Origin: an uncultured Alphaproteobacteria bacterium
Lineage (GTDB): Bacteria; Pseudomonadota; Alphaproteobacteria; HIMB59; GCA-002718135
Assembly: GCA_902595425.1 (NCBI GenBank)
Contig: CACJPV010000006.1
Location: 1 to 64,000 of the forward strand
Direction: 5' to 3'
Length of the DNA: 64,000 nucleotides
Positions 1 through 64,000 of this stretch are shown piece by piece. The translations under genes and the position numbers were made by a program. The notes under the pieces were generated by a model. The model did no database searches. It had not been told where the DNA came from and saw nothing but the letters and a program-made list of their open reading frames with translations. The first letter of the stretch is position 1. Each line of letters opens with the position of its first letter.

Positions 1-798
1 GCTCTCATTACCTATTTTTGGAAAATTAATTTTCCAAGTTTTAATACATTAAATTTACTTTTTGTTTTTTTTGGAGCTGGAATTTTTATTTTTTTTATTG
101 GTTATCAAATTGCTTATAACAAATTTAAATTTACTGTCGATGATAGTGCACTGATCGGGCTTGCTTCATGTTTTGGAAATTCTGTAGCACTTGGTATTCC
201 CTTGATGCATACACTTTTTGGTAAATTAAATGTTATGCCTTATATGATATTAGTTCTTTTTCATGGCTTAGTACATTTTACTTATACGACATTAATAATT
301 GAGAGTTACAGAAATAGATCTTTGAAAATTCATGGACAAATTTTAAGTACATTCATTGGTTTATTTAGAAATGTAGTTCTTGTTGGTATATTTTTTGGAA
401 TTTCACTAAACTATTTTAACATTCCTCAACCAACTAATTTATTATATATACTTAATCTAATTTCAGAAATTGCTTTGCCATGTGTGCTATTATCCCTTGG
501 GTTTGCTCTAGCGTCATTTAATTTAGTTCTTTCATTTAAAAGATCATTAATCTTAACTTTTTTGAAAAATATACTACACCCACTAATTGCATTTACTATC
601 TCTAAATTTTTATTGAATTTAGATGAATTATTAGTGATGACTGTAACTTTAGCTGCAGCATTACCTAGTGGATCACAAACCTATTATTTTGCATTCAGAT
701 ATAATTCTCAAAAAGAACTTATTTCGTCAAATATAGTTTTAAGCACTTTTGTAAGTTTTTTTACTTTATCAATTTTAATTATTCTATTTGATTTTTAG
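1..798 (+). CDS. AEC-family (auxin efflux carrier type) transporter, 5' truncated by the window edge
   Basis: The frame is open from base 1 and runs to a TAG at 796-798, so only the C-terminal 265 residues are visible. They are almost entirely hydrophobic, with about seven or eight membrane segments. The stretch FGNSVALGIPL near base 175 is the conserved substrate-path motif of AEC permeases, which export or take up organic anions. A later glycine/serine-rich segment (LPSGSQTYYFA) fits the second inverted repeat of this fold. An internal ATG at 202 exists, but the coding frame clearly continues upstream of it. The stop codon overlaps that of the convergent TPR gene by 4 bp. The substrate cannot be told from sequence. 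Confidence 0.8.
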   Translation, partial: ALITYFWKINFPSFNTLNLLFVFFGAGIFIFFIGYQIAYNKFKFTVDDSALIGLASCFGNSVALGIPLMHTLFGKLNVMPYMILVLFHGLVHFTYTTLIIESYRNRSLKIHGQILSTFIGLFRNVVLVGIFFGISLNYFNIPQPTNLLYILNLISEIALPCVLLSLGFALASFNLVLSFKRSLILTFLKNILHPLIAFTISKFLLNLDELLVMTVTLAAALPSGSQTYYFAFRYNSQKELISSNIVLSTFVSFFTLSILIILFDF

Positions 799-1340
799 GT
801 AGATTGAGTTGTAAGTGACAAAATTCTATCTTTTTTCATTTTGGTTGAATTACTGTTCGGAAAAATTTCCAACATTTTATCATAGATATCAATAGCTTTT
901 TCAGGCTGATTAAGATGAATAAATATTAAACCCATTCCGTCTAATGCTCCAAAATGCCTTGGTTCAAGCTCTAATGTTTTACTGATATCTCTCATTGAAA
1001 GATCGAAATTTCCCATCATAAAATGAGCTGTTGCTCTTTTATTCCAAGCTTCAGCGAAATTAGGCATTTCAAATATTACCTTATCAAAATAATCAATTGC
1101 CCTAGAATGAAAACCTAGATTCATCATTTGAACGCCAGTCTCAAAAGCTCTTGTCATTTTTGGATCATCAATTTCATGCCATATCTTCCAAATTTGGTTT
1201 GTTAGAGTTTCTATTTCTTGCTGATCTTTTGTGATAGCTAGTTTATCAAATAAATAGTTTAATCTTTGATCATTTTGATCAGCATGTAATTTTAGTGATA
1301 CAGTTAAAATAAAAATTATTATTATGAACCTATGAAACAT
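795..1340 (-). CDS. Secreted or periplasmic TPR-repeat protein
   Basis: This 181-residue protein begins with a short positively charged and hydrophobic signal sequence (about residues 1-20, ending near LHA), so it is probably exported. From about residue 85 there are at least two tetratricopeptide repeats (AEAWNKRATAHFMMGNFD and the following GALDGMGLIFIHL segment), a fold that mediates protein-protein contacts. Similar small TPR lipoproteins or periplasmic proteins are common in alphaproteobacteria, and their partners are usually unknown. Its first codons overlap the end of the upstream DUF2805-like gene by 11 bp, so the two are probably co-transcribed. No catalytic motif is visible. Confidence 0.75.
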   Translation of the reverse strand: MFHRFIIIIFILTVSLKLHADQNDQRLNYLFDKLAITKDQQEIETLTNQIWKIWHEIDDPKMTRAFETGVQMMNLGFHSRAIDYFDKVIFEMPNFAEAWNKRATAHFMMGNFDLSMRDISKTLELEPRHFGALDGMGLIFIHLNQPEKAIDIYDKMLEIFPNSNSTKMKKDRILSLTTQST

Positions 1341-1569
1341 AATTTTTTATATCTATTTTGGTAAATTGTTGAGACAAAGATCTTTTTTTTTCGTGCTTTC
1401 TTGTTCTACCACTAACTCTTTCTCGCCATACTTTGAATGACTTTGGTTTAAGATTTTTTCTCATTATTTTTATTACATCTGACTCATTTATACCGTGGAT
1501 TCTCTTTATTTTCTCAAATGATGTTCTATCACACCAAGCTAATTTAATAATATTGTCTATATTTTGCAC
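1330..1569 (-). CDS. TIGR03643/DUF2805-family small protein
   Basis: A 79-residue basic protein of unknown function. It opens with IDNIIKLAWCDRTSFEKI and continues with a GINESDVIKIMR segment and KPKSFKVWRERV, followed by a basic tail (SGRTRKHEKK). This pattern matches the small TIGR03643 (DUF2805) family as I remember it. The helix-turn-helix-like N-terminal half and the charged tail could suit nucleic-acid contact, but that is only inference. It is the first gene of a two-gene minus-strand unit with the TPR protein and is divergent from the GST gene across 42 bp, which must hold both promoters. Confidence 0.7.
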   Translation of the reverse strand: MQNIDNIIKLAWCDRTSFEKIKRIHGINESDVIKIMRKNLKPKSFKVWRERVSGRTRKHEKKRSLSQQFTKIDIKNYVS

Positions 1570-1611
1570 AATATAATTAATATAGTGTTCTAAATTAAAT
1601 AAACGATAGTT

Positions 1612-2208
1612 ATGATAAAATTGTACACAGCCCCAACTCCTAATGGGAGAAAAATCAGTATTTTACTGGAGGAATTAAAAGTAGAATATAAATGTATTTT
1701 AGTAAATCTAGATAAAAAAGAACAGTTTAAAAAAAAATTTTCTAAAATATCCCCAACAAATAAAATACCAGTAATTGAAGATTGTGAACATAAAAAAATA
1801 ATATTCGAATCTGGAGCGATTTTAATTTACTTAGCTGAAAAATACAAAAAATACTTGCCCAAAAATAAATATTGGGAAGTGCTACAATGGGTTGTATTTC
1901 AAGTGGCCTATGTAGGGCCAATGCTAGGCCAAGCTCATCAATATCTTTACTATAATTCAGGAAAAAGTAAATTTGCAGAAAAAAAATCAAGACAATACAC
2001 TAAACATGTTTATGAAATTTTAGAAAAACATCTAACTAATAATATTTATTTTGCTGGCAGATACTCAATAGCTGATATCGCAATTTGGCCATGGGTGGAT
2101 AGGCATGAAAGACATCAAATTAAGTTAAACAAATATCCCAACACAGAAAAATGGTACAAAAAAATATCAAAAAGACCTGCTGTTATAAAGGGATATAATG
2201 TAGTGTAA
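1612..2208 (+). CDS. Glutathione S-transferase family protein
   Basis: A 198-residue protein with the GST architecture. A thioredoxin-like N-terminal domain (residues 1 to about 80) starts IKLYTAPTPNGRKISILLEEL, where TPNGRK is the loop seen in YfcG/YghU-type enzymes, and includes the cis-proline motif NKIPVIED and the glutathione-binding FESGAILIYLAEKY. An all-helical C-terminal domain contains the N-capping/hydrophobic-staple pattern SIADIAIWPWV. YfcG-like GSTs reduce glutathione-linked disulfides or add glutathione to electrophiles in the cytoplasm. The stop lies 4 bp before the racemase start, which suggests a shared transcript. The substrate is unknown. Confidence 0.88.
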   Translation: MIKLYTAPTPNGRKISILLEELKVEYKCILVNLDKKEQFKKKFSKISPTNKIPVIEDCEHKKIIFESGAILIYLAEKYKKYLPKNKYWEVLQWVVFQVAYVGPMLGQAHQYLYYNSGKSKFAEKKSRQYTKHVYEILEKHLTNNIYFAGRYSIADIAIWPWVDRHERHQIKLNKYPNTEKWYKKISKRPAVIKGYNVV

Positions 2209-2212
2209 ATCT

Positions 2213-2950
2213 ATGAAAAAAATTAAAATTCATTATCAATTTGCAACTGCTAAAGGAAAAACTAAGAATGGTAATGCTGAGATTTCTAAAAGATTAAATT
2301 TTATTAATAAAAATATTGATAAAAAAAGTATTGTAAAATTATCTGTTCCCGTCAAAGGACCAGGATCGATTGAGACGGAGTACGATGAAGCCATAGCAAT
2401 ACCAAATGTTATTAATGGAATTGTAAAAGCAGAAAAAGAAAAGTTTGATGTAGCAATAATTAGTTGTTTTTCAGATCCAGGGTTATCTGCATGTAGAGAA
2501 AAAGTTTCAATTCCAGTAATAGGATCAGGAGAGAATTCAATTTTTTTAGCTAGTCAATTAGGTAATAAATTTAGTATATTATCTCCCTTAAAAGAAAATG
2601 GATTTACGTTTAAAAACAAAGTTTCTAAATTAGGATTAGATAAAAAATATTGTTCAACAAGAGCAATTAATACTTCTGTATTAGCATTAGCAAAAAATAA
2701 AAATTCAACATTAAAAAAATTAGTTCTTGCTGGTAAAAAAGCAATTGAAATTGATGGTGCTGATGTTTTAATTTTAGGATGTATGAGTATGGCATTTCAC
2801 GATATCACAATTACGTTAGAAAAAAAATTAAAAGTACCTGTAATAAATCCAGTAAAAGCAAGTTTGCTTATGGCAGAGTCAATCGTTAAAATGAATATAT
2901 CGCATAGTAAGTTAGCATATCCAACACCACCTGATAAAATAATATACTAA
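2213..2950 (+). CDS. Asp/Glu/hydantoin racemase family protein (copy A)
   Basis: A 245-residue cofactor-independent racemase-fold protein. Two cysteines lie in the places expected of the two-base catalytic mechanism: Cys85 in IISCFSDPGL and Cys190 in LILGCMSMAF. The GSGENS segment after residue 104 would bind substrate carboxylate. The family includes aspartate and glutamate racemases, hydantoin racemases and maleate isomerases; the xxxGCFxDPGL form is closest to hydantoin racemase-like members. It may supply L-amino acids or invert hydantoin-type compounds released by nearby hydrolases (inference). A second, distant copy follows 57 bp downstream. Confidence 0.82.
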   Translation: MKKIKIHYQFATAKGKTKNGNAEISKRLNFINKNIDKKSIVKLSVPVKGPGSIETEYDEAIAIPNVINGIVKAEKEKFDVAIISCFSDPGLSACREKVSIPVIGSGENSIFLASQLGNKFSILSPLKENGFTFKNKVSKLGLDKKYCSTRAINTSVLALAKNKNSTLKKLVLAGKKAIEIDGADVLILGCMSMAFHDITITLEKKLKVPVINPVKASLLMAESIVKMNISHSKLAYPTPPDKIIY

Positions 2951-3007
2951 TTCTCTTTATTTTTTAAAATTACTAGGATTATTTATAAGTTTATATATAA
3001 TAAAAAT

Positions 3008-3763
3008 ATGGCGATAGTTTATCTAGTACCGGGGAACATGACTGGTGGACCTTATGGAATTAAAGAATTAAAAAGAAGAGAGAAGCTTCTAAAAGACTGG
3101 TCCTTTAATTCTTCAAATGTAAAAGTATATGATGTTCCAAAAGGAGGAAGTTCTATTGAGTCATCATACGAAGAAATAGCATCTATCATACCTGCTGTTG
3201 ATCGCTTAAGTGAAATAACAAAGTTTGAAAATATTGATGCAGCAATTCTTGGGTGTTTTGGTGATCCAGGGCTTGACGTATTCAGAGAAATGTTTGATTT
3301 TCCTATTATTGGTCCAGCGCAAACATCGATGCATACTGCCTGTCAGTTAGGGCATAAGTTTTCTGTTATTACAATTTTTGACTCAATGTTAAATATGGCA
3401 GAAAAACAAGTACATGAATATGGTCTTGGTCATCATTTAGCTTCAGTAAGAGCAATAAATATTCCTGTTCTAGAATTATTGAAAGATTTGAATTTAACAT
3501 ACAAAAAAATGTCAGCCTTGGGAGAAAAAATCGTAAAGGAAGATAGAGCCGATGCTATACTTTTAGGTTGTATGACAATGTCTTTTTCGGGTTTGGATAA
3601 AAAACTTGAAAAAAAATTAGGAATACCTGTTTTAAATGCAGGGAGAGTTTCACTAAAAATGGCTGAGAGTTTATTGTCTATGCAGATAAGTCACTCCAAA
3701 AATACTTACCCATTCCCAACAAAACTTTTAAGTAAACAAAGATCAAAGAAAAAAAGAGCTTAA
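3008..3763 (+). CDS. Asp/Glu/hydantoin racemase family protein (copy B)
   Basis: A 251-residue protein of the same racemase fold as its neighbour, with the cysteine pair Cys83 (ILGCFGDPGLDVF) and Cys188 (LLGCMTMSFSG). Both copies share the GCFxDPGL and GCMxMxF signatures but differ strongly elsewhere, so this is an old duplication and the substrates may differ. The two genes together with the convergent dipeptide/oligopeptide ABC operon suggest handling of D- or modified amino acids. The TAA stop at 3761-3763 directly abuts the stop of the convergent ATPase gene (3764-3766) with no base between. No strong ribosome-binding site is seen before the ATG. Confidence 0.82.
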   Translation: MAIVYLVPGNMTGGPYGIKELKRREKLLKDWSFNSSNVKVYDVPKGGSSIESSYEEIASIIPAVDRLSEITKFENIDAAILGCFGDPGLDVFREMFDFPIIGPAQTSMHTACQLGHKFSVITIFDSMLNMAEKQVHEYGLGHHLASVRAINIPVLELLKDLNLTYKKMSALGEKIVKEDRADAILLGCMTMSFSGLDKKLEKKLGIPVLNAGRVSLKMAESLLSMQISHSKNTYPFPTKLLSKQRSKKKRA

Positions 3764-4756
3764 TTATTTACAGTTAATACAACACTTATCTACCCAATGA
3801 CCGGGTTTTGCCTCTATCAATCCCATTTTAATATTACCATGTTTACAATCATGTGATGGATTAGGACATCTGTCAGAAAATTTACATCCTTCGTAAAATT
3901 TTGTCGCATCCGGTATATTTCCAATAATTGGTAATGGTTCGTGAGATTGATCAACGTGAGGAACAGGAACAGCTTCAACAAGAGCTTTTGTGTATGGATG
4001 TAAAGGATTTGAAATTACTTCTTTTGTTGGGCCGTCTTCAACCACACTTCCTAAATACATAACAATAGTTCTTTCACACACATATTTTACCAATGCTAAA
4101 TCATGTGAAATATAAATAGCAGTAAAGTTCATAGATTTTTTTGCTTGATTAAAGGCATTTAAAATTCCTGCTCTAACACTGACATCCAGCATAGATACAG
4201 GTTCATCAGCAACTACAAACTTTGGACTTATTATTAGCGCTCTTGCTAAAACAATTCTTTGTAATTGACCACCAGAAAGCTCATGTGGATATTTATATAA
4301 ATACTCTTCCTTATTTTTAAGTTTTACTAAATCCATCACATTACTTATGAGATTATCAAAATCAGTCTCTCTATATTTCAGAGATTTTAATGGTTCTAAT
4401 AAAATATCTTTAATTGTAAATCTTGGATTAAGTGAATCATAAGGGTTTTGAAAAACGAATTGTAAATTTTTTTTAAAATTATGAATTTCATCAACAGTAT
4501 TTATTTTATTAATATTTTTACTTTCAAATAAAATTTCACCAGATGTTGGCTCCAACAAATTTAATATTAACTTAGCAAGAGTAGTCTTTCCACAACCTGA
4601 CTCACCAACTATACCCACAGACTCACCTTGATTTATTTTAAAGCTAACATTATCAACTGCTCTAACTTTTGGTTTGATGCCAGTTAGTAATTCGCTTATA
4701 TTTCTAGAGACATCATAATGTTTGGAAACATTTTTAAATTCTAAAACTGTACTCAT
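3764..4756 (-). CDS. Peptide ABC transporter ATPase, DppF/OppF type (SBP1 system)
   Basis: A 330-residue cytoplasmic ATPase powering the SBP1 importer. Visible motifs are Walker A GESGCGKT, the Q-loop FVFQNPYDSLNPR, signature LSGGQLQR, Walker B VVADEP and the switch histidine in ISHD. The C-terminal oligopeptide-transporter extension has the cysteine pattern GCKFSDRCPN...C...CCINC, which in some Dpp ATPases binds an iron-sulphur cluster. I place the start at the ATG at 4756, just after the upstream ATPase stop (4758); a longer frame adds nine residues that do not resemble the family. Last gene of the five-gene SBP1 operon. Confidence 0.9.
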   Translation of the reverse strand: MSTVLEFKNVSKHYDVSRNISELLTGIKPKVRAVDNVSFKINQGESVGIVGESGCGKTTLAKLILNLLEPTSGEILFESKNINKINTVDEIHNFKKNLQFVFQNPYDSLNPRFTIKDILLEPLKSLKYRETDFDNLISNVMDLVKLKNKEEYLYKYPHELSGGQLQRIVLARALIISPKFVVADEPVSMLDVSVRAGILNAFNQAKKSMNFTAIYISHDLALVKYVCERTIVMYLGSVVEDGPTKEVISNPLHPYTKALVEAVPVPHVDQSHEPLPIIGNIPDATKFYEGCKFSDRCPNPSHDCKHGNIKMGLIEAKPGHWVDKCCINCK

Positions 4757-4757
4757 A

Positions 4758-5759
4758 TTATTCTTGCGACTCCCAAGTTTCAATTTTTTTAGATTTAGCT
4801 AAAAGATCAGTTTGATCATTAGTTCGCCAACATATTACTTCTCTATCATTAATTTTTAAACGATCAGGTTTAGTCTCGCATTTACTAACCTCAAATGGAC
4901 ATCTTGATTTGAAACGACATCCAGTTGGAGGACTTATTAAATTAGGAGGGGTTCCATTAATTGGAACAAGAAAATCATTTGTTGAGTGAAGATCTGGAAA
5001 AGCATTATTGAGTCCCATTGTATATGGATGAAAAGGTTTTTCTAAAATATCTTTTACAGGTCCAGTTTCAACTATCTCTCCTGCATACATAACTGCAACT
5101 TTTTGACAGATATAAGCAACGACCGAAACATCATGAGTAACTAGAATAATTGATAAATTTAATTTATTTCTTAACTCATTAAAAAGATCTAAAATCTGTC
5201 TTTGAACAATAACATCAAGAGCTGTAACTGGTTCATCTGCAATTACAATTTGTGGTTCCAATGCTAAAGCCATAGCGATTGCAACTCTTTGTTTCATTCC
5301 TCCACTAAACTGATGAGGAAAATCTCTTAATCTATTTTTTTCAATACCAACTAAATTAAAAAGCTCTTCAGATCTTTTATCAGCTGATTTTTTGCTATGA
5401 TTGCCTCTTATAATTAAAATTTCTCTCATTTGATCTATTATTCTATAAACAGGATCAAGAGAATTCATTGCACTTTGCGGAATAAAAGCAATGTCTTTCC
5501 ATTTATAATCTAAATTTACTAAATTATCTTCAGAGTCTAATATTTTATTATCTTGAAAAAATATCTCTCCTGATGCTATCTTTGCTGATTGAGGGTTTAC
5601 TCCCATGATGCTTCTAGCGAGAGTTGTTTTACCACATCCTGATTCACCAACTATACCTAACAATTCACCTTTTGATAAATTAAGTGAAACATTATCTACA
5701 GCTTTTACAACATAGTCTTTTCCAACATAATGAATACTTAAATTTTTAACTTGCAACAT
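4758..5759 (-). CDS. Peptide ABC transporter ATPase, DppD/OppD type (SBP1 system)
   Basis: A 333-residue ATPase partner of the preceding DppF-type protein. Motifs are Walker A GESGCGKT, Q-loop FIPQSAMNSLDPV, signature FSGGMKQR, Walker B VIADEP and THD switch, followed by the peptide-transporter C-terminal domain with cysteines (GCRFKSRCPFEVSKC and VICWR). SGGMKQR versus SGGQLQR distinguishes the D-type from the F-type subunit. The start is taken at the ATG at 5759, which begins MLQVKNLSIHY as in relatives and sits 4 bp after the permease stop; the longer open frame would overlap the permease by 65 bp. Confidence 0.9.
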   Translation of the reverse strand: MLQVKNLSIHYVGKDYVVKAVDNVSLNLSKGELLGIVGESGCGKTTLARSIMGVNPQSAKIASGEIFFQDNKILDSEDNLVNLDYKWKDIAFIPQSAMNSLDPVYRIIDQMREILIIRGNHSKKSADKRSEELFNLVGIEKNRLRDFPHQFSGGMKQRVAIAMALALEPQIVIADEPVTALDVIVQRQILDLFNELRNKLNLSIILVTHDVSVVAYICQKVAVMYAGEIVETGPVKDILEKPFHPYTMGLNNAFPDLHSTNDFLVPINGTPPNLISPPTGCRFKSRCPFEVSKCETKPDRLKINDREVICWRTNDQTDLLAKSKKIETWESQE

Positions 5760-5763
5760 AATT

Positions 5764-6615
5764 TTACTTTTTAATTTTTGGAAATAAAATTTCCTCATAT
5801 CCTCTACTGATAAAAAAACCCGCAACAACCATTAGAACTATACATATTCCTGGGGGGATAAACCAAATGTAAGCTTTTAGTGACAAGGCTTGAGAACTAT
5901 ATGCATCTTGTAACATATAACCCCAAGATATAACGTCAGAAGGTCCAAATCCCAAGAAGCTGACACTTGCCTCAGTTAATATTGCCCAACCAATAGCAAT
6001 CGATCCATATAAAAAAGATAAAGGAAGTATGTTGGGAGCTATATGCATAAAAATAATTCTGAAATTACTACATCCTGAAACTTTAGCTGATTCTATATAA
6101 CCTCTTTCCCTTAATGTTAGTACTTGGCTTCTTATGATTCTACCTGCATTTGGCCATAGCAATAAGCCGATAGCAATAACAACATTCCATGAACTAGGAC
6201 CTAAAAAAGCAGCTAAAACTATTACAAAAGGTAAAAAAGGCAATCCAAGTGCAATATCAGCTAATCGCATAATTAAGTTGTCTATCCATCCACCGTAAAA
6301 ACCTGATATTAAACCAACTATTGTGCCTAAAATTGCTACAGCTAATGCAGCACTTAAACCAACAGCAAGCGCGTTCCTTGAACCATAAATTAATTGAGAA
6401 AAAATATCTCTACCATTTGAAGTAGTTCCTAAGAAATATTCCAAACTAGGAGGTAAATTTCTTGCTAAACCACTTGAAGAGAAATTTATTCTTAGCGGAT
6501 CATTGGTAGCTATAAGATCAGCAAAAATTGCAATTATAATAAAGAATATATAAATACCAACACCTACAGTTGCATAGTTGTTTTCTCTAAATATTTTATA
6601 AAGTTCTTTAATCAT
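5764..6615 (-). CDS. Peptide ABC transporter permease, DppC type (SBP1 system)
   Basis: A 283-residue inner-membrane permease. An N-terminal membrane segment (about residues 16-36) is followed by the periplasmic part with FFLGTTSNGRDIFSQLIYGSRNAL, the hallmark of DppC/OppC proteins, then five more membrane segments. The cytoplasmic EAA loop (YIESAKVSGCSNFRIIFMH) contacts the ATPases. The C-terminal SFLGFGPSDVISWGYML is also typical. It forms the heterodimeric translocation path with the DppB-type permease, whose stop lies 2 bp upstream of this start. The complete SBP-B-C-D-F order means this system can work on its own. Confidence 0.92.
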   Translation of the reverse strand: MIKELYKIFRENNYATVGVGIYIFFIIIAIFADLIATNDPLRINFSSSGLARNLPPSLEYFLGTTSNGRDIFSQLIYGSRNALAVGLSAALAVAILGTIVGLISGFYGGWIDNLIMRLADIALGLPFLPFVIVLAAFLGPSSWNVVIAIGLLLWPNAGRIIRSQVLTLRERGYIESAKVSGCSNFRIIFMHIAPNILPLSFLYGSIAIGWAILTEASVSFLGFGPSDVISWGYMLQDAYSSQALSLKAYIWFIPPGICIVLMVVAGFFISRGYEEILFPKIKK

Positions 6616-6616
6616 A

Positions 6617-7603
6617 TTAGTTTTTTGTCTTATAGCTAACTCTTGGATCTAAAAATAAATACATTAAATCTGCGAGAAAATTCATTATTATTAAAATTGC
6701 TGTAAGAAAAATAAATGCTCCTTGAGCAAGAGGATAATCACTTGATGATACGGCAAAAACCAACAATCTACCTAATCCAGGCCAACTAAAAACTGTCTCA
6801 ATGACAACATTACCTCCAAATGCAAAACCAACACCAAGTGTAAAGGCAGTTGCTACAGGTAATAGAGCATTCCTAGCGGCATGATATATTACTATTCTCC
6901 AACTAGATAAACCTTTCATCTTAGACATTGTAACAAAATCTTCTTGCATTACTTCAAGCATATTCGATCTCATTAATAACAAGGGCAAACCTTGAAGATA
7001 TAAAGCAAGAACTAAAGATGGTAATATTAAATGGTAATAAAAATGTAGGCTAGTTAACTTAGATAATGTAGTTTCATAAATCACTCCAGCTGCACTTGTG
7101 CCGCCAGATGGAAAAATATCTAATTGAAAACTAAAAAAAGCAAGTGCAATCATACCAAGCCAAAATTCAGGAGCTGATCTTGTGGTAAGCACAATAGGAA
7201 TTGATATGCCTTCAATAAGAGTATCCCTTTTCCAGGCTAAATAAGCACCAGCTATAACACCGAATATATATGCAATTATTAATGAAAATAATGTAAGAAT
7301 AATTGAGTTTGGTAAAGCCTCAACTATCATATCAATAACTGGTTTATTATAAGTAAACGATAATCCAAAATCTCCTTTAAGAGTATTGAATAAAAAAAGA
7401 GTATATTGCTCAAATAAAGATTTATCTAAACCAAATCTTTTTACCAACAAATCATGCTGTTCATCAGTAAATGTGGTTCCTATAAATGCAGTAAGGGGCG
7501 AACCTGGCATCAGTCTGAACATGAAGAAGATAATTGTTGCTACAACCCATAGAACAAATATCATATATAAGAATCTTCGAATTATAGACCAAAAGTCAAA
7601 CAT
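6617..7603 (-). CDS. Peptide ABC transporter permease, DppB type (SBP1 system)
   Basis: A 328-residue permease with six predicted membrane segments. The N-terminus has the RLMPGSPLTAFIG segment followed by FGLDKSLFEQYTLFLFNTLKGDFGLSF, the DppB/OppB signature. The EAA loop is FVTMSKMKGLSSWRIVIYHAARNALLPV, and the FSWPGLGRLLVFAV and LDPRVSYK segments close the protein as in relatives. It begins 20 bp after the SBP1 stop, behind a GGGG-rich ribosome site. Unlike the other three binding-protein genes in the window, no hairpin separates it from its binding protein. Confidence 0.92.
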   Translation of the reverse strand: MFDFWSIIRRFLYMIFVLWVVATIIFFMFRLMPGSPLTAFIGTTFTDEQHDLLVKRFGLDKSLFEQYTLFLFNTLKGDFGLSFTYNKPVIDMIVEALPNSIILTLFSLIIAYIFGVIAGAYLAWKRDTLIEGISIPIVLTTRSAPEFWLGMIALAFFSFQLDIFPSGGTSAAGVIYETTLSKLTSLHFYYHLILPSLVLALYLQGLPLLLMRSNMLEVMQEDFVTMSKMKGLSSWRIVIYHAARNALLPVATAFTLGVGFAFGGNVVIETVFSWPGLGRLLVFAVSSSDYPLAQGAFIFLTAILIIMNFLADLMYLFLDPRVSYKTKN

Positions 7604-7623
7604 CCGCCCCTTACTTTCTTGTA

Positions 7624-9288
7624 TTAATGTTTTTCTGCCACCCCTTCCGGATAATGCAGTCTACCATTTTTAACAGTATAACCAGCATCAGCTAAAATCT
7701 TTTTAGCTAACTCAACACCTGTTTCATACTCAGTAATACCATCTTTATGATAGTAGGTTAAAGCCGGTGAAACATGTGAGCCTGCTTTAACAGCATTCCC
7801 AGCCCAAGCCGCATTAACCATTACATCTCTATCAATAGCTAATGATACAGCTCTTCTGAAATTAACATCATCAAAAGGAGCTCTTCTATGATTCATAGCC
7901 ATATACTGAAATCCAACATCAATTGATTTAACAAGTGTGATATCTCCATCTTCTTCTACAATATTAGCTAATACTGCAGGATCACCTTTGTAATCAGTAA
8001 GAAAATTTACTTCTCCTTTTCTAAACTGACCTAAAGAAGCTTCAACATTTGGAATTTCTTTCATAATCCATCGACTAATCTTAGGAGGATTAAAGTGATC
8101 GGAGTTTCTTTCTAAAATTACTTGTTCTCTTTGTCTCCAATCCACAAATTTAAATGGGCCAGAGCCTATTCTTTTTTCCTCAATGATAGTTTCTGCATTA
8201 TTACCAGTGCCTTCTAAAGCTTGAAGAATTGGTTCATAATAATGTTTTGGAACAAGGTTAATTTTAGCTAAAGATGAAGTCAAAAATGCTGCATTTGATG
8301 ATTTTAAATTAAACCTTACAACATTATTCCCTTTAGATTCCATTGACTCAATATTTTTAACAAATGGAGAATACATTGGAACCATTTCAGCATTCATTGG
8401 TGCTTCAAAAGAAAATATAACATCATCTACTGTTACAGGTTTACCATCATGCCAGCTCATTCCTGCACGTAAAGTTACATCGATAGTTTGTTCATTCACC
8501 CAATTGAAAGACTCTGCAGCCCAAGGCTGAGGTGTTCCATCTGGTCCAATTCTTAACAATCTATCCCATACTATTTCGGTTATCCAAGAATCCGTACCTC
8601 CAGAAATAAAGAATGGATTAATCGCTTGGATTTCATCTAAACTTTGAGCAACTAGATCTTGATTACCATTAATTGGCTCAATACCTAAATATGTCCAAAT
8701 GTTTTTAATTCCAAGACCTGCTTGCTCAACAGCACTACCATCTTTAAATTGCGAATTATCATATGCAAAATTTAAAAGTGGATGTACTAAATAAGCATTT
8801 GCAGCTGCATCTGCAAGATGCTGCTGGGCCTTATCAATTAATACCTTTCGTGCAGCAGGATCCATAGTAACCCTCTGCTTTTCTGCTAATGCATCAAATG
8901 CTGGATCTACATAACCTATAAAGTTGTATCCTTTATCAGCAGTCGATGAATGAAATAAATTATAAGTAAATTCATCTGGATCACTTCTTTCAGGTCTACT
9001 TACCATTTGCCACATTGTTAAATCCCAAGTGTCTTCATCAAGTCTTTTATACCAAACTTGATCAGCCATTTGTGGCCAAGGAACTGCATTAACAGAAATA
9101 TCCAAACCAAGCTCATTCAAAGTTTGTGCTATTATTAAAGCAGCTGTGTGTGGTGCTGGGCCAGCAGCTTGTTCTCTTGCCCAAAGCTTCATACTTCTTA
9201 TTTCTTCTGCACTTGCAGAACTAACAAAAAAAGAAAGTAGCAATGAAGAGATAAAACCAACTAGCACAGCAGATAATTTTTTATACAT
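7624..9288 (-). CDS. Family-5 peptide-binding protein with apparently circularly permuted domain order (SBP1)
   Basis: A 554-residue periplasmic binding protein with a signal peptide (residues 1-27, cut near SSASA/EE). The order of its parts is unusual. Residues about 30-200 match the C-terminal part of normal family-5 proteins: a WxP-type strand, DLTMW, YNFIGYVDPAFDALAEK, then TMDPAARKVLIDKAQQHLA. Residues about 205-554 match the normal N-terminal part: QSLDEIQAINPFF, GTPQPWAAESF, WHDGKPVTVDDVIFSFE, GSGPFKFVDW, and finally FRRAVSLAIDRD and AKKILADAGY, where the chain ends. SBP2, SBP3 and SBP4 in this window all have the usual order, with the DxxGY segment leading straight into the C-terminal part. 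Preceded by a GGGAGG ribosome site and heading the operon to 3764. Confidence 0.88.
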   Translation of the reverse strand: MYKKLSAVLVGFISSLLLSFFVSSASAEEIRSMKLWAREQAAGPAPHTAALIIAQTLNELGLDISVNAVPWPQMADQVWYKRLDEDTWDLTMWQMVSRPERSDPDEFTYNLFHSSTADKGYNFIGYVDPAFDALAEKQRVTMDPAARKVLIDKAQQHLADAAANAYLVHPLLNFAYDNSQFKDGSAVEQAGLGIKNIWTYLGIEPINGNQDLVAQSLDEIQAINPFFISGGTDSWITEIVWDRLLRIGPDGTPQPWAAESFNWVNEQTIDVTLRAGMSWHDGKPVTVDDVIFSFEAPMNAEMVPMYSPFVKNIESMESKGNNVVRFNLKSSNAAFLTSSLAKINLVPKHYYEPILQALEGTGNNAETIIEEKRIGSGPFKFVDWRQREQVILERNSDHFNPPKISRWIMKEIPNVEASLGQFRKGEVNFLTDYKGDPAVLANIVEEDGDITLVKSIDVGFQYMAMNHRRAPFDDVNFRRAVSLAIDRDVMVNAAWAGNAVKAGSHVSPALTYYHKDGITEYETGVELAKKILADAGYTVKNGRLHYPEGVAEKH

Positions 9289-9349
9289 AAATGCCTCCCA
9301 TTTGGATAAGTTATTTCATAAAAATAAGCCTAATAAAAGTATGAATAAA

Positions 9350-9375
9350 TCACTATTAAGTTGACTTTTTGTCAT
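9350..9375 (-). promoter_or_regulatory. LysR-type operator copy facing the SBP1 operon
   Basis: Read on the minus strand: ATGA-(7)-TCAA-(7)-GTGA, lying 61 bp before the SBP1 start codon. The half-sites are one helical turn apart, as in seven other copies in this window, and the first dyad has the T-N11-A form of LysR boxes. One middle half-site base deviates from TCAT. Confidence 0.6.
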
Positions 9376-9388
9376 CAGCAAAAAATAC

Positions 9389-10387
9389 TTAATTACTTAT
9401 AAAAATTGTTGATTTTCCAATCTTTTTTGAATTTTCAATATAATCATGAGCCTTATAGGCACTTTTAAATTCATATGATTTTATCTTTGGGTGTCTTAAC
9501 TTACCTTTAATCATTAACGAATTAGTAAAATTTCCAACTTTTTTTAAATAAGAATTATTATGTAAAAAAGCTTGGACAATTTTTATATTTATACCTTTAG
9601 GAGCATATAAATAATAGGGAAAAATTGGTTTCAATATAGATGAAGAAGAATATGAACAAATAATACCATTTCTTTTTAAAATGTTTGGGAGTAAATTAAT
9701 ATTGTAACCAAAATCAACTTCAATACATCTATCAACATTTTCACCTTTTGTATAATCCTTAACTGCTTCTATAATTTCTTTTTGATCTAATTTTTTATAA
9801 TTTAAAATTAAATCTGCTCCAAGGGTTTTACAAATTGTTCTTTTATAATTTGAACTAACTGTTGTAATAACTTTTAAACCATTAATTTTTGCAAATTGTA
9901 TCGCATAATTACTTACGGCTCCTGCTCCGCCAGAAACAAAAACATATTTTTCTCCTAATTTAAAATCAGAAAAAACTGAAAAATAGGCAGTTGCTACTGG
10001 AACACCAAGACAAGACGCCTCAATTAAAGAAGTATTTTTAGGTATTGGAATTAAATGGTTTTTATTTGTACAATAATATTGTGCACAAGTTCCTAAAATA
10101 TTTTCTTTTGAACCTCCACAAATCCAAAATTTTTTACCAATCATTTTTTTATCTGATTTAGAAAATACATCAACTACCTCTCCACAACCATCAGAATGAG
10201 GAATGACAAATTGTTCATTTAGTTTCTTTGATATCCAACCAGATCTTTTTTTTGTATCGGCAGGATTGACACTCGAATAATTAATTTTTAAAACAACTTG
10301 GTTTTTTCTTGGAATTGGATCATCAAATGAGCCTAAATTAAGAACTTCTTTTGCCTTACCAGTTTTAACATAATATACAGCTCTCAT
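9389..10387 (-). CDS. Medium-chain dehydrogenase/reductase, quinone-oxidoreductase-like
   Basis: A 332-residue MDR-superfamily oxidoreductase. The N-terminal GroES-like domain has NYSSVNPADTKKRSGW and VIPHSDGCGEVV. The cofactor domain (from about residue 145) has VFVSGGAGAVSNYAIQFAK, the NAD(P)-binding loop in the form used by zeta-crystallin-like, zinc-free quinone oxidoreductases, followed by GADLILNYK. The catalytic zinc ligands of true alcohol dehydrogenases are not apparent. The start is set at ATG 10387 (MRAVYY), because the 15 residues further upstream do not fit the family. It is divergent from the M28 gene and shares the operator at 10426-10451. Confidence 0.82.
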   Translation of the reverse strand: MRAVYYVKTGKAKEVLNLGSFDDPIPRKNQVVLKINYSSVNPADTKKRSGWISKKLNEQFVIPHSDGCGEVVDVFSKSDKKMIGKKFWICGGSKENILGTCAQYYCTNKNHLIPIPKNTSLIEASCLGVPVATAYFSVFSDFKLGEKYVFVSGGAGAVSNYAIQFAKINGLKVITTVSSNYKRTICKTLGADLILNYKKLDQKEIIEAVKDYTKGENVDRCIEVDFGYNINLLPNILKRNGIICSYSSSSILKPIFPYYLYAPKGINIKIVQAFLHNNSYLKKVGNFTNSLMIKGKLRHPKIKSYEFKSAYKAHDYIENSKKIGKSTIFISN

Positions 10388-10425
10388 ATTTTTGATGATA
10401 TAAAAAAAACTAATAATAATCAATG

Positions 10426-10451
10426 ATGACAATTAATCATCACTAAGATGA
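10426..10451 (+). promoter_or_regulatory. LysR-type operator copy between the MDR and M28 genes
   Basis: ATGA-(7)-TCAT-(7)-ATGA, the best match to the shared element, within a perfect TGATGA/TCATCA dyad. It ends 46 bp before the M28 start. Possible -10 boxes are TATAAT at 10466-10471 and TATAAA at 10484-10489. The dyad could also serve the minus-strand MDR gene. Confidence 0.65.
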
Positions 10452-10497
10452 TATTTTGAAGCTTTTATAATTAAAAAAATTAATATAAATTTTTCCT

Positions 10498-12207
10498 ATG
10501 GATAAAGAAATTTTAGATCAAGTGAACATTGATGTTGCATGGGGTTTAGTTGAAGAGTACTCAAAATTTCCAAGATGGAAACCTGATGATGTAAACAAAT
10601 CCTGTAAATTGATAACTGATAAACTGGAAAAATTTGGTGTTAATCATAAAGTTTATGAGCCAGAATTATACTTAAGTGTGCCCTTTACGGCTAGTGTAAA
10701 GTTAAAAGATGGTAGTTCACTTCATGCAAAACCACCTTCATATAGTATCAATTGTGAAGAAGGAGTAACTGCAGAACTACATTATGTTCCCTCCCATGTA
10801 TCAAAAGATATAGAAAACTTATTTGATAAATCACAAGATAAAGAAGCTTCAACTCCAGATAAAGTTAGAGGAAAAATTATTATATCAGAGGGTTTTTCTT
10901 TTCCAGGAAAAATTCAAGATTTTGAAAAAGCTGGAGCAGTTGGTGTAATAGCTATCAATCCAGGTGTTGATATTCATTGGGGTATTTGTACATCTATTTG
11001 GGGAATGCCTGAATATGATGGCTTAGAAAATAAACCTAATATTCCAGTTGTTGCTGTTAATTTAGAAAGTGGAAATACACTTATAGAATTATCAAAAAGT
11101 AATGAAGCTGTCACATTATTTACCAAATTAGAAGAGGGTTGGTTTAATCAAAAAATACCTGAGGTAACTATTCAAGGCAATAATGACAATGATGATTTTA
11201 TATTATTACACGGTCATTATGACTCTTGGGATGTTGGTGTTGGAGATAATGCTACTGGTGATGCTTGTATGCTTGAGATTGCAAGGCTTCTTAATGACAA
11301 TAAAACTAAACTTAAAAGAAATGTAAAAATAGTATGGTGGCCTGGTCATTCGACAGGAAGATATGCTGGGAGTACTTGGTATGCAGATAACTTTGCAATT
11401 GAACTAAGTAGAAACTGTGTAGCTCAGATTAATTGTGACTCACCTGGTTGTAGATGGGCTGATACATTTAATCATCTATCTGTAATGACAGAAGCTGAAG
11501 ATTATGTTCATAAGGTAATTAATGAAATTACTGGAATAACTCCTGTATGTGAGAGACCTCATAGAGCTGGTGATTATTCATTTAACAACATTGGAATTAG
11601 TAGTTTTTTTATGCTTAGCTCTACTATGCCAGATGATTTAAGAAAAGAAAAAAACTATTATGCTGTTGGAGGCTGTGGTGGCAATATAGCATGGCACACT
11701 GAAAACGATGTAATGGAAATAGCTGATAAACCAAATTTAGAGAGAGATATAAAAGTTTATGCAGCAAGTGTTATTGAATTAAGCAATTGTAAATATCTTC
11801 CTTTTAATTGGTTGGCTTCAACAAAAGAATTTAGAGAAGTATTAAATAATTATCAAAAAAAATCAGAAAGTCACTTTGATTTATCTGATGCTATTAAATC
11901 CTTAGATGATTTTGAAAATAAATTAAAAAAGTTTTATGATTTAATTAATCAAGATAATATAGAGCCGACAAAAGCAAATAAAATAATAAAAAAACTTGCA
12001 AGAATTCTTATTCCTTTAAATTACGCAAGAAATCCAAGATTTACACATGATCCAGCAGTACCTATTCCACAAATTCCTGTACTATCATTATGTGAGGAAT
12101 TTAATGAAATACCTAAAAAAGATCATGGGTTTGTTAAAAACCAACTTGTTAGAGGTCAGAACAGATTTATAGATGCATTAGATCAGGCAAGTGTATTGTT
12201 AGAATAA
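10498..12207 (+). CDS. M28-family zinc peptidase-like protein with PA domain and altered catalytic motif
   Basis: A 569-residue protein. Residues about 90-200 form a PA (protease-associated) insertion (IIISEGFSFPGK, AGAVGVIAINPG). The M28 metallopeptidase core follows: LLHGHYDSW (His240, Asp242), GDNATGDA (Asp250), Asp314 in QINCDSPG and His400 in IAWHTEND. These fit four of the five zinc ligands. The usual EE pair, which supplies the general base and a bridging ligand, is replaced by His284-Ser285 in WWPGHSTGRYAGS. I recall this GHSTGRYAGS form in other bacterial relatives, so it may be a real subfamily with different chemistry. There is no signal peptide, so it is probably cytoplasmic. First gene of a unit with the EamA exporter and dipeptide epimerase. 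Confidence 0.85.
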   Translation: MDKEILDQVNIDVAWGLVEEYSKFPRWKPDDVNKSCKLITDKLEKFGVNHKVYEPELYLSVPFTASVKLKDGSSLHAKPPSYSINCEEGVTAELHYVPSHVSKDIENLFDKSQDKEASTPDKVRGKIIISEGFSFPGKIQDFEKAGAVGVIAINPGVDIHWGICTSIWGMPEYDGLENKPNIPVVAVNLESGNTLIELSKSNEAVTLFTKLEEGWFNQKIPEVTIQGNNDNDDFILLHGHYDSWDVGVGDNATGDACMLEIARLLNDNKTKLKRNVKIVWWPGHSTGRYAGSTWYADNFAIELSRNCVAQINCDSPGCRWADTFNHLSVMTEAEDYVHKVINEITGITPVCERPHRAGDYSFNNIGISSFFMLSSTMPDDLRKEKNYYAVGGCGGNIAWHTENDVMEIADKPNLERDIKVYAASVIELSNCKYLPFNWLASTKEFREVLNNYQKKSESHFDLSDAIKSLDDFENKLKKFYDLINQDNIEPTKANKIIKKLARILIPLNYARNPRFTHDPAVPIPQIPVLSLCEEFNEIPKKDHGFVKNQLVRGQNRFIDALDQASVLLE

Positions 12208-12218
12208 ATTAAATTTAT

Positions 12219-13085
12219 ATGCCAGTTAAATATCTAGGATTGGCATACATTTTATTATCAGTATTTTTTGCATCTCTGATGGTAATATTAATAAAATATC
12301 TATCAGACTCCATGAATATTTATACAATATTATTTTATAGAGGTTTTTTTGGATTCATATTTGTATTATTTTTTTTTACTAAAGTTAATTTAAATATTCT
12401 TTATACAAATAGAATTCATATACATTTTATAAGATCAGTTGTTAATGCCTTAGCCTTATATTTTTGGTTTACTTCACTTACTTTATCATCTTTAGCTGAT
12501 GTATCTGCGATAGGAAATTCTGCTCCTATATTTGCAACTCTTCTAGCAATTATATTTATGAAGGAAAAAATAATCTTATCACGTATTTTTGCAATCATAA
12601 TGGGTTTTATTGGAGTAACTATAATATTAAATCCAAATTTTCATTATGTTGAGTTAGGTCATTATTACGCTCTAATAGCTGCAGTTTTATGGGGTTTTTT
12701 AGTTGTCTTTCTAAAAAATCTCAGCAAAACTGAAAATGCATTTTCCGTAATTTTTTACTTTCAATTATTTTTATTTGTTTCATTTGGCATATTATTTTAT
12801 GATTTTATTGAAATTCCAAATAAATTAAATTTTGTTATTATTTTACTTTTAGCTTTATTTGGCAATTTGTCTCAAATTTGTTATTTTCAAGCACTAAAGC
12901 ATAAAGATGTTAGTTATATTTCTCCATTTGAGTATTTAAGATTTATATTTTTAACTATTTTTGGAATTATATTTTTTTATGAATATCCTAATTCAGGAAC
13001 ATATATTGGTTCTTCAATAATTTTTTTAGGTATTTTAACTTTAAATTATAATGTTAATTTTTTAAAAAAACTTGGTTTGAAATGA
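12219..13085 (+). CDS. EamA/DMT-family transporter
   Basis: A 288-residue integral membrane protein with about ten membrane segments arranged as two EamA repeats. The first repeat contains FYRGFFGFIFVLFFF and the APIFATLLAIIFMKEKI segment; the second has YYALIAAVLWGFLVVFLK and the ending FEYLRFIFLTIFGIIFFYEYP. Members of this drug/metabolite transporter superfamily often export amino acids or metabolites. Placed between a peptidase and a dipeptide epimerase, it may release surplus amino acids (inference). It overlaps the following gene by 4 bp (ATGA). A second EamA protein is at 42260-43165. Confidence 0.87.
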   Translation: MPVKYLGLAYILLSVFFASLMVILIKYLSDSMNIYTILFYRGFFGFIFVLFFFTKVNLNILYTNRIHIHFIRSVVNALALYFWFTSLTLSSLADVSAIGNSAPIFATLLAIIFMKEKIILSRIFAIIMGFIGVTIILNPNFHYVELGHYYALIAAVLWGFLVVFLKNLSKTENAFSVIFYFQLFLFVSFGILFYDFIEIPNKLNFVIILLLALFGNLSQICYFQALKHKDVSYISPFEYLRFIFLTIFGIIFFYEYPNSGTYIGSSIIFLGILTLNYNVNFLKKLGLK

Positions 13086-14083
13086 AACATAAAATAATCA
13101 TGAATTATAAAAAAAAAATTTGGAATTTAAAAGAAGATTTTAAAACATCTAACAGATCAGAAAATACAAAGCAAGCTATAGCAATAGAAGTGACAATTAA
13201 AAAAAATAATTATGTAGGTCGTGGAGAAAGTACACCTTACATCAGATATGGAGAAAATATTACAAACTCAATCCAAGAATTAAAATCAATAAAACCATAT
13301 ATAGAAAATGGCATTTCTAGAAAGATGTTACAGTTAAAGATGAAACCTTCAAGCGCAAGATGCGCAGTGGACTGTGCTATGTGGGATCTTGAAGCAAAGG
13401 AAAAAAATAAAAAAATTTGGCAGCTTTTAAAAATTAAGAAAAAACCTTCACCTCTAAAAACAACTGAAAGTTATGGGATAAGACCATTAACACAACTTCA
13501 AAGTGATATTGAAAAAGATAACTATCCATCTTTAATAAAACTAAAAGCGAATGGTAATAATGTTTTAGAAATTGTTAAGACAGTTAGTAGAATTTCAAAA
13601 GATTCAAAATTAATTATTGATTTTAATGAAAGTTTAGGACCGAATGAAATTATTCCTCTTTCAAATAAATTAAAAAAATTTAATATTATTATGTTGGAAC
13701 AACCTTTACATGAAAAACAAGATAATATTCTGTCAACATTTAAACATCCTATTCCTATAGGCGCTGACGAGTCTTGTCATACCACTCATGATCTTCAAAA
13801 ATTAAAAAATAAATATGATTATATTATTATTAAACCAGGAAAATGTGGTGGATTAACTGAGGCTATGAAATTAAAAAGACTCGCTGAAAAAAGTAATTTT
13901 TTAACTATGATCGTTTGTATGTTCGGTTCATCATTAGCCGTTGCACCTGCATATTTTCTATCTTTGGATGGTGCAAATATTAATAACATTGAGGTACCAA
14001 AAATCATGCAAAACGATAGAAAATATAAAATTAAATGTCAAAACCAATTAATATTTCCTCCTGATCAAAGACTATGGGGTTAA
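13082..14083 (+). CDS. Enolase-superfamily dipeptide epimerase (L-Ala-D/L-Glu epimerase type)
   Basis: A 333-residue muconate-lactonizing/enolase-superfamily enzyme. The capping domain occupies roughly residues 1-120. The barrel shows the KxK motif (Lys153-Leu-Lys155), metal ligands Asp180 (IDFNES), Glu206 (LEQPL) and Asp229 (GADES), and the second catalytic lysine region IIIKPGKCGGLTEA (Lys251/Lys254). This set is typical of dipeptide epimerases, which invert one stereocentre of dipeptides such as L-Ala-D-Glu from peptidoglycan. The link to peptide scavenging is strengthened by the M28 gene two positions upstream. Its stop overlaps the convergent amidohydrolase stop as TTAA (14080-14083). 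The exact dipeptide cannot be predicted. Confidence 0.85.
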   Translation: MKHKIIMNYKKKIWNLKEDFKTSNRSENTKQAIAIEVTIKKNNYVGRGESTPYIRYGENITNSIQELKSIKPYIENGISRKMLQLKMKPSSARCAVDCAMWDLEAKEKNKKIWQLLKIKKKPSPLKTTESYGIRPLTQLQSDIEKDNYPSLIKLKANGNNVLEIVKTVSRISKDSKLIIDFNESLGPNEIIPLSNKLKKFNIIMLEQPLHEKQDNILSTFKHPIPIGADESCHTTHDLQKLKNKYDYIIIKPGKCGGLTEAMKLKRLAEKSNFLTMIVCMFGSSLAVAPAYFLSLDGANINNIEVPKIMQNDRKYKIKCQNQLIFPPDQRLWG

Positions 14084-15300
14084 GTTAATAAATTTTTTAT
14101 TATTTGTCCGTCCTTTAATATAAAACTTACATTTTTATTAGTATCATTAAAAACATTTATATTTTTTAGAGGATCTCCATTTAAAATTATTAAATCTGCA
14201 AATGCATTTTCTTTTATAACGCCAATCTTATCTTTCATTTGTAATATTTCAGAATTAACAACAGTTGCTGATCTTAATACTTCAATATTTTCTTGATGTT
14301 CACTTCTTAGTATTAGTTCTCTGCTTTGATTTTGTAAATATTCTCTGCCATGCAAATCAGAGCCTAACCCCATTTTAACTTTTGCTTTAGCGCAATTTTC
14401 AATTGCTAAAGATCTTTTTTTATTTACTTCCTTAACTTTTTGTAAAGATTGATTGCTAAGACCAAGTTGTTTAGAATTTTTTTCAATAAGATGACCAGCA
14501 GACAAAGTAGGTACAACAAAATTACCAGATTTAGAGATTTTTGTTGCAGTTTTTGAGGATATTAAACTGCCATGTTCAATTGATCGAATGCCTAGTTGCA
14601 CACATCGTAAAGCTCCATCATCTGTATGGCAATGAGCCATAACATAAGAATTCCTTCTCTCTGCTTCTTCAACACATACTCTTATTTCTTCATCGCTGAA
14701 ATGTTTCATATCTATAGGGGCAAGATTTGTTGACACACCTCCTGTTAAAATAAGTTTAATATGATTAGCACCTTTGCGAAATTCTTCACGTACTACTCTT
14801 CTCATATCATCTTCACCATCAACTACTTGAGTAATATTTCCATCATACGCACACCCACAAGTCTCTAAATATTCTGAATTCCTCATATCTCCATGACCAC
14901 CTGTTTGAGTAATTGCTTTACCTGGATAAAAAAACCGCGGTCCTCTAAACAACTTTTCATTTAATGCCATTTTAATACCAATATCGCCACCTCCAGCATC
15001 CCTAACAGTTGTAAAACCTCTTTTTAAAGTATCACTTAATATATTTTGTGAATGAAATGCGATATAGTTTTTAGGATATCTATCTGATGAATAAAAATCA
15101 TAATTTGGAGTGTTTGCATGAAAATGAGCATCTATAAGACCAGGCATCAAAAATTTTTTATTTACATTAATTTTCAATTCAATTTTATTTGCCTTAATAT
15201 TTTTGCCTATTTCTCTAATTATATTATTTTCAACTAATACAGAGTCACTTGAAATAATTTTATTACCATCAAATATCTTGGCATTTTGAAAAAGAATCAT
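14080..15300 (-). CDS. Metal-dependent amidohydrolase (Xaa-Pro dipeptidase/imidazolonepropionase-like)
   Basis: A 406-residue amidohydrolase-superfamily TIM-barrel enzyme. Metal-site motifs appear in order: GLIDAHFHAN (HxH), a lysine in HIKLILTGGVS, MAHCHTDDG, SIEHGSLI, and the final aspartate in MGLGSDLHG. The N- and C-terminal beta-sandwich parts (LFQNAKIFDGN and NAFADLIILNGDPL) are intact. This subgroup includes prolidase-like and N-acyl amino-acid hydrolases acting on acyl-L-amino acids or dipeptides. Two paralogues are at 35068 and 46897. It begins 1 bp after the stop of the upstream M20 peptidase, so the two are co-transcribed. Confidence 0.88.
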   Translation of the reverse strand: MILFQNAKIFDGNKIISSDSVLVENNIIREIGKNIKANKIELKINVNKKFLMPGLIDAHFHANTPNYDFYSSDRYPKNYIAFHSQNILSDTLKRGFTTVRDAGGGDIGIKMALNEKLFRGPRFFYPGKAITQTGGHGDMRNSEYLETCGCAYDGNITQVVDGEDDMRRVVREEFRKGANHIKLILTGGVSTNLAPIDMKHFSDEEIRVCVEEAERRNSYVMAHCHTDDGALRCVQLGIRSIEHGSLISSKTATKISKSGNFVVPTLSAGHLIEKNSKQLGLSNQSLQKVKEVNKKRSLAIENCAKAKVKMGLGSDLHGREYLQNQSRELILRSEHQENIEVLRSATVVNSEILQMKDKIGVIKENAFADLIILNGDPLKNINVFNDTNKNVSFILKDGQIIKNLLT

Positions 15301-15301
15301 T

Positions 15302-16483
15302 TTATCGTGTAGCTATTGATATTGCTAATCGGCATGAGTCTAAGTATTCTTTTATATCTAGGTACTCTTCCAAGCTATGTGGATTATAATGACCATTTCC
15401 AAATGTAACAGTTGGTATTCCATTTCTTATTAGCCAATTTGCATCAAGTCCTCCATTAACTTGAACATTACTAGATTTTATACCAATTGTATTAGCTGAA
15501 TCTTTTATTATTTTTATAACCTCTAAGTTGTCATCTAATTTGAAAGGATAGTAATCAATATTTTTTTTAAATTTTATCGAAGCTTTCTTGTTTTCAGAGT
15601 CTCTAACTAAATCAGATGCAGCAATAAAATGTTTTTCATACTGCTGAGTAATTTCACTTATAAAATCTTGATGCATACTTCTAGACTCTCCATTAATTTT
15701 TACATAATCAGTAACTTGATTTGTAGAAGATCCAGCACAATTTCCATTTTGATCACCATAATAACCAATATTTGATGTCCCTTCTTTTCCATTCTTATTT
15801 ATTTTTCCAAACCAACCCTCATTATAAATATTTGATAATGCAATTGAGGCAATCATTGTTGAAGAAATGCCCTTTTCTGGAGCAACTCCAGCATGAGATC
15901 CTTTACCATAAATCTCTACTGCCCACCTCTCAGCACCAACCGCAGATGTCATTATTTGATATGGTGAAGAACCATCAGTATTAAATCCCATTTTTGGATA
16001 ACCTAAATCTTCAATAGAAATATTTCTTGCTCCCCACAAACCACTTTCCTCACGCACAGTAAAAAGTATTGTCATTGGGTAATAATCAATTTCATTTCTA
16101 AAAATATATTTTAGCATGTTAACTAAACAACCAACACCACCTCTATTATCTGCACCTAAGGCAGTTTCTGTATTAGATATAATTTTGTTATCAGCCAAAA
16201 TTGGCTCTGCACCTTTACATAAAGAAACAGTATCTAGATGAGTAGAAAATAGAACTCTATCACCAGTTTTTGTTCCAGGTAATTTAACAATTAAATTTCC
16301 TGTTTCAGTAGGAAATGGAATTTTTTTATTTGCATCATCAAAAAAAATATACTCTTCTGGCACTCCATAATTTATTAATTTATCTTTAACAGCATAAGCT
16401 ATTTTTTTTTCTTGGCCAGTAATTCCTTCGATTGATAATAATTCAATTACATCTCTTAAATTTTCATCATTATTTAAATGCAT
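15302..16483 (-). CDS. M20-family peptidase, PepT-like
   Basis: A 393-residue dinuclear zinc peptidase. Zinc ligands and catalytic residues are in FSTHLDTV (His, Asp), TALGADNRGG (bridging Asp), REESGLWGA (general-base Glu and ligand Glu), NTDGSSP (Asp) and GHYNPHSLEEY (His). The dimerisation domain is inserted between GSHAGVAPEKG and about residue 310. The arrangement resembles tripeptide aminopeptidase PepT, which removes N-terminal residues from tripeptides in the cytoplasm. No signal peptide is present. It starts 74 bp after the LysE stop, in a gap without the LysR-type operator. Confidence 0.85.
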   Translation of the reverse strand: MHLNNDENLRDVIELLSIEGITGQEKKIAYAVKDKLINYGVPEEYIFFDDANKKIPFPTETGNLIVKLPGTKTGDRVLFSTHLDTVSLCKGAEPILADNKIISNTETALGADNRGGVGCLVNMLKYIFRNEIDYYPMTILFTVREESGLWGARNISIEDLGYPKMGFNTDGSSPYQIMTSAVGAERWAVEIYGKGSHAGVAPEKGISSTMIASIALSNIYNEGWFGKINKNGKEGTSNIGYYGDQNGNCAGSSTNQVTDYVKINGESRSMHQDFISEITQQYEKHFIAASDLVRDSENKKASIKFKKNIDYYPFKLDDNLEVIKIIKDSANTIGIKSSNVQVNGGLDANWLIRNGIPTVTFGNGHYNPHSLEEYLDIKEYLDSCRLAISIATR

Positions 16484-16557
16484 CTTATTATTTAATATTT
16501 TTTTTTAAAATTAATCAACATTAATAATATCTAATAAAAAAAGATTTTGAAAATAAT

Positions 16558-17160
16558 CTAATTAAAAATTATGTATATGGAAGTAAGAATTAACATTAAT
16601 GCTAATAAAAACTCAACAAATTTTTTTAATTTAACATTTTTTAAATATTTACCAATTATACTTCCTCCAAAAGCCCATATACTTATCGAAGGTAAATTTA
16701 CTATAGTTGACATGAATACCATAAAAAATGTTCCTAAAAAAATACTAGCATCATTTGGATAAAATATTGATACAGCAGTAGAACATATAATCCACGCTTT
16801 AGGGTTTACAAATTGAAATATTATAGCCTCAAAAAAAGTTAAAGGTCTAGATTTATCTTCCTTAATATTTACATTCAAAGAACCAAACATTTTATAAGAT
16901 AAATAAAGAAGATATGTAGCACCAACATATCTAAGTATTTCTAGAAGAATAGGAAAAGCTATAAACAAACTACCTAAACCTAAACACACAAGCATTAATT
17001 GTAGACCGTGACCAGTAGGGATACCAAAAAGATTAGGTAAGGTTCTGATAAATCCAAACTTAATGCCAGATGCAGTTAATATAGCATTATTGGGACCAGG
17101 TGTTACATACATTACAAAGTTATATGTTGCTACTGCAATAATTAACTCCCATGTTATCAC
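16558..17160 (-). CDS. LysE/RhtB-family amino-acid exporter
   Basis: A 200-residue membrane protein with about six hydrophobic segments. The N-terminal YNFVMYVTPGPNNAILTASGIKFGFIRTLPNLFGIPTGH is the LysE/RhtB signature (TPGPN near residue 20). FQFVNPKAWI in the middle is the second conserved motif. The family exports lysine, threonine, homoserine and related amino acids, which fits a cell that imports peptides in excess. The gene lies 5 bp after yajQ on the same strand, within the block of maintenance genes rather than in a catabolic unit. Confidence 0.9.
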   Translation of the reverse strand: MITWELIIAVATYNFVMYVTPGPNNAILTASGIKFGFIRTLPNLFGIPTGHGLQLMLVCLGLGSLFIAFPILLEILRYVGATYLLYLSYKMFGSLNVNIKEDKSRPLTFFEAIIFQFVNPKAWIICSTAVSIFYPNDASIFLGTFFMVFMSTIVNLPSISIWAFGGSIIGKYLKNVKLKKFVEFLLALMLILTSIYIIFN

Positions 17161-17165
17161 AATAA

Positions 17166-17651
17166 CTAATCTCTAAAATTAATAAATTGAATTGGTATTC
17201 CTGTTTTCAAATCTTCAATTAATTTCATTGCAGCCTGCAGATCATCTCTTTTTTTGCCATCAATGCGAAGTTCACTACCATTAATTTTAGCTTGAATTTT
17301 CATTTTCGAATTTTTAATTTCTGATGTTATTTTTTTTGCAATATCTTGTTCTATCCCCTCTACCAATGTTATTGTCTGTCGAATTTTATCGCCTCCAGCT
17401 TTTTCTTTATCTTTTTTTCCCAATGCCAAAGGATCTAGCTTTCTTCTTACAAAGTGTGAAATCAAAATATCATCAACCTGTGAGAGCTTTAAATCATCAT
17501 CTGTGACTATAGTGATAATCTTTTCTTTTCTCTCTACTGAAGTATTTGATCCTTTAAAATCATACCTATTTGTTATTTCCCTTAAAGCATTTGAAATTGC
17601 ATTATCAATTTCTTGAAAATCAACTCTACTCACAACATCAAAACTAGGCAT
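17166..17651 (-). CDS. yajQ: YajQ-family nucleotide/cyclic-di-GMP-binding protein
   Basis: A 161-residue protein. It begins MPSFDVVSRVDFQEIDNAISNALREITNRYDFKG, the highly conserved YajQ N-terminus, and continues with the second ferredoxin-like repeat (GKKDKEKAGGDKIRQTITLVEGI). YajQ proteins bind cyclic di-GMP or other nucleotides and can act as regulators, though their role in streamlined marine bacteria is not established. Length matches the family. It follows rmuC by 6 bp in the same direction. Confidence 0.93.
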   Translation of the reverse strand: MPSFDVVSRVDFQEIDNAISNALREITNRYDFKGSNTSVERKEKIITIVTDDDLKLSQVDDILISHFVRRKLDPLALGKKDKEKAGGDKIRQTITLVEGIEQDIAKKITSEIKNSKMKIQAKINGSELRIDGKKRDDLQAAMKLIEDLKTGIPIQFINFRD

Positions 17652-17657
17652 ATATTA

Positions 17658-18623
17658 TTAGTCTATTGCATTCTCAGAATCTTCTGGCAACTGTTTTTTT
17701 GTATTTAATCTTCCAAGTTTTTTCATTTTATCAATTTTTTTTGTTAAACTACCCGGCCCATCTTGAAGTCGGGATTTTGCTTCATCCATTTTTAAACTAG
17801 CTTTATCTAAAGATTGCTTGACAGTACTAAAAGACTCATAAACATTTACAGCCTTGTCGTATATTTCGCTTGCTGTTGCAGCTATATCTTTAATTGTTTT
17901 AGATTGCTTATCTATACGCCACATATTTTCTACTGCTTTAAGTAAGAAAGGTAAAGTAGAAGGACCAACAATGATAATTTTTTTTTGCCATGCCTTCTCA
18001 ATAACATCAGCAGCTTCGTTGTATAAAGTTAATAATGCTGGCTCAATCGGAATAAACATCAATACTGAATCAATGGAATTAATTTGATAAAGAGATGCGT
18101 AATCATCTTTCCCCAAATCTCTTACAAAATTTTTTAGAGAGTCTATAAATTTTTTTAAGTAAATTTTTTTTTCATTTTCATTATGTGAATTAGAAAATTC
18201 ATGCCATGAATTTAGAGAAACTTTTGAGTCGATAATTATATCTCTATTCCCTGGCATATGAACAATGACATCAGGTTTTTGTAAATTACCCTCTTCATCT
18301 CTATAGGCTTTTTGTGTTTCATACTCATGTCCCTCTCTCAGTCCAACACCATCTAGTATATTTTTTAATACAAATTCTCCCCATGAGCCTTGTTGCTGTG
18401 AACCACCTCTGACAAGAGTATTTTCTAATCGGTCTTGGGCTAAATTAAAATTTTGCAGTGATAACTGAATAGATTGCATATGTTGTTTTAATGAAACAAT
18501 ATCATTTTCCTCATTTTTTGGAGTTGATTTATTTTTGAAGAATAAAAAATACAAAGAAATGAATACTCCAATGCCCGAAAAAAAACCAATGAGGTAAAAT
18601 ATAAAATAATAAGTACTACTCAT
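17658..18623 (-). CDS. rmuC: DNA recombination protein RmuC
   Basis: A 321-residue protein with one N-terminal membrane segment (residues about 5-28), a short coiled coil, and the RmuC nuclease-like domain: GGSQQQGSWGEFVLKNILDGVGLREGHEYETQ, then DVIVHMPGNRDIIIDSKVSLNSW, a PD-(D/E)xK-type core. RmuC limits inversion of short repeats and is implicated in recombination and phage defence. It is shorter than the Escherichia coli protein (about 475 residues), mainly in the coiled coil, as is usual in small genomes. It abuts the YqaA-like gene upstream. Confidence 0.92.
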   Translation of the reverse strand: MSSTYYFIFYLIGFFSGIGVFISLYFLFFKNKSTPKNEENDIVSLKQHMQSIQLSLQNFNLAQDRLENTLVRGGSQQQGSWGEFVLKNILDGVGLREGHEYETQKAYRDEEGNLQKPDVIVHMPGNRDIIIDSKVSLNSWHEFSNSHNENEKKIYLKKFIDSLKNFVRDLGKDDYASLYQINSIDSVLMFIPIEPALLTLYNEAADVIEKAWQKKIIIVGPSTLPFLLKAVENMWRIDKQSKTIKDIAATASEIYDKAVNVYESFSTVKQSLDKASLKMDEAKSRLQDGPGSLTKKIDKMKKLGRLNTKKQLPEDSENAID

Positions 18624-19058
18624 CTAAAAAATGTCCAATGCCAAACTTAATGATAAATATATTACCAAATATCTTCCAAATTTCCCAATACTTACCAAAA
18701 TTATAAAAGGAATTATTGAATAACGTAATGTACCTGCAACAAATGTTATAGGATCTCCTATAAAAGGCACCCATGAAAGTAAGAGTGACCATTTTCCATA
18801 CTTATTGAAAATTTTATTGCCTCTATCAATCATATTATTATTTATTGGAAACCAAGATTTTTTAATAAAATAGTTAACGTAGTAACCACAAATCCAATTA
18901 AAGATGGATCCTAAAATATTTCCAGCAGATGCAAATAATAATAATAAAAAATTATTATATTTATCCATTGATAGTAATGTTATGAAATAAGCTTCGGAAC
19001 CAAAAGGAATGATCGTTGCAACCATAAATGCAACAGTAAATAAAGATAAATAAATCAA
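18624..19058 (-). CDS. YqaA-like DedA/SNARE-associated membrane protein
   Basis: A 144-residue membrane protein of the small YqaA branch of the DedA (VTT-domain) superfamily. It has an N-terminal segment with PFGSEAYFITLLS, then GNILGSIFNWICGYYVN (the conserved G-N-xxG-xxxNY/W helix), and FNKYGKWSLLLSWVPFIGDPITFVAGTLRY, which matches the family motif KYG-x-LLxxWxPxxGDPxTxxAG. DedA-like proteins act in lipid carrier recycling or membrane homeostasis. It lies 9 bp downstream of an M20 peptidase gene, so it could be read through from the SBP2 transcription unit. Confidence 0.88.
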   Translation of the reverse strand: MIYLSLFTVAFMVATIIPFGSEAYFITLLSMDKYNNFLLLLFASAGNILGSIFNWICGYYVNYFIKKSWFPINNNMIDRGNKIFNKYGKWSLLLSWVPFIGDPITFVAGTLRYSIIPFIILVSIGKFGRYLVIYLSLSLALDIF

Positions 19059-19067
19059 ATACGTTTT

Positions 19068-20423
19068 TTATTCTTTGGCAAAATTTTCCATTATTGCTGC
19101 AGCATATTTAATTCCTTTAATATAGTTTGCAACATGAATATTTTCATCAGGTGCGTGTAAATTAGCTCCTGGATTAGCAAAACCAGTTAAAACAGTAGGC
19201 ATCCACACATGTTTTAAAATTGTTCCCTCTGCTGAAACTCCATTTACTACTGGTTTTTCTCCAAATACTTCTTCAGCAGCCTTAATTATAGCTTGTGAAA
19301 TATCTTCTTTTACTGAAATTTTGTAAGGTGGTTCAGCGGCATCAAAAGCAATAACTTCTAAATGTCCAAATCCATGATCAATCAAATGTTTTTTTACTTT
19401 TTCTATACACTTTTGAGGATTCATATGAGGTAATAATCTAAAATCAATTCTTACTCTTGCTTCATTGGGAACAATAGTTTTATGACCAGGTCCTGTATAA
19501 CCTGATATCATTCCTTGAATATTTGCAGTTGGCTCATAAGTTCTTGCCTTAATAGCTTCTACACCTTCTCTATTAAGTACAAATTTTTCTATTCCAAATT
19601 CTTTTTTTAATGCAGATAAATCAACTCTTTCATTTTTTTCCTTTAGAAGATTTATTTCTTCTTCACCTAATTCGTATAACCCGTCATACCAATCTTTAAT
19701 TAAAATCTTTCTGTCTCTTGTCATAATAGTTGATAAAGCATGAACCAATTCCCATGGTGGACTAGGAACCAAAGGAAAGTTAAGCGAATGAATATCTTTG
19801 TTACCCCCTCTCGCTATTAATTCAATAAATAATACCGATTTTAATCCTAATTCTACTTCAGGGACTTTTGCAAAAGTATCTACAGTACCATCTAAGCAAT
19901 GCATACCATCTGCTTCTAAAAGTTTTTTATTTTTTTCTACCCAAGGACCTAGGTGAACTGAGCCAATTTCTTCCTCACCTTCATAAAAAAATTTCAAATT
20001 TAAAGGTACCTCGCCTCTCACTTCAAGAAAAGCTTTGGCAGCTTTGTTAAATGCCAAAAGACCGCCTTTATTATCAGTAGCGCCTCTTCCATAGATAACA
20101 TCATCAACTAAAGCCCCCGACCACGGTCCACCATGAGACCATTTTTCAATTGGTTCAGGTGGTTGAACATCATAATGAGAATAACAAAATAATGTTTTTT
20201 TTGACAACGATGATTTAAGATGACCAAAAATAAGTGGTGGGCCACCAGGAATTTCATGAAGCTCTGCCGGTAACCCATCTTTGTGCATTTGTTTTTTAAC
20301 AAATGCTGCACACTCTTCTAATCCAATATTTTGTGCAGAAACAGAAGGTATTCTAATTAATTCTTGTAAGTCTGATACATACTCTTCAACATTATTATCG
20401 ATATGATTATAAATATCTTTCAT
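19068..20423 (-). CDS. M20-family dipeptidase
   Basis: A 451-residue zinc peptidase of the M20 CNDP-like branch. Active-site motifs in order are CYSHYDVQPPEPIEKW, YGRGATDNKGG (bridging Asp), FYEGEEEIGS (catalytic Glu-Glu), and the late histidine in ANLHAPDENIHV. The dimerisation domain starts near residue 200. Such enzymes cleave dipeptides, sometimes with non-standard residues, in the cytoplasm. It shares one base with the SDR gene upstream, in the run that starts with the SBP2 transporter, so imported peptides could be hydrolysed directly by it. Confidence 0.9.
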   Translation of the reverse strand: MKDIYNHIDNNVEEYVSDLQELIRIPSVSAQNIGLEECAAFVKKQMHKDGLPAELHEIPGGPPLIFGHLKSSLSKKTLFCYSHYDVQPPEPIEKWSHGGPWSGALVDDVIYGRGATDNKGGLLAFNKAAKAFLEVRGEVPLNLKFFYEGEEEIGSVHLGPWVEKNKKLLEADGMHCLDGTVDTFAKVPEVELGLKSVLFIELIARGGNKDIHSLNFPLVPSPPWELVHALSTIMTRDRKILIKDWYDGLYELGEEEINLLKEKNERVDLSALKKEFGIEKFVLNREGVEAIKARTYEPTANIQGMISGYTGPGHKTIVPNEARVRIDFRLLPHMNPQKCIEKVKKHLIDHGFGHLEVIAFDAAEPPYKISVKEDISQAIIKAAEEVFGEKPVVNGVSAEGTILKHVWMPTVLTGFANPGANLHAPDENIHVANYIKGIKYAAAIMENFAKE

Positions 20424-21133
20424 TATAGACTTTCCTCCCTAGATAAGTTCCAAGCATTAATATGAGATCCGCTTAACTTTTTATAATTCCCTGAAGCTAG
20501 TTTTAAAAATGCTGGAGCTAATTCAATTGGATCTACCCATTTTTTTTTATACTCTTCCTCATAGTTTTTCTCTGACATTGGTGTTTTCATAAACATACCT
20601 GGTGTTACCGTAAAAACCTGAATTCCACTTATAGATCCTTCTATTGCCAAACTTTTCATTAGGCCTTCAAGGCCATGTTTAGATGCACAATAAGCACTTT
20701 CATTTTTAAAACCTTCAATACCTGACCTTGAAGATACAAAAATTATAACTCCTTTCTTGTTTTTTTTCATGTTTGCCCAAACGTAATTAGATAACAAATA
20801 TCCACTATTAAGAGAGATGTTTGTCATTTCATACCAATAATCAGACGTTGTTTCTTCAAATGATTTGGGAACAAGAACTGCAGCATTGTGTATTAAAATA
20901 TCTATATAAATATTTTCTACATTAAATTTATTGATTAAATTTTTTACAGAATTAATATTGCTTAGATCGCATTCAATATTATTAGAATTAGAAATATTAT
21001 TTTGAATAAGTTTTTTATAGTTAACGTCGATTAAAAAAAGATTTGCTTTTTGTTTTGCAAAAGCTTTTGATACTGCGAGACCTAAACCATCTGCAGCTCC
21101 AGTAATCAAAATATTTTGATTTGCAAATTCCAT
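20423..21133 (-). CDS. SDR-family oxidoreductase with INAWxLS tail (copy 1)
   Basis: A 236-residue short-chain dehydrogenase. The N-terminal NAD(P)-binding motif is TGAADGLG. The HNAAVL segment and catalytic FVSSRSGIEGFKNESAYCASK (Ser, Tyr, Lys) are intact. Its C-terminus (DPIELAPAFLKLASGNYKKLSGSHINAWNLS) closely parallels that of the SDR at 46149-46895, marking a small subfamily. It lies between a Gfo/Idh oxidoreductase and an M20 dipeptidase downstream of the SBP2 permeases. The substrate is unknown; a hydroxy- or keto-acid derived from a modified amino acid is possible. Confidence 0.87.
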   Translation of the reverse strand: MEFANQNILITGAADGLGLAVSKAFAKQKANLFLIDVNYKKLIQNNISNSNNIECDLSNINSVKNLINKFNVENIYIDILIHNAAVLVPKSFEETTSDYWYEMTNISLNSGYLLSNYVWANMKKNKKGVIIFVSSRSGIEGFKNESAYCASKHGLEGLMKSLAIEGSISGIQVFTVTPGMFMKTPMSEKNYEEEYKKKWVDPIELAPAFLKLASGNYKKLSGSHINAWNLSREESL

Positions 21134-21136
21134 TAA

Positions 21137-22204
21137 TTAGAGATCAATCCACTTCCTTTTAACAGTAGATTCAAGGACTGCATCAACAACAATTTGATTT
21201 TTTAAACCATCTTCAAATGTTGAACCACTATTTAAAGGTCTTTTCTCTCTAATAGCTGAGACCAATTCTCTTAAAAGACTTACAACAGAAACATTCCATA
21301 TTCCCTTATTTATTCCCTCAAGTGATGCATTGGGATCTTCAAAATGCATTTTTTCAAATTCTTTGCCTTTTTTGGCAAATAAAATTTCTTCAGTTTTGTC
21401 TTCAAGAATGATCGTTCCCTCTGTACCAAAAATTTGTGTTTTATTTCCTAAAACGTGACTTGCAATGCCACTTAAAAAAATATTTGCTAATCCTCCATCT
21501 TCTAATTCAAGTGAAAAATGAGATAAATCATCAGCAGTTGCTTTCCATGCTTTATTGGTATTTTTATCGATACGATTTTCAACTATTGTTAACGCTTGGC
21601 CAAATACAGATTTTATTTCCCCACTCCACCATCTTAATAAATCAACTTGATGTGATCCATTTGCTCCCATTCTTCCACCACCTCTACTTTTAAGGCTCCA
21701 CCAATCATTTATCGGCCTAGAGTCAGGGCTTAACCATCCATTTGATACATTAAGAATATTTATATGCTGAATTTTTCCTATCTCTCCATCAGAAATCCAT
21801 TTTTTTATCTGTTTTCTATTAGGATTAAATCTTAATTCATGATCAATCATGTGAATTTTTTTATTATCATTTGCTACCTTGAGCATCTCCGCAGCTTCTT
21901 TAGCATTCATAGCTGTAGGTTTTTCACACAAAACATGTGCGCCTTTTTTTAGAGCTTGAATAGATATAGGTGCATGTAAATCAGTGGGAGTTGCAATACA
22001 AATTAAGTCAAATGAATTTTCATCTAACATCTTTTCCCAATTGTCATAAAAATTATTAATCTTAAATTCTTCAGCGCAGGATTTAGCATTTTGAATATTA
22101 AATGATGAAATTGCAGTAACTTCAACTCCTTCAATATGTTTTAGTGCAGGCAAATATGCTGCTTTTGCAAAACTCGCTCCAACTATACCAATTTTTACAG
22201 TCAT
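21137..22204 (-). CDS. Gfo/Idh/MocA-family oxidoreductase (copy 1)
   Basis: A 355-residue NAD(P)-dependent oxidoreductase. The Rossmann domain starts KIGIVGASFAKAAYLPAL, and the catalytic lysine is in the EKP motif HVLCEKPTAMN. The C-terminal domain has the metal-free catalytic region RGGGRMGANGSHQVDLLRWW, with the conserved histidine. Enzymes of this family usually oxidise sugars, inositols or related polyols, though some act on imines and biliverdin. Here it sits directly downstream (1 bp) of the SBP2 permease pair, suggesting it processes whatever SBP2 imports. Two further members are at 25865 and 43165. Confidence 0.9.
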   Translation of the reverse strand: MTVKIGIVGASFAKAAYLPALKHIEGVEVTAISSFNIQNAKSCAEEFKINNFYDNWEKMLDENSFDLICIATPTDLHAPISIQALKKGAHVLCEKPTAMNAKEAAEMLKVANDNKKIHMIDHELRFNPNRKQIKKWISDGEIGKIQHINILNVSNGWLSPDSRPINDWWSLKSRGGGRMGANGSHQVDLLRWWSGEIKSVFGQALTIVENRIDKNTNKAWKATADDLSHFSLELEDGGLANIFLSGIASHVLGNKTQIFGTEGTIILEDKTEEILFAKKGKEFEKMHFEDPNASLEGINKGIWNVSVVSLLRELVSAIREKRPLNSGSTFEDGLKNQIVVDAVLESTVKRKWIDL

Positions 22205-22205
22205 T

Positions 22206-23132
22206 TTATTCTATCTCCTTTAATCTTGGATCTAAATAATCCCTCAACCAATCTCCAACAATATTAAATGCTAATACTGTTATTAATATTGCCATACCTG
22301 GAAAAAATGGCAACCACCATCTTTTTGCAAAAATATGATCTCTACTTTCTGCTAACATTGCACCCCAAGTTGGAATTTGTGGAGGAACACCTAAACCTAA
22401 AAAAGAAAGTGCAGCTTCAGCTAAAATTACACTCGCAACGTTAAAAGAGGCTATAACAATTAACGGTGCAAAAATATTAGGTAAAATGGAACCAAACATT
22501 ATACTGAAGTTGTTTACACCTAGCGCCTTTGCAGCTTCAACATACTCCTTTTCTTTTTGTGAAATAGTTTGTGCTCTAGCTATTCTTGCGTAAGTTACCC
22601 ATTGTCCCACACCCAAGACTAAAATTAAATTGATCAATCCTTCACCAAGAACAACTAAAAAAAGAATTGCAAGCAATATAAAGGGAAAAGCGAGTTGAAT
22701 GTCTGCTAACCTCATTATAATATCATCTACTAATCTTCCATAATAACCAGCAAATATTCCAAGCAATGTTCCAAGAATCCCACCAATAAAAACAGCAGAA
22801 AATCCGACGAGCAATGATACTTGAGCACCATAAATTAGCCTGGAAAAACTATCTCTGCCAAGAGCATCAGAACCTATTAAGTATTTCATTTCACCTTTTT
22901 TATCTAGCGTTAAAGGAGGTGAAACTCTTTCCATGATATGATTTTTATTAGGATCAAGAGGAGATATTTCGGAAGCAAAAATTGCTACAAATACAATAAA
23001 GAAAAGCCAAAAAACTGAAATTAAAGCCCATTTATTTTTAATAAGAGCGATAAAAAGTTTAAAAAAAGATGATGAAGTTGATGAACTATCATTTGATAGT
23101 GTATCATTAGAAGTTGACTGCAACTTACTCAT
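22206..23132 (-). CDS. ABC transporter permease, DppC type (SBP2 system)
   Basis: A 308-residue permease with a serine/threonine-rich cytoplasmic N-terminus (about 25 residues), then six membrane segments. The periplasmic YLIGSDALGRDSFSRLIYGAQVSLLVG motif and the EAA loop YVEAAKALGVNNFSIMFGSILPN identify it as DppC-type. The ending SFLGLGVPPQIPTWGAML is canonical. It overlaps the DppB-type partner by 4 bp. No ATPase gene follows: the next gene is an oxidoreductase, so ATPases must come from elsewhere, perhaps the orphan pair at 40273-42236. Confidence 0.92.
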   Translation of the reverse strand: MSKLQSTSNDTLSNDSSSTSSSFFKLFIALIKNKWALISVFWLFFIVFVAIFASEISPLDPNKNHIMERVSPPLTLDKKGEMKYLIGSDALGRDSFSRLIYGAQVSLLVGFSAVFIGGILGTLLGIFAGYYGRLVDDIIMRLADIQLAFPFILLAILFLVVLGEGLINLILVLGVGQWVTYARIARAQTISQKEKEYVEAAKALGVNNFSIMFGSILPNIFAPLIVIASFNVASVILAEAALSFLGLGVPPQIPTWGAMLAESRDHIFAKRWWLPFFPGMAILITVLAFNIVGDWLRDYLDPRLKEIE

Positions 23133-24103
23133 AATTTTATTCGAGGATCAAGTTTTGCATACACTAAATCAGTTATCAAATTAATAATAATTACAAAAAC
23201 TGATATGACTACAACAGCAGCTTGAACCAATGGTATGTCTCTATTGGCTATAGCATCAAATACAGTCCTTCCTAAACCTGGCCAAGCAAAAATTACTTCT
23301 ACTACTACTACGCCGCTTATCATAAATCCAAACTCTAAACCTATTATTGTAACAACCGGCAGCCATGCATTTCTCATTGCATGCCTCATAATCACAACAT
23401 AGTTAGTTAATCCTTTAGATTTTGCTGTTCGAACATAATCTTGTGATAAAACTTCGAGCATTGATGAACGAATTAATCTAGCATTTCTTGCCACAGAATA
23501 AAATGCAACTGCAAAACCTGGTAATATCAAATAAGTTAGAGTTGTTGGGAGGTTTTTAAAAGCCTCTACAAAGTTTCCTTGAAATAAAGGCATCAAAAAA
23601 GGAACATGGCCAGATATAGGAAGCCATCCAACATTTAGTGAAATATATAAAATGCACATGATTCCTAACCAAAAACTTGGAACAGACTGTCCCAACATTG
23701 CGATAGCCATTAGTGTTCCATCTATCCAAGTTCCCCTATAAACAGCAGAAAATATACCAAATGGTATTGAGCCAAATATTGCTATTAACATTGAAAAAAT
23801 TGTTAATTCAATTGTTGCGGGTAAAGTTTCTAATATTATTGTCATTGCAGATTGACCGTAATAAAGTGAGGTTCCAAAATCTAACTGCAAAAGTTTAATT
23901 ACATAATTGAAATATTGTACATAAAGAGGTTTATCAAACCCAAGCTTTGCTCTTGTGGCCTCTATTTCCTCTGGGGAAGCTCTTTCACTAACAAATAAAT
24001 AAGTTGGATCACCACCTATTTGCAAAGCAATAAATGTTACTAATGTTACTCCAAATATAACCAATATTGTTTGTGGTAATCTGCGGAGTATATATAAAAA
24101 CAT
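23129..24103 (-). CDS. ABC transporter permease, DppB type (SBP2 system)
   Basis: A 324-residue permease with the usual DppB plan: RRLPQTILVIFGVTLVTF at the N-terminus, LGFDKPLYVQYFNYVIKLLQLDFGTSLYYGQ, six membrane segments, the EAA loop YVRTAKSKGLTNYVVIMRHAMRNAWLPV, and an ending in FAWPGLGRTVFDAI and LDPRIKL. It is separated from the SBP2 gene by 63 bp that contain a strong hairpin (24128-24154). Together with the DppC-type gene it forms the membrane channel for SBP2's substrate. Confidence 0.92.
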   Translation of the reverse strand: MFLYILRRLPQTILVIFGVTLVTFIALQIGGDPTYLFVSERASPEEIEATRAKLGFDKPLYVQYFNYVIKLLQLDFGTSLYYGQSAMTIILETLPATIELTIFSMLIAIFGSIPFGIFSAVYRGTWIDGTLMAIAMLGQSVPSFWLGIMCILYISLNVGWLPISGHVPFLMPLFQGNFVEAFKNLPTTLTYLILPGFAVAFYSVARNARLIRSSMLEVLSQDYVRTAKSKGLTNYVVIMRHAMRNAWLPVVTIIGLEFGFMISGVVVVEVIFAWPGLGRTVFDAIANRDIPLVQAAVVVISVFVIIINLITDLVYAKLDPRIKL

Positions 24104-24127
24104 TTTCTAAGATTAAAATGGAATATG

Positions 24128-24154
24128 TGTTGGCCCCATTTAATGGGACCAACA
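24128..24154 (-). terminator. Hairpin between SBP2 and its permeases
   Basis: On the minus strand TGTTGGTCCCAT pairs with ATGGGGCCAACA around a three-base loop: a 12-bp stem with one G-T wobble, starting 12 bp after the SBP2 stop. The following bases are only moderately U-rich, so it may protect the SBP2 message or cut read-through partially rather than terminate fully. Confidence 0.65.
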
Positions 24155-24166
24155 TATCAAATAAAT

Positions 24167-25726
24167 TTATTTTAGAGTAGCTTTAAATAAATCTACTTTT
24201 TCATCTCTTCGTGGAGACCAATCTACTCTATTGCTAACTCCATAGAAGTCAGGCTGGAAATATAGATGTAACCAAGGTCCTTCATTATAAAACACCTCTA
24301 ACATTCTATCTACTTCTCTTCGAATTATGTATTCATTGTTGGTGTTATTAATAACTTTCCAACCTTTGAACCATTCCTCGTTCTGCCATTTAGTGTAGTT
24401 AGGTCCTGAGTCAGGTTTTGATAAGTCAGCCATATCATAAAGCGGACTCCAAGTAGCTCCACCTGAACCGATAAAATACATTGGTCCTGCTTTTTTTTCT
24501 ATAATAAGAGGAATATATACTGAAGACCAATCTAAAATATCACATTTAGTTTTAACGCCAACATCATCAAGATACTGACAAATTGCTAAAACAACATTTC
24601 TATCATTTAGGTATCTACCTTCACCTGCTTGAAGTGTCATTTCAAATCTAACACCATTAGCATCTCTAGGATACCCTGCTTGATCTAGTAAATATTCAGC
24701 AATTTCTGGATCATATGGGTAAGGTTTTAATGTTGGATGAGCATTGTTAGGATTAACTATACCAGTCATTCTTGTACAAGGTGCATTTAAAAGATTAGCA
24801 CAAATTGCTTCTACATCGACTGCGTATTGAAGAGCTCTTCTAACCTCTGGTTTTTGTATTGCTGCTCCACCTGGAGTAACAGCAAATTCAGGACCTTGGT
24901 GATAACCAACATACATTCTTCGAGTACCTTGAACTTTAGCAACTGACGCAGTACTTGAAGCATCTATTGCTTCAACCTGATCAGGAGATGCATTAGTAAT
25001 CATATCTACATTACCAGCAATAAGTTCAGCTGTTCTTGTGGAAGCTTCTGGAATTACTCTCCAAATAATATTTTCAAAATTTGTTGGTATAGGAGGATTA
25101 GCAGCCTTTTTCATAACAATTTGACTTCCTTTATCCCACTTAACAAATTCATAAGGACCTGAACCAATTGGATTAGTTGCCGCTTCTTCTTTTGACATCT
25201 TTTCATAAGAGTCTTTACAGTGAACATAAACTTCAGCGATTAAGCCTAAAGCAATGTGGTTTGGACCACCTAAAACAATTGTTACATCTCTATCACTATC
25301 TGCCCTTGCTTCTTTAAAATCAATTGATTTATATACAAAGCCAGCTGAGTTTCCTGTAAATGCCATTTCTGGATCTGCTACTCTATTAAAAGAATATGCT
25401 GCATCTTCTGCAGTCAATGCTTCACCATCATGACAAGTTAATCCACTCTTCAGAGTAAAAGTATATTCTTTACCATCATCTGAAATTGTGTAACTTTCTG
25501 CTAAATTAGGCACGATGGAACCAGTCTCATCAACAGAATATAACTGACCAAACATGTGCTTCATAATATTAGCAGTGTGCCGTGAACTAATTTGAGCAGG
25601 CTCTAAACCAACAGTATCAGTAGGTAAGCCGACCACAAATGTATCATCTGGAGGTGCTGCGAAAGAATAAGTAGAAGGTAAAATCAAACCCAATACTATC
25701 GCTACTCCAGTTATTATTTTTTTCAT
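24167..25726 (-). CDS. Family-5 solute-binding protein (SBP2)
   Basis: A 519-residue periplasmic binding protein in the canonical domain order. The signal peptide covers residues 1-23 (ending SFA). The N-terminal segment VGLPTDTVGLEPAQISSRHTANI is followed by YTFTLKSGLTCHDGEALTAEDAAYSFNR, GSGPYEFVKW and VRRALQYAVDVEAI; then the DQAGYPRDANGVRFEMTLQ junction leads into the C-terminal part. Several cysteines (for example in LTCHDG and YVHCKDS) may form disulfides. A GGAGG ribosome site precedes the ATG, and a LysR-type operator lies 74 bp upstream. The ligand is probably a peptide or amide, but glycosides are also bound by this family. Confidence 0.92.
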   Translation of the reverse strand: MKKIITGVAIVLGLILPSTYSFAAPPDDTFVVGLPTDTVGLEPAQISSRHTANIMKHMFGQLYSVDETGSIVPNLAESYTISDDGKEYTFTLKSGLTCHDGEALTAEDAAYSFNRVADPEMAFTGNSAGFVYKSIDFKEARADSDRDVTIVLGGPNHIALGLIAEVYVHCKDSYEKMSKEEAATNPIGSGPYEFVKWDKGSQIVMKKAANPPIPTNFENIIWRVIPEASTRTAELIAGNVDMITNASPDQVEAIDASSTASVAKVQGTRRMYVGYHQGPEFAVTPGGAAIQKPEVRRALQYAVDVEAICANLLNAPCTRMTGIVNPNNAHPTLKPYPYDPEIAEYLLDQAGYPRDANGVRFEMTLQAGEGRYLNDRNVVLAICQYLDDVGVKTKCDILDWSSVYIPLIIEKKAGPMYFIGSGGATWSPLYDMADLSKPDSGPNYTKWQNEEWFKGWKVINNTNNEYIIRREVDRMLEVFYNEGPWLHLYFQPDFYGVSNRVDWSPRRDEKVDLFKATLK

Positions 25727-25800
25727 ACAACCTCCATAAATAAAATATGAATCTATTAGGGAAACTAATGAAATTTTGATATTTTAGAATAGTAAATTAG

Positions 25801-25826
25801 TCATTTAAGTGATGACTATAAGTCAT
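25801..25826 (-). promoter_or_regulatory. LysR-type operator copy facing the SBP2 operon
   Basis: Read on the minus strand: ATGA-(7)-TCAT-(7)-ATGA, all three half-sites perfect, 74 bp before the SBP2 start and inside the 138-bp gap after the upstream oxidoreductase gene. The first dyad has T-N11-A spacing. Confidence 0.65.
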
Positions 25827-25864
25827 TATTGTTATTATTCAGTATGCCAAAAAAGTAATAAAAC

Positions 25865-26863
25865 TCAGTAATTTATAACAGTGATTTTTTTTCCTGTTTT
25901 TGCAGATTTAATACATGCATCTACAATTGATAAAGAATTTAAATGATCTTTGTTGATTTTTATTAAATTTTTTGAATTTTTTTGAACTTTAATAAAATCA
26001 TTTAAGAGGGCTTCAGCATCGTCTGACCACATTTTAAAATTTTTAAGTTTAATATTTCTCATTTTTGTAATCTCAAGAGTCCTGTAATTTAAATTTTTAA
26101 ATTGTTCTTTTTGTAATATAATTCCCTTTGTACAATCAGTTCTCCATTCAAAATTTAGTGTTTTAGAATTACTTTGCCAATTGCCTACATAATTTACGAT
26201 CATTCCATTACGAAGTTCAAAAATAGCATTTACATTTGTATGATGATTATACATTGACCAGGGAGGATTAAATGTCTTAGCAAAAACTGATTTAACATTC
26301 GATTTAAAAATGAACCTAATTAAATCAAAATGATGAATAGATTGTTCCCAAAGCATTGGATGTTTCATGAACAAAGGATATTTATTTAATCTTTCCAGCG
26401 TCCCGTCTCTCCATCTTTCATAGATGAATTTTGAAAATATCGGTTTTCCTATTTTACCTGAATTAATTAATTTAATTTTCTCTAAAGTCGCAGGAAGGTA
26501 TCTAAAGTTCAGTCCAACAAATAAAAGAAGTTTTTTTCTTGTCATAAATGAAATTAATTTTTTTGCCTCATTAAAATTAACTGTAAGTGGTTTTTCAACT
26601 AACACTGGCAATTTATATTTCGCGCACACTTCTAAATCCTGCATACGATTAAAAGGAGGTGTTGATAAAATAACCGCATCAGGATTTGTGTCTAAAATAG
26701 CATTATCTAATTTTGAGTATAATTTTACGTGAGATGTGTTTTTTAGATTTTGATTAATATCACAGATACCGACTAAAATTGTTTGTTTATTCTTATAGAC
26801 AACCTTAGACCAAATCTTTCCTCTAGGACCAAAACCAACCAATAATATTTTTAATTTTTTCAT
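25865..26863 (-). CDS. Gfo/Idh/MocA-family oxidoreductase (copy 2)
   Basis: A 332-residue oxidoreductase. The Rossmann start is KILLVGFGPRGKIWSKVV, and the EKP motif is PVLVEKPLTVN. FVGLNFRYLPATLEKI and the histidine in WEQSIHHFDLIRF mark the catalytic domain. It overlaps the NAD-dependent epimerase gene by 4 bp and is the last of five overlapping genes led by the M32 carboxypeptidase. Pairing of a Gfo/Idh enzyme with an extended-SDR epimerase is usual in sugar pathways, so its presence behind peptidase and aminotransferase genes is odd and may indicate amino sugar or glycopeptide substrates. Confidence 0.87.
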   Translation of the reverse strand: MKKLKILLVGFGPRGKIWSKVVYKNKQTILVGICDINQNLKNTSHVKLYSKLDNAILDTNPDAVILSTPPFNRMQDLEVCAKYKLPVLVEKPLTVNFNEAKKLISFMTRKKLLLFVGLNFRYLPATLEKIKLINSGKIGKPIFSKFIYERWRDGTLERLNKYPLFMKHPMLWEQSIHHFDLIRFIFKSNVKSVFAKTFNPPWSMYNHHTNVNAIFELRNGMIVNYVGNWQSNSKTLNFEWRTDCTKGIILQKEQFKNLNYRTLEITKMRNIKLKNFKMWSDDAEALLNDFIKVQKNSKNLIKINKDHLNSLSIVDACIKSAKTGKKITVINY

Positions 26864-27744
26864 ATATTTTTTTTTATTAAGTTAATTACTTTTGTAGGTG
26901 ATGTCCAACTTTTAAAACTAAGCTTATTTCTATAAATTGTCACCGTAGAATTATTTAGTAAATTACTACCTTCAATCTCTATATGTTTAGCCTTCGAGTC
27001 TATTAAACGCATAAGATCAATATCATTAGTTATGAAAGGAGAGACCAAATTGAGTATTTTAAATTTGTTTCCCTTCTTTATAATATTATGTAAAGCTATT
27101 GAAATATCTTTTACAAACGTCCAATCTCTTAAAGTATTAAACGAGTTGGTTTTCATTATTTTTCTTTTTCTTGATGCATTCAACCATTTTTGGAATAATG
27201 AGGTATTACTTCTACTCCATTTTTTAAGTTCATTACCACTATAAATATTACCTATACGTAATACAGTGTGTTTAATTTTATGTTTTTTACAAAATTCTCT
27301 ACTCAATTTTTCACCAAATAATTTTGATTTTGAGTAAGGCTCTGATCCTCGAACTTTTGAACGTTCATTATATGTTTTAGAGCTAAAATATCGATAAACA
27401 GATGTTGAGCTTATAAAAAAAAATGTTTTAGCCTCATTAAGTTTTGCTAATTCAAGTGAGTTTAAAGTCAGCATATTATTAATATTTAATAAATTTTTTT
27501 TATCTTTAGTTTTTACAGGTCTTGTCAAACCCGCACAGTGAATAAATACATCAATGTTATCAATTTTATTTATGTTGTTCTTATTTAAAAGATTAATTTT
27601 TATTTTTTTAATTTTACTTAAATTATCAAGCTTGTATGAAAAATTAATATCAAGAGCATAAATTATATAATTAAATTTGGATAAACCATTAACAAGTGCT
27701 GAGCCAAGAAATCCTCCAGAGCCAGTAACCAGAATTTTTTTAAT
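26860..27744 (-). CDS. NAD-dependent epimerase/dehydratase (extended SDR), apparent ATT start
   Basis: A 294-residue extended SDR. The frame from 27744 encodes KKILVTGSGGFLGSALVNGLS, the GxxGxxG NAD-binding motif, then FIHCAGLTRPV, the SSTSVY serine and YSKSK (Tyr, Lys), so the catalytic set is complete only with the upstream part. No ATG, GTG or TTG lies between the in-frame TAG upstream and this motif. The codon where the initiator should be is ATT (27744-27742), seven bases after AAGGA. An alternative is a truncated start from TTG at 27528, which would lose the cofactor loop and is unlikely. It sits 1 bp after the VOC gene stop. Confidence 0.78.
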   Translation of the reverse strand: MKKILVTGSGGFLGSALVNGLSKFNYIIYALDINFSYKLDNLSKIKKIKINLLNKNNINKIDNIDVFIHCAGLTRPVKTKDKKNLLNINNMLTLNSLELAKLNEAKTFFFISSTSVYRYFSSKTYNERSKVRGSEPYSKSKLFGEKLSREFCKKHKIKHTVLRIGNIYSGNELKKWSRSNTSLFQKWLNASRKRKIMKTNSFNTLRDWTFVKDISIALHNIIKKGNKFKILNLVSPFITNDIDLMRLIDSKAKHIEIEGSNLLNNSTVTIYRNKLSFKSWTSPTKVINLIKKNI

Positions 27745-27745
27745 A

Positions 27746-28228
27746 TTAAATTCCTTGATAGGATTTATATTTTTCTAGCTCCTCTTGTGAGTATACTTGC
27801 ATCAGCTCAATTTCGATATTATCAACCTCATTATCTAGAAACGCTATAAAACCTTCTGGATGAGGATGGTTACCTGTTACTTTACATGCTTGACATTCTC
27901 TCAGAGTAGCTCCTTTACTTTGCATTATTTTAATCGAATCATCTAAATTTTTTACTGTATAACAAATATGATGAAGTCCACCTCTGCCCCTTTCATTTAT
28001 CCATTTGTTAAATCTACCATCTGGATCCATGGACTGACATAATTGATATTCTATTTCACCAATATTAAAGACAGCAACTCTAGTCTTAGATTTCGGCATA
28101 TCTTGAATTTCAATTTCTTTTGAGACTCCTAAAAAATCTTTATAATATATTAACGATTGTTCAATGTCTTTTACAGCAAATGCCATGTGCTTTATTTCCA
28201 TTACTTCATTATTTATTTTTTTACTCAT
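27746..28228 (-). CDS. VOC-family protein, methylmalonyl-CoA epimerase/glyoxalase-like (copy 1)
   Basis: A 160-residue vicinal-oxygen-chelate protein made of two beta-alpha-beta-beta-beta modules. Likely metal ligands are His in IKHMAFAV, His in GLHHICYTV and Glu in IEIELMQVY, a set like methylmalonyl-CoA epimerase. The segment DPDGRFNKWI and PHPEGFIAFLDNE are shared almost unchanged with the VOC protein at 56692-57183, so the two are paralogues in two different operons. It overlaps the aminotransferase gene by 4 bp. The substrate is unknown; a CoA thioester or an alpha-keto product of the aminotransferase is possible. Confidence 0.85.
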   Translation of the reverse strand: MSKKINNEVMEIKHMAFAVKDIEQSLIYYKDFLGVSKEIEIQDMPKSKTRVAVFNIGEIEYQLCQSMDPDGRFNKWINERGRGGLHHICYTVKNLDDSIKIMQSKGATLRECQACKVTGNHPHPEGFIAFLDNEVDNIEIELMQVYSQEELEKYKSYQGI

Positions 28229-29388
28229 ATGTTGGCAGCTACCTTCTTAATTCTTGATACTGCCTCTTTAATTTTTTCAGCAGGCTGAGTAAGAGAAAAT
28301 CTAACAAAATCATCACAGTGATCTCCGTAAAGTCCACCCGGATAAATAATAACTTTGCCTTCTTCAAGTAATTTTAGACAAAAATCAGTAGCATTTAATC
28401 CTGTTTTTGAAACATTGGCGTATACATAATAACCGCCTTGAGGTTCTGAATAGGGAATATTGATTTCGTCAAGTCCTCCACATAAAATATTTTTTCTTTC
28501 TTCCATTATTTTTTTCATATCAGTTACACATTCTTGCGATCCCTTCAAAGCGGCTAAGGCTGCATGTTGACTAACAGCAGGGGCACAAATTGCAAAGCCG
28601 TGATGTATCTCCCCTAAATGTGTAATTAAATTTTTAGGTCCTGCAAAATAACCAACTCTCCAACCAGTCATACAATATGCTTTAGAAAACCCATTTAAAG
28701 TTATTGTTCTCTCAAACATATCAGGTAGGGCTGCCACAGGTTGCGCCTTATGATTTCCAAATGTTAATCTAGAATAAATTTCATCAGAAATTACAACCAA
28801 ATTATGTTTAATTGCTAATTTGGAAAGTTTCAAAACTTCTTCATATGGAGTTACAGCTCCTGTGGGATTACAAGGATTTATAATTACTAATATTTTTGTT
28901 TTTTCTGTAATTAAAGGTTCTACGGCATCTGCTGTCATAGCAAAATTATTATCAATGTATGTTTTTACCATGACTGGATTTGCCTCAGCTAATTCTGCTG
29001 CCTGAAAATATGGATTATAGCCTGGAGCAACTGCAATCATTTCATCTCCAGAATTCAAAATTCCAAGTGCAATTGCAAACATAGCTTCTTGACCACCAGC
29101 TGTAACAACTATCTCATCTTCATTGTACTTTGCACCATTATGTTTAATTATATCTTCGCAAATTTCTTTTCTAAGCTCCGGCATCCCCATTGGATGAGTA
29201 TAGTGAGTTGCTCCATTATTTAGAGCTTCAATGCCTGCTTCAATAATATGCCTAGGAGTATCAAGATCAGTATCACCTCTTCCCATTGCTATTACATCAT
29301 CAAGCTTTTGCTGAATATTCCACATTTTTGTGACAATATTAGATTTATGATCTTTAATTCTGGAAGCGATAAATTTTGAATAATTCAT
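28225..29388 (-). CDS. PLP-dependent class I/II aminotransferase (copy 1)
   Basis: A 387-residue aspartate-aminotransferase-fold enzyme. It shows GRGDTDLDTPRHI at the N-terminus, the phosphate-binding VTAGGQEAMFAIAL, INPCNPTGAV, VISDEIYSRLTFG, the cofactor lysine in LNGFSKAYCMTGWRVGY, and the arginine in FVRFSLTQP that binds the substrate carboxylate. It is a close paralogue of the enzyme at 36303-37469 (same GRGDxDxxTP and NGFSKxYxMTGWR forms). It would remove the amino group from amino acids freed by the M32 carboxypeptidase, with which it shares one base (operon). Confidence 0.92.
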   Translation of the reverse strand: MNYSKFIASRIKDHKSNIVTKMWNIQQKLDDVIAMGRGDTDLDTPRHIIEAGIEALNNGATHYTHPMGMPELRKEICEDIIKHNGAKYNEDEIVVTAGGQEAMFAIALGILNSGDEMIAVAPGYNPYFQAAELAEANPVMVKTYIDNNFAMTADAVEPLITEKTKILVIINPCNPTGAVTPYEEVLKLSKLAIKHNLVVISDEIYSRLTFGNHKAQPVAALPDMFERTITLNGFSKAYCMTGWRVGYFAGPKNLITHLGEIHHGFAICAPAVSQHAALAALKGSQECVTDMKKIMEERKNILCGGLDEINIPYSEPQGGYYVYANVSKTGLNATDFCLKLLEEGKVIIYPGGLYGDHCDDFVRFSLTQPAEKIKEAVSRIKKVAANI

Positions 29389-30923
29389 TAAAAACTTACT
29401 CCGTATACTTGGCTTGCCTTATTCTTCAAATAAGCAATATAAGGTTTTGCATTTAGTGTTGAACCAGTTGATTTCATTAATAATTCGTTTCTCGTATACC
29501 TTCTTCCATGCTGATGGATATTGTTTTTTAACCACTCCAGTAATGAAGAATAATTGGCAACATTAATATCTTTTCTGATTTCTGGATTTTGAGTATCCAT
29601 AGTCTCAATTAACTGAGCTGCCATTACATTACCAATTGTATAGTTACAGAAGGTTCCAAATTGTCCACCCGACCAGTGGATATCTTGTAAAACTCCTTCA
29701 CTATCGTTGGGCACTTTCAGTCCCAGATATTTATTAATTTGCTCGTTCCATATAGTAGGCAAGTCATCTACTTTAAGTGTCTTGTCAACAAGCATACTTT
29801 CAATATCAACTCTCATCATAATATGGAAATCATATGTCGACTCATCAGACTCAACTCTTATTAAACTAGGTTCAATAACATTAACTGCTTTAAAGAAGTC
29901 TTCAGCCTCAACACCATTTAGAGCATCTGGAAAACAATCTGCCAATTCGTTATAATGATTATTCCAAAAAACCTTACTTCGACCAATATGATTTTCATAT
30001 AATCTTGATTGTGACTCATGAGCACCAAAACTAACCCCGCCAACAGCATAGAAACTTAAAAAATCTGTTGTCATAGCCGACCGGGTATATTCTTCTTTTA
30101 CATTCTGTTCATATATTCCATGTCCTGCCTCATGTAGAGTTCCAAATAAAGAAGGATTAATAAAATTTTTATAATAACGTGTAGTTATTCTAACATCATC
30201 TCTTGTAAATGAAATTTCAAATGGGTGGACAGTACTATCTAACCTTCCTCGATCAAAATCATATCCAAATTTTTTAGCTATTTTAGTTGAAAACTCAATT
30301 TGTTTATCAATTGGATATTCATTGAACAAAAATTTTTTATTAGGTTGTTCAACTTGACTCGTTTTGTTTAGAATATCGCCTAAACCTATCTTTAATTCAT
30401 CAAAAAGAATTTTTAAAGACTTAACTGTTTCACCCGGTTCAAATCTTTGCATCAACGCATCATATGGATGATCTTTGAAACCTATACAATGTGCTTGTTC
30501 AATAGCTATATTTACCTGTTCTTCTAAATAAGGTTTGAAAATTTTGAAATCTTGTTTTTCTCTAGCCTCTGCCCAAGCATTATGAGCCAGAGGCTCTAAC
30601 TCTGCTTTTTTTACTTGGATTTTTTCAGGAATCTTATCATGATAATTAATTGCTTCATTCAAATGTAATAGAGTCTTCCTTTCAAAGCTATCCTCTTCTA
30701 AATTATGTGTTTCATTTTCTGACTCATCTAGGAGTTTTCTCATTTTTGATGATAAAAGAATTTCTCTTGCCACTGATGTGAGCGTACCTACTTGATAACC
30801 TCTTGAGCTTGCTCCTTTTTTTGGCATTTTAGTTCTAGAGTCCCATATCAAAATAGACATTGTATTTAATACATCATTAAATTTATTTATTTCATTAGTT
30901 AATTCATTAAATGCATTTCCCAT
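29388..30923 (-). CDS. M32-family carboxypeptidase
   Basis: A 511-residue zinc metallocarboxypeptidase of the Taq/Pfu type. The zinc motif HEAGH is at residues 264-268 (GTLHEAGHGIYEQN). Other family marks are LIWDSRTKMPKKGASSRGYQVGTL at the N-terminus, HPFEISFTRDDVRITTRY and RVESDESTYDFHIMMR. Length matches the family norm of about 500. M32 enzymes are cytoplasmic and remove C-terminal residues from peptides with broad specificity. First gene of the five-gene minus-strand unit ending at 25865, with an operator copy 47 bp upstream. Confidence 0.95.
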   Translation of the reverse strand: MGNAFNELTNEINKFNDVLNTMSILIWDSRTKMPKKGASSRGYQVGTLTSVAREILLSSKMRKLLDESENETHNLEEDSFERKTLLHLNEAINYHDKIPEKIQVKKAELEPLAHNAWAEAREKQDFKIFKPYLEEQVNIAIEQAHCIGFKDHPYDALMQRFEPGETVKSLKILFDELKIGLGDILNKTSQVEQPNKKFLFNEYPIDKQIEFSTKIAKKFGYDFDRGRLDSTVHPFEISFTRDDVRITTRYYKNFINPSLFGTLHEAGHGIYEQNVKEEYTRSAMTTDFLSFYAVGGVSFGAHESQSRLYENHIGRSKVFWNNHYNELADCFPDALNGVEAEDFFKAVNVIEPSLIRVESDESTYDFHIMMRVDIESMLVDKTLKVDDLPTIWNEQINKYLGLKVPNDSEGVLQDIHWSGGQFGTFCNYTIGNVMAAQLIETMDTQNPEIRKDINVANYSSLLEWLKNNIHQHGRRYTRNELLMKSTGSTLNAKPYIAYLKNKASQVYGVSF

Positions 30924-30970
30924 ATTTTAGCTTCTAGAACTTTTTAAACCATTTAGAAATAGATAAATAA

Positions 30971-30996
30971 TCATTTCAGTGCTGATTAATTTGCAA
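30971..30996 (-). promoter_or_regulatory. LysR-type operator copy facing the M32 operon
   Basis: Read on the minus strand: TTGC-(7)-TCAG-(7)-ATGA, 47 bp before the M32 start. The right-hand half-site and the following AT-rich stretch match the other copies closely; the left half-site is weak, though T-N11-A is kept. Confidence 0.5.
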
Positions 30997-31014
30997 TGAA
31001 ATCTAGGACAATAG

Positions 31015-31040
31015 TTTACTTTTAATCATCACTAAAGTGA
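31015..31040 (+). promoter_or_regulatory. LysR-type operator copy facing the DUF4438 operon
   Basis: TTTA-(7)-TCAT-(7)-GTGA on the plus strand. It lies 47 bp before the preferred DUF4438 start at 31088 and back to back with the copy at 30971-30996, so each direction of this divergent gap has its own site. Confidence 0.55.
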
Positions 31041-31087
31041 CTATTTTGTTATTTTTTATTTGTTTCAAACAAGTTATGCCCAATAAT

Positions 31088-31951
31088 ATGATTTCAAATT
31101 TGAAAACTAACGAAAAAAAATTGATAAAGATGTCAATTGGAGGATACGTGACGCAACCTTCATTCAAAAACCCTGGCTACATTCCAAACAATGACGGTAA
31201 ATCTGTTATTTTTCCAGGCATGTATGGAGTGGTAAGTAATGTAAAAGTGGGTGATAAAGCGTTTGGATGGAGTGGCGATCATATAGAGCCAGGCGTTTCT
31301 ATAGACTCAGAAAGAATTGATGAACATTTTGCCTTGCATTATTTGGTATGTACTGGAAACAAAGCAATCATAAGATCTGGAGAAGCAAAAGGCAGGATTG
31401 GAATAGTGACTGGTGAACATGCAAGAAATTTAATACATTTTGAAAACAAAACATTGGAAAAAATTTGTGTTGGGGATCAAATTGATATTATTGCTCATGG
31501 TAGAGGTTTAAAACTTTTAGACTTTCCTGAAATTGAATTAAAAAAAATCGATCCAAATCTTTTAAAATCAATGAAGTTAAATGTAATAAAAAATAAGTTA
31601 ATCGTCGATGTGGCTATCGAGCTACCTATAAGAATTATGGGTTCTGGAGCTGAATTAAATTCTGAATATGTTGATCAAGATTTAATGTCTGGTGATAGAG
31701 ATCTTATGAAAAAACTAAAAATTGATAAGATGAAATTAGGAGATCTTATAGTAATTAATCATGCTGATCATAAGTGGGGCAGATCTTTTAAAAAAGACCA
31801 GGTCAGCATAGCTTTATGTATACATGGAGACTCAGTTATGACTGGTCATGGTCCTGGTATAATGACAATTATGACAGGTAATAAAAAAAATCTTGGATGG
31901 AAAATTAATAAAAATGCAAACTTAAAAAATATAATGAATATAAAATTATGA
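31088..31951 (+). CDS. DUF4438-family protein (first of a tandem pair)
   Basis: A 287-residue protein resembling DUF4438 (the Thermotoga TM1086 type, structure known but function not). Visible features are GYVTQPSFKNPGYIPN near the start, a GKSVIFPGMYGVVSNVKVGDKAFGW segment, EPGVSI, KGRIGIVTGEHARN, GRGLKL and the C-terminal GHGPGIMTIMTG. No known catalytic motif is recognised. It is cytoplasmic by sequence. I chose ATG 31088 by comparison with the paralogue that follows; ATG 31076 and the GTG at 31037, which lies inside the operator, are less likely. It overlaps the paralogue by 4 bp and heads a 12-gene operon. Confidence 0.72.
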   Translation: MISNLKTNEKKLIKMSIGGYVTQPSFKNPGYIPNNDGKSVIFPGMYGVVSNVKVGDKAFGWSGDHIEPGVSIDSERIDEHFALHYLVCTGNKAIIRSGEAKGRIGIVTGEHARNLIHFENKTLEKICVGDQIDIIAHGRGLKLLDFPEIELKKIDPNLLKSMKLNVIKNKLIVDVAIELPIRIMGSGAELNSEYVDQDLMSGDRDLMKKLKIDKMKLGDLIVINHADHKWGRSFKKDQVSIALCIHGDSVMTGHGPGIMTIMTGNKKNLGWKINKNANLKNIMNIKL

Positions 31952-32826
31952 AGATAGAAACCAATAAAAAATTATTAGTAAATGTAAGTGTCATGGGCTC
32001 AGTGTGTCAGCCAAATTATCAGGGGTTGCCTGCAGAACCCTATCGATTAGACTCAAAAGGAAATCCTTTTCTTCTTCCAAGTTGGGGGTCAGTAGTACAC
32101 AATGTATCAGTTGGAGACTCAGCCTTTGGATGGGAAGCTGATTGTATCCATCCTGGTGTTTCTATTAAGTATCACAGTGAAGCTGGAAATAGAGGTTTGA
32201 ATATCCTAGCTTGTGTTGGCAATGAAGCAGTTATAATGAGTGGAGATGCAAAAAATACCAAAGGTATTGTAACAGGAAAATCAGGAAGGTTCTCTGAACA
32301 AATAATTATTCATTTTCCAAAAAAAATTAGAGAAAAAATTTCCATAAACGATAAAATTCTTATCAAATCACGTGGCGTAGGATTGAAAATTGAAAAATTT
32401 CTAAATATTTTTTGCAAAAGTTTATCCCCTGAACTTTTTGATAAAATGAATATTCAAATTAAAAATAAAAAATTACAAATACCAGTAACCCACACAATAC
32501 CTGAGCATTTAGTTGGAGCTGGATCAGGTCTAACAAGTGAGTCAGGTTCACTTCATATTCAAACAACTGATGATACTGAAATGAAAAAATATAAATTAAA
32601 TACATTAAAGCTTGGGGATTTAGTTTTTATCAATAATTATGATAGTAGTTATCAGCATGGTTTTCTGAGAAATGCATGGGCAGTTGGAATTATAGGCCAG
32701 ACTAATGGGCCAAGAGCTGGATATGGTCCAGGAATAACAATACTTATGTCCTCGAAGAAAAATGATGGCTTAGCAAGAATAAGCTCTAGAGCTAATATTG
32801 TTAATTACCTAAAATTTATCAGATAA
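31948..32826 (+). CDS. DUF4438-family protein (second of a tandem pair)
   Basis: A 292-residue paralogue of the preceding protein. It keeps the same series of motifs with changes: GSVCQPNYQGLPAEPYR, GNPFLLPSWGSVVHNVSVGDSAFGW, HPGVSI, TKGIVTGKSGRF, RGVGLKI and GYGPGITILMSS. The conserved glycine/proline-rich loops, kept in both copies while the rest has diverged widely, point to a heteromeric enzyme or two enzymes with related substrates. Translation is coupled by an ATGA overlap. The next gene starts 4 bp downstream. The function is unknown; context suggests cyclic amide, imine or modified-peptide chemistry. Confidence 0.72.
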   Translation: MKIETNKKLLVNVSVMGSVCQPNYQGLPAEPYRLDSKGNPFLLPSWGSVVHNVSVGDSAFGWEADCIHPGVSIKYHSEAGNRGLNILACVGNEAVIMSGDAKNTKGIVTGKSGRFSEQIIIHFPKKIREKISINDKILIKSRGVGLKIEKFLNIFCKSLSPELFDKMNIQIKNKKLQIPVTHTIPEHLVGAGSGLTSESGSLHIQTTDDTEMKKYKLNTLKLGDLVFINNYDSSYQHGFLRNAWAVGIIGQTNGPRAGYGPGITILMSSKKNDGLARISSRANIVNYLKFIR

Positions 32827-32830
32827 TTAT

Positions 32831-33889
32831 ATGGCCGAAATAAAAATGACTTCAATCAACTATGAAGATTTAAAAGAATTTGTTTTTAGTTCATTTGTTG
32901 CAATGGGATTAAATAAACTAGATGCTGAAATTTTTTCTGATGCTTTAATGTTTTCTGAATTAAGATTTCTTTCAGGTCAAGGTCAAGGAGTTCAAAGAAT
33001 TATAACGTATTTTAAAAGAATACGAAATAAAGAAGTGAATTTAAATTCTGATTATGAAATTATTAAAGAAAGCTCATCCTTAGCATTAGTGGATGCAAAA
33101 AATGGAATAGGTACTATTCAGGCCTCAAAATGTATGGATATCGCAATTCAAAAAGCGCAAAATGAAGGAATAGGTAAAGTCATTATAAAAAATTCAACGC
33201 ATTTTGGTTCCAGTTCAGTACATGCTGTTAAAGCTGCTAATCAAAATTGTATTGGTGTAGTGTACACAAATGCTGGCCCTGAAATGGCTCCCTGGGGATC
33301 AAAGAGTGGAGGAGTTGGAACAAATCCTTGGGGCATTGCATGCCCAACTGGAAAAGGCTTCCCTTTAATTTTAGATATTGCTCTCACCACAGCCGGTAAA
33401 GGAATGATGAGGTGGCACGAAAGAGAAAATAAACCAATGCCTAAAGATTGGGCACTTACAAAACAAGGGTATGAAACTACAAACCCATCAGATGCAATGG
33501 ATGGATTTCTTCTCGGTATAGGCCAATACAAAGGTTATGGCTTATCTTTTATGACGGATGTATTAACAGGAGTAATAAGTGGAGGTGGTTATGGGTTAAT
33601 GCCATATTCTGATCCAAAAAGGTTAGATGTTTCGCACTCAATTACAGCAATCAATATTGAGTGGTTTATGAAAATAGAAGAATTTTGTAAGCGCATAGAT
33701 GACTTTGTTAATACGATCAAAAACCTTCCATTAAGACCTGGTTTCGATGAAATTTTTGTTCCAGGAGAAATAGAAAATAAAAGAGTTAAGGAAAAAATGA
33801 AGTCTGGAATACCTCTAGATAATGAAGTAATTGATTCATTTGATCAACTTGCCAAAGATTTAGAAATAAAAAAATTAAAAAGACCCTAA
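32831..33889 (+). CDS. Ldh-family (malate/L-lactate type) NAD(P)-dependent dehydrogenase
   Basis: A 352-residue enzyme of the MDH2/LDH2 family. Characteristic pieces are SELRFLSGQGQGVQRI, the substrate-binding histidine in KNSTHFGSSSVHAVKAA, NPWGIACPTGKGFPLILDIALTTAGKGMM, and GQYKGYGLSFMTDVLTGVISGGGYG. Members reduce 2-keto acids, but several (DpkA type) reduce the cyclic imines delta1-piperideine-2-carboxylate or delta1-pyrroline-2-carboxylate made from D-amino acids, which would suit the amino-acid setting. It overlaps the M24-fold gene by one base (TAATG). Confidence 0.9.
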   Translation: MAEIKMTSINYEDLKEFVFSSFVAMGLNKLDAEIFSDALMFSELRFLSGQGQGVQRIITYFKRIRNKEVNLNSDYEIIKESSSLALVDAKNGIGTIQASKCMDIAIQKAQNEGIGKVIIKNSTHFGSSSVHAVKAANQNCIGVVYTNAGPEMAPWGSKSGGVGTNPWGIACPTGKGFPLILDIALTTAGKGMMRWHERENKPMPKDWALTKQGYETTNPSDAMDGFLLGIGQYKGYGLSFMTDVLTGVISGGGYGLMPYSDPKRLDVSHSITAINIEWFMKIEEFCKRIDDFVNTIKNLPLRPGFDEIFVPGEIENKRVKEKMKSGIPLDNEVIDSFDQLAKDLEIKKLKRP

Positions 33890-35058
33890 TGGAAAAAAAA
33901 TTGACTACAAAACCTCTGTCCAAAAAATTTTATGATCAAACAAGGCAAAATTTATTAAACCTAATAGATAAAAAAAATTTAGATGGATTTTTAATTACAA
34001 ACCCAGCAAATATTTATTATTTTACTGGCTTCTTCTATGTAACTAATGAGAGGCCATCTGGTTTTTATCTATCCAAAACAAATAAAAGCAAATTGTTCAT
34101 TCCTCTACTTGAAAAAGAAAATGCTGAAAATGTTAACATAGACAATGTTTGTATTTACGAAGAGTTTCCAGGAAAAATAAACCCATATTCATTTATGGCT
34201 GAAAACATAGAAGAGAGAAATATTGGAACTGATATAAAAAACATCGATATTTTAAATTTAGTAGAAACTCAATTTGATACCTTATTGCACAACACAGGTG
34301 TAGAGAAATTTAGATTCCAAAAACTAGATGAGGAAATTAATCTTATAACTATTGCTGCTCAATATGCAGATCTCACACTTGAATATTTAAGGGATAATGG
34401 CCAAGACTTAATAAATACTAAACTTAATGAGAGAGAACTTGTAAAAATTTGTACTGAATATTCTAAAAATCAAATGTTAAAAGATTTGCCAAATGATTTT
34501 GATGAGACACCGTGCAATGTTGTAGCTACAATTCATTCCGGACCCAGAGGTGCATTACCTCACGGTAAATCGTTAAGCAGAATTCCTAAAAGTAATGAAA
34601 CACTGATTTGCGGCGTTGGAGCTTGTGTTGGGGGAATGTATGCAGAGTCCGGAGTAACTTTTATACTTGGAGAACCAAATAAAGATCAAGAAAATATTAT
34701 GATAGCAATGCAAAAAGCAAATGATGAAGTTGTACGAAACTTAAAAGAGGGTCAGATGTGTGAAGAAATCAATAAAATTGCTTTTAAAATATATCATGAA
34801 TATGGTTTAAGCGAATTTATAAGACATAGAATTGGTCATGGAATGGGATTTGAAGGTCATGAGGCTCCTTGGTTATCTCCTGGAGATAAAACCATATTAA
34901 AAAATAAAATGGTCTTTTCAAACGAGCCTGGAATATATAGACCTAATATAGATGGTTATAGAACAATAAGCTCTATGATAGTCGATAGGAATGAAGGAAT
35001 ACAAATTTCAAATTTTTTAAGTAAAAATTTTGAGAACAGAATAATAAATATAAGGTAA
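33889..35058 (+). CDS. M24 (pita-bread fold) protein lacking several metal ligands
   Basis: A 389-residue protein with the N-terminal creatinase-like domain (residues 1 to about 145, including ITNPANIYYFTGF) and the C-terminal pita-bread domain. The catalytic histidines are present (His225 in ALPHGKS, His317 in IGHGMGFEGHE) and Glu346 in NEPGIY. The first metal-binding aspartate is Gly242 (CGVGA), the second appears to be Glu253, and the last glutamate of the RIED motif is replaced in GYRTISSM (near Ile360). This is closer to creatinase, a metal-free amidinohydrolase, than to true Xaa-Pro aminopeptidases. A peptidase role is doubtful; C-N bond hydrolysis without metal is plausible. Confidence 0.85.
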   Translation: MEKKLTTKPLSKKFYDQTRQNLLNLIDKKNLDGFLITNPANIYYFTGFFYVTNERPSGFYLSKTNKSKLFIPLLEKENAENVNIDNVCIYEEFPGKINPYSFMAENIEERNIGTDIKNIDILNLVETQFDTLLHNTGVEKFRFQKLDEEINLITIAAQYADLTLEYLRDNGQDLINTKLNERELVKICTEYSKNQMLKDLPNDFDETPCNVVATIHSGPRGALPHGKSLSRIPKSNETLICGVGACVGGMYAESGVTFILGEPNKDQENIMIAMQKANDEVVRNLKEGQMCEEINKIAFKIYHEYGLSEFIRHRIGHGMGFEGHEAPWLSPGDKTILKNKMVFSNEPGIYRPNIDGYRTISSMIVDRNEGIQISNFLSKNFENRIINIR

Positions 35059-35067
35059 GGAGAAAAA

Positions 35068-36303
35068 ATGCCAGAAGCAGCACCATGGAAATTTAGAAAA
35101 ATTCTTCGTCCTCTGTTTGAGACAAATAAAGAAAATATTTTATTTAAATTAAGAGTTATCGAACCTAAAACTCGTCAAGTAATCGAGAATGGATTTGTTG
35201 AAATTGAAGATGGAAAAATCTCTAAAGTTGGTGAATTTTCGGATTTGATTGATACTCAAAATAACAAAAAAATATTAGAACTTAAGGATCACTCCATTCT
35301 TCCTGGATTAATGAATTCACATGCACATCTTGCTTGGGATGGAACCCATGACTTAGCACAGCAATCAATGGATGATGCAGTAGAAATTTCTGCCTATAAG
35401 TCATGTGCAAACATGCTCAAATCCTTAAGAGCAGGAATTACTTTAGTTAGGGATTTGGGAATGAATAAATCAAATATTTTTGCAAAACAAGCTGTGGAGC
35501 AAGGTATTTACCCTGGTCCACGATTAAAGATTTGTGGTGAAGCTATTGTGCAAACTGCTGGACACACATATTGGTGCTGTAGAGAAGCCTCGGGACCTGA
35601 TGAAATGAGAAGAGCAGTTAGAGAGCAAGTTGGAGCTGGAGCTGATTTAATAAAAATTATGGCATGTCATGATACTCTAGAATTTACTGATGAAGAATTG
35701 TCTGCAGTAATTGATGAAACCCATCGAAACGGACTTTATATCACTGCTCATGCAACTTTTAATGATGCTATTGATAGAGTAGTTGATTTTGGAATTGATT
35801 GCATTGAACATGGAGGCCCGATGACAGACTCCACAATAGAAAAAGTTGCAAAAAAAAATATACCAATTTGCACAACCTTTTCACCGGTTGTAATGCAAAG
35901 TAATGCTGAAATAGCAAGACAATATAATATTCCTGAGTGGAAAATAAAAGAAAGGCAAAAAATTGTTAAAGATAAATCACGGTTTGATTCTTTAGTAAAA
36001 GCAAAGAAAGCCGGTATAGAAATAATTTTTGGAACAGATGCAGGATCACCAGTAGTGCCTCATGATGCGATTGTTCCTGAAATGAAATTTATGATTGATC
36101 TTGGAGTTGTAGAAGATAACTTAGACGCAATCCAATCAGCAACTTATCGCGCAGCAAAAGTAAATAAAATGGATGATCATATTGGATCATTGGAAATTGG
36201 CAAGGAAGCTGATTTAATCATTGTTGATGGCAAGCCTGATAAAAATATTGATGATTTATCAAAAGTTAAGCAAGTATACATTAACGGCAACAGACTAATA
36301 TAA
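35068..36303 (+). CDS. Metal-dependent amidohydrolase (Xaa-Pro dipeptidase/imidazolonepropionase-like, copy 2)
   Basis: A 411-residue amidohydrolase-superfamily enzyme. Metal and catalytic motifs are LMNSHAHLAWDGTHD (HxH), LIKIMACHD (lysine), ITAHATFND, CIEHGGPM and FGTDAGSPV (final Asp). The C-terminus (EIGKEADLIIVDGKP) is typical. It is a paralogue of the proteins at 14080-15300 and 46897-48147 and would hydrolyse acyl-amino acids, dipeptides or lactam-like compounds. It is one of the few genes in the operon with a good ribosome-binding site (AAGGAG, 6 bp before the ATG), which suggests relatively strong translation. Confidence 0.88.
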   Translation: MPEAAPWKFRKILRPLFETNKENILFKLRVIEPKTRQVIENGFVEIEDGKISKVGEFSDLIDTQNNKKILELKDHSILPGLMNSHAHLAWDGTHDLAQQSMDDAVEISAYKSCANMLKSLRAGITLVRDLGMNKSNIFAKQAVEQGIYPGPRLKICGEAIVQTAGHTYWCCREASGPDEMRRAVREQVGAGADLIKIMACHDTLEFTDEELSAVIDETHRNGLYITAHATFNDAIDRVVDFGIDCIEHGGPMTDSTIEKVAKKNIPICTTFSPVVMQSNAEIARQYNIPEWKIKERQKIVKDKSRFDSLVKAKKAGIEIIFGTDAGSPVVPHDAIVPEMKFMIDLGVVEDNLDAIQSATYRAAKVNKMDDHIGSLEIGKEADLIIVDGKPDKNIDDLSKVKQVYINGNRLI

Positions 36304-37469
36304 TGAGTGTAGTATTTAATAAGTCAAAAATTATATCGCTAGATGATGAGTCATTTAGATCTGAGTTATTAAGTATTGCCTCTAAAATGGATGACGTGAT
36401 TCCATTAGGTAGAGGTGATCCTGATTTTCATACCCCAAAGCATATAGTTGATGCCGCAAAAAAAGCTCTTGATGAAAACATGCATCATTACACACCACCA
36501 AGTGGTTTGCCAGAATTAAGAAATGCAATTTCAAAAAATTTTAAGGAAAAATATAATTTAGATTACAACATTAATGAGATAGTTGTTACTGCTGGTGTTC
36601 AAGAAAGTATTGCTTTGGCAATGTTAAGTCTTTTAGAAAGAGATGATGAAGTTTTAATTACTTCGCCAAGATTTACAACATATGATCTTACTGTAAGAAT
36701 GTGCAACGCAATACCAGTACCAATTCCTACTTATGAAAAAAATAATTTTGCTTTGATGCCAGAAATAATTGAAAAAAAAATTACTAATAAAACTAAATTA
36801 ATAGTCCTTGTGTCTCCAAATAACCCAACAGGAGCTGTAACTCCTCCAGAAAACATAAAAAAAATTGCAAACATAGCCATAAAACATAACCTTATTGTAA
36901 TTGCAGACGAAATTTATGCTGATCTTATTTATGAAAACCATGCACATTTATCAATTGGCACTTTGGAAAATATGAAAGAAAGAACTTTAACTTTAAATGG
37001 TTTTTCTAAAACTTATGCAATGACGGGATGGAGAATAGGATACATTGCTGGTCCTGAAGATATTGCTGTTAAAATGTCTGAGATAAGACATTCATTATCA
37101 ATTAATTCTTGTACTTTTTCTCAATATGGTGCTTTAGCCGCACTAGAAGGACCTCAAGAAGAAATAATTAAAATGAAAGAAGAGTATGATTTAAGAAGAA
37201 AATTTTGCATGAGAGCTCTTGATGAAATAGGTTTTACATACGGTGATCCAGGTGGAGCATTTTATATTTACACAAACGTATCTAATAGTGGTTTGAGTGC
37301 ATCAAATTTTTGTAAAAAACTTTTAGAAAAAACTGGTGTCCTACTATTTCCAGGCACATTATTTGGTGACGATGAAGATAAATATATTCGTCTTTCTTAT
37401 TTGCAACCTATAGAAAAAATTCAAGAGTCAATGAAAAGAGTTAAAGGATTTATCAATGAACACAAATAA
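36303..37469 (+). CDS. PLP-dependent class I/II aminotransferase (copy 2)
   Basis: A 388-residue aminotransferase. Features are PLGRGDPDFHTPKHI, VTAGVQESIALAML, VSPNNPTGAV, VIADEIYADLIYE, the cofactor lysine in LNGFSKTYAMTGWRIGY and the carboxylate-binding arginine in YIRLSYLQP. It is a paralogue of the enzyme at 28225-29388, in the opposite arm of the divergent gap at 30924-31087. The presence of one copy in each arm suggests duplicated pathways with different side-chain preferences. It is joined to the amidohydrolase by a one-base overlap and overlaps the next gene by 14 bp. Confidence 0.92.
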   Translation: MSVVFNKSKIISLDDESFRSELLSIASKMDDVIPLGRGDPDFHTPKHIVDAAKKALDENMHHYTPPSGLPELRNAISKNFKEKYNLDYNINEIVVTAGVQESIALAMLSLLERDDEVLITSPRFTTYDLTVRMCNAIPVPIPTYEKNNFALMPEIIEKKITNKTKLIVLVSPNNPTGAVTPPENIKKIANIAIKHNLIVIADEIYADLIYENHAHLSIGTLENMKERTLTLNGFSKTYAMTGWRIGYIAGPEDIAVKMSEIRHSLSINSCTFSQYGALAALEGPQEEIIKMKEEYDLRRKFCMRALDEIGFTYGDPGGAFYIYTNVSNSGLSASNFCKKLLEKTGVLLFPGTLFGDDEDKYIRLSYLQPIEKIQESMKRVKGFINEHK

Positions 37470-38877
37470 AGAAAATAAATTTGTTGGAGTTCAAATAAGT
37501 CCAATATCATTCATAGATGAGGGGGTTGATACGGTATTAGATACGCTTCAAAATAGAGTTGGGGTTAATGTTCTTCTTATTGGAACAGTTTCTTGGCTAG
37601 GTCTAAAATCTGGAAGGTCAGTCTCGTGGAAAATAGATGGATGGCCTGATCATGGCATACCCGAACCTTTTTCTATGAAAGGTGGGGCATATTTTGATCC
37701 TGATCCTAAATTTTATAATAAAACATTTATAAAAAAATTCAAAGCTCAAGATAAAGAGATGGTCAACGAAGATATTTTAAAGATGGTCATACCTAAAGCT
37801 AAAGAAAGAGGCATGAAAGTTTTTATTGAACTCATGGAGCCATTTTTTAATTACGCAGGCCATGGATCAGCAACTGGTGTAGATATTCCGAATCTTGTTC
37901 AATGCATGGAAATAGATGTATTTGGAAGAATAAGTTCATCGCCTTCAACAAGTAACCTAGATTACAGAAATTGGATCCTTTCTATGATTGAAGATCAAGT
38001 AGCAAATTATGATATCGATGGTGTTATGTGGTGTAACGAAAGATATTCACCTTTGGATCAATTATTTCAAGGCAATGCTCCTGGCGATTTCTCAAGCCAA
38101 TTTCTTATTGAGGCAAATCAACGTAATTTAAATGTTGATAAAATAAGAGACTCTCTAAAAGTTATGTACGAATTTTTTGATAATATAAAAAATGGCAAAG
38201 AATTTGTAGATGGAAATTTTATTGAATTTTTTAGATTATTATTTGATAAGCCTGAAATTTTGGAATGGGAAAAATTCTGGTTAGAAAGAAATAAAGATCT
38301 AGATAAAGAAATTTATGGTCTAGTTAAATGGGTAAATCCCAAATTATCTTTCGGTTTAAATGTCTGGAACAGAAATCATTTTAACTTGATTAGAAAAATT
38401 CAATGGCCCTGGAAAGAGCAAGTAAAATATTCTGATTGGGTTAAGCCAATAACTTATCAACACCAATCGGGTGAGATATTTGAGAGAGAAATTAATATTT
38501 TTGGAAAAACAATTTTAAATAATCTAACAAAATCAGAGGTAACTAGGGTGTTTGCTAAAATTCTAGGAGTTAATGAGTCAAGTTTGGATAATCTTACGCA
38601 GAGAGGACTCGATCCCGATACTTACATACACACTCAATGTAAAGATGCCGTTAGAGGTGTCGAAAATGAAGCGGATGTTTATATGGGCATAGGTATTGAT
38701 GCCCCCCGATCAACTAAAGAACAGGCAATATGTACTCCAGATATTGCATATCGATCAGTGCTAGCAACCTACAAAGCTGGAGGCAAAGGAATTGTATTGT
38801 CTCCAAATTATTCTTCAATGAAATTATCAAATCTTGATGGCGTTGCTAAAGCTTTAAAAGAGCTAAAAATCTTTTAA
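37456..38877 (+). CDS. Unrecognised TIM-barrel-like protein, possibly glycoside-hydrolase related
   Basis: A 473-residue cytoplasmic protein I cannot assign to a named family. Alternating strands and helices suggest a (beta/alpha)8 barrel: VGVNVLLIGTVSWLG, KERGMKVFIELMEPFF, YDIDGVMWCNERYSP (with an acidic residue at a strand end, as in glycoside hydrolase catalytic sites), LSFGLNVWNRNHF, SDWVKPITYQHQSGE, EADVYMGIGIDAPRS and a final KAGGKGIVLSPNYSSM. Many tryptophans and aromatic residues favour a carbohydrate-like ligand. Tight packing between an aminotransferase and a hydantoinase-like gene ties it to the same pathway. A non-enzymatic or amide-cleaving role cannot be excluded. Confidence 0.6.
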   Translation: MNTNKENKFVGVQISPISFIDEGVDTVLDTLQNRVGVNVLLIGTVSWLGLKSGRSVSWKIDGWPDHGIPEPFSMKGGAYFDPDPKFYNKTFIKKFKAQDKEMVNEDILKMVIPKAKERGMKVFIELMEPFFNYAGHGSATGVDIPNLVQCMEIDVFGRISSSPSTSNLDYRNWILSMIEDQVANYDIDGVMWCNERYSPLDQLFQGNAPGDFSSQFLIEANQRNLNVDKIRDSLKVMYEFFDNIKNGKEFVDGNFIEFFRLLFDKPEILEWEKFWLERNKDLDKEIYGLVKWVNPKLSFGLNVWNRNHFNLIRKIQWPWKEQVKYSDWVKPITYQHQSGEIFEREINIFGKTILNNLTKSEVTRVFAKILGVNESSLDNLTQRGLDPDTYIHTQCKDAVRGVENEADVYMGIGIDAPRSTKEQAICTPDIAYRSVLATYKAGGKGIVLSPNYSSMKLSNLDGVAKALKELKIF

Positions 38878-38878
38878 A

Positions 38879-40276
38879 ATGGATAAGAAATTAGAGTTAA
38901 TAATAAAAAACGGTATTGTTTTTTATCAAAATAAATTTCAAAAAGTTAATATTGTAATTGATAAAGGAAAAATAATTGAAATTAATAAAAAACTAAAATC
39001 CAATAAAGCAAAAAAAATTATTGATGCAAAAAACAAAACAATAATCCCAGGAATAATAGATATTCATTTTCATGTGAGAGCACCATCCTTTCCTGAAAGA
39101 GGTACAGTAGAAAGTGAAACAAAAGCAGCTGCAAAAGGTGGAATTACAACTTTGTTTGAAATGCCGATAAGTAATCCATGCATGTCCAATGCTGCAGAAT
39201 TTGCATCTAGAAAAAAACATTTTCTCGAAAACACCTTCATCAACTTTGCTTTTATTCCGGCTCTTGGTAAACTGACAGATTTAAATTTACAAAATTTAGT
39301 TAATTCTGGAGCGATTGCATTTAAAGTATTTACTATAGCCCCTCCACCAAATAGAAAATCTGAATTTAACGGTCTTTGTTTTACGACAGAAGAAAAAATT
39401 TTAAAAGCATTAAAACATGCAAAAAAATCAAATCTTATAACCATTTTTCATGCTGAAGATCAATTGATGCTAGACTCTCACAAGCAATATGAAAATAAAT
39501 ATAAAAAAAATGATCCTAGAATTCACAATGCCACTCGACCCATTATTGCTGAAGCTTCAGCTATTTCGAAAATACTAAATTTAAATTCTATAGTAAAAAC
39601 AAAGATACATATTGCTCATGTGACTTCAGAGTTATCATTGGATGTTATTTCTTATTTTCAAAAAAAAGGGCAGGATATAAGTGCTGAAACATGTCCACAT
39701 TATTTGTTCAAAACTGAGAAAGATGTAATAAAAGTTGGCCCATATGGAAAAATTAATCCACCAATTAGAAGTAAAAACGATCAAAATAAATTATGGAAAG
39801 GTATTAAAAATAAAACATTAACAATTGTAGCTTCTGATCATGCTTCTTTTTCCTACAAAGAAAAATCAAAAGGTAAAAAAAATTTTTTAATGGCTCCACC
39901 TGGTGCTCCTGGGGCTGAGTTAATGCTTCCTTTAATGCTCAACGCCGCTTCAAAAAATAAAATTTCATTAAAAGAAATAATAGAACTTATGAGTATTAAT
40001 CCAGCAAAAAGATTTAATATTTATCCTAAAAAAGGAATTATTAAAAAAGACTCAGATGCAGATTTAGTTATTATTGACTTGAAAAAAAACTGGACTGTTA
40101 AAGCAGAAAAATTAGTATCTAAGGGAAAAAGATGTGCTGATTTATATTATGGTGATAAGATTAAAGGTATTATAACAGCAACTATTGTGAATGGAAATAT
40201 AGTTTATGAAAAAAATAAATTTATTAAACCTAAGAATCAAGAATTATTTGTATTTCCAGAGAACGAGGTAAAATGA
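38879..40276 (+). CDS. Cyclic amidohydrolase (dihydroorotase/allantoinase/hydantoinase type)
   Basis: A 465-residue amidohydrolase with a complete binuclear metal site by motif: His63 and His65 (DIHFHVRAP), the probable carboxylated lysine Lys149 (AFKVFT), His191 (IFHAEDQ), His247 (IHIAHVTS) and Asp320 (VASDHASF). This group opens cyclic amides such as dihydroorotate, allantoin, dihydropyrimidines and hydantoins. The bacterial pyrimidine enzyme would normally sit with other pyr genes; here the setting is amino-acid catabolism, so a hydantoin, allantoin or other cyclic amide is the likelier substrate. It overlaps the downstream ATPase gene by 4 bp. Confidence 0.88.
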   Translation: MDKKLELIIKNGIVFYQNKFQKVNIVIDKGKIIEINKKLKSNKAKKIIDAKNKTIIPGIIDIHFHVRAPSFPERGTVESETKAAAKGGITTLFEMPISNPCMSNAAEFASRKKHFLENTFINFAFIPALGKLTDLNLQNLVNSGAIAFKVFTIAPPPNRKSEFNGLCFTTEEKILKALKHAKKSNLITIFHAEDQLMLDSHKQYENKYKKNDPRIHNATRPIIAEASAISKILNLNSIVKTKIHIAHVTSELSLDVISYFQKKGQDISAETCPHYLFKTEKDVIKVGPYGKINPPIRSKNDQNKLWKGIKNKTLTIVASDHASFSYKEKSKGKKNFLMAPPGAPGAELMLPLMLNAASKNKISLKEIIELMSINPAKRFNIYPKKGIIKKDSDADLVIIDLKKNWTVKAEKLVSKGKRCADLYYGDKIKGIITATIVNGNIVYEKNKFIKPKNQELFVFPENEVK

Positions 40277-41268
40277 AAAATGAAAGTTTATTAAGTGTTA
40301 AAAATTTAAAAACACATTTTTCAGTTGGTAATTCAGTTGTCAAAGCTGTTGATGGAATATCATTTGATCTTGAGCCTGGTAAAACTTTTGCAATTGTCGG
40401 AGAGTCAGGCTCAGGAAAATCGATTACAGCCTTATCTATTATGGGTCTGCTGCCAAACAACCTTGAAAATGTCGATAGGGGTAAAATTTTATTTAATAAT
40501 CAAGATTTATTAACTCTTGAAGAAAAAGAAATGAGAAAAATAAGAGGAAATAGTGTTTCCATGATTTTCCAAGAGCCGATGACTAGCTTAAATCCTGTTT
40601 ATGATCTTTCATTTCAGATTTCGGAAGCAATTATGCTACATCAAAACAAAAATAAGCAAGAGGCAAGAAAAATTGCTATTGATATGCTAGATTTAGTAGG
40701 AATACCTGAGCCTCAAAAAAGAATTGATGCGTTTCCACATGAACTATCAGGGGGTATGAGACAAAGAGCTATGATTGCTATGGCGTTATCATGTAATCCA
40801 AAAATTTTAATTGCTGATGAACCAACTACAGCATTAGATGTAACAATTCAGGCACAGATTATTGAATTGATGAGAGATCTTCAAAAAAAACTTGGGATGG
40901 CAATAATATTCATAACGCACGATTTAGGAGTAGTTGCTGAGATTTCTGATACAGTTATGGTGATGTATCTAGGTAATACAATGGAAATTGCAAAAACAAA
41001 TGAAATATTTTCTAATCCAATGCATCCCTACACAAAATCTCTTATTGATATTGCTCCACAAATTACTGAAGAAAAAAGAAAAATTCATGTCTTGAAGGGA
41101 GAAATTCCTAGTCCCATTAATCCTCCATCAGGATGTGTTTTTAGAACAAGATGTCCAAATGCTTCATCTAACGAAAAAAAAGAAAGTATTGAAATGGGTT
41201 TAATTGAAGTTAAGCCAGGGCACTGGGTAGATAAATGTGGCGTTAATTGTGGACATTTAAGGGCTTAA
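40273..41268 (+). CDS. Peptide ABC transporter ATPase, DppD/OppD type (orphan pair)
   Basis: A 331-residue ATPase: Walker [10 protein letters not shown]-loop MIFQEPMTSLNPV, signature LSGGMRQR, Walker B LIADEP, switch THD. The C-terminal domain has GCVFRTRCPN and KCGVNC; the third cysteine seen in other copies is missing. No permease or binding protein gene is adjacent, whereas the SBP2 permeases lack ATPases, so these may serve SBP2 or a transporter elsewhere. A 39-bp stretch encoding the cysteine motif (41119-41157) is identical in the following gene. Confidence 0.92.
   Translation: MKNESLLSVKNLKTHFSVGNSVVKAVDGISFDLEPGKTFAIVGESGSGKSITALSIMGLLPNNLENVDRGKILFNNQDLLTLEEKEMRKIRGNSVSMIFQEPMTSLNPVYDLSFQISEAIMLHQNKNKQEARKIAIDMLDLVGIPEPQKRIDAFPHELSGGMRQRAMIAMALSCNPKILIADEPTTALDVTIQAQIIELMRDLQKKLGMAIIFITHDLGVVAEISDTVMVMYLGNTMEIAKTNEIFSNPMHPYTKSLIDIAPQITEEKRKIHVLKGEIPSPINPPSGCVFRTRCPNASSNEKKESIEMGLIEVKPGHWVDKCGVNCGHLRA
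41119..41157 (+). repeat. 39-bp direct repeat, copy 1
   Basis: Encodes part of the NPPSGCVFRTRCP motif and is identical base for base to 42099-42137 in the neighbouring ATPase gene. The proteins differ on both sides, which suggests selection plus local gene conversion rather than a mobile repeat. Confidence 0.8.
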
Positions 41269-41270
41269 AG

Positions 41271-42236
41271 ATGATTAAAGTTAAAAATTTAAAAAAATAC
41301 TTCCCAATTAAAGGCGGGTTTTTTAATGCTAAAAATGGTGATGTAAAAGCTGTTGAAAGTGTTAATTTTGAAATTCCTGAAGGAGAAATACTTGGTTTAG
41401 TGGGTGAGTCAGGATCTGGAAAAACTACATTAGGCAGATCGATTATAAGGTTAATTGAACCGTCTGATGGCGAAATTTTTTATAATAATGAAAACATATT
41501 AAACTTTAATGAAAAAGATATGCGAGGACTTAGAAAAGATTTCCAAATTATTTTTCAAGATCCATATGCAAGCCTTGATCCTAGAAAAAAAATATTTGAC
41601 ATTATTGCACAAGGTTTAAAAATTCATACAACTATGAATAAACAACAAATTTATAATAAGGTTAAATCGATAATTAATGAAGTTGGACTTCAAGAAGAAC
41701 ATTTAAATAGATATCCTCATGAGTTTTCAGGTGGACAAAGACAGAGAATAGGTATTGCTAGAGCTTTAGTTTTAGATCCGAAGTTTATAATAGCGGATGA
41801 GCCTGTATCAGCGCTTGATGTTACTATTCAAGCACAAATTTTGAATTTAATATTAGAATTAAAAGAAAAATATTCACTTACAATATTATTTATCTCTCAT
41901 GACCTTTCTGTCATTAATCAAATAGCTGATAGAGTAATGGTAATGTATTTAGGACATATCGTAGAGGTAGCCAATACAAAAAATCTTTTTTCAAATCCAA
42001 AACATCCCTATACAAAATCTTTAATTGAGACTGCGCCACAAATTTTTAGAAAAAATAAAAATAAAATTTTATTAAAAGGTGATATCCCAAGCCCTATAAA
42101 TCCTCCATCAGGATGTGTTTTTAGAACAAGATGTCCACATGCCTCAAAAGACAACAAGGAGGCAAATATCGAGATGGGTCTAATTGAAGTAGCAGAAGGT
42201 CATTGGGTAGATAGATGTGCTATAAATTGTAATTAA
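41271..42236 (+). CDS. Peptide ABC transporter ATPase, DppF/OppF type (orphan pair)
   Basis: A 321-residue F-type ATPase with Walker A GESGSGKT, Q-loop IIFQDPYASLDPRK, signature FSGGQRQR, Walker B IIADEP and switch SHD. The C-terminal cysteine region is GCVFRTRCPHASKDN...CAINC, again lacking the middle cysteine. The start is the ATG at 41271 (MIKVKNLKKYFP), 2 bp after the D-type stop; the open frame reaches further upstream but would overlap that gene. It presumably forms the heterodimer with the preceding ATPase and energises a permease pair encoded elsewhere, perhaps 22206-24103. Confidence 0.92.
   Translation: MIKVKNLKKYFPIKGGFFNAKNGDVKAVESVNFEIPEGEILGLVGESGSGKTTLGRSIIRLIEPSDGEIFYNNENILNFNEKDMRGLRKDFQIIFQDPYASLDPRKKIFDIIAQGLKIHTTMNKQQIYNKVKSIINEVGLQEEHLNRYPHEFSGGQRQRIGIARALVLDPKFIIADEPVSALDVTIQAQILNLILELKEKYSLTILFISHDLSVINQIADRVMVMYLGHIVEVANTKNLFSNPKHPYTKSLIETAPQIFRKNKNKILLKGDIPSPINPPSGCVFRTRCPHASKDNKEANIEMGLIEVAEGHWVDRCAINCN
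42099..42137 (+). repeat. 39-bp direct repeat, copy 2
   Basis: Identical to 41119-41157; see that entry. It lies 980 bp downstream in the same frame relative to the encoded motif. Confidence 0.8.
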
Positions 42237-42259
42237 ATAATTTATAAATTTTTTAATAC

Positions 42260-43165
42260 ATGAAAATAAATAAAAAAATAATTGTAATTTTTTTATCTCT
42301 TTTGGGAACAATAACTGCTGCAATTATGGTTACAGGTATAAAAATTCTTTCATATGAATTAAATCCTTTTATTATCGCATTTTATAGATGTCTATTTGGT
42401 GTTTTAGTAATGCTTCCATTTATGATTTATAATCATCCAAAATCATGGAGAACTAGCAGTGTTAAACTTCAACTATTAAGATGCTCCATAAACGTTTATT
42501 CAATGATAAGTTGGTTTACTGCAATTGGAACTTTACATTTAGAAACAGCAGCCGCTATTGGATTTACTACTCCATTATTTACAACATTACTTGCTATAAT
42601 TTTTTTAGGTGAGATTATAAAAATGCAAAGAATAACCGCACTGATAATTGGCTTTATTGGTATTCTTGTAGTCATTCGACCAGGCTTCATGCCTCTTGAA
42701 CCAGGCACTCTATGGCTTTTGTCAGCTGCAATTAGTTTTTCATTTGTTATTATAATTGTAAAAAAACTTACAGAAAAAGATACAAGCTTAACAACAACTT
42801 TTTATCATATGGCTTTTATGACTCCTCCAACTTTTTTAATTGCATTGTTTTTTTGGGATAGCATTAATTTATATGAGATTTTTATTTTTTTTATTGTAGC
42901 TGTTGCAGGTTTTTTGACACAATTATTTATGGCACAATCATTAAAAATGGGCGAAATTACATTAATTATGCCAATACAATTTAACAAATTAATTTGGCTC
43001 TCAATAATAGGTTTTATATTTTTTAACGAAATACCAGATATATGGGTGTGGATTGGCGCTATCCTGATATTTGTTTCGATAGTTTATATTACTTACAGAG
43101 AAACAATTAATAAGAAAAGTTTCATTAAATCAAAAAAAGTTGATAAGTTATTATCAAATTATTAA
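42260..43165 (+). CDS. EamA/DMT-family transporter (copy 2)
   Basis: A 301-residue membrane protein with about ten membrane segments in two EamA repeats: FIIAFYRCLFGVLVMLPF and ETAAAIGFTTPLFTTLLAIIFLGEI in the first, LWLLSAAISFSFVIIIVKKL and ITLIMPIQFNKLIWLSIIGFIFFNEIP in the second. The short basic tail is cytoplasmic. It is in the DUF4438 operon, 23 bp after the ATPases and one base before the Gfo/Idh gene. It probably exports an end product or an excess amino acid. It is a homologue of 12219-13085, with only family-level similarity. Confidence 0.88.
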   Translation: MKINKKIIVIFLSLLGTITAAIMVTGIKILSYELNPFIIAFYRCLFGVLVMLPFMIYNHPKSWRTSSVKLQLLRCSINVYSMISWFTAIGTLHLETAAAIGFTTPLFTTLLAIIFLGEIIKMQRITALIIGFIGILVVIRPGFMPLEPGTLWLLSAAISFSFVIIIVKKLTEKDTSLTTTFYHMAFMTPPTFLIALFFWDSINLYEIFIFFIVAVAGFLTQLFMAQSLKMGEITLIMPIQFNKLIWLSIIGFIFFNEIPDIWVWIGAILIFVSIVYITYRETINKKSFIKSKKVDKLLSNY

Positions 43166-44157
43166 TGAAATACGGAATTCTAGGAATTGGTCAGGCAGGC
43201 TTAAGACATTTTAACGCTTTTAATAGTATCAAAAATGTTAAGCTGTTGGGTTTTACAGAATTTGACTTAAAAAAAGCAAAAAATTTTGAAAAAAAATATA
43301 ATGTTAAACATTTTAAAAAATTAGAGGATTTAATTAAGTTAAATCCAGACTTTGTTATTATTGCATTACCACATTCTTATAGGTTAGAACCAATAAAAGT
43401 ATGTTGTAAAAATAATATAAATTTACTAATAGAAAAACCTTTGGTTTTAAATACACAAGAATTAAAAATTATTAATAAATATATTTCAAAAAAAAATTTA
43501 ATTCATTCAATTAGTTTTGTTCACCGTTACAGAAAAGAAGTCTTAAATGCAAAAAAAATTATTGATAATAAAAAAATTGGCAAAGTAAAGTTTATTTTAG
43601 AAACAATGATTTCTCAAAAAAATGATAATTTACCTAATTGGATAGATAACAAAAAAATATCAGGTGGGGGTGTATTGTTATATAATGCCATACACAGTAT
43701 AGATAAAATATGTTTTATTGCAGATTCAAAAATTGATTATGTTTTTGCACATAAAGCAAATATTAATGAAAAAATAGATGTAGAAGATGTCATTAACATT
43801 TCACTTAAATTTAAAAATGGTATTTTAGCGAATTTGATTGCTACTTTCTTGCCATACTTTACGACTCCAAAATGGGAAACAAAGATTTTTGGAAGTTCAG
43901 GACAAATTGATATTAACATTAGAAAAGGTTTTGAATTAATAAGTAAAAATAAAATTAAAAAATTTGATTATTCAAAATATTACAAAAAAAATGGCCTTAA
44001 TTATTGTTTTAATATACAAGCCAAATCATTCATTAAGTCACTTAACACTAAAAAACCTCCACTTGTTAATCTTCATGATGGAATCAATTCAGTTAAAATT
44101 GTTGAAGCAATATACAACTCTATTAGAAAAAATAAAATTTTAAAAATAAATTATTAA
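43165..44157 (+). CDS. Gfo/Idh/MocA-family oxidoreductase (copy 3)
   Basis: A 330-residue oxidoreductase. It starts MKYGILGIGQAGLRHFNAF (nucleotide-binding loop), has the EKP motif in LLIEKPLVLN, SFVHRYRKEVLNAKKII, and the catalytic-domain GGGVLLYNAIHSIDKI with its histidine. It is unusually rich in lysine and isoleucine, reflecting AT pressure. Last gene of the 12-gene plus-strand run starting at 31088; its stop overlaps the convergent DegT gene stop as TTAA (44154-44157). The substrate is unknown. Confidence 0.87.
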   Translation: MKYGILGIGQAGLRHFNAFNSIKNVKLLGFTEFDLKKAKNFEKKYNVKHFKKLEDLIKLNPDFVIIALPHSYRLEPIKVCCKNNINLLIEKPLVLNTQELKIINKYISKKNLIHSISFVHRYRKEVLNAKKIIDNKKIGKVKFILETMISQKNDNLPNWIDNKKISGGGVLLYNAIHSIDKICFIADSKIDYVFAHKANINEKIDVEDVINISLKFKNGILANLIATFLPYFTTPKWETKIFGSSGQIDINIRKGFELISKNKIKKFDYSKYYKKNGLNYCFNIQAKSFIKSLNTKKPPLVNLHDGINSVKIVEAIYNSIRKNKILKINY

Positions 44158-45254
44158 TTTATTATTTTTAATAAATCTTTCGATAATTTTGTAATTTCAC
44201 TTTCATGCATATATGGATGACATGGAAGATTGATTATTTCTGAACTTGTTTTCTCAGTTATTTTTAAATTATTTACATTTTTAAAATTGATATAACAATT
44301 ATCCTTATGATTAGGTGGTAAATAATTAAGCTTCACATAAGAGTTTTTAGAATAAATTTTACTATATATCATATTTCTATTTTTTACTCTTATAGGAAAA
44401 TTTCTCCAAGCAGACTTAGCATTGGGCAATATTTTTTGAAATTTAATTTTTTCTGAATGTAATAAATTTTTATATAAACTTGCATTATAGTTTCTTCTAA
44501 TTACGTATTGATCTAAATTTTTTAATCTTATATTTAAAATTGCAGCATTTATTGTAGAAAGTTTAGAATTATACCCAACCAAATATGATTTGACAGGCCA
44601 TTTACCTGGTCTTTTTTTTCTTCCATAATCTCTTAATTGTTTCAGTTTATCATATAAGTTTTTTTTATTAGTAGTTATAATTCCTCCAGGACCTATACCA
44701 TCTAATATTTTGCCAGGATTTGTACTAAATACTGTTAAATCACCAAAAGAACCAATTTTTTTATTTTTATATTCAGCTCCTGTAGCTAAGCAAGCATCTT
44801 CAATTATTTTAAGCTTATGTTTTCTCGCAATTGATAAAATTTTACTCATATTACATGGGTTTCCGAATAAATGTACAGGTAATATTGCTTTAGTTTTTCT
44901 ATTTATACTTTGCTCAATTTTTTCTTCATCAATATTTAATGTATTTTCATCAACATCAATCCATTTAATTTTAGCTCCAACTAAAGAGATGGCATGACTA
45001 GTTGGGATATCAGAATTTGCAACTGTAATTACCTCATCATTTTTTTTTAATCCTAATGATTTTAAAGAAAGTAATAAAGCCATTGATCCAGAAGAAACTG
45101 TTACACAATATTTTGCATTACAATAGTTTTTAAAATTGTCTTCAAATTTTTCTACTTCCTCTCCCATTTCCAATACACCTTTTTTAAGCACACTTGAGAT
45201 TTTTTTTAAAATAATTTTTTCATCAGCAAGAAAATGTTTTTTTAAATCATACAT
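44154..45254 (-). CDS. DegT/DnrJ/EryC1/StrS-family PLP enzyme
   Basis: A 366-residue sugar-aminotransferase-type protein. It shows MGEEVEKFEDNFKNYCNAKYCVTVSSGSMALLLSL at the N-terminus, PVHLFGNP, IEDACLATGAEYKNKKIGSFGDLTVFS and the cofactor lysine Lys182 in NPGKILDGIGPGG, where the aspartate of EDA supports the PLP ring. The enzyme normally transaminates a keto-sugar nucleotide during cell-surface glycan assembly, though some members act on amino-acid derivatives. It is a single-gene minus-strand unit, divergent from an SDR gene, with a weak operator copy upstream. Confidence 0.88.
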   Translation of the reverse strand: MYDLKKHFLADEKIILKKISSVLKKGVLEMGEEVEKFEDNFKNYCNAKYCVTVSSGSMALLLSLKSLGLKKNDEVITVANSDIPTSHAISLVGAKIKWIDVDENTLNIDEEKIEQSINRKTKAILPVHLFGNPCNMSKILSIARKHKLKIIEDACLATGAEYKNKKIGSFGDLTVFSTNPGKILDGIGPGGIITTNKKNLYDKLKQLRDYGRKKRPGKWPVKSYLVGYNSKLSTINAAILNIRLKNLDQYVIRRNYNASLYKNLLHSEKIKFQKILPNAKSAWRNFPIRVKNRNMIYSKIYSKNSYVKLNYLPPNHKDNCYINFKNVNNLKITEKTSSEIINLPCHPYMHESEITKLSKDLLKIIN

Positions 45255-45324
45255 GGAATTAAACTAACATTTTAAATAATAATTTAAATAATAGAAAACA
45301 AGATAATGTTGATTTTTGGGAATT

Positions 45325-45350
45325 AATTATTAGTGCATACAATTTGTCAT
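45325..45350 (-). promoter_or_regulatory. Weak LysR-type operator copy facing the DegT gene
   Basis: Read on the minus strand: ATGA-(7)-TATG-(7)-AATT, with CACTAAT in the second spacer as in other copies. It lies 70 bp before the DegT start and overlaps the palindrome at 45337-45371. Only the left half-site and spacer match well. Confidence 0.35.
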
Positions 45351-45371
45351 CATTAAAAATACAAATTGTAT
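45337..45371. repeat. 11-bp perfect inverted repeat in the DegT/SDR divergent gap
   Basis: ATACAATTTGT at 45337-45347 is repeated inverted as ACAAATTGTAT at 45361-45371 with a 13-base spacer. It is centred between two divergent genes and has no U-tract, so it is more likely a protein-binding site than a terminator. Confidence 0.6.
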
Positions 45372-45406
45372 ATGTATTTATTTAAAAATTAAATTAACTT
45401 AAAATT

Positions 45407-46171
45407 ATGATTTTAAAAAATAAAATTTCTTTAGTAACTGGAGGAGCAACAGGTATTGGTAAAGCAACTGTAGAAACTTTTGCACAGCAAGGTGCCACTG
45501 TAATATTTTGTGACGTAAATAAGCAAAATGGAATTCGTACTCAAAAAGACCTAAAGAGGAAAGGCTTAGAAACATATTTTTTTCAAGCTGACGTAAGCAA
45601 AGAAAAAGATGTAAAATTATTATATAGATACATAATGAAAAATTTTAAAACAATAGATACAGTATTTAATAATGCTGGCATAGAGCAGGCAGTTACTCCT
45701 TCTCATAACTTAGAAACTAAAATATTTGAAAATGTTATTAATATTAATTTAAAAGGAGTATTTTTATCTTCTAAATACGCACTTAAGATTATGGAAAAAA
45801 ATAAAACAGGCTGTATTGTTAATAATAGTTCAATAAGTGCTTTTGCAAATGTAGGTGGTAATTTAAGTTATGCAGCCTCAAAAGGTGGTGTAATGTCTTT
45901 AACTAGAGTATTAGCAATAGAGTATGCAAGTAAAAATATTAGAGTAAACGCTGTATGTCCTGGAGTTATTGATACACCTATGAATGATAGAAATTTAAAA
46001 AAAACAAAAAACAAAAAAGCCTTAAAGAAAAAATGGAAAACTATTACTCCTTTAGGAAGAGTAGCAAGCCCATATGAATTAGCACAAACTGTCTTGTTTT
46101 TATCTTCTGATATGGCTTCTTTTATTACAGGTGTTGGTTTATTAGTTGATGGGGGCAGAGCTGCTACATAA
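45407..46171 (+). CDS. SDR-family oxidoreductase (classical)
   Basis: A 254-residue classical short-chain dehydrogenase: cofactor motif TGGATGIG, NNAGIEQ, catalytic Ser in NNSSISAFAN, Tyr-Lys in YAASKGG, then VCPGVIDTPMNDRNL and the C-terminal FLSSDMASFITGVGLLVDGGRAAT. It resembles 3-oxoacyl-ACP-reductase/glucose-dehydrogenase-like members but without lipid-synthesis neighbours. The gene overlaps the next SDR by 23 bp, so the two are translationally linked. The substrate is unknown. Confidence 0.9.
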   Translation: MILKNKISLVTGGATGIGKATVETFAQQGATVIFCDVNKQNGIRTQKDLKRKGLETYFFQADVSKEKDVKLLYRYIMKNFKTIDTVFNNAGIEQAVTPSHNLETKIFENVININLKGVFLSSKYALKIMEKNKTGCIVNNSSISAFANVGGNLSYAASKGGVMSLTRVLAIEYASKNIRVNAVCPGVIDTPMNDRNLKKTKNKKALKKKWKTITPLGRVASPYELAQTVLFLSSDMASFITGVGLLVDGGRAAT

Positions 46172-46895
46172 TAAATTTAAAAATTTAAATATACTTGTAA
46201 CAGGGGTTTCAAGTGGAATAGGATATGCGGTTGCAAAAGCCTATGATGAAAGAGACGCAAATGTATTTGGTGTAGATATAAATAAAATTAAAAACTCTAA
46301 AAAACTATTTAATAGATTTAGTTTTTTTAAATGTGAAGTTCAAAATTATAATAAAATGAAAGAAATTATTAAAAAAATTATAAAAAAAAATAAGAGGATA
46401 GATGTTTTAATAAATTGTGCTGGAATTATAGATTTTAAATCAATTGAAAATAGTTCTATTGATTTTTGGAAAAAAATAATTGATGTCAATCTTACTGGAA
46501 CTTTTATTAGCTGTAAAATAATAGCACCATTAATGAAAAAAAATAAAAAAGGATCAATTATTAATGTATCAAGCAGAGCAGCAAAATTTGGAGGATTTAA
46601 CGAAACAGCATACTGTGCTTCAAAATTTGGTGTAGAGGGACTAAGCAGATCTTTATATGAAGAATGTAAAAAACATAATGTTGTTGTAAATACAATAACA
46701 CCTGGAACGCCTATAAAAACATCAATGAGTAAAAAAACCTATTCAAAAGAAAAGAAAAAAATATGGAGAGATCCTCAAATAATTACACCAGCATTTTTAC
46801 ACTTGGGAATACAAAACAAAAATGGAATTAACAATAAGTATATAAACGCATGGGATTTATCAAAAAAAGTTAAAAATAAATATATAATTACATAA
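46149..46895 (+). CDS. SDR-family oxidoreductase with INAWxLS tail (copy 2)
   Basis: A 248-residue short-chain dehydrogenase with TGVSSGIG, NCAGIIDF, NVSSRAAKFGGF and YCASKFG. The C-terminus (DPQIITPAFLHLG ... KYINAWDLSKK) matches the SDR at 20423-21133, so these two form a distinct subfamily within the window. The start is the ATG at 46149, which lies inside the end of the previous gene; a TTG one codon earlier is also possible. The amidohydrolase follows after 1 bp. Confidence 0.87.
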   Translation: MGAELLHNKFKNLNILVTGVSSGIGYAVAKAYDERDANVFGVDINKIKNSKKLFNRFSFFKCEVQNYNKMKEIIKKIIKKNKRIDVLINCAGIIDFKSIENSSIDFWKKIIDVNLTGTFISCKIIAPLMKKNKKGSIINVSSRAAKFGGFNETAYCASKFGVEGLSRSLYEECKKHNVVVNTITPGTPIKTSMSKKTYSKEKKKIWRDPQIITPAFLHLGIQNKNGINNKYINAWDLSKKVKNKYIIT

Positions 46896-46896
46896 T

Positions 46897-48147
46897 ATGA
46901 GAACAATTATTAAAGCAAAAAATATTATTAATGGAGTCGATGACAGTATAATAAAAGATAAATGTATAATCATTAAAGATGGATTGATTAATGAAATTTT
47001 AAATTTTGAAGATTTTAAAACATCACATAGCGATCTAATTTTTAGTTATGATGAAGAGATTGTTATGCCTGGAATGATCGATGTACATGTTCATTTAGCT
47101 TTTTCAGGTATAACTGATAACAGATCTTTTAGAGCTGAGTCAGCAGATCTAGATTATGGTGCTCAAGCTTTAAGAGGTTATGCATTTGCTTTAGAACATA
47201 TGTCATATGGTTTTACAAGTCTAAGAGATATGAATGCTCCTGGTAATGTAGCTATAAATATAAAAAATATGATTAATAACAAAAAATTAATTGGGCCAAA
47301 TATATTAGCATGTGGTTTAGGATTATCTATTACAGGTGGTCACATGGATCAACCTGGATGGGGTAATCATGCTAATTTTACTGATATGACCTATCCTTGT
47401 GATGGCCCCAATGAGTTTATTAAAGGAGTCAGGACACAGTTAAAAGCTGGAGCGGATTTTATAAAAACTAACATGTGTGTAAGTTCAACCTATGATTTAC
47501 ATCATCCATATAAACAAGAGATGTCTAATGAAGAAATTGAAGCTGTATGTGCAGAAGCAAAAATGCATAATGTTAAAGTAGCTTCACACACATCAGGAGG
47601 ACCATCAATAACTACTGCAGTTCGTGCTGGGTTACACTCAGTTGAACATGGTCATTGGTTAGAAGATGAAACAGTTGATTTAATGGCAAAGAAAAATATA
47701 TTCTACGTACCAACACTTTTAGTAAATGAAAGAAATTTTGAATTTGAGCATAATGAAAAATTTACAAAATCGAAAAATTGGAAATGGCTACAACTATCAA
47801 GAGAAGCAAAATGGAAATCTCTTGATAAAGCTATAAATTCTAACTTGAACATTGCTTTAGGTACTGACGCAGGATTTATGTTACCACACGGAAGCATGAA
47901 TTACAGAGAAATGGAGTATATGATACAGGGCGGAATGAGTAATATGCAAGCTATAAAAGCTGCAACTCAAGTTGGAGGTAAATTACTTGGTCTTAATGTA
48001 GGTACAATTGAAATTGGTCAAAAAGCAGATATTTTAGTTATTAAACGCAATCCATTGGAAGATATTAAAATTTTGAGCAACAATGAAAATATTGAGGTGT
48101 TCAAAGATGGAAAAAAATTTAATAAATGCTCTATTTTAGAAAAATAG
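46897..48147 (+). CDS. Metal-dependent amidohydrolase (copy 3)
   Basis: A 416-residue amidohydrolase-superfamily enzyme with GMIDVHVHLAFSGITDNRSF (HxH), FIKTNMCVS (lysine), VASHTSGGP, SVEHGHWLED and LGTDAGFMLPHG (final Asp). LLGLNVGTIEIGQKADILVIKRNP is the usual C-terminal beta-sandwich. The GHMDQPGWGNHANF insertion with extra histidines distinguishes it from the copies at 14080 and 35068. It probably hydrolyses an amide or peptide bond in an imported compound; it ends 163 bp before the SBP3 gene. Confidence 0.87.
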   Translation: MRTIIKAKNIINGVDDSIIKDKCIIIKDGLINEILNFEDFKTSHSDLIFSYDEEIVMPGMIDVHVHLAFSGITDNRSFRAESADLDYGAQALRGYAFALEHMSYGFTSLRDMNAPGNVAINIKNMINNKKLIGPNILACGLGLSITGGHMDQPGWGNHANFTDMTYPCDGPNEFIKGVRTQLKAGADFIKTNMCVSSTYDLHHPYKQEMSNEEIEAVCAEAKMHNVKVASHTSGGPSITTAVRAGLHSVEHGHWLEDETVDLMAKKNIFYVPTLLVNERNFEFEHNEKFTKSKNWKWLQLSREAKWKSLDKAINSNLNIALGTDAGFMLPHGSMNYREMEYMIQGGMSNMQAIKAATQVGGKLLGLNVGTIEIGQKADILVIKRNPLEDIKILSNNENIEVFKDGKKFNKCSILEK

Positions 48148-48215
48148 AAATATTAAAAAATATAAGCTTTTCATAAAATTAATTAAAAAAATGACTGATT
48201 GCTTGAAAAAAAGTG

Positions 48216-48241
48216 ATGTCATAATGTCATTACTAAAATGA
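48216..48241 (+). promoter_or_regulatory. LysR-type operator copy facing the SBP3 operon
   Basis: ATGT-(7)-TCAT-(7)-ATGA, 69 bp before the SBP3 start. A -10 box TATAAT at 48278-48283 places the probable start site near 48290. The left dyad is then centred around -60 to -65, the usual position of a LysR activator's recognition site. Confidence 0.6.
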
Positions 48242-48277
48242 TTTTATTATACTTTTTGTTCATCAAAAAAGAGATAA

Positions 48278-48283
48278 TATAAT
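48278..48283 (+). promoter_or_regulatory. Probable -10 element of the SBP3 promoter
   Basis: A perfect TATAAT 28 bp before the SBP3 start codon. A weak -35 (TTGTTC, 48256-48261) lies 16 bp upstream, as expected of an activator-dependent promoter. An AAGGGGGT ribosome site follows at about 48300-48307. Confidence 0.5.
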
Positions 48284-48310
48284 TTCATACAAATTTTCGA
48301 AGGGGGTAAT

Positions 48311-49894
48311 ATGAAGAAAATTTTTAAAACCATTTTTGGAATAAGCACTCTTTTTTTTAGTTTATCATTTTTTAGCATGGCAAATGCTTTAGATATTGTA
48401 TTTGCAGAAGATAGACCAGATTTAAGAACTTTAGATCCAAGAATAACACAATCAAGACATGAGGAGATGTTAATTGTAAATATTTTTGATCAATTAATTG
48501 CAGCTGACTCAGAGGGTAATCATTATCCGGGTCTTGCTAAATCATGGGAAGTATCAGGTGATGGACTTGAATATACATTTAATTTGAGAAATGACGTTAC
48601 TTTTCATGATGGAACAAAATTTAATGCTGCTGCTGTAAAAGCAACTTTTGATAGCATAGTTGATCCCGAAACTGGATCTCAAGGTGCTGTAGATATACTT
48701 GGACCTTATAAAGAAACTGTTGTGGTTGATGATTATACTGCAAAAGTAGTTTTTGAAAGAAGATATGGTTCGGCTTTAACAGCATTTACTGAAACAGAAC
48801 TTTCAATTGTAAGTCCGACTGCATTATCTGAACTTGGTAATGAAGGATTTGGTATGGCTCCAGTTGGAACTGGTCCTTTTATGTTTAAAAATTGGGAAGC
48901 TAATAAGAAAGTAGAACTAGTAAGAAATCCTGATTATAACTGGGCACCAGAATATATGGATGGATCCGGCCCATCTCAAGTAGCAAACTTAACTTATAGA
49001 TTAATTAAAGATACTAGTACGAGAGTAGCTGCTTTAGAAGCTGGGGAAATTGATATTGCTGAATTAGTTCCACCTCTAGATATGAATAGGTTTGATGGAT
49101 CTGGAGAACTTTCAACAATAGCTGGAACAGTATCTGGACTTCCGTATGCAGCATTTCTAAATACAACAGTAGGTGTATTTCAAGATATTAATGTCAGAAA
49201 AGCTTTTTTTCACTCTTTAGATAGAGTTAAAATGACAAGCGATTTATTTTTTGGATATGCTGATGCTGCATTTGGACCAATAAGCAGTTCAACTCCAAGT
49301 TACTGGAAAGGCAATGAAGATTATTATGGATATAATCCTGATGGAGCTGTTGCTTTATTAGAGGAAGCTGGATGGAAGATGGGATCAGATGGAGTGAGAG
49401 AAAAAAATGGTGAAAAATTAACAGTATTTTTTCCTTGCCTATTAGAGCCTGATACTTGCGTAGCAATCCAAGGATATGCCAATAAAGTTGGATTTGATGT
49501 TAATGTTGAAGTTGTTATGAAAGCAAGACAAGATGAATTGATTTTTGCTAATGGCTATGACATGTTAGTTATCAGGTGGGTTTCTTTGGATCCTGGAGTA
49601 TTGATTATTCCTTTCCATTCAAGAAATATACCTCAACCTGGTAAATTTAAATTTAACTGGGCAAGATATGCTAACCCAGAATTAGATCAGCTTCTAGAAG
49701 ATGCTGAAAGTGCTGAAACTCAAGAAACAAAAGACGATTTATATATGCAAATTCAAAAACATATTATGGATCAAGCTATTTTCTTGGCAATTCATGATCA
49801 AGTACAAACAGTTGCTTACAATCCTGAATTAGAGGGTGTAAGATTTGCTAATGGTAATTGGCAACTTCGTATGTACGATGTTCGTAAAAAATAA
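48311..49894 (+). CDS. Family-5 solute-binding protein (SBP3)
   Basis: A 527-residue periplasmic binding protein in canonical order. The signal peptide covers residues about 1-27 (ending NALA-like). It continues with DLRTLDPRITQSRHEEMLIVNIFDQL, YTFNLRNDVTFHDGTKFNAAAVKATFD, GTGPFMFKNW, VRKAFFHSLDR, then the EEAGWKMGSDGV junction and the C-terminal part ending FLAIHDQVQTVAYNPELEG. It heads a complete SBP-B-C-DF operon and is separated from the permeases by an intrinsic terminator. The GGG-rich ribosome site should give high translation, as usual for binding proteins. Confidence 0.93.
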   Translation: MKKIFKTIFGISTLFFSLSFFSMANALDIVFAEDRPDLRTLDPRITQSRHEEMLIVNIFDQLIAADSEGNHYPGLAKSWEVSGDGLEYTFNLRNDVTFHDGTKFNAAAVKATFDSIVDPETGSQGAVDILGPYKETVVVDDYTAKVVFERRYGSALTAFTETELSIVSPTALSELGNEGFGMAPVGTGPFMFKNWEANKKVELVRNPDYNWAPEYMDGSGPSQVANLTYRLIKDTSTRVAALEAGEIDIAELVPPLDMNRFDGSGELSTIAGTVSGLPYAAFLNTTVGVFQDINVRKAFFHSLDRVKMTSDLFFGYADAAFGPISSSTPSYWKGNEDYYGYNPDGAVALLEEAGWKMGSDGVREKNGEKLTVFFPCLLEPDTCVAIQGYANKVGFDVNVEVVMKARQDELIFANGYDMLVIRWVSLDPGVLIIPFHSRNIPQPGKFKFNWARYANPELDQLLEDAESAETQETKDDLYMQIQKHIMDQAIFLAIHDQVQTVAYNPELEGVRFANGNWQLRMYDVRKK

Positions 49895-49909
49895 ATAAAT
49901 CTATATAAT

Positions 49910-49936
49910 AGCCACCTTTATAGGTGGCTTTTATTT
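49910..49936 (+). terminator. Intrinsic terminator/attenuator between SBP3 and its permeases
   Basis: AGCCACCT (49910-49917) pairs perfectly with AGGTGGCT (49922-49929) around a four-base loop and is followed by TTTATTT. The U-tract ends 1 bp before the permease ATG at 49938, so read-through transcripts would carry no separate ribosome site for that gene. It should lower permease expression relative to SBP3. Confidence 0.85.
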
Positions 49937-49937
49937 A

Positions 49938-50867
49938 ATGAATTTTTTTCTAAAAAAATTATTAATTGTAGTTCCAACTTTATATATTGCTTGGACGGTA
50001 GTTTTTGTTACTTTAAATATTATTCCTGGTGATCCAGTTAACCTTATGCTTGGAGGAAGGCCAGCGTCAGATGAAGTTAGAGAAAATGTTAGAAAAAACT
50101 TGGGATTAGATAAACCAGTTATAGAACGTTATGGATCTTTTTTAATTAATGCAACTAAAGGTGATTTAGGCAAATCGTATTTAACACGTCAACCTGTAAC
50201 TAAAATGATAAAAGAAAATATGTGGCCAACTATTGAGCTTTCAATTGGTGGATTAATATTTGGAGTATTTTTTGGAGTGCTTTTTGGAGTGTTCGCAGGA
50301 ACAAAACCTAATTCCATTCGTGATACCATATCTATGATTATAGCTCTTTGTGGAATTTCACTTCCAAGTTTTTGGATTGGTATGATGCTTATTTATATTT
50401 TTGGAACAACACTTGGTTGGGTTCCAATAGTTGGAGACGGTTTTGTATCTTTAATACTTCCATCAATTAGTGTTGGTTTATTTTTTGCTGGAGGAATGGC
50501 AAGACTAACAAGATCTAGTTTAGTTGATGTACTGAATCAGGATTATATAAGAACTGCAAGATCAAAAGGTATTTCAAAATACAATATAATTCTTAAACAT
50601 TCTTTAAGAAATGCAATGATACCTCCTGTTACTTTATTAGGGATTCAGTTTGGTTTATTAATTACAGGTGCAGTAATTACAGAAGAGGTTTTTGCAAGAC
50701 CAGGACTAGGTCAATTACTTTTACAAGCTATACTTGCTAAAGATATACCTCTGGTACAAGCTTTAGTAGTATACATGACAGCTGTTTATATATTTTTAAA
50801 TCTAATAGTTGATTTTACATACGGAATTATAGATCCAAGAATTAGACTAGAAAGAAAAAATCAATAA
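49938..50867 (+). CDS. ABC transporter permease, DppB type (SBP3 system)
   Basis: A 309-residue permease with six membrane segments: IIPGDPVNLMLGGRPASDEVRENVRKNLGLDKPVIERYGSF in the first periplasmic part, EAA loop YIRTARSKGISKYNIILKHSLRNAMIPP, and FARPGLGQLLLQAI before the final LVDFTYGIIDPRIRL. Its ATG follows the terminator U-tract immediately, leaving no Shine-Dalgarno sequence outside the hairpin. It shares one base with the DppC-type gene (TAATGG). Confidence 0.92.
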   Translation: MNFFLKKLLIVVPTLYIAWTVVFVTLNIIPGDPVNLMLGGRPASDEVRENVRKNLGLDKPVIERYGSFLINATKGDLGKSYLTRQPVTKMIKENMWPTIELSIGGLIFGVFFGVLFGVFAGTKPNSIRDTISMIIALCGISLPSFWIGMMLIYIFGTTLGWVPIVGDGFVSLILPSISVGLFFAGGMARLTRSSLVDVLNQDYIRTARSKGISKYNIILKHSLRNAMIPPVTLLGIQFGLLITGAVITEEVFARPGLGQLLLQAILAKDIPLVQALVVYMTAVYIFLNLIVDFTYGIIDPRIRLERKNQ

Positions 50868-51721
50868 TGGAAAAATTTAAAATAATTTTAAAAAGATTTT
50901 TATTAAATAAAGGGTCTGCTTTTGGTGGAGTATTTTTGATTTTAATTGTTTTTGGTGCCATTTTTGCACCTATTATTGCTCCTTATGATTGGAATGCCGT
51001 TGATACCGGCCCTAGATTGTCACCTCCTAGTTGGGATTTTTTATTTGGAACAGACATTCATGGCAGAGATGTTTTTTCTAGAATTATTTACGGTGCAAGA
51101 TATTCATTAAGCGTAGGTGTTATATCTGTTTTGTTTGGAATTATTTCTGGAAGTATTTTTGGAGTCACAATTGCTTACATAGGAGGACGTGTAGATATAA
51201 TTGGGTCAAGAATTATTGATGTTATGTTTGGTTTCCCATCATTTTTATTATCACTTTTGGTGGTAGCAATTATAGGTGTTGGTTTGTGGAACGTTGTTTT
51301 TGCTGTAGGATTAGCTAGTATTCCTCACTTTGCAAGAATAATTAGATCAGCAGCTTTGCAAGTCAAAGAGCAGCCGTATATTGAAGCGTGTGTAAGCTTA
51401 GGTTATGGAAACATTAGAATAATGTTGAATCACATTTTACCAAATATATTTCCTATAATCATTGTAATTGCAACACTGGATTTAGGTGGTGCAATAATTT
51501 CAATTGCTTCTTTAAGTTTTTTAGGATTGGGAGCACAACCACCCGAACCTGAATGGGGAGCAATGCTTAGTTCTGGCAGAGAATATATGAGGTATGCTCC
51601 ATGGACAATGATATATCCTGGGTTATTTCTTTTTTTAACAGTAATGTCTGTAAATTTGTTAGGCGATAGATTGAGTATCGCATTAGATGCACGTCAGTCA
51701 ATTGGTAAAGGAAAGGTATAA
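50867..51721 (+). CDS. ABC transporter permease, DppC type (SBP3 system)
   Basis: A 284-residue permease: LFGTDIHGRDVFSRIIYGARYSLSVG marks the DppC type, followed by membrane segments, the EAA loop YIEACVSLGYGNIRIMLNHILPN and SFLGLGAQPPEPEWGAML near the end. It couples through single-base overlaps to the DppB-type gene upstream and to the fused ATPase downstream, so the three are translated together. Confidence 0.93.
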   Translation: MEKFKIILKRFLLNKGSAFGGVFLILIVFGAIFAPIIAPYDWNAVDTGPRLSPPSWDFLFGTDIHGRDVFSRIIYGARYSLSVGVISVLFGIISGSIFGVTIAYIGGRVDIIGSRIIDVMFGFPSFLLSLLVVAIIGVGLWNVVFAVGLASIPHFARIIRSAALQVKEQPYIEACVSLGYGNIRIMLNHILPNIFPIIIVIATLDLGGAIISIASLSFLGLGAQPPEPEWGAMLSSGREYMRYAPWTMIYPGLFLFLTVMSVNLLGDRLSIALDARQSIGKGKV

Positions 51722-53553
51722 TGGATAATTTATTAGAAGTATCAAATTTAAATACTGAATTTAAGTCTGACTATGGCTCAAAACAAGCATTACATAACAT
51801 ATCATTTAAAATTAAAGAGGGTGAAGTTTTAGCTTTAGTAGGTGAGTCAGGATCAGGTAAAACTGTAACAAGTCTTTCTATAATGGGTCTTTTACCAAAT
51901 AATGCATCAATTAAAGAAGGAGAGATAAAATTATTTAATACTAATAAGGATGAAATAGATATTTTAACTTTATCTGATGAAAAACATAATGAAATAAGGG
52001 GCAATGATATTTCAATGGTATTTCAAGAGCCAATGACTTGTCTTAACCCAACTATGACTGTTGGTGAACAAATTTTGGAAGTAATCATCAGGCACAAAAA
52101 AATATCTAAAATAAATGCAAAAAAAGAAATGATCGGTTTATTAGAATTAGTTGAAATACCTGATCCAATTCAGAGATCAAATGAATATCCCCATCAATTA
52201 TCTGGAGGTATGAGACAAAGAATTATGATTGCTATTGCTTTAGCATGTAATCCAAAGCTAATTATTGCAGATGAACCTACTTCAGCTTTAGATGTTACAA
52301 TACAAGCACAGCTTTTAGAATTATTAAAAAAATTAAAAAACTCTATTGTTACGAAAACTAGTATTTTATTTATAACGCATGACCTTGGAATTGTTAAAGA
52401 GTTAGCCGATAGAGTTATAGTTATGTATCAAGGTAAAATTGTTGAAGAGGGTAATGTTTTGGATGTATTTGAGAGACCAAAACATTCATATACCAATAAT
52501 CTTATTCAATCATTGCCAGAGTTTAAAATTGAAAAACGAAATAAAGAAAATATTCAAAATATTACAAAATCAGATAATGAAAAATTAATATTAAGTATTA
52601 AAAATATTTATAAAGAATTTCCAGTAGATAAAGGAATATTCAAGAAATCTACTGAAACGGTGAAAGCTGTTCAAAATGTTTCTTTTGATGTTAAAGAAAA
52701 TAAGATTCTTGGATTAGTTGGTGAATCTGGATCTGGTAAATCGACACTAGGAAAAACAATTATTAAGTTAATTGAACCTACAAGTGGTCAAATAAATTTT
52801 AAAAATCAAGATATTTCAGGTTTTAATAAAAAAAAGATGCAAAATATTAGACAAAAAATGCAAATGATTTTTCAAGATCCATTTGCAAGTTTAAACCCTA
52901 GGAAAAATATTCTTGATACATTAATGGAACCAATATTGGTTCATAATTTAATGAAAAAAAATGAAGCAAAAGAATATATCTCTCAAATAATTAATGATGT
53001 GGGTTTGCCTAGTGAAAGTTTAAATAGATTTCCTCATGAATTTTCTGGAGGTCAAAGACAAAGAATTGGAATTGCAAGGGCTTTAGTTTTAAAACCTGAA
53101 TTTATAATTGCTGATGAGCCAGTTTCTGCATTAGATGTATCGATTCAAGCTCAAGTTTTAAACTTACTAGAAACACTTAAGGAAACATATAACTTGACTA
53201 TGATATTTATTTCTCATGATTTAAGTGTAATTGAATACTTTTGTGATGAAGTAGCTGTTATGTATTTAGGTCATATAGTTGAAATGGCACCCGTAAATAA
53301 ATTATTTACCAATCCAAAACATTCTTATACGAAAGCATTATTATCTGCTGTTCCTAAAGTTAAAACAAAAAAAACAAATAAAATTTTAATTAAAGGAGAT
53401 ATACCAAGTCCAATAAATCCACCTTCAGGATGTGTTTTTAGAACTAGATGCCCAAATCCTGGAATTGAATGCACTGGAGGTGACATCAAAATGGGTTTAG
53501 TTGAAGTAGAACCTAATCATTGGGTTGATAAGTGCTGTGTAAAATTAGATTAA
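51721..53553 (+). CDS. Fused double peptide ABC ATPase, DppD-DppF type (SBP3 system)
   Basis: A 610-residue protein with two complete ATPase domains joined by a linker at about residues 265-295. The D-type half has Walker A GESGSGKT, MVFQEPMTCLNP, LSGGMRQR and IIADEP. The F-type half has [36 protein letters not shown] and the C-terminal GCVFRTRCPNPGIEC...CC cysteine motif, which is absent from the first half. Fusion guarantees one D and one F domain per transporter. The stop overlaps the convergent M20-type gene as TTAA (53550-53553). Confidence 0.94.
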   Translation: MDNLLEVSNLNTEFKSDYGSKQALHNISFKIKEGEVLALVGESGSGKTVTSLSIMGLLPNNASIKEGEIKLFNTNKDEIDILTLSDEKHNEIRGNDISMVFQEPMTCLNPTMTVGEQILEVIIRHKKISKINAKKEMIGLLELVEIPDPIQRSNEYPHQLSGGMRQRIMIAIALACNPKLIIADEPTSALDVTIQAQLLELLKKLKNSIVTKTSILFITHDLGIVKELADRVIVMYQGKIVEEGNVLDVFERPKHSYTNNLIQSLPEFKIEKRNKENIQNITKSDNEKLILSIKNIYKEFPVDKGIFKKSTETVKAVQNVSFDVKENKILGLVGESGSGKSTLGKTIIKLIEPTSGQINFKNQDISGFNKKKMQNIRQKMQMIFQDPFASLNPRKNILDTLMEPILVHNLMKKNEAKEYISQIINDVGLPSESLNRFPHEFSGGQRQRIGIARALVLKPEFIIADEPVSALDVSIQAQVLNLLETLKETYNLTMIFISHDLSVIEYFCDEVAVMYLGHIVEMAPVNKLFTNPKHSYTKALLSAVPKVKTKKTNKILIKGDIPSPINPPSGCVFRTRCPNPGIECTGGDIKMGLVEVEPNHWVDKCCVKLD

Positions 53554-54797
53554 ATATAATTATTTTCAATTGCACCACATAATACTTTATAACCTTCAAA
53601 AAATTGTTTTATGCTCATATATTCTTTTGGATTATGACTTCCATTTTTATTTCTTATAAAAAGCATTATTGAGGGAATTCCATAATTCGCAAAAACGCTA
53701 GCATCATGACCTGCACCACTTGCCATTATTTCAAATTTTATAGATCTTTCTTTAGAATATTTTTGAAAAATTTTGATTAATTTTTTATCCATCAATGCTG
53801 GTTGAGAATTAGTCTGTTTGCCAAGATAAAATTTAGTATTTGTTTTTTTTTCAATTAATTTAATTTTTTTAATTAATGTTTTATTAGCAATTTCTAAAAT
53901 TTTGTTTGAACTACTTCTTACATCAACACAAAAGTTTACCAAACCTGAACTTTTAGCAAAGGAATGTTCTTTTTTATCAGTAAAAAATTGGCCAAAAGTA
54001 ATAACTAAATCTTTATTTTTTTTTAATTGCTTTTTCCAATAAATGTTCATTTCATTCACAAGCATTGATACAGCAACTACAGAATCTTTTCTGTAATCAA
54101 AAGGAGTTGCACCAGAATGCAAATAATCTCCTTTGCAAAAGGCATCTCGATATCTGAAGCTACCTCTAATACCAGTAACTATCCCTAAAGGAATTTTCTT
54201 TTTTTCTAAAACTGGACCTTGTTCAATATGCGGTTCTATAAAATATTTAAAATTTGAAATATCAAAATTTGTTTCATTATTTGATACTTTATCAGCATTA
54301 AAACCAGCTTTTTTTATATGGTAATATAATGATTTGTTAGTATCTGACCTCTTTAAAGAATGTAAAAGTTTTTTATCAAATTGGCCCAAAGCTATTTTGC
54401 TCCCAATATAACTGTATGGAAACCAACAACTTTCCTCCCCTCTTATGCCCATTACTGCAATAGAATTTTTTGGTGTAATTTTTTTTTCGTAAAAAAATTT
54501 TATTACAATTATTCCCATGATTACGCCTGCAAGACCATCAAAATTTCCCCCATGTTTTTGACTGTCAAGATGAGACCCTATAACTATCTTTTTTTTACTT
54601 TTACCTTCATATGTAGCAAGAAAATTACCACCAAAATCAATAATTATATTTTTAGTAAAATTTTTAAGTTCTTTTATTAAAAACTTATGTGTTAAATTCT
54701 CTCCTCTACCATATGTATCTCTAATAACCCCAGGATCCGCAAAAGAAATTTTTTTTACATTATCAAATAAATATTTGGTGTATTGAAGATTGTTCAC
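53550..54797 (-). CDS. M20-type amidase: N-carbamoyl-L-amino-acid hydrolase/allantoate amidohydrolase-like
   Basis: A 415-residue Zn-dependent hydrolase of the AmaB/HyuC/AllC group. Metal-site motifs are IGSHLDSQKHGGNFDG (His, then the bridging Asp), GIRGEESCWFP (Glu-Glu), the histidine in FIEPHIEQGP, and the late GAGHDASVFA. SFRYRDAFCKGDYLHSGATPFDYRKDSV is the conserved substrate/dimer segment. These enzymes remove carbamoyl or amide groups from N-carbamoyl amino acids or allantoate. With the PuuE-like neighbour it suggests ureide or hydantoin breakdown. It shares one base with that gene. Confidence 0.88.
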   Translation of the reverse strand: MNNLQYTKYLFDNVKKISFADPGVIRDTYGRGENLTHKFLIKELKNFTKNIIIDFGGNFLATYEGKSKKKIVIGSHLDSQKHGGNFDGLAGVIMGIIVIKFFYEKKITPKNSIAVMGIRGEESCWFPYSYIGSKIALGQFDKKLLHSLKRSDTNKSLYYHIKKAGFNADKVSNNETNFDISNFKYFIEPHIEQGPVLEKKKIPLGIVTGIRGSFRYRDAFCKGDYLHSGATPFDYRKDSVVAVSMLVNEMNIYWKKQLKKNKDLVITFGQFFTDKKEHSFAKSSGLVNFCVDVRSSSNKILEIANKTLIKKIKLIEKKTNTKFYLGKQTNSQPALMDKKLIKIFQKYSKERSIKFEIMASGAGHDASVFANYGIPSIMLFIRNKNGSHNPKEYMSIKQFFEGYKVLCGAIENNYI

Positions 54798-55696
54798 TAA
54801 AAATTCTCAATCCAGTGTTTAGCAATATCCTCTCTTTTGCAAAGCCAAATTTTATCTAAGCTTTTAATATGCTTAATTATCTTTTCAATTGCAGTCACCC
54901 TTCCAGGTCTTCCAATTAATCTTGGATGTAAACCAATATTTAGCATTTTTGGTTTGTGCGAACCCTCTTTATACAAATAATTAATTGAATCACAAACATA
55001 TTCATAGAATTGGTTTGATCCACTAAATCCAGATGGAAGTTTAAAATGAACATCATTAGTATCTAGAGAATAAGGTATAACTAAATGTTTTTTCTTATTA
55101 ACTTTCACCCAGTAGGGCAAATCATCATTATACGAGTCACTATCATACAAAAAATTCCCGTTTTGAACCAAAAGTTTCCTAGTATTTTCACTTGGAGCAT
55201 ATCTACAATACCATCCTCTTGCACGTTTATTTGTTAATTTTAAAATTAAATCAAAAGCTTTTTTAATTTGTTTTTCTTCTTGATTTTTTTTTAATTTATA
55301 GTGCTCTTCCCACCTATATCCATGACAACAAATATCATTTGGTGAATTCTTTATATAATTACATATTTCTTCATTTTGAAGAAGAGTCAATGCACATACA
55401 AAAAATGTGTAGGGAGTTTTATATTTTTCAAACAATCTTGTTAATCTCCAAAAGCCTACTCTTGATCCATATTCATAAATTGACTCAATACCTAAATCTC
55501 TTTGATTAATTAGATGTCTTCCTCCCGGTACTTCAGATAAACCGGCTTCAGATTTTTTGTCTCCAAGTAATGGTGAATACTCAGATCCCTCTTCAACATT
55601 AATTATAAAATTTATTGCTAGTTTTGATTTATTTGGCCAATCTGAATTTGGTGGTATCTGCCCATATCCAACAAAATCTCTTTTAGAAGATTTCAT
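54797..55696 (-). CDS. Polysaccharide-deacetylase-fold protein, PuuE/allantoinase-like
   Basis: A 299-residue NodB-fold protein of the PuuE branch. It starts RDFVGYGQIPPNSDWPNKSKLAINFIINVEEGSEYS, typical of PuuE, and continues with PGGRHLINQRDLGIESIYEYGSRVGFWRLTRLFEKY and CHGYRWEEHYKL (metal-type His). ARGWYCRYAPSENTRKLL follows, and the last His lies in MLNIGLHPRLIGRPGR. PuuE enzymes are metal-independent allantoinases, and others in this branch act on chitooligosaccharides or formamide-like groups. Between an AllC-like hydrolase and an aspartoacylase-like protein, a cyclic ureide or acylamide substrate is likely. Confidence 0.85.
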   Translation of the reverse strand: MKSSKRDFVGYGQIPPNSDWPNKSKLAINFIINVEEGSEYSPLLGDKKSEAGLSEVPGGRHLINQRDLGIESIYEYGSRVGFWRLTRLFEKYKTPYTFFVCALTLLQNEEICNYIKNSPNDICCHGYRWEEHYKLKKNQEEKQIKKAFDLILKLTNKRARGWYCRYAPSENTRKLLVQNGNFLYDSDSYNDDLPYWVKVNKKKHLVIPYSLDTNDVHFKLPSGFSGSNQFYEYVCDSINYLYKEGSHKPKMLNIGLHPRLIGRPGRVTAIEKIIKHIKSLDKIWLCKREDIAKHWIENF

Positions 55697-55705
55697 AATT
55701 ATAAA

Positions 55706-56689
55706 TTACCATTCACCCTCTATTATAGCATAGAAACAACACCAGTCACCAATAGTAACATTGGGTAGGGCTCTTAAACCAAAAAACATTCCGTCCTCAG
55801 GCGCTAAAAGTTTACAAAGTTCACTACCTTGATAGTCTATAATTGTAGCAATATGGTCATTTTTTTTCATCATGTTTAAAAATTTTACATCTGGATTAGG
55901 AAGAAAAACTCCACTTTTTGGAGCAAGCAATGCTTTTTGATAACCTTTATATCTAACTGAAGGATAATGAGGGTCTCCATCTATCATTTTATAATGTTTT
56001 AAAATATTTACACAGGCTTTTAATAATTTTTTTCCAACATTAAGAAATGCTCCTGGAGCAGTTGAAGAACGTCCGCCTAATTCTACAGTTAATGCAGGTT
56101 TGCCAATTTCTGACATAACAGCCATTGGACTTTTTGAAGTTATATTAGAATATAAACAAACCTTCCAATCTTCACCCATTGCCCTTGCTAACTCTTGAGT
56201 TTTTTCATCTTTTGCCGCAAACATAGCTTCTGCTAAATAAGAATGACTACCTCCGGAATGGATAGAAATTTCCATATCAGCAAATTTTACCATCCATTCT
56301 TTGTGAACATATGCAATTCTCTCACTTAAATAACCATCTTCTCTTCCAGGGTATATTCTGTTCATGTCATATGAAAATGTATCAAGTGGGTTTCCTCTTT
56401 GAGCAGCTTCCATAGCAGGAACATTCATTGCAGGAATCATAACAATAGATCCTGTTAAATTTAAAGGATTGATTTCTTTTTTTAAAAGAGAACACGTTAA
56501 AATACCCTCTGGCTCATCTCCGTGAATACCTCCATTTATCCAAAAGCATGGACCTGGTTTTGAGCCATTTATTATAGTAACTGGCATAGAAATGTTTTCT
56601 CCACCTGCTAACTTTTCTACTATTATCTTTCCTTCAACAATTGTACCTGGCTTAGCTATAGCTGTGCCGATTTCAATGTTTTCTGTCAT
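55706..56689 (-). CDS. Succinylglutamate desuccinylase/aspartoacylase family protein
   Basis: A 327-residue zinc-dependent deacylase of the M14-like AstE/AspA family. Zinc ligands are visible in WINGGIHGDEPEG (His, Glu) and EISIHSGGSHSYLAEA (His); the catalytic Glu is probably in ALTVELGGRSS. MNRIYPGREDGYLSERIA gives the substrate-binding arginine region, and the C-terminal half forms the usual beta-barrel-like domain (APKSGVFLPNPDVKF). It would remove an acyl group from an N-acylated amino acid in the cytoplasm, a step that fits the operon's amide-cleaving theme. Confidence 0.9.
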   Translation of the reverse strand: MTENIEIGTAIAKPGTIVEGKIIVEKLAGGENISMPVTIINGSKPGPCFWINGGIHGDEPEGILTCSLLKKEINPLNLTGSIVMIPAMNVPAMEAAQRGNPLDTFSYDMNRIYPGREDGYLSERIAYVHKEWMVKFADMEISIHSGGSHSYLAEAMFAAKDEKTQELARAMGEDWKVCLYSNITSKSPMAVMSEIGKPALTVELGGRSSTAPGAFLNVGKKLLKACVNILKHYKMIDGDPHYPSVRYKGYQKALLAPKSGVFLPNPDVKFLNMMKKNDHIATIIDYQGSELCKLLAPEDGMFFGLRALPNVTIGDWCCFYAIIEGEW

Positions 56690-56691
56690 AT

Positions 56692-57183
56692 TTATATTCC
56701 TGTTATTTTATATTTTTTTAACTCTTCATCATTATAAACTTGCATAAATTCTATCTCAGTACCAGCAGCTTCATTATCAAGAAAAGCAACAAATCCTTCT
56801 GGATGAGCATGACTTCCATATACGTTGCAAGCTTCACAAATTCTTAACTTAGCATTATTTGATTTAGCATGTTCCAAAACCTTATTTATATTATCAACTT
56901 CATAACAAATATGATGAAGGCCCTCTCCATATTTTTCTATCCATTTTGTAAATCTTCCATCTTCTTTTAGTGACTCACAAAGTTGAAATTCAATATCGTT
57001 AATAAAAAAAATTGCTACTTTTGTATCAGCTTTTTCCCAAATTACTTTCTCTGTTTTATCAGAAACTGCCAGAAAAGACTGAAAATTTAAAAGTGCCTCA
57101 TCAACACTTTTTACAGCAAAAGCCATATGCTTTATACGCATAGATTTATCCTGATTTAACTTAGCTCTCTCTCTATAATCCAT
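56692..57183 (-). CDS. VOC-family protein (copy 2)
   Basis: A 163-residue paralogue of the VOC protein at 27746-28228, sharing HMAFAV, EDGRFTKWI, LHHICYEV, HPEGFVAFLDNE and IEFMQVY. The expected metal ligands (His, His, Glu) are kept. It is the first gene of the four-gene amide-hydrolysing operon ending at 53550 and is divergent from the LysR regulator. An N-terminal extension of about 15 residues (DYRERAKLNQDKSMRI) is absent from the other copy. Whether it is an epimerase, lyase or binding protein is unknown. Confidence 0.85.
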   Translation of the reverse strand: MDYRERAKLNQDKSMRIKHMAFAVKSVDEALLNFQSFLAVSDKTEKVIWEKADTKVAIFFINDIEFQLCESLKEDGRFTKWIEKYGEGLHHICYEVDNINKVLEHAKSNNAKLRICEACNVYGSHAHPEGFVAFLDNEAAGTEIEFMQVYNDEELKKYKITGI

Positions 57184-57232
57184 ATAATTGATAATTTAAC
57201 AGAGAAACTAAAATGCCAAAAGTTTAATATTA

Positions 57233-57258
57233 TCAATATTGTGATGACAAAATCTCAT
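57233..57258 (-). promoter_or_regulatory. LysR-type operator copy between the VOC operon and lysR gene
   Basis: Read on the minus strand: ATGA-(7)-TCAT-(7)-TTGA, 49 bp before the VOC start. The dyad ends 21 bp before the LysR ATG, an arrangement typical of a LysR regulator that activates the divergent operon and represses itself. Confidence 0.65.
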
Positions 57259-57279
57259 CACTAATTTATACTATTCAAT

Positions 57280-58185
57280 ATGCTATCAATAGAATATCGA
57301 TATTTTTATCAGTCTGCTTTAGATAGCTCTATTAGAAAAGCTTCTCAAAATCTTAATATAAATTCTTCTGCTATTGTAAGACAAATACAGAAATTAGAAG
57401 ATAGACTGCAAACAAAGTTATTTATAAGGAATGCAAGAGGTTTAGAATTAACCAATGAGGGTAAACTGTTATTTGATCACCTCAGTATTCAAAATGAGGT
57501 CAATACAAACTTTTTATCTGACTTAAAACAAAACAAAACTGGTACAACTGGAGAAATAAATATTTCTACTGGAGAAACATTTGCTGTTCAATTTTTATCA
57601 CCAATTATTTCTAAGTTTAGAAAAATTTATCCAGATGTTAAAATAAAAATTTCAAGTAGGCAGCCTGACACAATAATTGATAATTTAATCACAAATAAAA
57701 CGGATTTTGGAATTTCTTTTGCAAAAGATTTACCTAAAACGCTTAAATCTTTATTTGTGTGTAACTTCCCTATGGGGATACTTTGTTCTTCTAATCATAT
57801 ACTAGCTAATAAGAGTGAGATATTACTAGATGATTGCTTAAAATTTCCTTTAATATTTCATCCAGGTACTGTTACCTTTTGGAACTCTATTCAGCGTGAA
57901 ATTGGAGAAAAATTGTATTCTATAAACCCAAATCTAATTTCTAATTCTTTTGCATTTATTAAAAACTATCTAATAGAAGATGAAAATTATCTCACTTTTT
58001 TTACAAGTGTAGGATCAGTAAGAGAAATACACAGTAAGCAATTAGTTTTTAAAACTGTCAATCACAAACTTTTTTTAAATAACAAAGTTGGTATTATAGT
58101 ATCAAAAAATAGTAAATTTAAAAAATTTACTCTCGATTTTATAGATTTAGTAAAAAAAGAGTTTGCTACTAGTGTGGAGTGTTAG
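57280..58185 (+). CDS. LysR-family transcriptional regulator
   Basis: A 301-residue regulator. The N-terminal winged helix-turn-helix (residues 1-60) reads YRYFYQSALDSSIRKASQNLNINSSAIVRQIQKLEDRLQTKLFIRNARGLELTNEG, which has the LysR pattern except that the first helix is slightly shifted. Effector-binding subdomains (from about residue 90) contain GEINISTGETFAVQFLSP and the second lobe. It is the only transcription factor gene in the window. Its own promoter region contains the shared operator, so it is the leading candidate to control all the sites described. The effector is unknown; a keto acid or amide product is plausible. Confidence 0.9.
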   Translation: MLSIEYRYFYQSALDSSIRKASQNLNINSSAIVRQIQKLEDRLQTKLFIRNARGLELTNEGKLLFDHLSIQNEVNTNFLSDLKQNKTGTTGEINISTGETFAVQFLSPIISKFRKIYPDVKIKISSRQPDTIIDNLITNKTDFGISFAKDLPKTLKSLFVCNFPMGILCSSNHILANKSEILLDDCLKFPLIFHPGTVTFWNSIQREIGEKLYSINPNLISNSFAFIKNYLIEDENYLTFFTSVGSVREIHSKQLVFKTVNHKLFLNNKVGIIVSKNSKFKKFTLDFIDLVKKEFATSVEC

Positions 58186-58198
58186 AAAATTAAATTAA

Positions 58199-59902
58199 TT
58201 ATATTAAAGATTCTATTTTGGGCATTAATTTGATTAGTTCTTTTGTATAATCATGATCAGGATTATTGAATAAAGATTCTGTTTCATTAGTCTCACAAAC
58301 TTTTCCATTTTTTAAAACTACAATTCTATTACACATTTGTCTAATTACTGGTAAATCATGACTGATAAATAACATTGTTAAATGCAACTCATCCTGAATA
58401 TCTTTTAATAAATTTAATATTTGAGCCTGAATACTAACATCTAAAGCTGATGTTGGTTCATCACAAATTAACAATCTTGGTCTAGTGGCAAGTGCTCTTG
58501 CGATTGATATTCGTTGTCTTTGCCCTCCTGAAAATTCATGAGGATAACGTTCTAGAGATTGTCTTGTCATTCCTACTATATCTATCAAATCAAATACACT
58601 TTGATTTAAATTCTCTTTTGAAATATTTTTTTGAAAAAATTTCAAAGGTTCCTCAATAATATCCTTTACTTTAAATCTGGGGTTTAATGATGAATAAGGA
58701 TCTTGAAATATCATTTGAATTTGCCCTCTACTGTTTTGGATCTGATATTTCTTTTTTTGATTATATAGTGAAAAACTATTATATTCTATTTCACCTTCAG
58801 TAGGTCTTACAAGTCCTGTAATAATTTTTGCTATTGTTGATTTACCAGAACCTGACTCACCAACTAAGCCTAATGTCTCACCCTCAAATAGTTCAAAAGA
58901 CACATTATTAACTGCTTTAATTAATTTATCATCATTTAGATTTTTTGAGTAAGATAAAGATCTGTCATCAAAAATCTTTGTAATATTAGTTAATTTTAAT
59001 AATTTTTGATTACCATGTTCTCGAATACCCCATGTTTTAATTATACTTTTGGTTAAATTAGCTGAGTTAGATGTTATTTCTATACCTTCAGGACTTATTA
59101 ACTTGAATCTATGAATTTTTTTATTTGTTGGTGGAACTGATATAACAAGACTTCTAGCCTCATTTGATTTTGGATTAGTCAGTAAGTCTCTAGTATTGCC
59201 CTGTTCAACAATTAGACCATGGCGCATTACAATTACCTTGTTAGTGGTTTCTGCAATAACACCCATATCGTGTGTAATTATTATTACGCCCAAATTTCTT
59301 TTTTTTGTAAGTTCTTTTAATAATTCTAATATTTGATATTGAATACTAACATCTAGAGCAGTGGTAGGTTCATCAGCTATGATAAGATCTGGCTCACAAC
59401 TAATTGCTAGTGCAATCACAACGCGTTGGCGCATTCCTCCACTAAATTGATGAGGGTAGTCTTCAATTCTCTTTTCTGCATTATCAATTCCAACTTCCTT
59501 GAGTAAATTTATTGATTTTTTTAGAGCCTCTTCATACGATAAATTTAAATGTGTTTGAATTGTCTCAATTAATTGGTCCTTAATTTTAAAAAGAGGATTT
59601 AATGATGTTTGTGGATCCTGAAAAACAAAACCAATTTTTTTACCTCTAATTTTTTGTATAATCTCTTCATTATTTTGCAGTTCATTTCCATCAATTTTTA
59701 TCAAACCACTAGTAATCTCACCAGGTGGATCAATTAAATTAATTATGGCATTTGCAATTGTAGATTTTCCTGAACCTGACTCTCCAACAATACCTAGTAT
59801 TTCGCCCCTTTCTAATACAAAATTAACGTCACTACTTGCTACAATAGTCTCTTTTCTTGTCCTATAACTTATATTTAAATTTTTAATTTCTAATAAACTC
59901 AT
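58199..59902 (-). CDS. Fused double peptide ABC ATPase, DppD-DppF type (SBP4 system)
   Basis: A 567-residue protein with two ATPase domains. First: [38 protein letters not shown]. Second: [39 protein letters not shown]. Neither half carries the cysteine-rich C-terminal motif found in the other peptide ATPases of the window, so any iron-sulphur site is absent here. The start is ATG 59902, overlapping the permease stop as ATGA; the open frame extends 13 residues further without family resemblance. It serves the SBP4 permeases upstream. Confidence 0.93.
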
Positions 59903-60822
59903 CTTTTTTTCAATTTTGGATTTAAAGCATCTCTCATCCAATCACCTAAAAGATTGATTGATAGTGCTAATATTACGAGAAAAATTGCTGGAAAAAAAGT
60001 AATCCACCACTCACCAGAAAATAAGAAATTATTTCCAAACCTAATAAGTGTACCAAGTGATGGTGTTGTAGGTGGAACTCCTACACCCAAAAAACTCAGC
60101 GTCGACTCTGTAATAATAGCAAGAGCAAGACCAATGGTAGCTATAACTAAAATGGGCCTAAGAATATTTGGTAAAATATGTTTGAACATAATGAGTACAT
60201 TTGATAAACCAATTATTCTTGATGCAGATACATATTCTTTATTTTTTTCAACAAGAGTAGAAGCTCTTGTAACTCTGGCAAACTGTGGCCACTCTGATAT
60301 GCCAATGGCAAAAATTAATACATAAATAGCCATTTCATCATGCATGGAACGCGATATTATTGCTCTTGCAATTCCATCAACTAATAATGCCATTAAAATT
60401 GTAGGGATAGTTAACTGAACATCAGTAATACGCATGACAATAATTTCATATCTTCCCCCTATATAACCCGCAGTTACTCCTAAAAAAACTCCCAATATCA
60501 TTGCAAAAATTATTGATGCGAAACCAACAATAAGTGAAATTCTTGAACCATATATCATTGTTGAAAACATATCTCTTCCTTGTTGATCAGTACCAAGAAA
60601 AAAACTTGGATTTCCACCATCAGACCATATTGGAGGTGTAAATGCATCCATTAAAGAAACATTGGCAGGATCAAATGGATTATAAGGTGCAACTATTCCA
60701 GCAAAAAAAGAACATAAAAATATTATAAAAAAAACACTTGAAGAAATTATTGCAATTTTAGAATTACAAAAACTATAGCCAATATCTGTATCATAGATTT
60801 TAAGAAAAGTTTTCTTAATCAT
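59899..60822 (-). CDS. ABC transporter permease, DppC type (SBP4 system)
   Basis: A 307-residue permease with the DppC marker SFFLGTDQQGRDMFSTMIYGSRISLIVG. Membrane segments and the EAA loop YVSASRIIGLSNVLIMFKHILPN follow, and it ends in SFLGVGVPPTTPSLGTLI. It is preceded by the DppB-type gene without a gap and followed by the fused ATPase with an ATGA overlap, so expression of the three is coupled. Confidence 0.93.
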   Translation of the reverse strand: MIKKTFLKIYDTDIGYSFCNSKIAIISSSVFFIIFLCSFFAGIVAPYNPFDPANVSLMDAFTPPIWSDGGNPSFFLGTDQQGRDMFSTMIYGSRISLIVGFASIIFAMILGVFLGVTAGYIGGRYEIIVMRITDVQLTIPTILMALLVDGIARAIISRSMHDEMAIYVLIFAIGISEWPQFARVTRASTLVEKNKEYVSASRIIGLSNVLIMFKHILPNILRPILVIATIGLALAIITESTLSFLGVGVPPTTPSLGTLIRFGNNFLFSGEWWITFFPAIFLVILALSINLLGDWMRDALNPKLKKR

Positions 60823-61800
60823 TTAATTATTCTCTTCCTTTAGTCTTATTCTAGGATCTATAAAATAATAGGTAATATCAACAATAAAGTTTATCATTAC
60901 AAAAATAAAAGCAACCATAATCATGTAAGCAGACATAATAGGTATATCTACGAAATAGACGGCGTTTATAAATAAAGAACCCATACCAGGCCATTGAAAA
61001 ACAGTTTCAGTAATTATGGAGAAAGCAATTAAGGTTCCAATATTTATTCCTGTAATTGTTATTACTGGAATTAATCCATTTTTTAGAGCATGTTTATAAT
61101 TAATCGTATTTTTATTTATTCCTCTTGCTTTTGCGAATTTAATATAATCTGTCTGAAGAATTTCCATCATTTCAGCTCTGACAAGTCTTATGACATAAGT
61201 CATTTGAAATAGGCTCAAAGTAATTGATGGAAGGATTAGAGCTTTCAAACCTGAGATAGTTAAAAAGCCTGTTGTCCAAAAACCTAGGTCAGTTACTTCA
61301 CCTCTTCCAAAAGAGGGGAGAATACCAAGAATTACAGAAAATAAATATATGAGCATAATTCCGATGATAAAAGTTGGAAGTGAAACACCTGCTAAAGAAA
61401 CAACAAGTATAATATTTGATAGAAAACTGTCTCTGTGTATGCCGGTATATACCCCCAAGATTGTCCCTATAATAATAGCTAGCATTGCAGATACAAAAAC
61501 TAACTCTAGAGTAGCTGGCAATCTCTCACCGATTAAATCAGAAACTTCTCTTTTTAATTGATAAGATATACCAAAATTGCCTTGAACTATATTTCCAACA
61601 AATCTTGAAAATTGAATATAAACAGGATCGTTGAGTCCCAATACCTCACGCACTTCAGCTCTTCTTTCATCAGAAGCATCTTCTCCTGTCATACTATTCA
61701 CTGGATCTCCAACAAAATTAAATAAAGAAAAAGAAACAAAAGCAACTACAATCATAACAAGAATAGATTGTAAGAGTCTTTTAAAAAAATAGCTGATCAT
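60823..61800 (-). CDS. ABC transporter permease, DppB type (SBP4 system)
   Basis: A 325-residue permease. It shows FNFVGDPVNSMTGEDASDERRAEVREVLGLNDPVYIQFSRFVGNIVQGNFGISYQ, membrane segments, the EAA loop YIKFAKARGINKNTINYKHALKNGLIPV, FQWPGMGSLFINAVYF and the terminal YYFIDPRIRL. The start lies 10 bp after an 11-bp hairpin that follows the SBP4 gene. It forms the translocation channel with the DppC-type protein. Confidence 0.93.
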   Translation of the reverse strand: MISYFFKRLLQSILVMIVVAFVSFSLFNFVGDPVNSMTGEDASDERRAEVREVLGLNDPVYIQFSRFVGNIVQGNFGISYQLKREVSDLIGERLPATLELVFVSAMLAIIIGTILGVYTGIHRDSFLSNIILVVSLAGVSLPTFIIGIMLIYLFSVILGILPSFGRGEVTDLGFWTTGFLTISGLKALILPSITLSLFQMTYVIRLVRAEMMEILQTDYIKFAKARGINKNTINYKHALKNGLIPVITITGINIGTLIAFSIITETVFQWPGMGSLFINAVYFVDIPIMSAYMIMVAFIFVMINFIVDITYYFIDPRIRLKEENN

Positions 61801-61810
61801 GAAGTGGTTA

Positions 61811-61837
61811 TCTGGCCAGTTTATTTAACTGGCCAGA
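61811..61837 (-). terminator. Hairpin between SBP4 and its permeases
   Basis: TCTGGCCAGTT (61811-61821) and its exact inverse AACTGGCCAGA (61827-61837) enclose a five-base loop. On the minus strand it is followed by TAACCACTTC rather than a U-tract, so it probably protects the SBP4 message from 3' decay instead of terminating. Confidence 0.65.
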
Positions 61838-61851
61838 CATTGTAATATAAT

Positions 61852-63426
61852 TTAATTTACGTTTGCAAATCTAAATAATGGTTCGTTGTTCATTCTAATT
61901 GGAACATCGACATTACTTTTAGATGCTTGGTTAACAACTTGGTGATGTAAAGGAAGATAAGTTACATCGTCTTGAGTAATATCCCAAGCTTCAGCAATCA
62001 TCGCATTTCTTTTGTCCAAGTCTGTTTCCACACCCATAGCTGCAACTAATTCGTCAACTCTGGCGTTGGAGAAATTTACCTTATTCCAACTACCAGCGCT
62101 ATCAAATAGATATGAATATACATAATGACTGTCGAAAGTTGGAACACCCCAACCTAACATGTACATATCACTTGTCATACCATTTGCATCACCTTCTTTT
62201 ACTTCAGAGAAGTGCTGACTTTTTGTTTTAGCATCAAGATTTACTTTAACACCAATTTTAGCAAACATACCAATTGCTGCAACGCAAATTGCCTCATCGT
62301 TTATATAACGATCGTTAGGACAATCAAGTGTCAGCTCAAATCCATCTGGATAACCAGCTTCAGCTAGAAGTTGTTTTGAAAGTTCAGGGTCATAAGGTAA
62401 TCTTTTATCTCTTTCAGGAGTATGGCCATTAACACCCGGTGCAGTAATAATACCTGCAGGAACACTTTGACCTCTCATTACCTTGTCCTTAATAGCATCC
62501 ATATCTAGAGCATGATACATAGCCAAACGAACTCTTTTGTCTGCAAAAGGATTTTTTCCTTTAATATTAGAAGAATTAAGTTCAGCTGAGCCTTGATCCA
62601 TACCGAAGAATATAGTTCTGTTTTGTGGAGTCATTTTTACAGTATGACCAGATGAAGATTTAATTCTTTCAATATCTTGAACTGGCACAACATTAGTATA
62701 ATCGATTTCTCCAGAAAGAAGTGCTGCAACTCTTGTCGCATCATTTTTAATTGGAAGTAATTCAATCTGATCTATGTTGTGAGTACTGTCATCTCCCCAC
62801 CAATCAGTATTTCTTTCAAAAACTGTTCTTACATCCTGTTCTCTAAAAGTAATTTTAAAAGGTCCGGTACCATTTGCATTAGATGCGCAGTAAGATGTCT
62901 CACCAGCATCCCAGTTATATGATACTTCACAACCATTTGCTTTTGCCCAAGCTTCAGACATAACAAATATCTGAGTTAATTGGTTTAACAGAATTGGGTT
63001 TGGTCCTTCAGTTACTATTTCAAGTGTATGATCACCAGTAGCAGTAGCTGATTTAATACTTTTAATTAAATCAACCATATCTGATGGAGCAGTTTTTGCT
63101 CTGTTAATACTAAAAGCAATATCACTAGCTGTTAGAGATGAGCCATCATGAAACTTAACACCTTTACGAATATTAAATACCCAAGTATCCGCACTTGTGG
63201 CATCCCATGATTCAGCAAGCTGAGGAAGTATTTCCATGTTTATACCTGGAGTTACTAAACCCTCATAAACTTGACGAGAAACCATATGAGTTGGTCCTTC
63301 ATTTTGTGCATGGGGATCAAGAGTTAGTGAGTCACCAGGCATAGACCACTTTATTGAAGCAGCATACGAAGATGAAACAAAACCTGATATAACCAATACC
63401 AAAAGAATATTAATTAATTTTTTCAT
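61852..63426 (-). CDS. Family-5 solute-binding protein (SBP4)
   Basis: A 524-residue periplasmic binding protein in the usual order. The signal peptide covers residues about 1-22 (MKKLINILLVLV...SYA). It then has GDSLTLDPHAQNEGPTHMVSRQVYEGL, WVFNIRKGVKFHDGSSLTASDIAFSINR, GTGPFKITFREQDV, VRLAMYHALDMDAI, the LAEAGYPDGFELTLDC junction and the C-terminal region with DELVAAMGVETDLDKRNAMI. The start is ATG 63426, behind GGAGG; the open frame adds 12 residues without signal-peptide character. No good copy of the LysR-type operator is seen in its 81-bp upstream gap, unlike the other three binding proteins. Confidence 0.92.
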   Translation of the reverse strand: MKKLINILLVLVISGFVSSSYAASIKWSMPGDSLTLDPHAQNEGPTHMVSRQVYEGLVTPGINMEILPQLAESWDATSADTWVFNIRKGVKFHDGSSLTASDIAFSINRAKTAPSDMVDLIKSIKSATATGDHTLEIVTEGPNPILLNQLTQIFVMSEAWAKANGCEVSYNWDAGETSYCASNANGTGPFKITFREQDVRTVFERNTDWWGDDSTHNIDQIELLPIKNDATRVAALLSGEIDYTNVVPVQDIERIKSSSGHTVKMTPQNRTIFFGMDQGSAELNSSNIKGKNPFADKRVRLAMYHALDMDAIKDKVMRGQSVPAGIITAPGVNGHTPERDKRLPYDPELSKQLLAEAGYPDGFELTLDCPNDRYINDEAICVAAIGMFAKIGVKVNLDAKTKSQHFSEVKEGDANGMTSDMYMLGWGVPTFDSHYVYSYLFDSAGSWNKVNFSNARVDELVAAMGVETDLDKRNAMIAEAWDITQDDVTYLPLHHQVVNQASKSNVDVPIRMNNEPLFRFANVN

Positions 63427-63507
63427 TTGTTTTCCTCCTAAGAAAATTGAATGTCCTAGCAATACAACTAAGAAATTTTAATTCAATATTAATTAATTCA
63501 AATATGA

Positions 63508-63927
63508 CTAAAAGGGCTTAAAAATAACAAGAATGATGATAGCAATTAGGAAAATAGCTGGAATTTCATTGGTAATTCTGAAAAATTTGGATGTGATTTT
63601 GTTAGAGTCATTAGCAAAGTCTGTAAGCCATTTTCTACAAAGAAAATGATATATAGTTAAAAGTAAAACAAAAAATAACTTTAGTATTAACCAAGTATCA
63701 AAACCTAAATAGTATGTCATTGATAAACCGGTTATCCAAGTAAAAATAAATGCAGGAGTCATGATGATTGAAAATAATTTTCTTTCCATAACTTTGAATG
63801 TTTCTGATGTTTCTTTTGTTATGTTTGTATCAGCATGATACATAAAAATTCTTGGTAAATATAATAAACCTGCCATCCAGGCTATAACACTAAATATGTG
63901 AGCAGATTTTAAAATATTATAAATCAT
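63508..63927 (-). CDS. hemJ: HemJ-type protoporphyrinogen IX oxidase
   Basis: A 139-residue membrane protein with four segments. It starts SAHIFSVIAWMAGLLYLPRIFMYHAD, with the conserved heme-ligand-type histidine and the LPR motif, then FKVMERKLFSIIMTPAFIFTWITGL and LKLFFVLLLTIYHFLCRKW, and ends FFRITNEIPAIFLIAIIILVIFKPF. HemJ oxidises protoporphyrinogen IX to protoporphyrin IX, the step before heme or chlorophyll branching. It directly follows hemF, 1 bp apart, so the pair is a heme biosynthesis unit and marks the end of the catabolic island. Confidence 0.92.
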   Translation of the reverse strand: MIYNILKSAHIFSVIAWMAGLLYLPRIFMYHADTNITKETSETFKVMERKLFSIIMTPAFIFTWITGLSMTYYLGFDTWLILKLFFVLLLTIYHFLCRKWLTDFANDSNKITSKFFRITNEIPAIFLIAIIILVIFKPF

Positions 63928-63928
63928 T

Positions 63929-64000
63929 TTATTCCCATTTTGCTAGAGGTGGCATAGACATCAAAATCGCATCAATATTGCCACCAGTCTCTAAACCAAA
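63929..64000 (-). CDS. hemF: Oxygen-dependent coproporphyrinogen III oxidase, C-terminus only
   Basis: The last 23 residues of a gene that starts outside the window. The end reads FGLETGGNIDAILMSMPPLA followed by KWE and TAA. The pattern GGxxxAILMSxPPxxxW is the invariant C-terminus of HemF, which decarboxylates coproporphyrinogen III using oxygen. The adjacent hemJ supplies the next oxidation step. Only this fragment is visible, so completeness cannot be judged. Confidence 0.8.
   Translation of the reverse strand, partial: FGLETGGNIDAILMSMPPLAKWE

Follow-up and report, generated by a model that had tools for sequence, protein, structure and literature searches.

A naturally circularly permuted family-5 solute-binding protein encoded with Dpp/Opp-type permease and ATPase genes in an uncultured alphaproteobacterium

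Few bacterial proteins have been studied as much as the solute-binding proteins (SBPs) of ABC importers, whose domain order is regarded as invariant. In Escherichia coli, DppA binds dipeptides via R383 and D436, against which the scoop residues E41 and R42 of the permease DppB insert in the pre-catalytic complex (PMC12136057). That a two-lobed SBP tolerates circular permutation is indicated by engineered permuted binding proteins, for example ribose-binding protein constructs (cited in PMC10601554), and the CIRPIN survey of AlphaFold clusters showed natural circular permutation to be common across folds (PMC12667903), although periplasmic, solute-binding and transporter proteins go unmentioned in its main text. 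An earlier sequence-only reading of the locus described here knew of no described example in this family; likewise, in the open-licence literature that we searched, we found no report of a naturally permuted ABC-importer SBP. We report such a protein in a 64,000-nucleotide stretch of DNA from an uncultured alphaproteobacterium (the whole stretch is hereafter the window), and consider it very likely that it reflects an ancient circular permutation of the periplasmic SBP of a Dpp/Opp-type importer, with the fold supported by a model only and transport and substrate inferred.

The SBP is encoded in an uninterrupted frame of 554 residues, the first 27 of which form a Sec-type signal peptide, and its parts are as follows.

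7624..9288, minus strand: permuted family-5 SBP, whole ORF, 554 aa (ORF, Pfam, phmmer and profile test)
9208..9288, minus strand: signal peptide, residues 1-27, MYKKLSAVLVGFISSLLLSFFVSSASA (sequence; cleavage site inferred by eye)
8758..9204, minus strand: residues 29-177, the C-terminal segment of ordinary family-5 SBPs, profile 357-496, DppA ~371-513 (profile test)
8665..8757, minus strand: residues 178-208, the join from the ancestral C-terminus to the ancestral mature N-terminus, where the signal peptide was lost (profile test and AlphaFold; 182-202 of low confidence)
7675..8664, minus strand: residues 209-538, the N-terminal segment of ordinary family-5 SBPs, profile 30-352, DppA ~28-368 (profile test)
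7624..7674, minus strand: residues 539-554 and the stop, a new C-terminus formed by a conserved G-x-L-x-YP stub (alignment)

By score the protein belongs to family 5, with 224.7 bits against PF00496 for a curated cut-off of 32.4, and PF00496 was the sole Pfam family found. It was returned as two stretches, the better of which placed residues 252-543 on positions 1-284 of the 368 in the profile. By comparison, the conventional SBP2 encoded at 24167-25726 of the window gave a single collinear stretch (71-438 on 2-363). The same reversal was seen with phmmer against AppA (1xoc), where query residues 210-542 matched chain residues 22-349 and query residues 48-173 matched chain residues 375-492. 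A profile of conventional SBPs (519 positions) was then made from 35 genuine family-5 SBPs and searched with single and doubled sequences. Residues 29-177 of the window protein fell on profile positions 357-496 (81.7 bits) and residues 209-538 on positions 30-352 (263.5 bits), while the doubled protein gave one collinear match over positions 30-496 of 519 at 349.4 bits, a gain of 86. Doubling brought no gain in any of 57 conventional controls (largest, -0.3 bits). Of 68 sequences whose domain order marks them as permuted, 64 gained at least 34 bits; among the four exceptions, L105, L108 and L132 are truncated by a contig end, and the fourth is L106. This places the cut between positions 352 and 357 of the profile, or DppA residues ~368 and 371 in precursor numbering. 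The two segments are complementary, with no part of the fold lost or duplicated, and the 31-residue join at 178-208 stands where the original C-tail and signal peptide used to be. Failing the conventional segment order, the protein is a permuted variant of PF00496 and not a standard member.

Most of what the sequence-only reading had proposed for the protein was upheld: that residues of about 30-200 resemble the C-terminal part and 205-554 the N-terminal part of an ordinary SBP, that the frame is uninterrupted with the signal peptide at the true N-terminus (ORF and sequence), and that PF00496 would match as two out-of-order stretches, not as a single collinear one. Its statement that the protein stops at AKKILADAGY failed in detail, as the C-terminus lies 17 residues further on (TVKNGRLHYPEGVAEKH). 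A truncated SBP that carries an unrelated N-terminal domain resembling the C-part by chance might be suspected, since the best Pfam stretch is the N-part. This is all but excluded, however, because the front segment scores 81.7 bits on exactly the profile positions that the rest of the protein lacks, and does likewise in about 60 homologues.

A usable structure model was also obtained, as the sequence-only reading had proposed. The AlphaFold input alignment contained conventional SBPs as separate N- and C-fragments together with permuted homologues, and the resulting model had a pLDDT of 73.9 and a pTM of 0.76, with low confidence in the join (182-202) and some loops. A first run on a 16-row alignment (pLDDT 50, pTM 0.45, Foldseek TM 0.16) had been discarded. 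Foldseek matched the model in the PDB to AppA, NikZ, DppA, OppA and their relatives over ~360 sequential columns with a TMt of ~0.5, a limit that is expected because a sequential aligner was confronted with a permutant; no permutation-aware superposition was made. The window protein is thus predicted by the model, without experiment, to fold as the usual two-lobed clamp. None of the 60 listed matches in a PDB search with a profile of the permuted family was itself permuted in this manner; in each, the best stretch begins within the N-part of the query and aligns with the first part of the PDB chain.

The SBP gene is followed, on the same strand, by the remaining genes of a transporter.

6617..7603, minus strand: DppB-like permease, ~20 bp after the SBP, without the DppB scoop residues E41/R42 (domain and alignment)
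5764..6615, minus strand: DppC-like permease
4758..5759, minus strand: oligopeptide-type ATPase, with a likelier inferred start (MLQVKNLSIHY) at 5759 than the 5828 given by the ORF tool (ORF, sequence)
3764..4756, minus strand: second oligopeptide-type ATPase, with a likelier inferred start (MSTVLEFKNV) at 4756 than the 4783 given by the ORF tool (ORF, sequence)

One operon at 3764-9288 thus holds an SBP, two permeases and two ATPases, a complete Dpp/Opp-type set, and the earlier claim that a full permease/ATPase set follows the SBP held (3764-7603, minus strand, genes intact). Nine annotated plasmid sites with permuted SBPs show an identical arrangement of these five genes, and permuted SBPs elsewhere also adjoin a DppB-like permease, usually less than 200 bp away. 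In the permease tree, 20 partners of the main permuted type formed one clade (100/99) apart from the partners of conventional SBPs, which constitutes independent evidence because the permeases are not permuted. The SBP and the permease also co-occur: of 61 relatives, two hold the SBP, and it is these two that hold the permease. SBP and permease share descent. A binding protein that no longer serves transport, for example one used in sensing, and merely sits beside a transporter remains conceivable, as no transport assay exists; some SBPs are known to serve receptors. We regard this as very unlikely, given that the permuted SBP directly adjoins the permease and the permease and ATPase genes are intact in both bacteria and archaea, and that the permeases share the clade of the SBP.

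The permuted order is not confined to the window. The same ORF was found in five separate assemblies of uncultured Alphaproteobacteria (isolates AG-..., likely single cells) at ~90% identity, one copy being cut by a contig end. Two Brevibacillus reuszeri genomes encode a homologue with the same order at 50% identity over residues 23-553. Plasmids encode further collinear full-length relatives, at ~50% identity in Neorhizobium, Nitratireductor, Microvirga, Roseomonas and Ketogulonicigenium and at 26-32% in haloarchaea. An SBP with this order was present in 12 of 289 sampled alphaproteobacterial genomes (11 besides the window's own), and the main permuted type, CP1, in 7 of 299 sampled Bacillota genomes. 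In a 299-genome sample of the window's phylum searched at a stricter threshold, only the window's own genome matched, so the distribution is patchy; among viral contigs, we found no permuted relative and only two conventional ones. Some genomes hold two different permuted SBPs (L163 5896-7524, on a Nitratireductor plasmid, and L104 in G400), and the subfamily has therefore diversified within genomes.

These relatives bear on the possibility of an assembly or gene-calling artefact, or of two broken tandem SBP genes that have fused and are decaying. In favour of such readings, the window's assembly is fragmented and 84% complete, and tandem SBP genes do exist beside such transporters (L110). Both are all but excluded. 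The ORF recurs in the five assemblies and in other phyla (~50%) with matching ends, and an assembly error is rejected because the five separate relatives, rhizobia, Roseomonas, Brevibacillus and haloarchaea share the order. Both are further contradicted by the intact operon, by the signal peptide at the new N-terminus and by a dN/dS against close relatives of 0.06 overall and ~0.05 in each part, which shows that the SBP is under purifying selection. The G-x-L-x-YP motif of the C-terminal stub is conserved among relatives too. We conclude that the window SBP is a natural circular permutant, with complementary, non-overlapping segments in swapped order that are fixed in independent genomes. The expectation that homologues would show the same order was borne out in separate genomes of the genus, in other phyla and in archaea, and an assembly rearrangement absent from relatives, which would have refuted the sequence-only reading, was not found, since independent relatives share the order. 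Its view that the protein looks functional is supported by the dN/dS and the intact operon, with transport itself inferred and without experiment. In one respect that reading was too modest: the subfamily is old and widespread, and there are at least two further independent permutations within PF00496.

These further permutations were placed in an SBP tree for which permuted sequences had been rotated into conventional order beforehand. The window protein's group, CP1, for which the 23 rows come from Alphaproteobacteria, Bacillota and haloarchaea, formed one clade (99/100) and, together with the permease clade, demonstrates a single origin for the group. A second group, CP2 (L107 1002-2690, L109 and L117-L136), is cut at ~DppA 235, with the order late N-part, C-part, early N-part. 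CP2 was found in 21 of 299 Bacillota genomes (at least 50% identity, mostly full length), is followed by permease and ATPase genes in the copies examined, and sits near CP1 in both the SBP and the permease trees; it could be a re-permutation of CP1 or a fourth origin, both being possible. Two tandem CP2 SBP genes lie beside one transporter (L110 8442-10205 and 10569-12092; G597:C70), and duplications of this type can give rise to permutations. CP3 (L137 1236-2837, the same as L023), with a cut at ~DppA 139, a signal peptide and a full transporter operon, nests among conventional SBPs (99/99). It comes from one genome of the window's genus and no second example was found, but contamination is unlikely because its neighbourhood repeats the gene order of the window at 32831-40276. 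Finally, CP1b (L096-L102, Bacillota) has the cut site of CP1, yet its proteins end right at AGYSxx without the YP stub and nest with a conventional SBP of the window (97/88). Forcing CP1b together with CP1 was rejected by the AU test for the SBP (p=0.0005, in a set that included the unsure row L068) and for the permease (p=0.002). From these placements and tests it follows that permutation of family-5 SBPs arose at least three times, in CP1/CP2, CP1b and CP3. This recurrence is the most surprising part of our results, given that circular permutation itself was already known across folds.

An alternative history is that of a heterologous chimera, in which the front and back pieces derive from different tandem paralogues joined by a deletion fusion rather than by permutation. 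The separate part trees, which resolve the nearest conventional relatives only weakly, leave some room for this. Against it, the N-part tree recovers the permuted group as one and the C-part tree nearly does, and the nearest rows in the two trees include CP2 as well as certain conventional SBPs of Bacillota common to both. A chimera thus seems unlikely, and the product would be a permuted SBP under either history. Under the permutation that we prefer, the gene may have originated when tandem duplicates were fused in frame and their outer halves were trimmed away. The mature protein begins at the C-lobe loop between DppA ~368 and 371, at the strand after the cut helix, runs through the remaining C-lobe to the ancestral C-terminus, passes via the short join to the ancestral N-terminus, and ends by completing the N-lobe and the initial portion of the C-lobe. 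The clamp would then catch a small peptide-like solute and pass it to the products of the adjacent permease and ATPase genes, and neighbouring peptidases, racemases and epimerases would process the cargo inside the cell. The Brevibacillus and Haladaptatus homologues carry a lipobox cysteine near the new N-terminus; the lobe limits of DppA are known, and when these are used the lipid anchor is inferred to sit on the C-lobe and not on the N-lobe.

Clues to the cargo come from the genes that flank the operon.

2213..2950, plus strand: Asp/Glu/hydantoin racemase; genes of this type are found beside permuted-SBP operons in Brevibacillus and Nitratireductor as well
3008..3763, plus strand: second Asp/Glu/hydantoin racemase
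9389..10432, minus strand: zinc-binding quinone-reductase-like dehydrogenase; the Nitratireductor operon has an NADPH:quinone reductase next to it
10498..12207, plus strand: M28 peptidase with a PA domain; permuted-SBP operons of alphaproteobacteria, Brevibacillus and haloarchaea also have M28 genes alongside
13082..14083, plus strand: enolase-superfamily (dipeptide-epimerase-like) enzyme; counterparts lie near permuted SBPs in Haladaptatus and Halobaculum

M28 peptidases recur beside permuted SBPs in alphaproteobacteria, Brevibacillus, Natrialba and Haloprofundus, and other neighbours that recur across lineages are Asp/Glu/hydantoin racemases, hydantoinase/oxoprolinase, M20 peptidases, D-aminoacylases and dipeptide epimerases. 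It may be that the cargo consists of unusual, modified, cyclic or D-amino-acid peptides, a possibility inferred from these genes, with the substrate unproven. The window at 1612-63462 contains many peptide-breakdown genes and four family-5 transporter operons, and resembles a peptide-scavenging region. In the window protein, DppA R383 has no aligned counterpart and D436 is replaced by Glu in an RPERxDPDE motif, and the E-R scoop pair is absent from its permease and from the other CP1 and CP2 permeases examined, whereas CP1b and CP3 permeases keep a GE motif. The dipeptide-binding pair is also missing in many conventional members. Together, the lack of an R383 counterpart, the Glu in place of D436 and the missing scoop pair make an ordinary dipeptide an improbable cargo; this conclusion, likely in our view, is inferred without binding data. 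A FRLMPG-like stretch is common in the permeases that partner CP1 and CP2 SBPs.

A bolder reading would take all of this together: family-5 SBPs would be unusually permutable, having been cut at three or more loops on separate occasions, and moving the termini would be adaptive, as it shifts the secretion or lipid-anchor point on the clamp and in CP1/CP2 goes with a scoop-less permease subclass. Taken as one joint claim, this is something we would sooner doubt than accept. A permuted subfamily that spans two domains of life, together with independent cuts, constitutes a natural experiment that shows which positions of a clamp protein tolerate a cut. It bears on the position of termini and lipid anchor versus permease docking, and on permutation via tandem duplication. 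Such proteins are mis-described by annotation that relies on segment order and by sequential structure search, and permuted scaffolds taken from nature may aid biosensor design.

Among known systems, the best sequence and fold match is AppA, the oligopeptide-binding protein of Bacillus subtilis, which comprises the same two segments but in conventional order, so that the window protein matches it as two swapped stretches. The E. coli DppABCDF system shares the fold family and the permease type of the window system, whereas the order of DppA is conventional. Among the nickel-binding family-5 SBPs NikA and NikZ, also of conventional order, NikA is the best NCBIfam match of the window protein (116 bits, far under the cut-off of 600), with no evidence of a metal ligand for the latter. 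Finally, engineered permutants are laboratory constructs of other SBP families, whereas the permutation in the window is natural, fixed and widespread.
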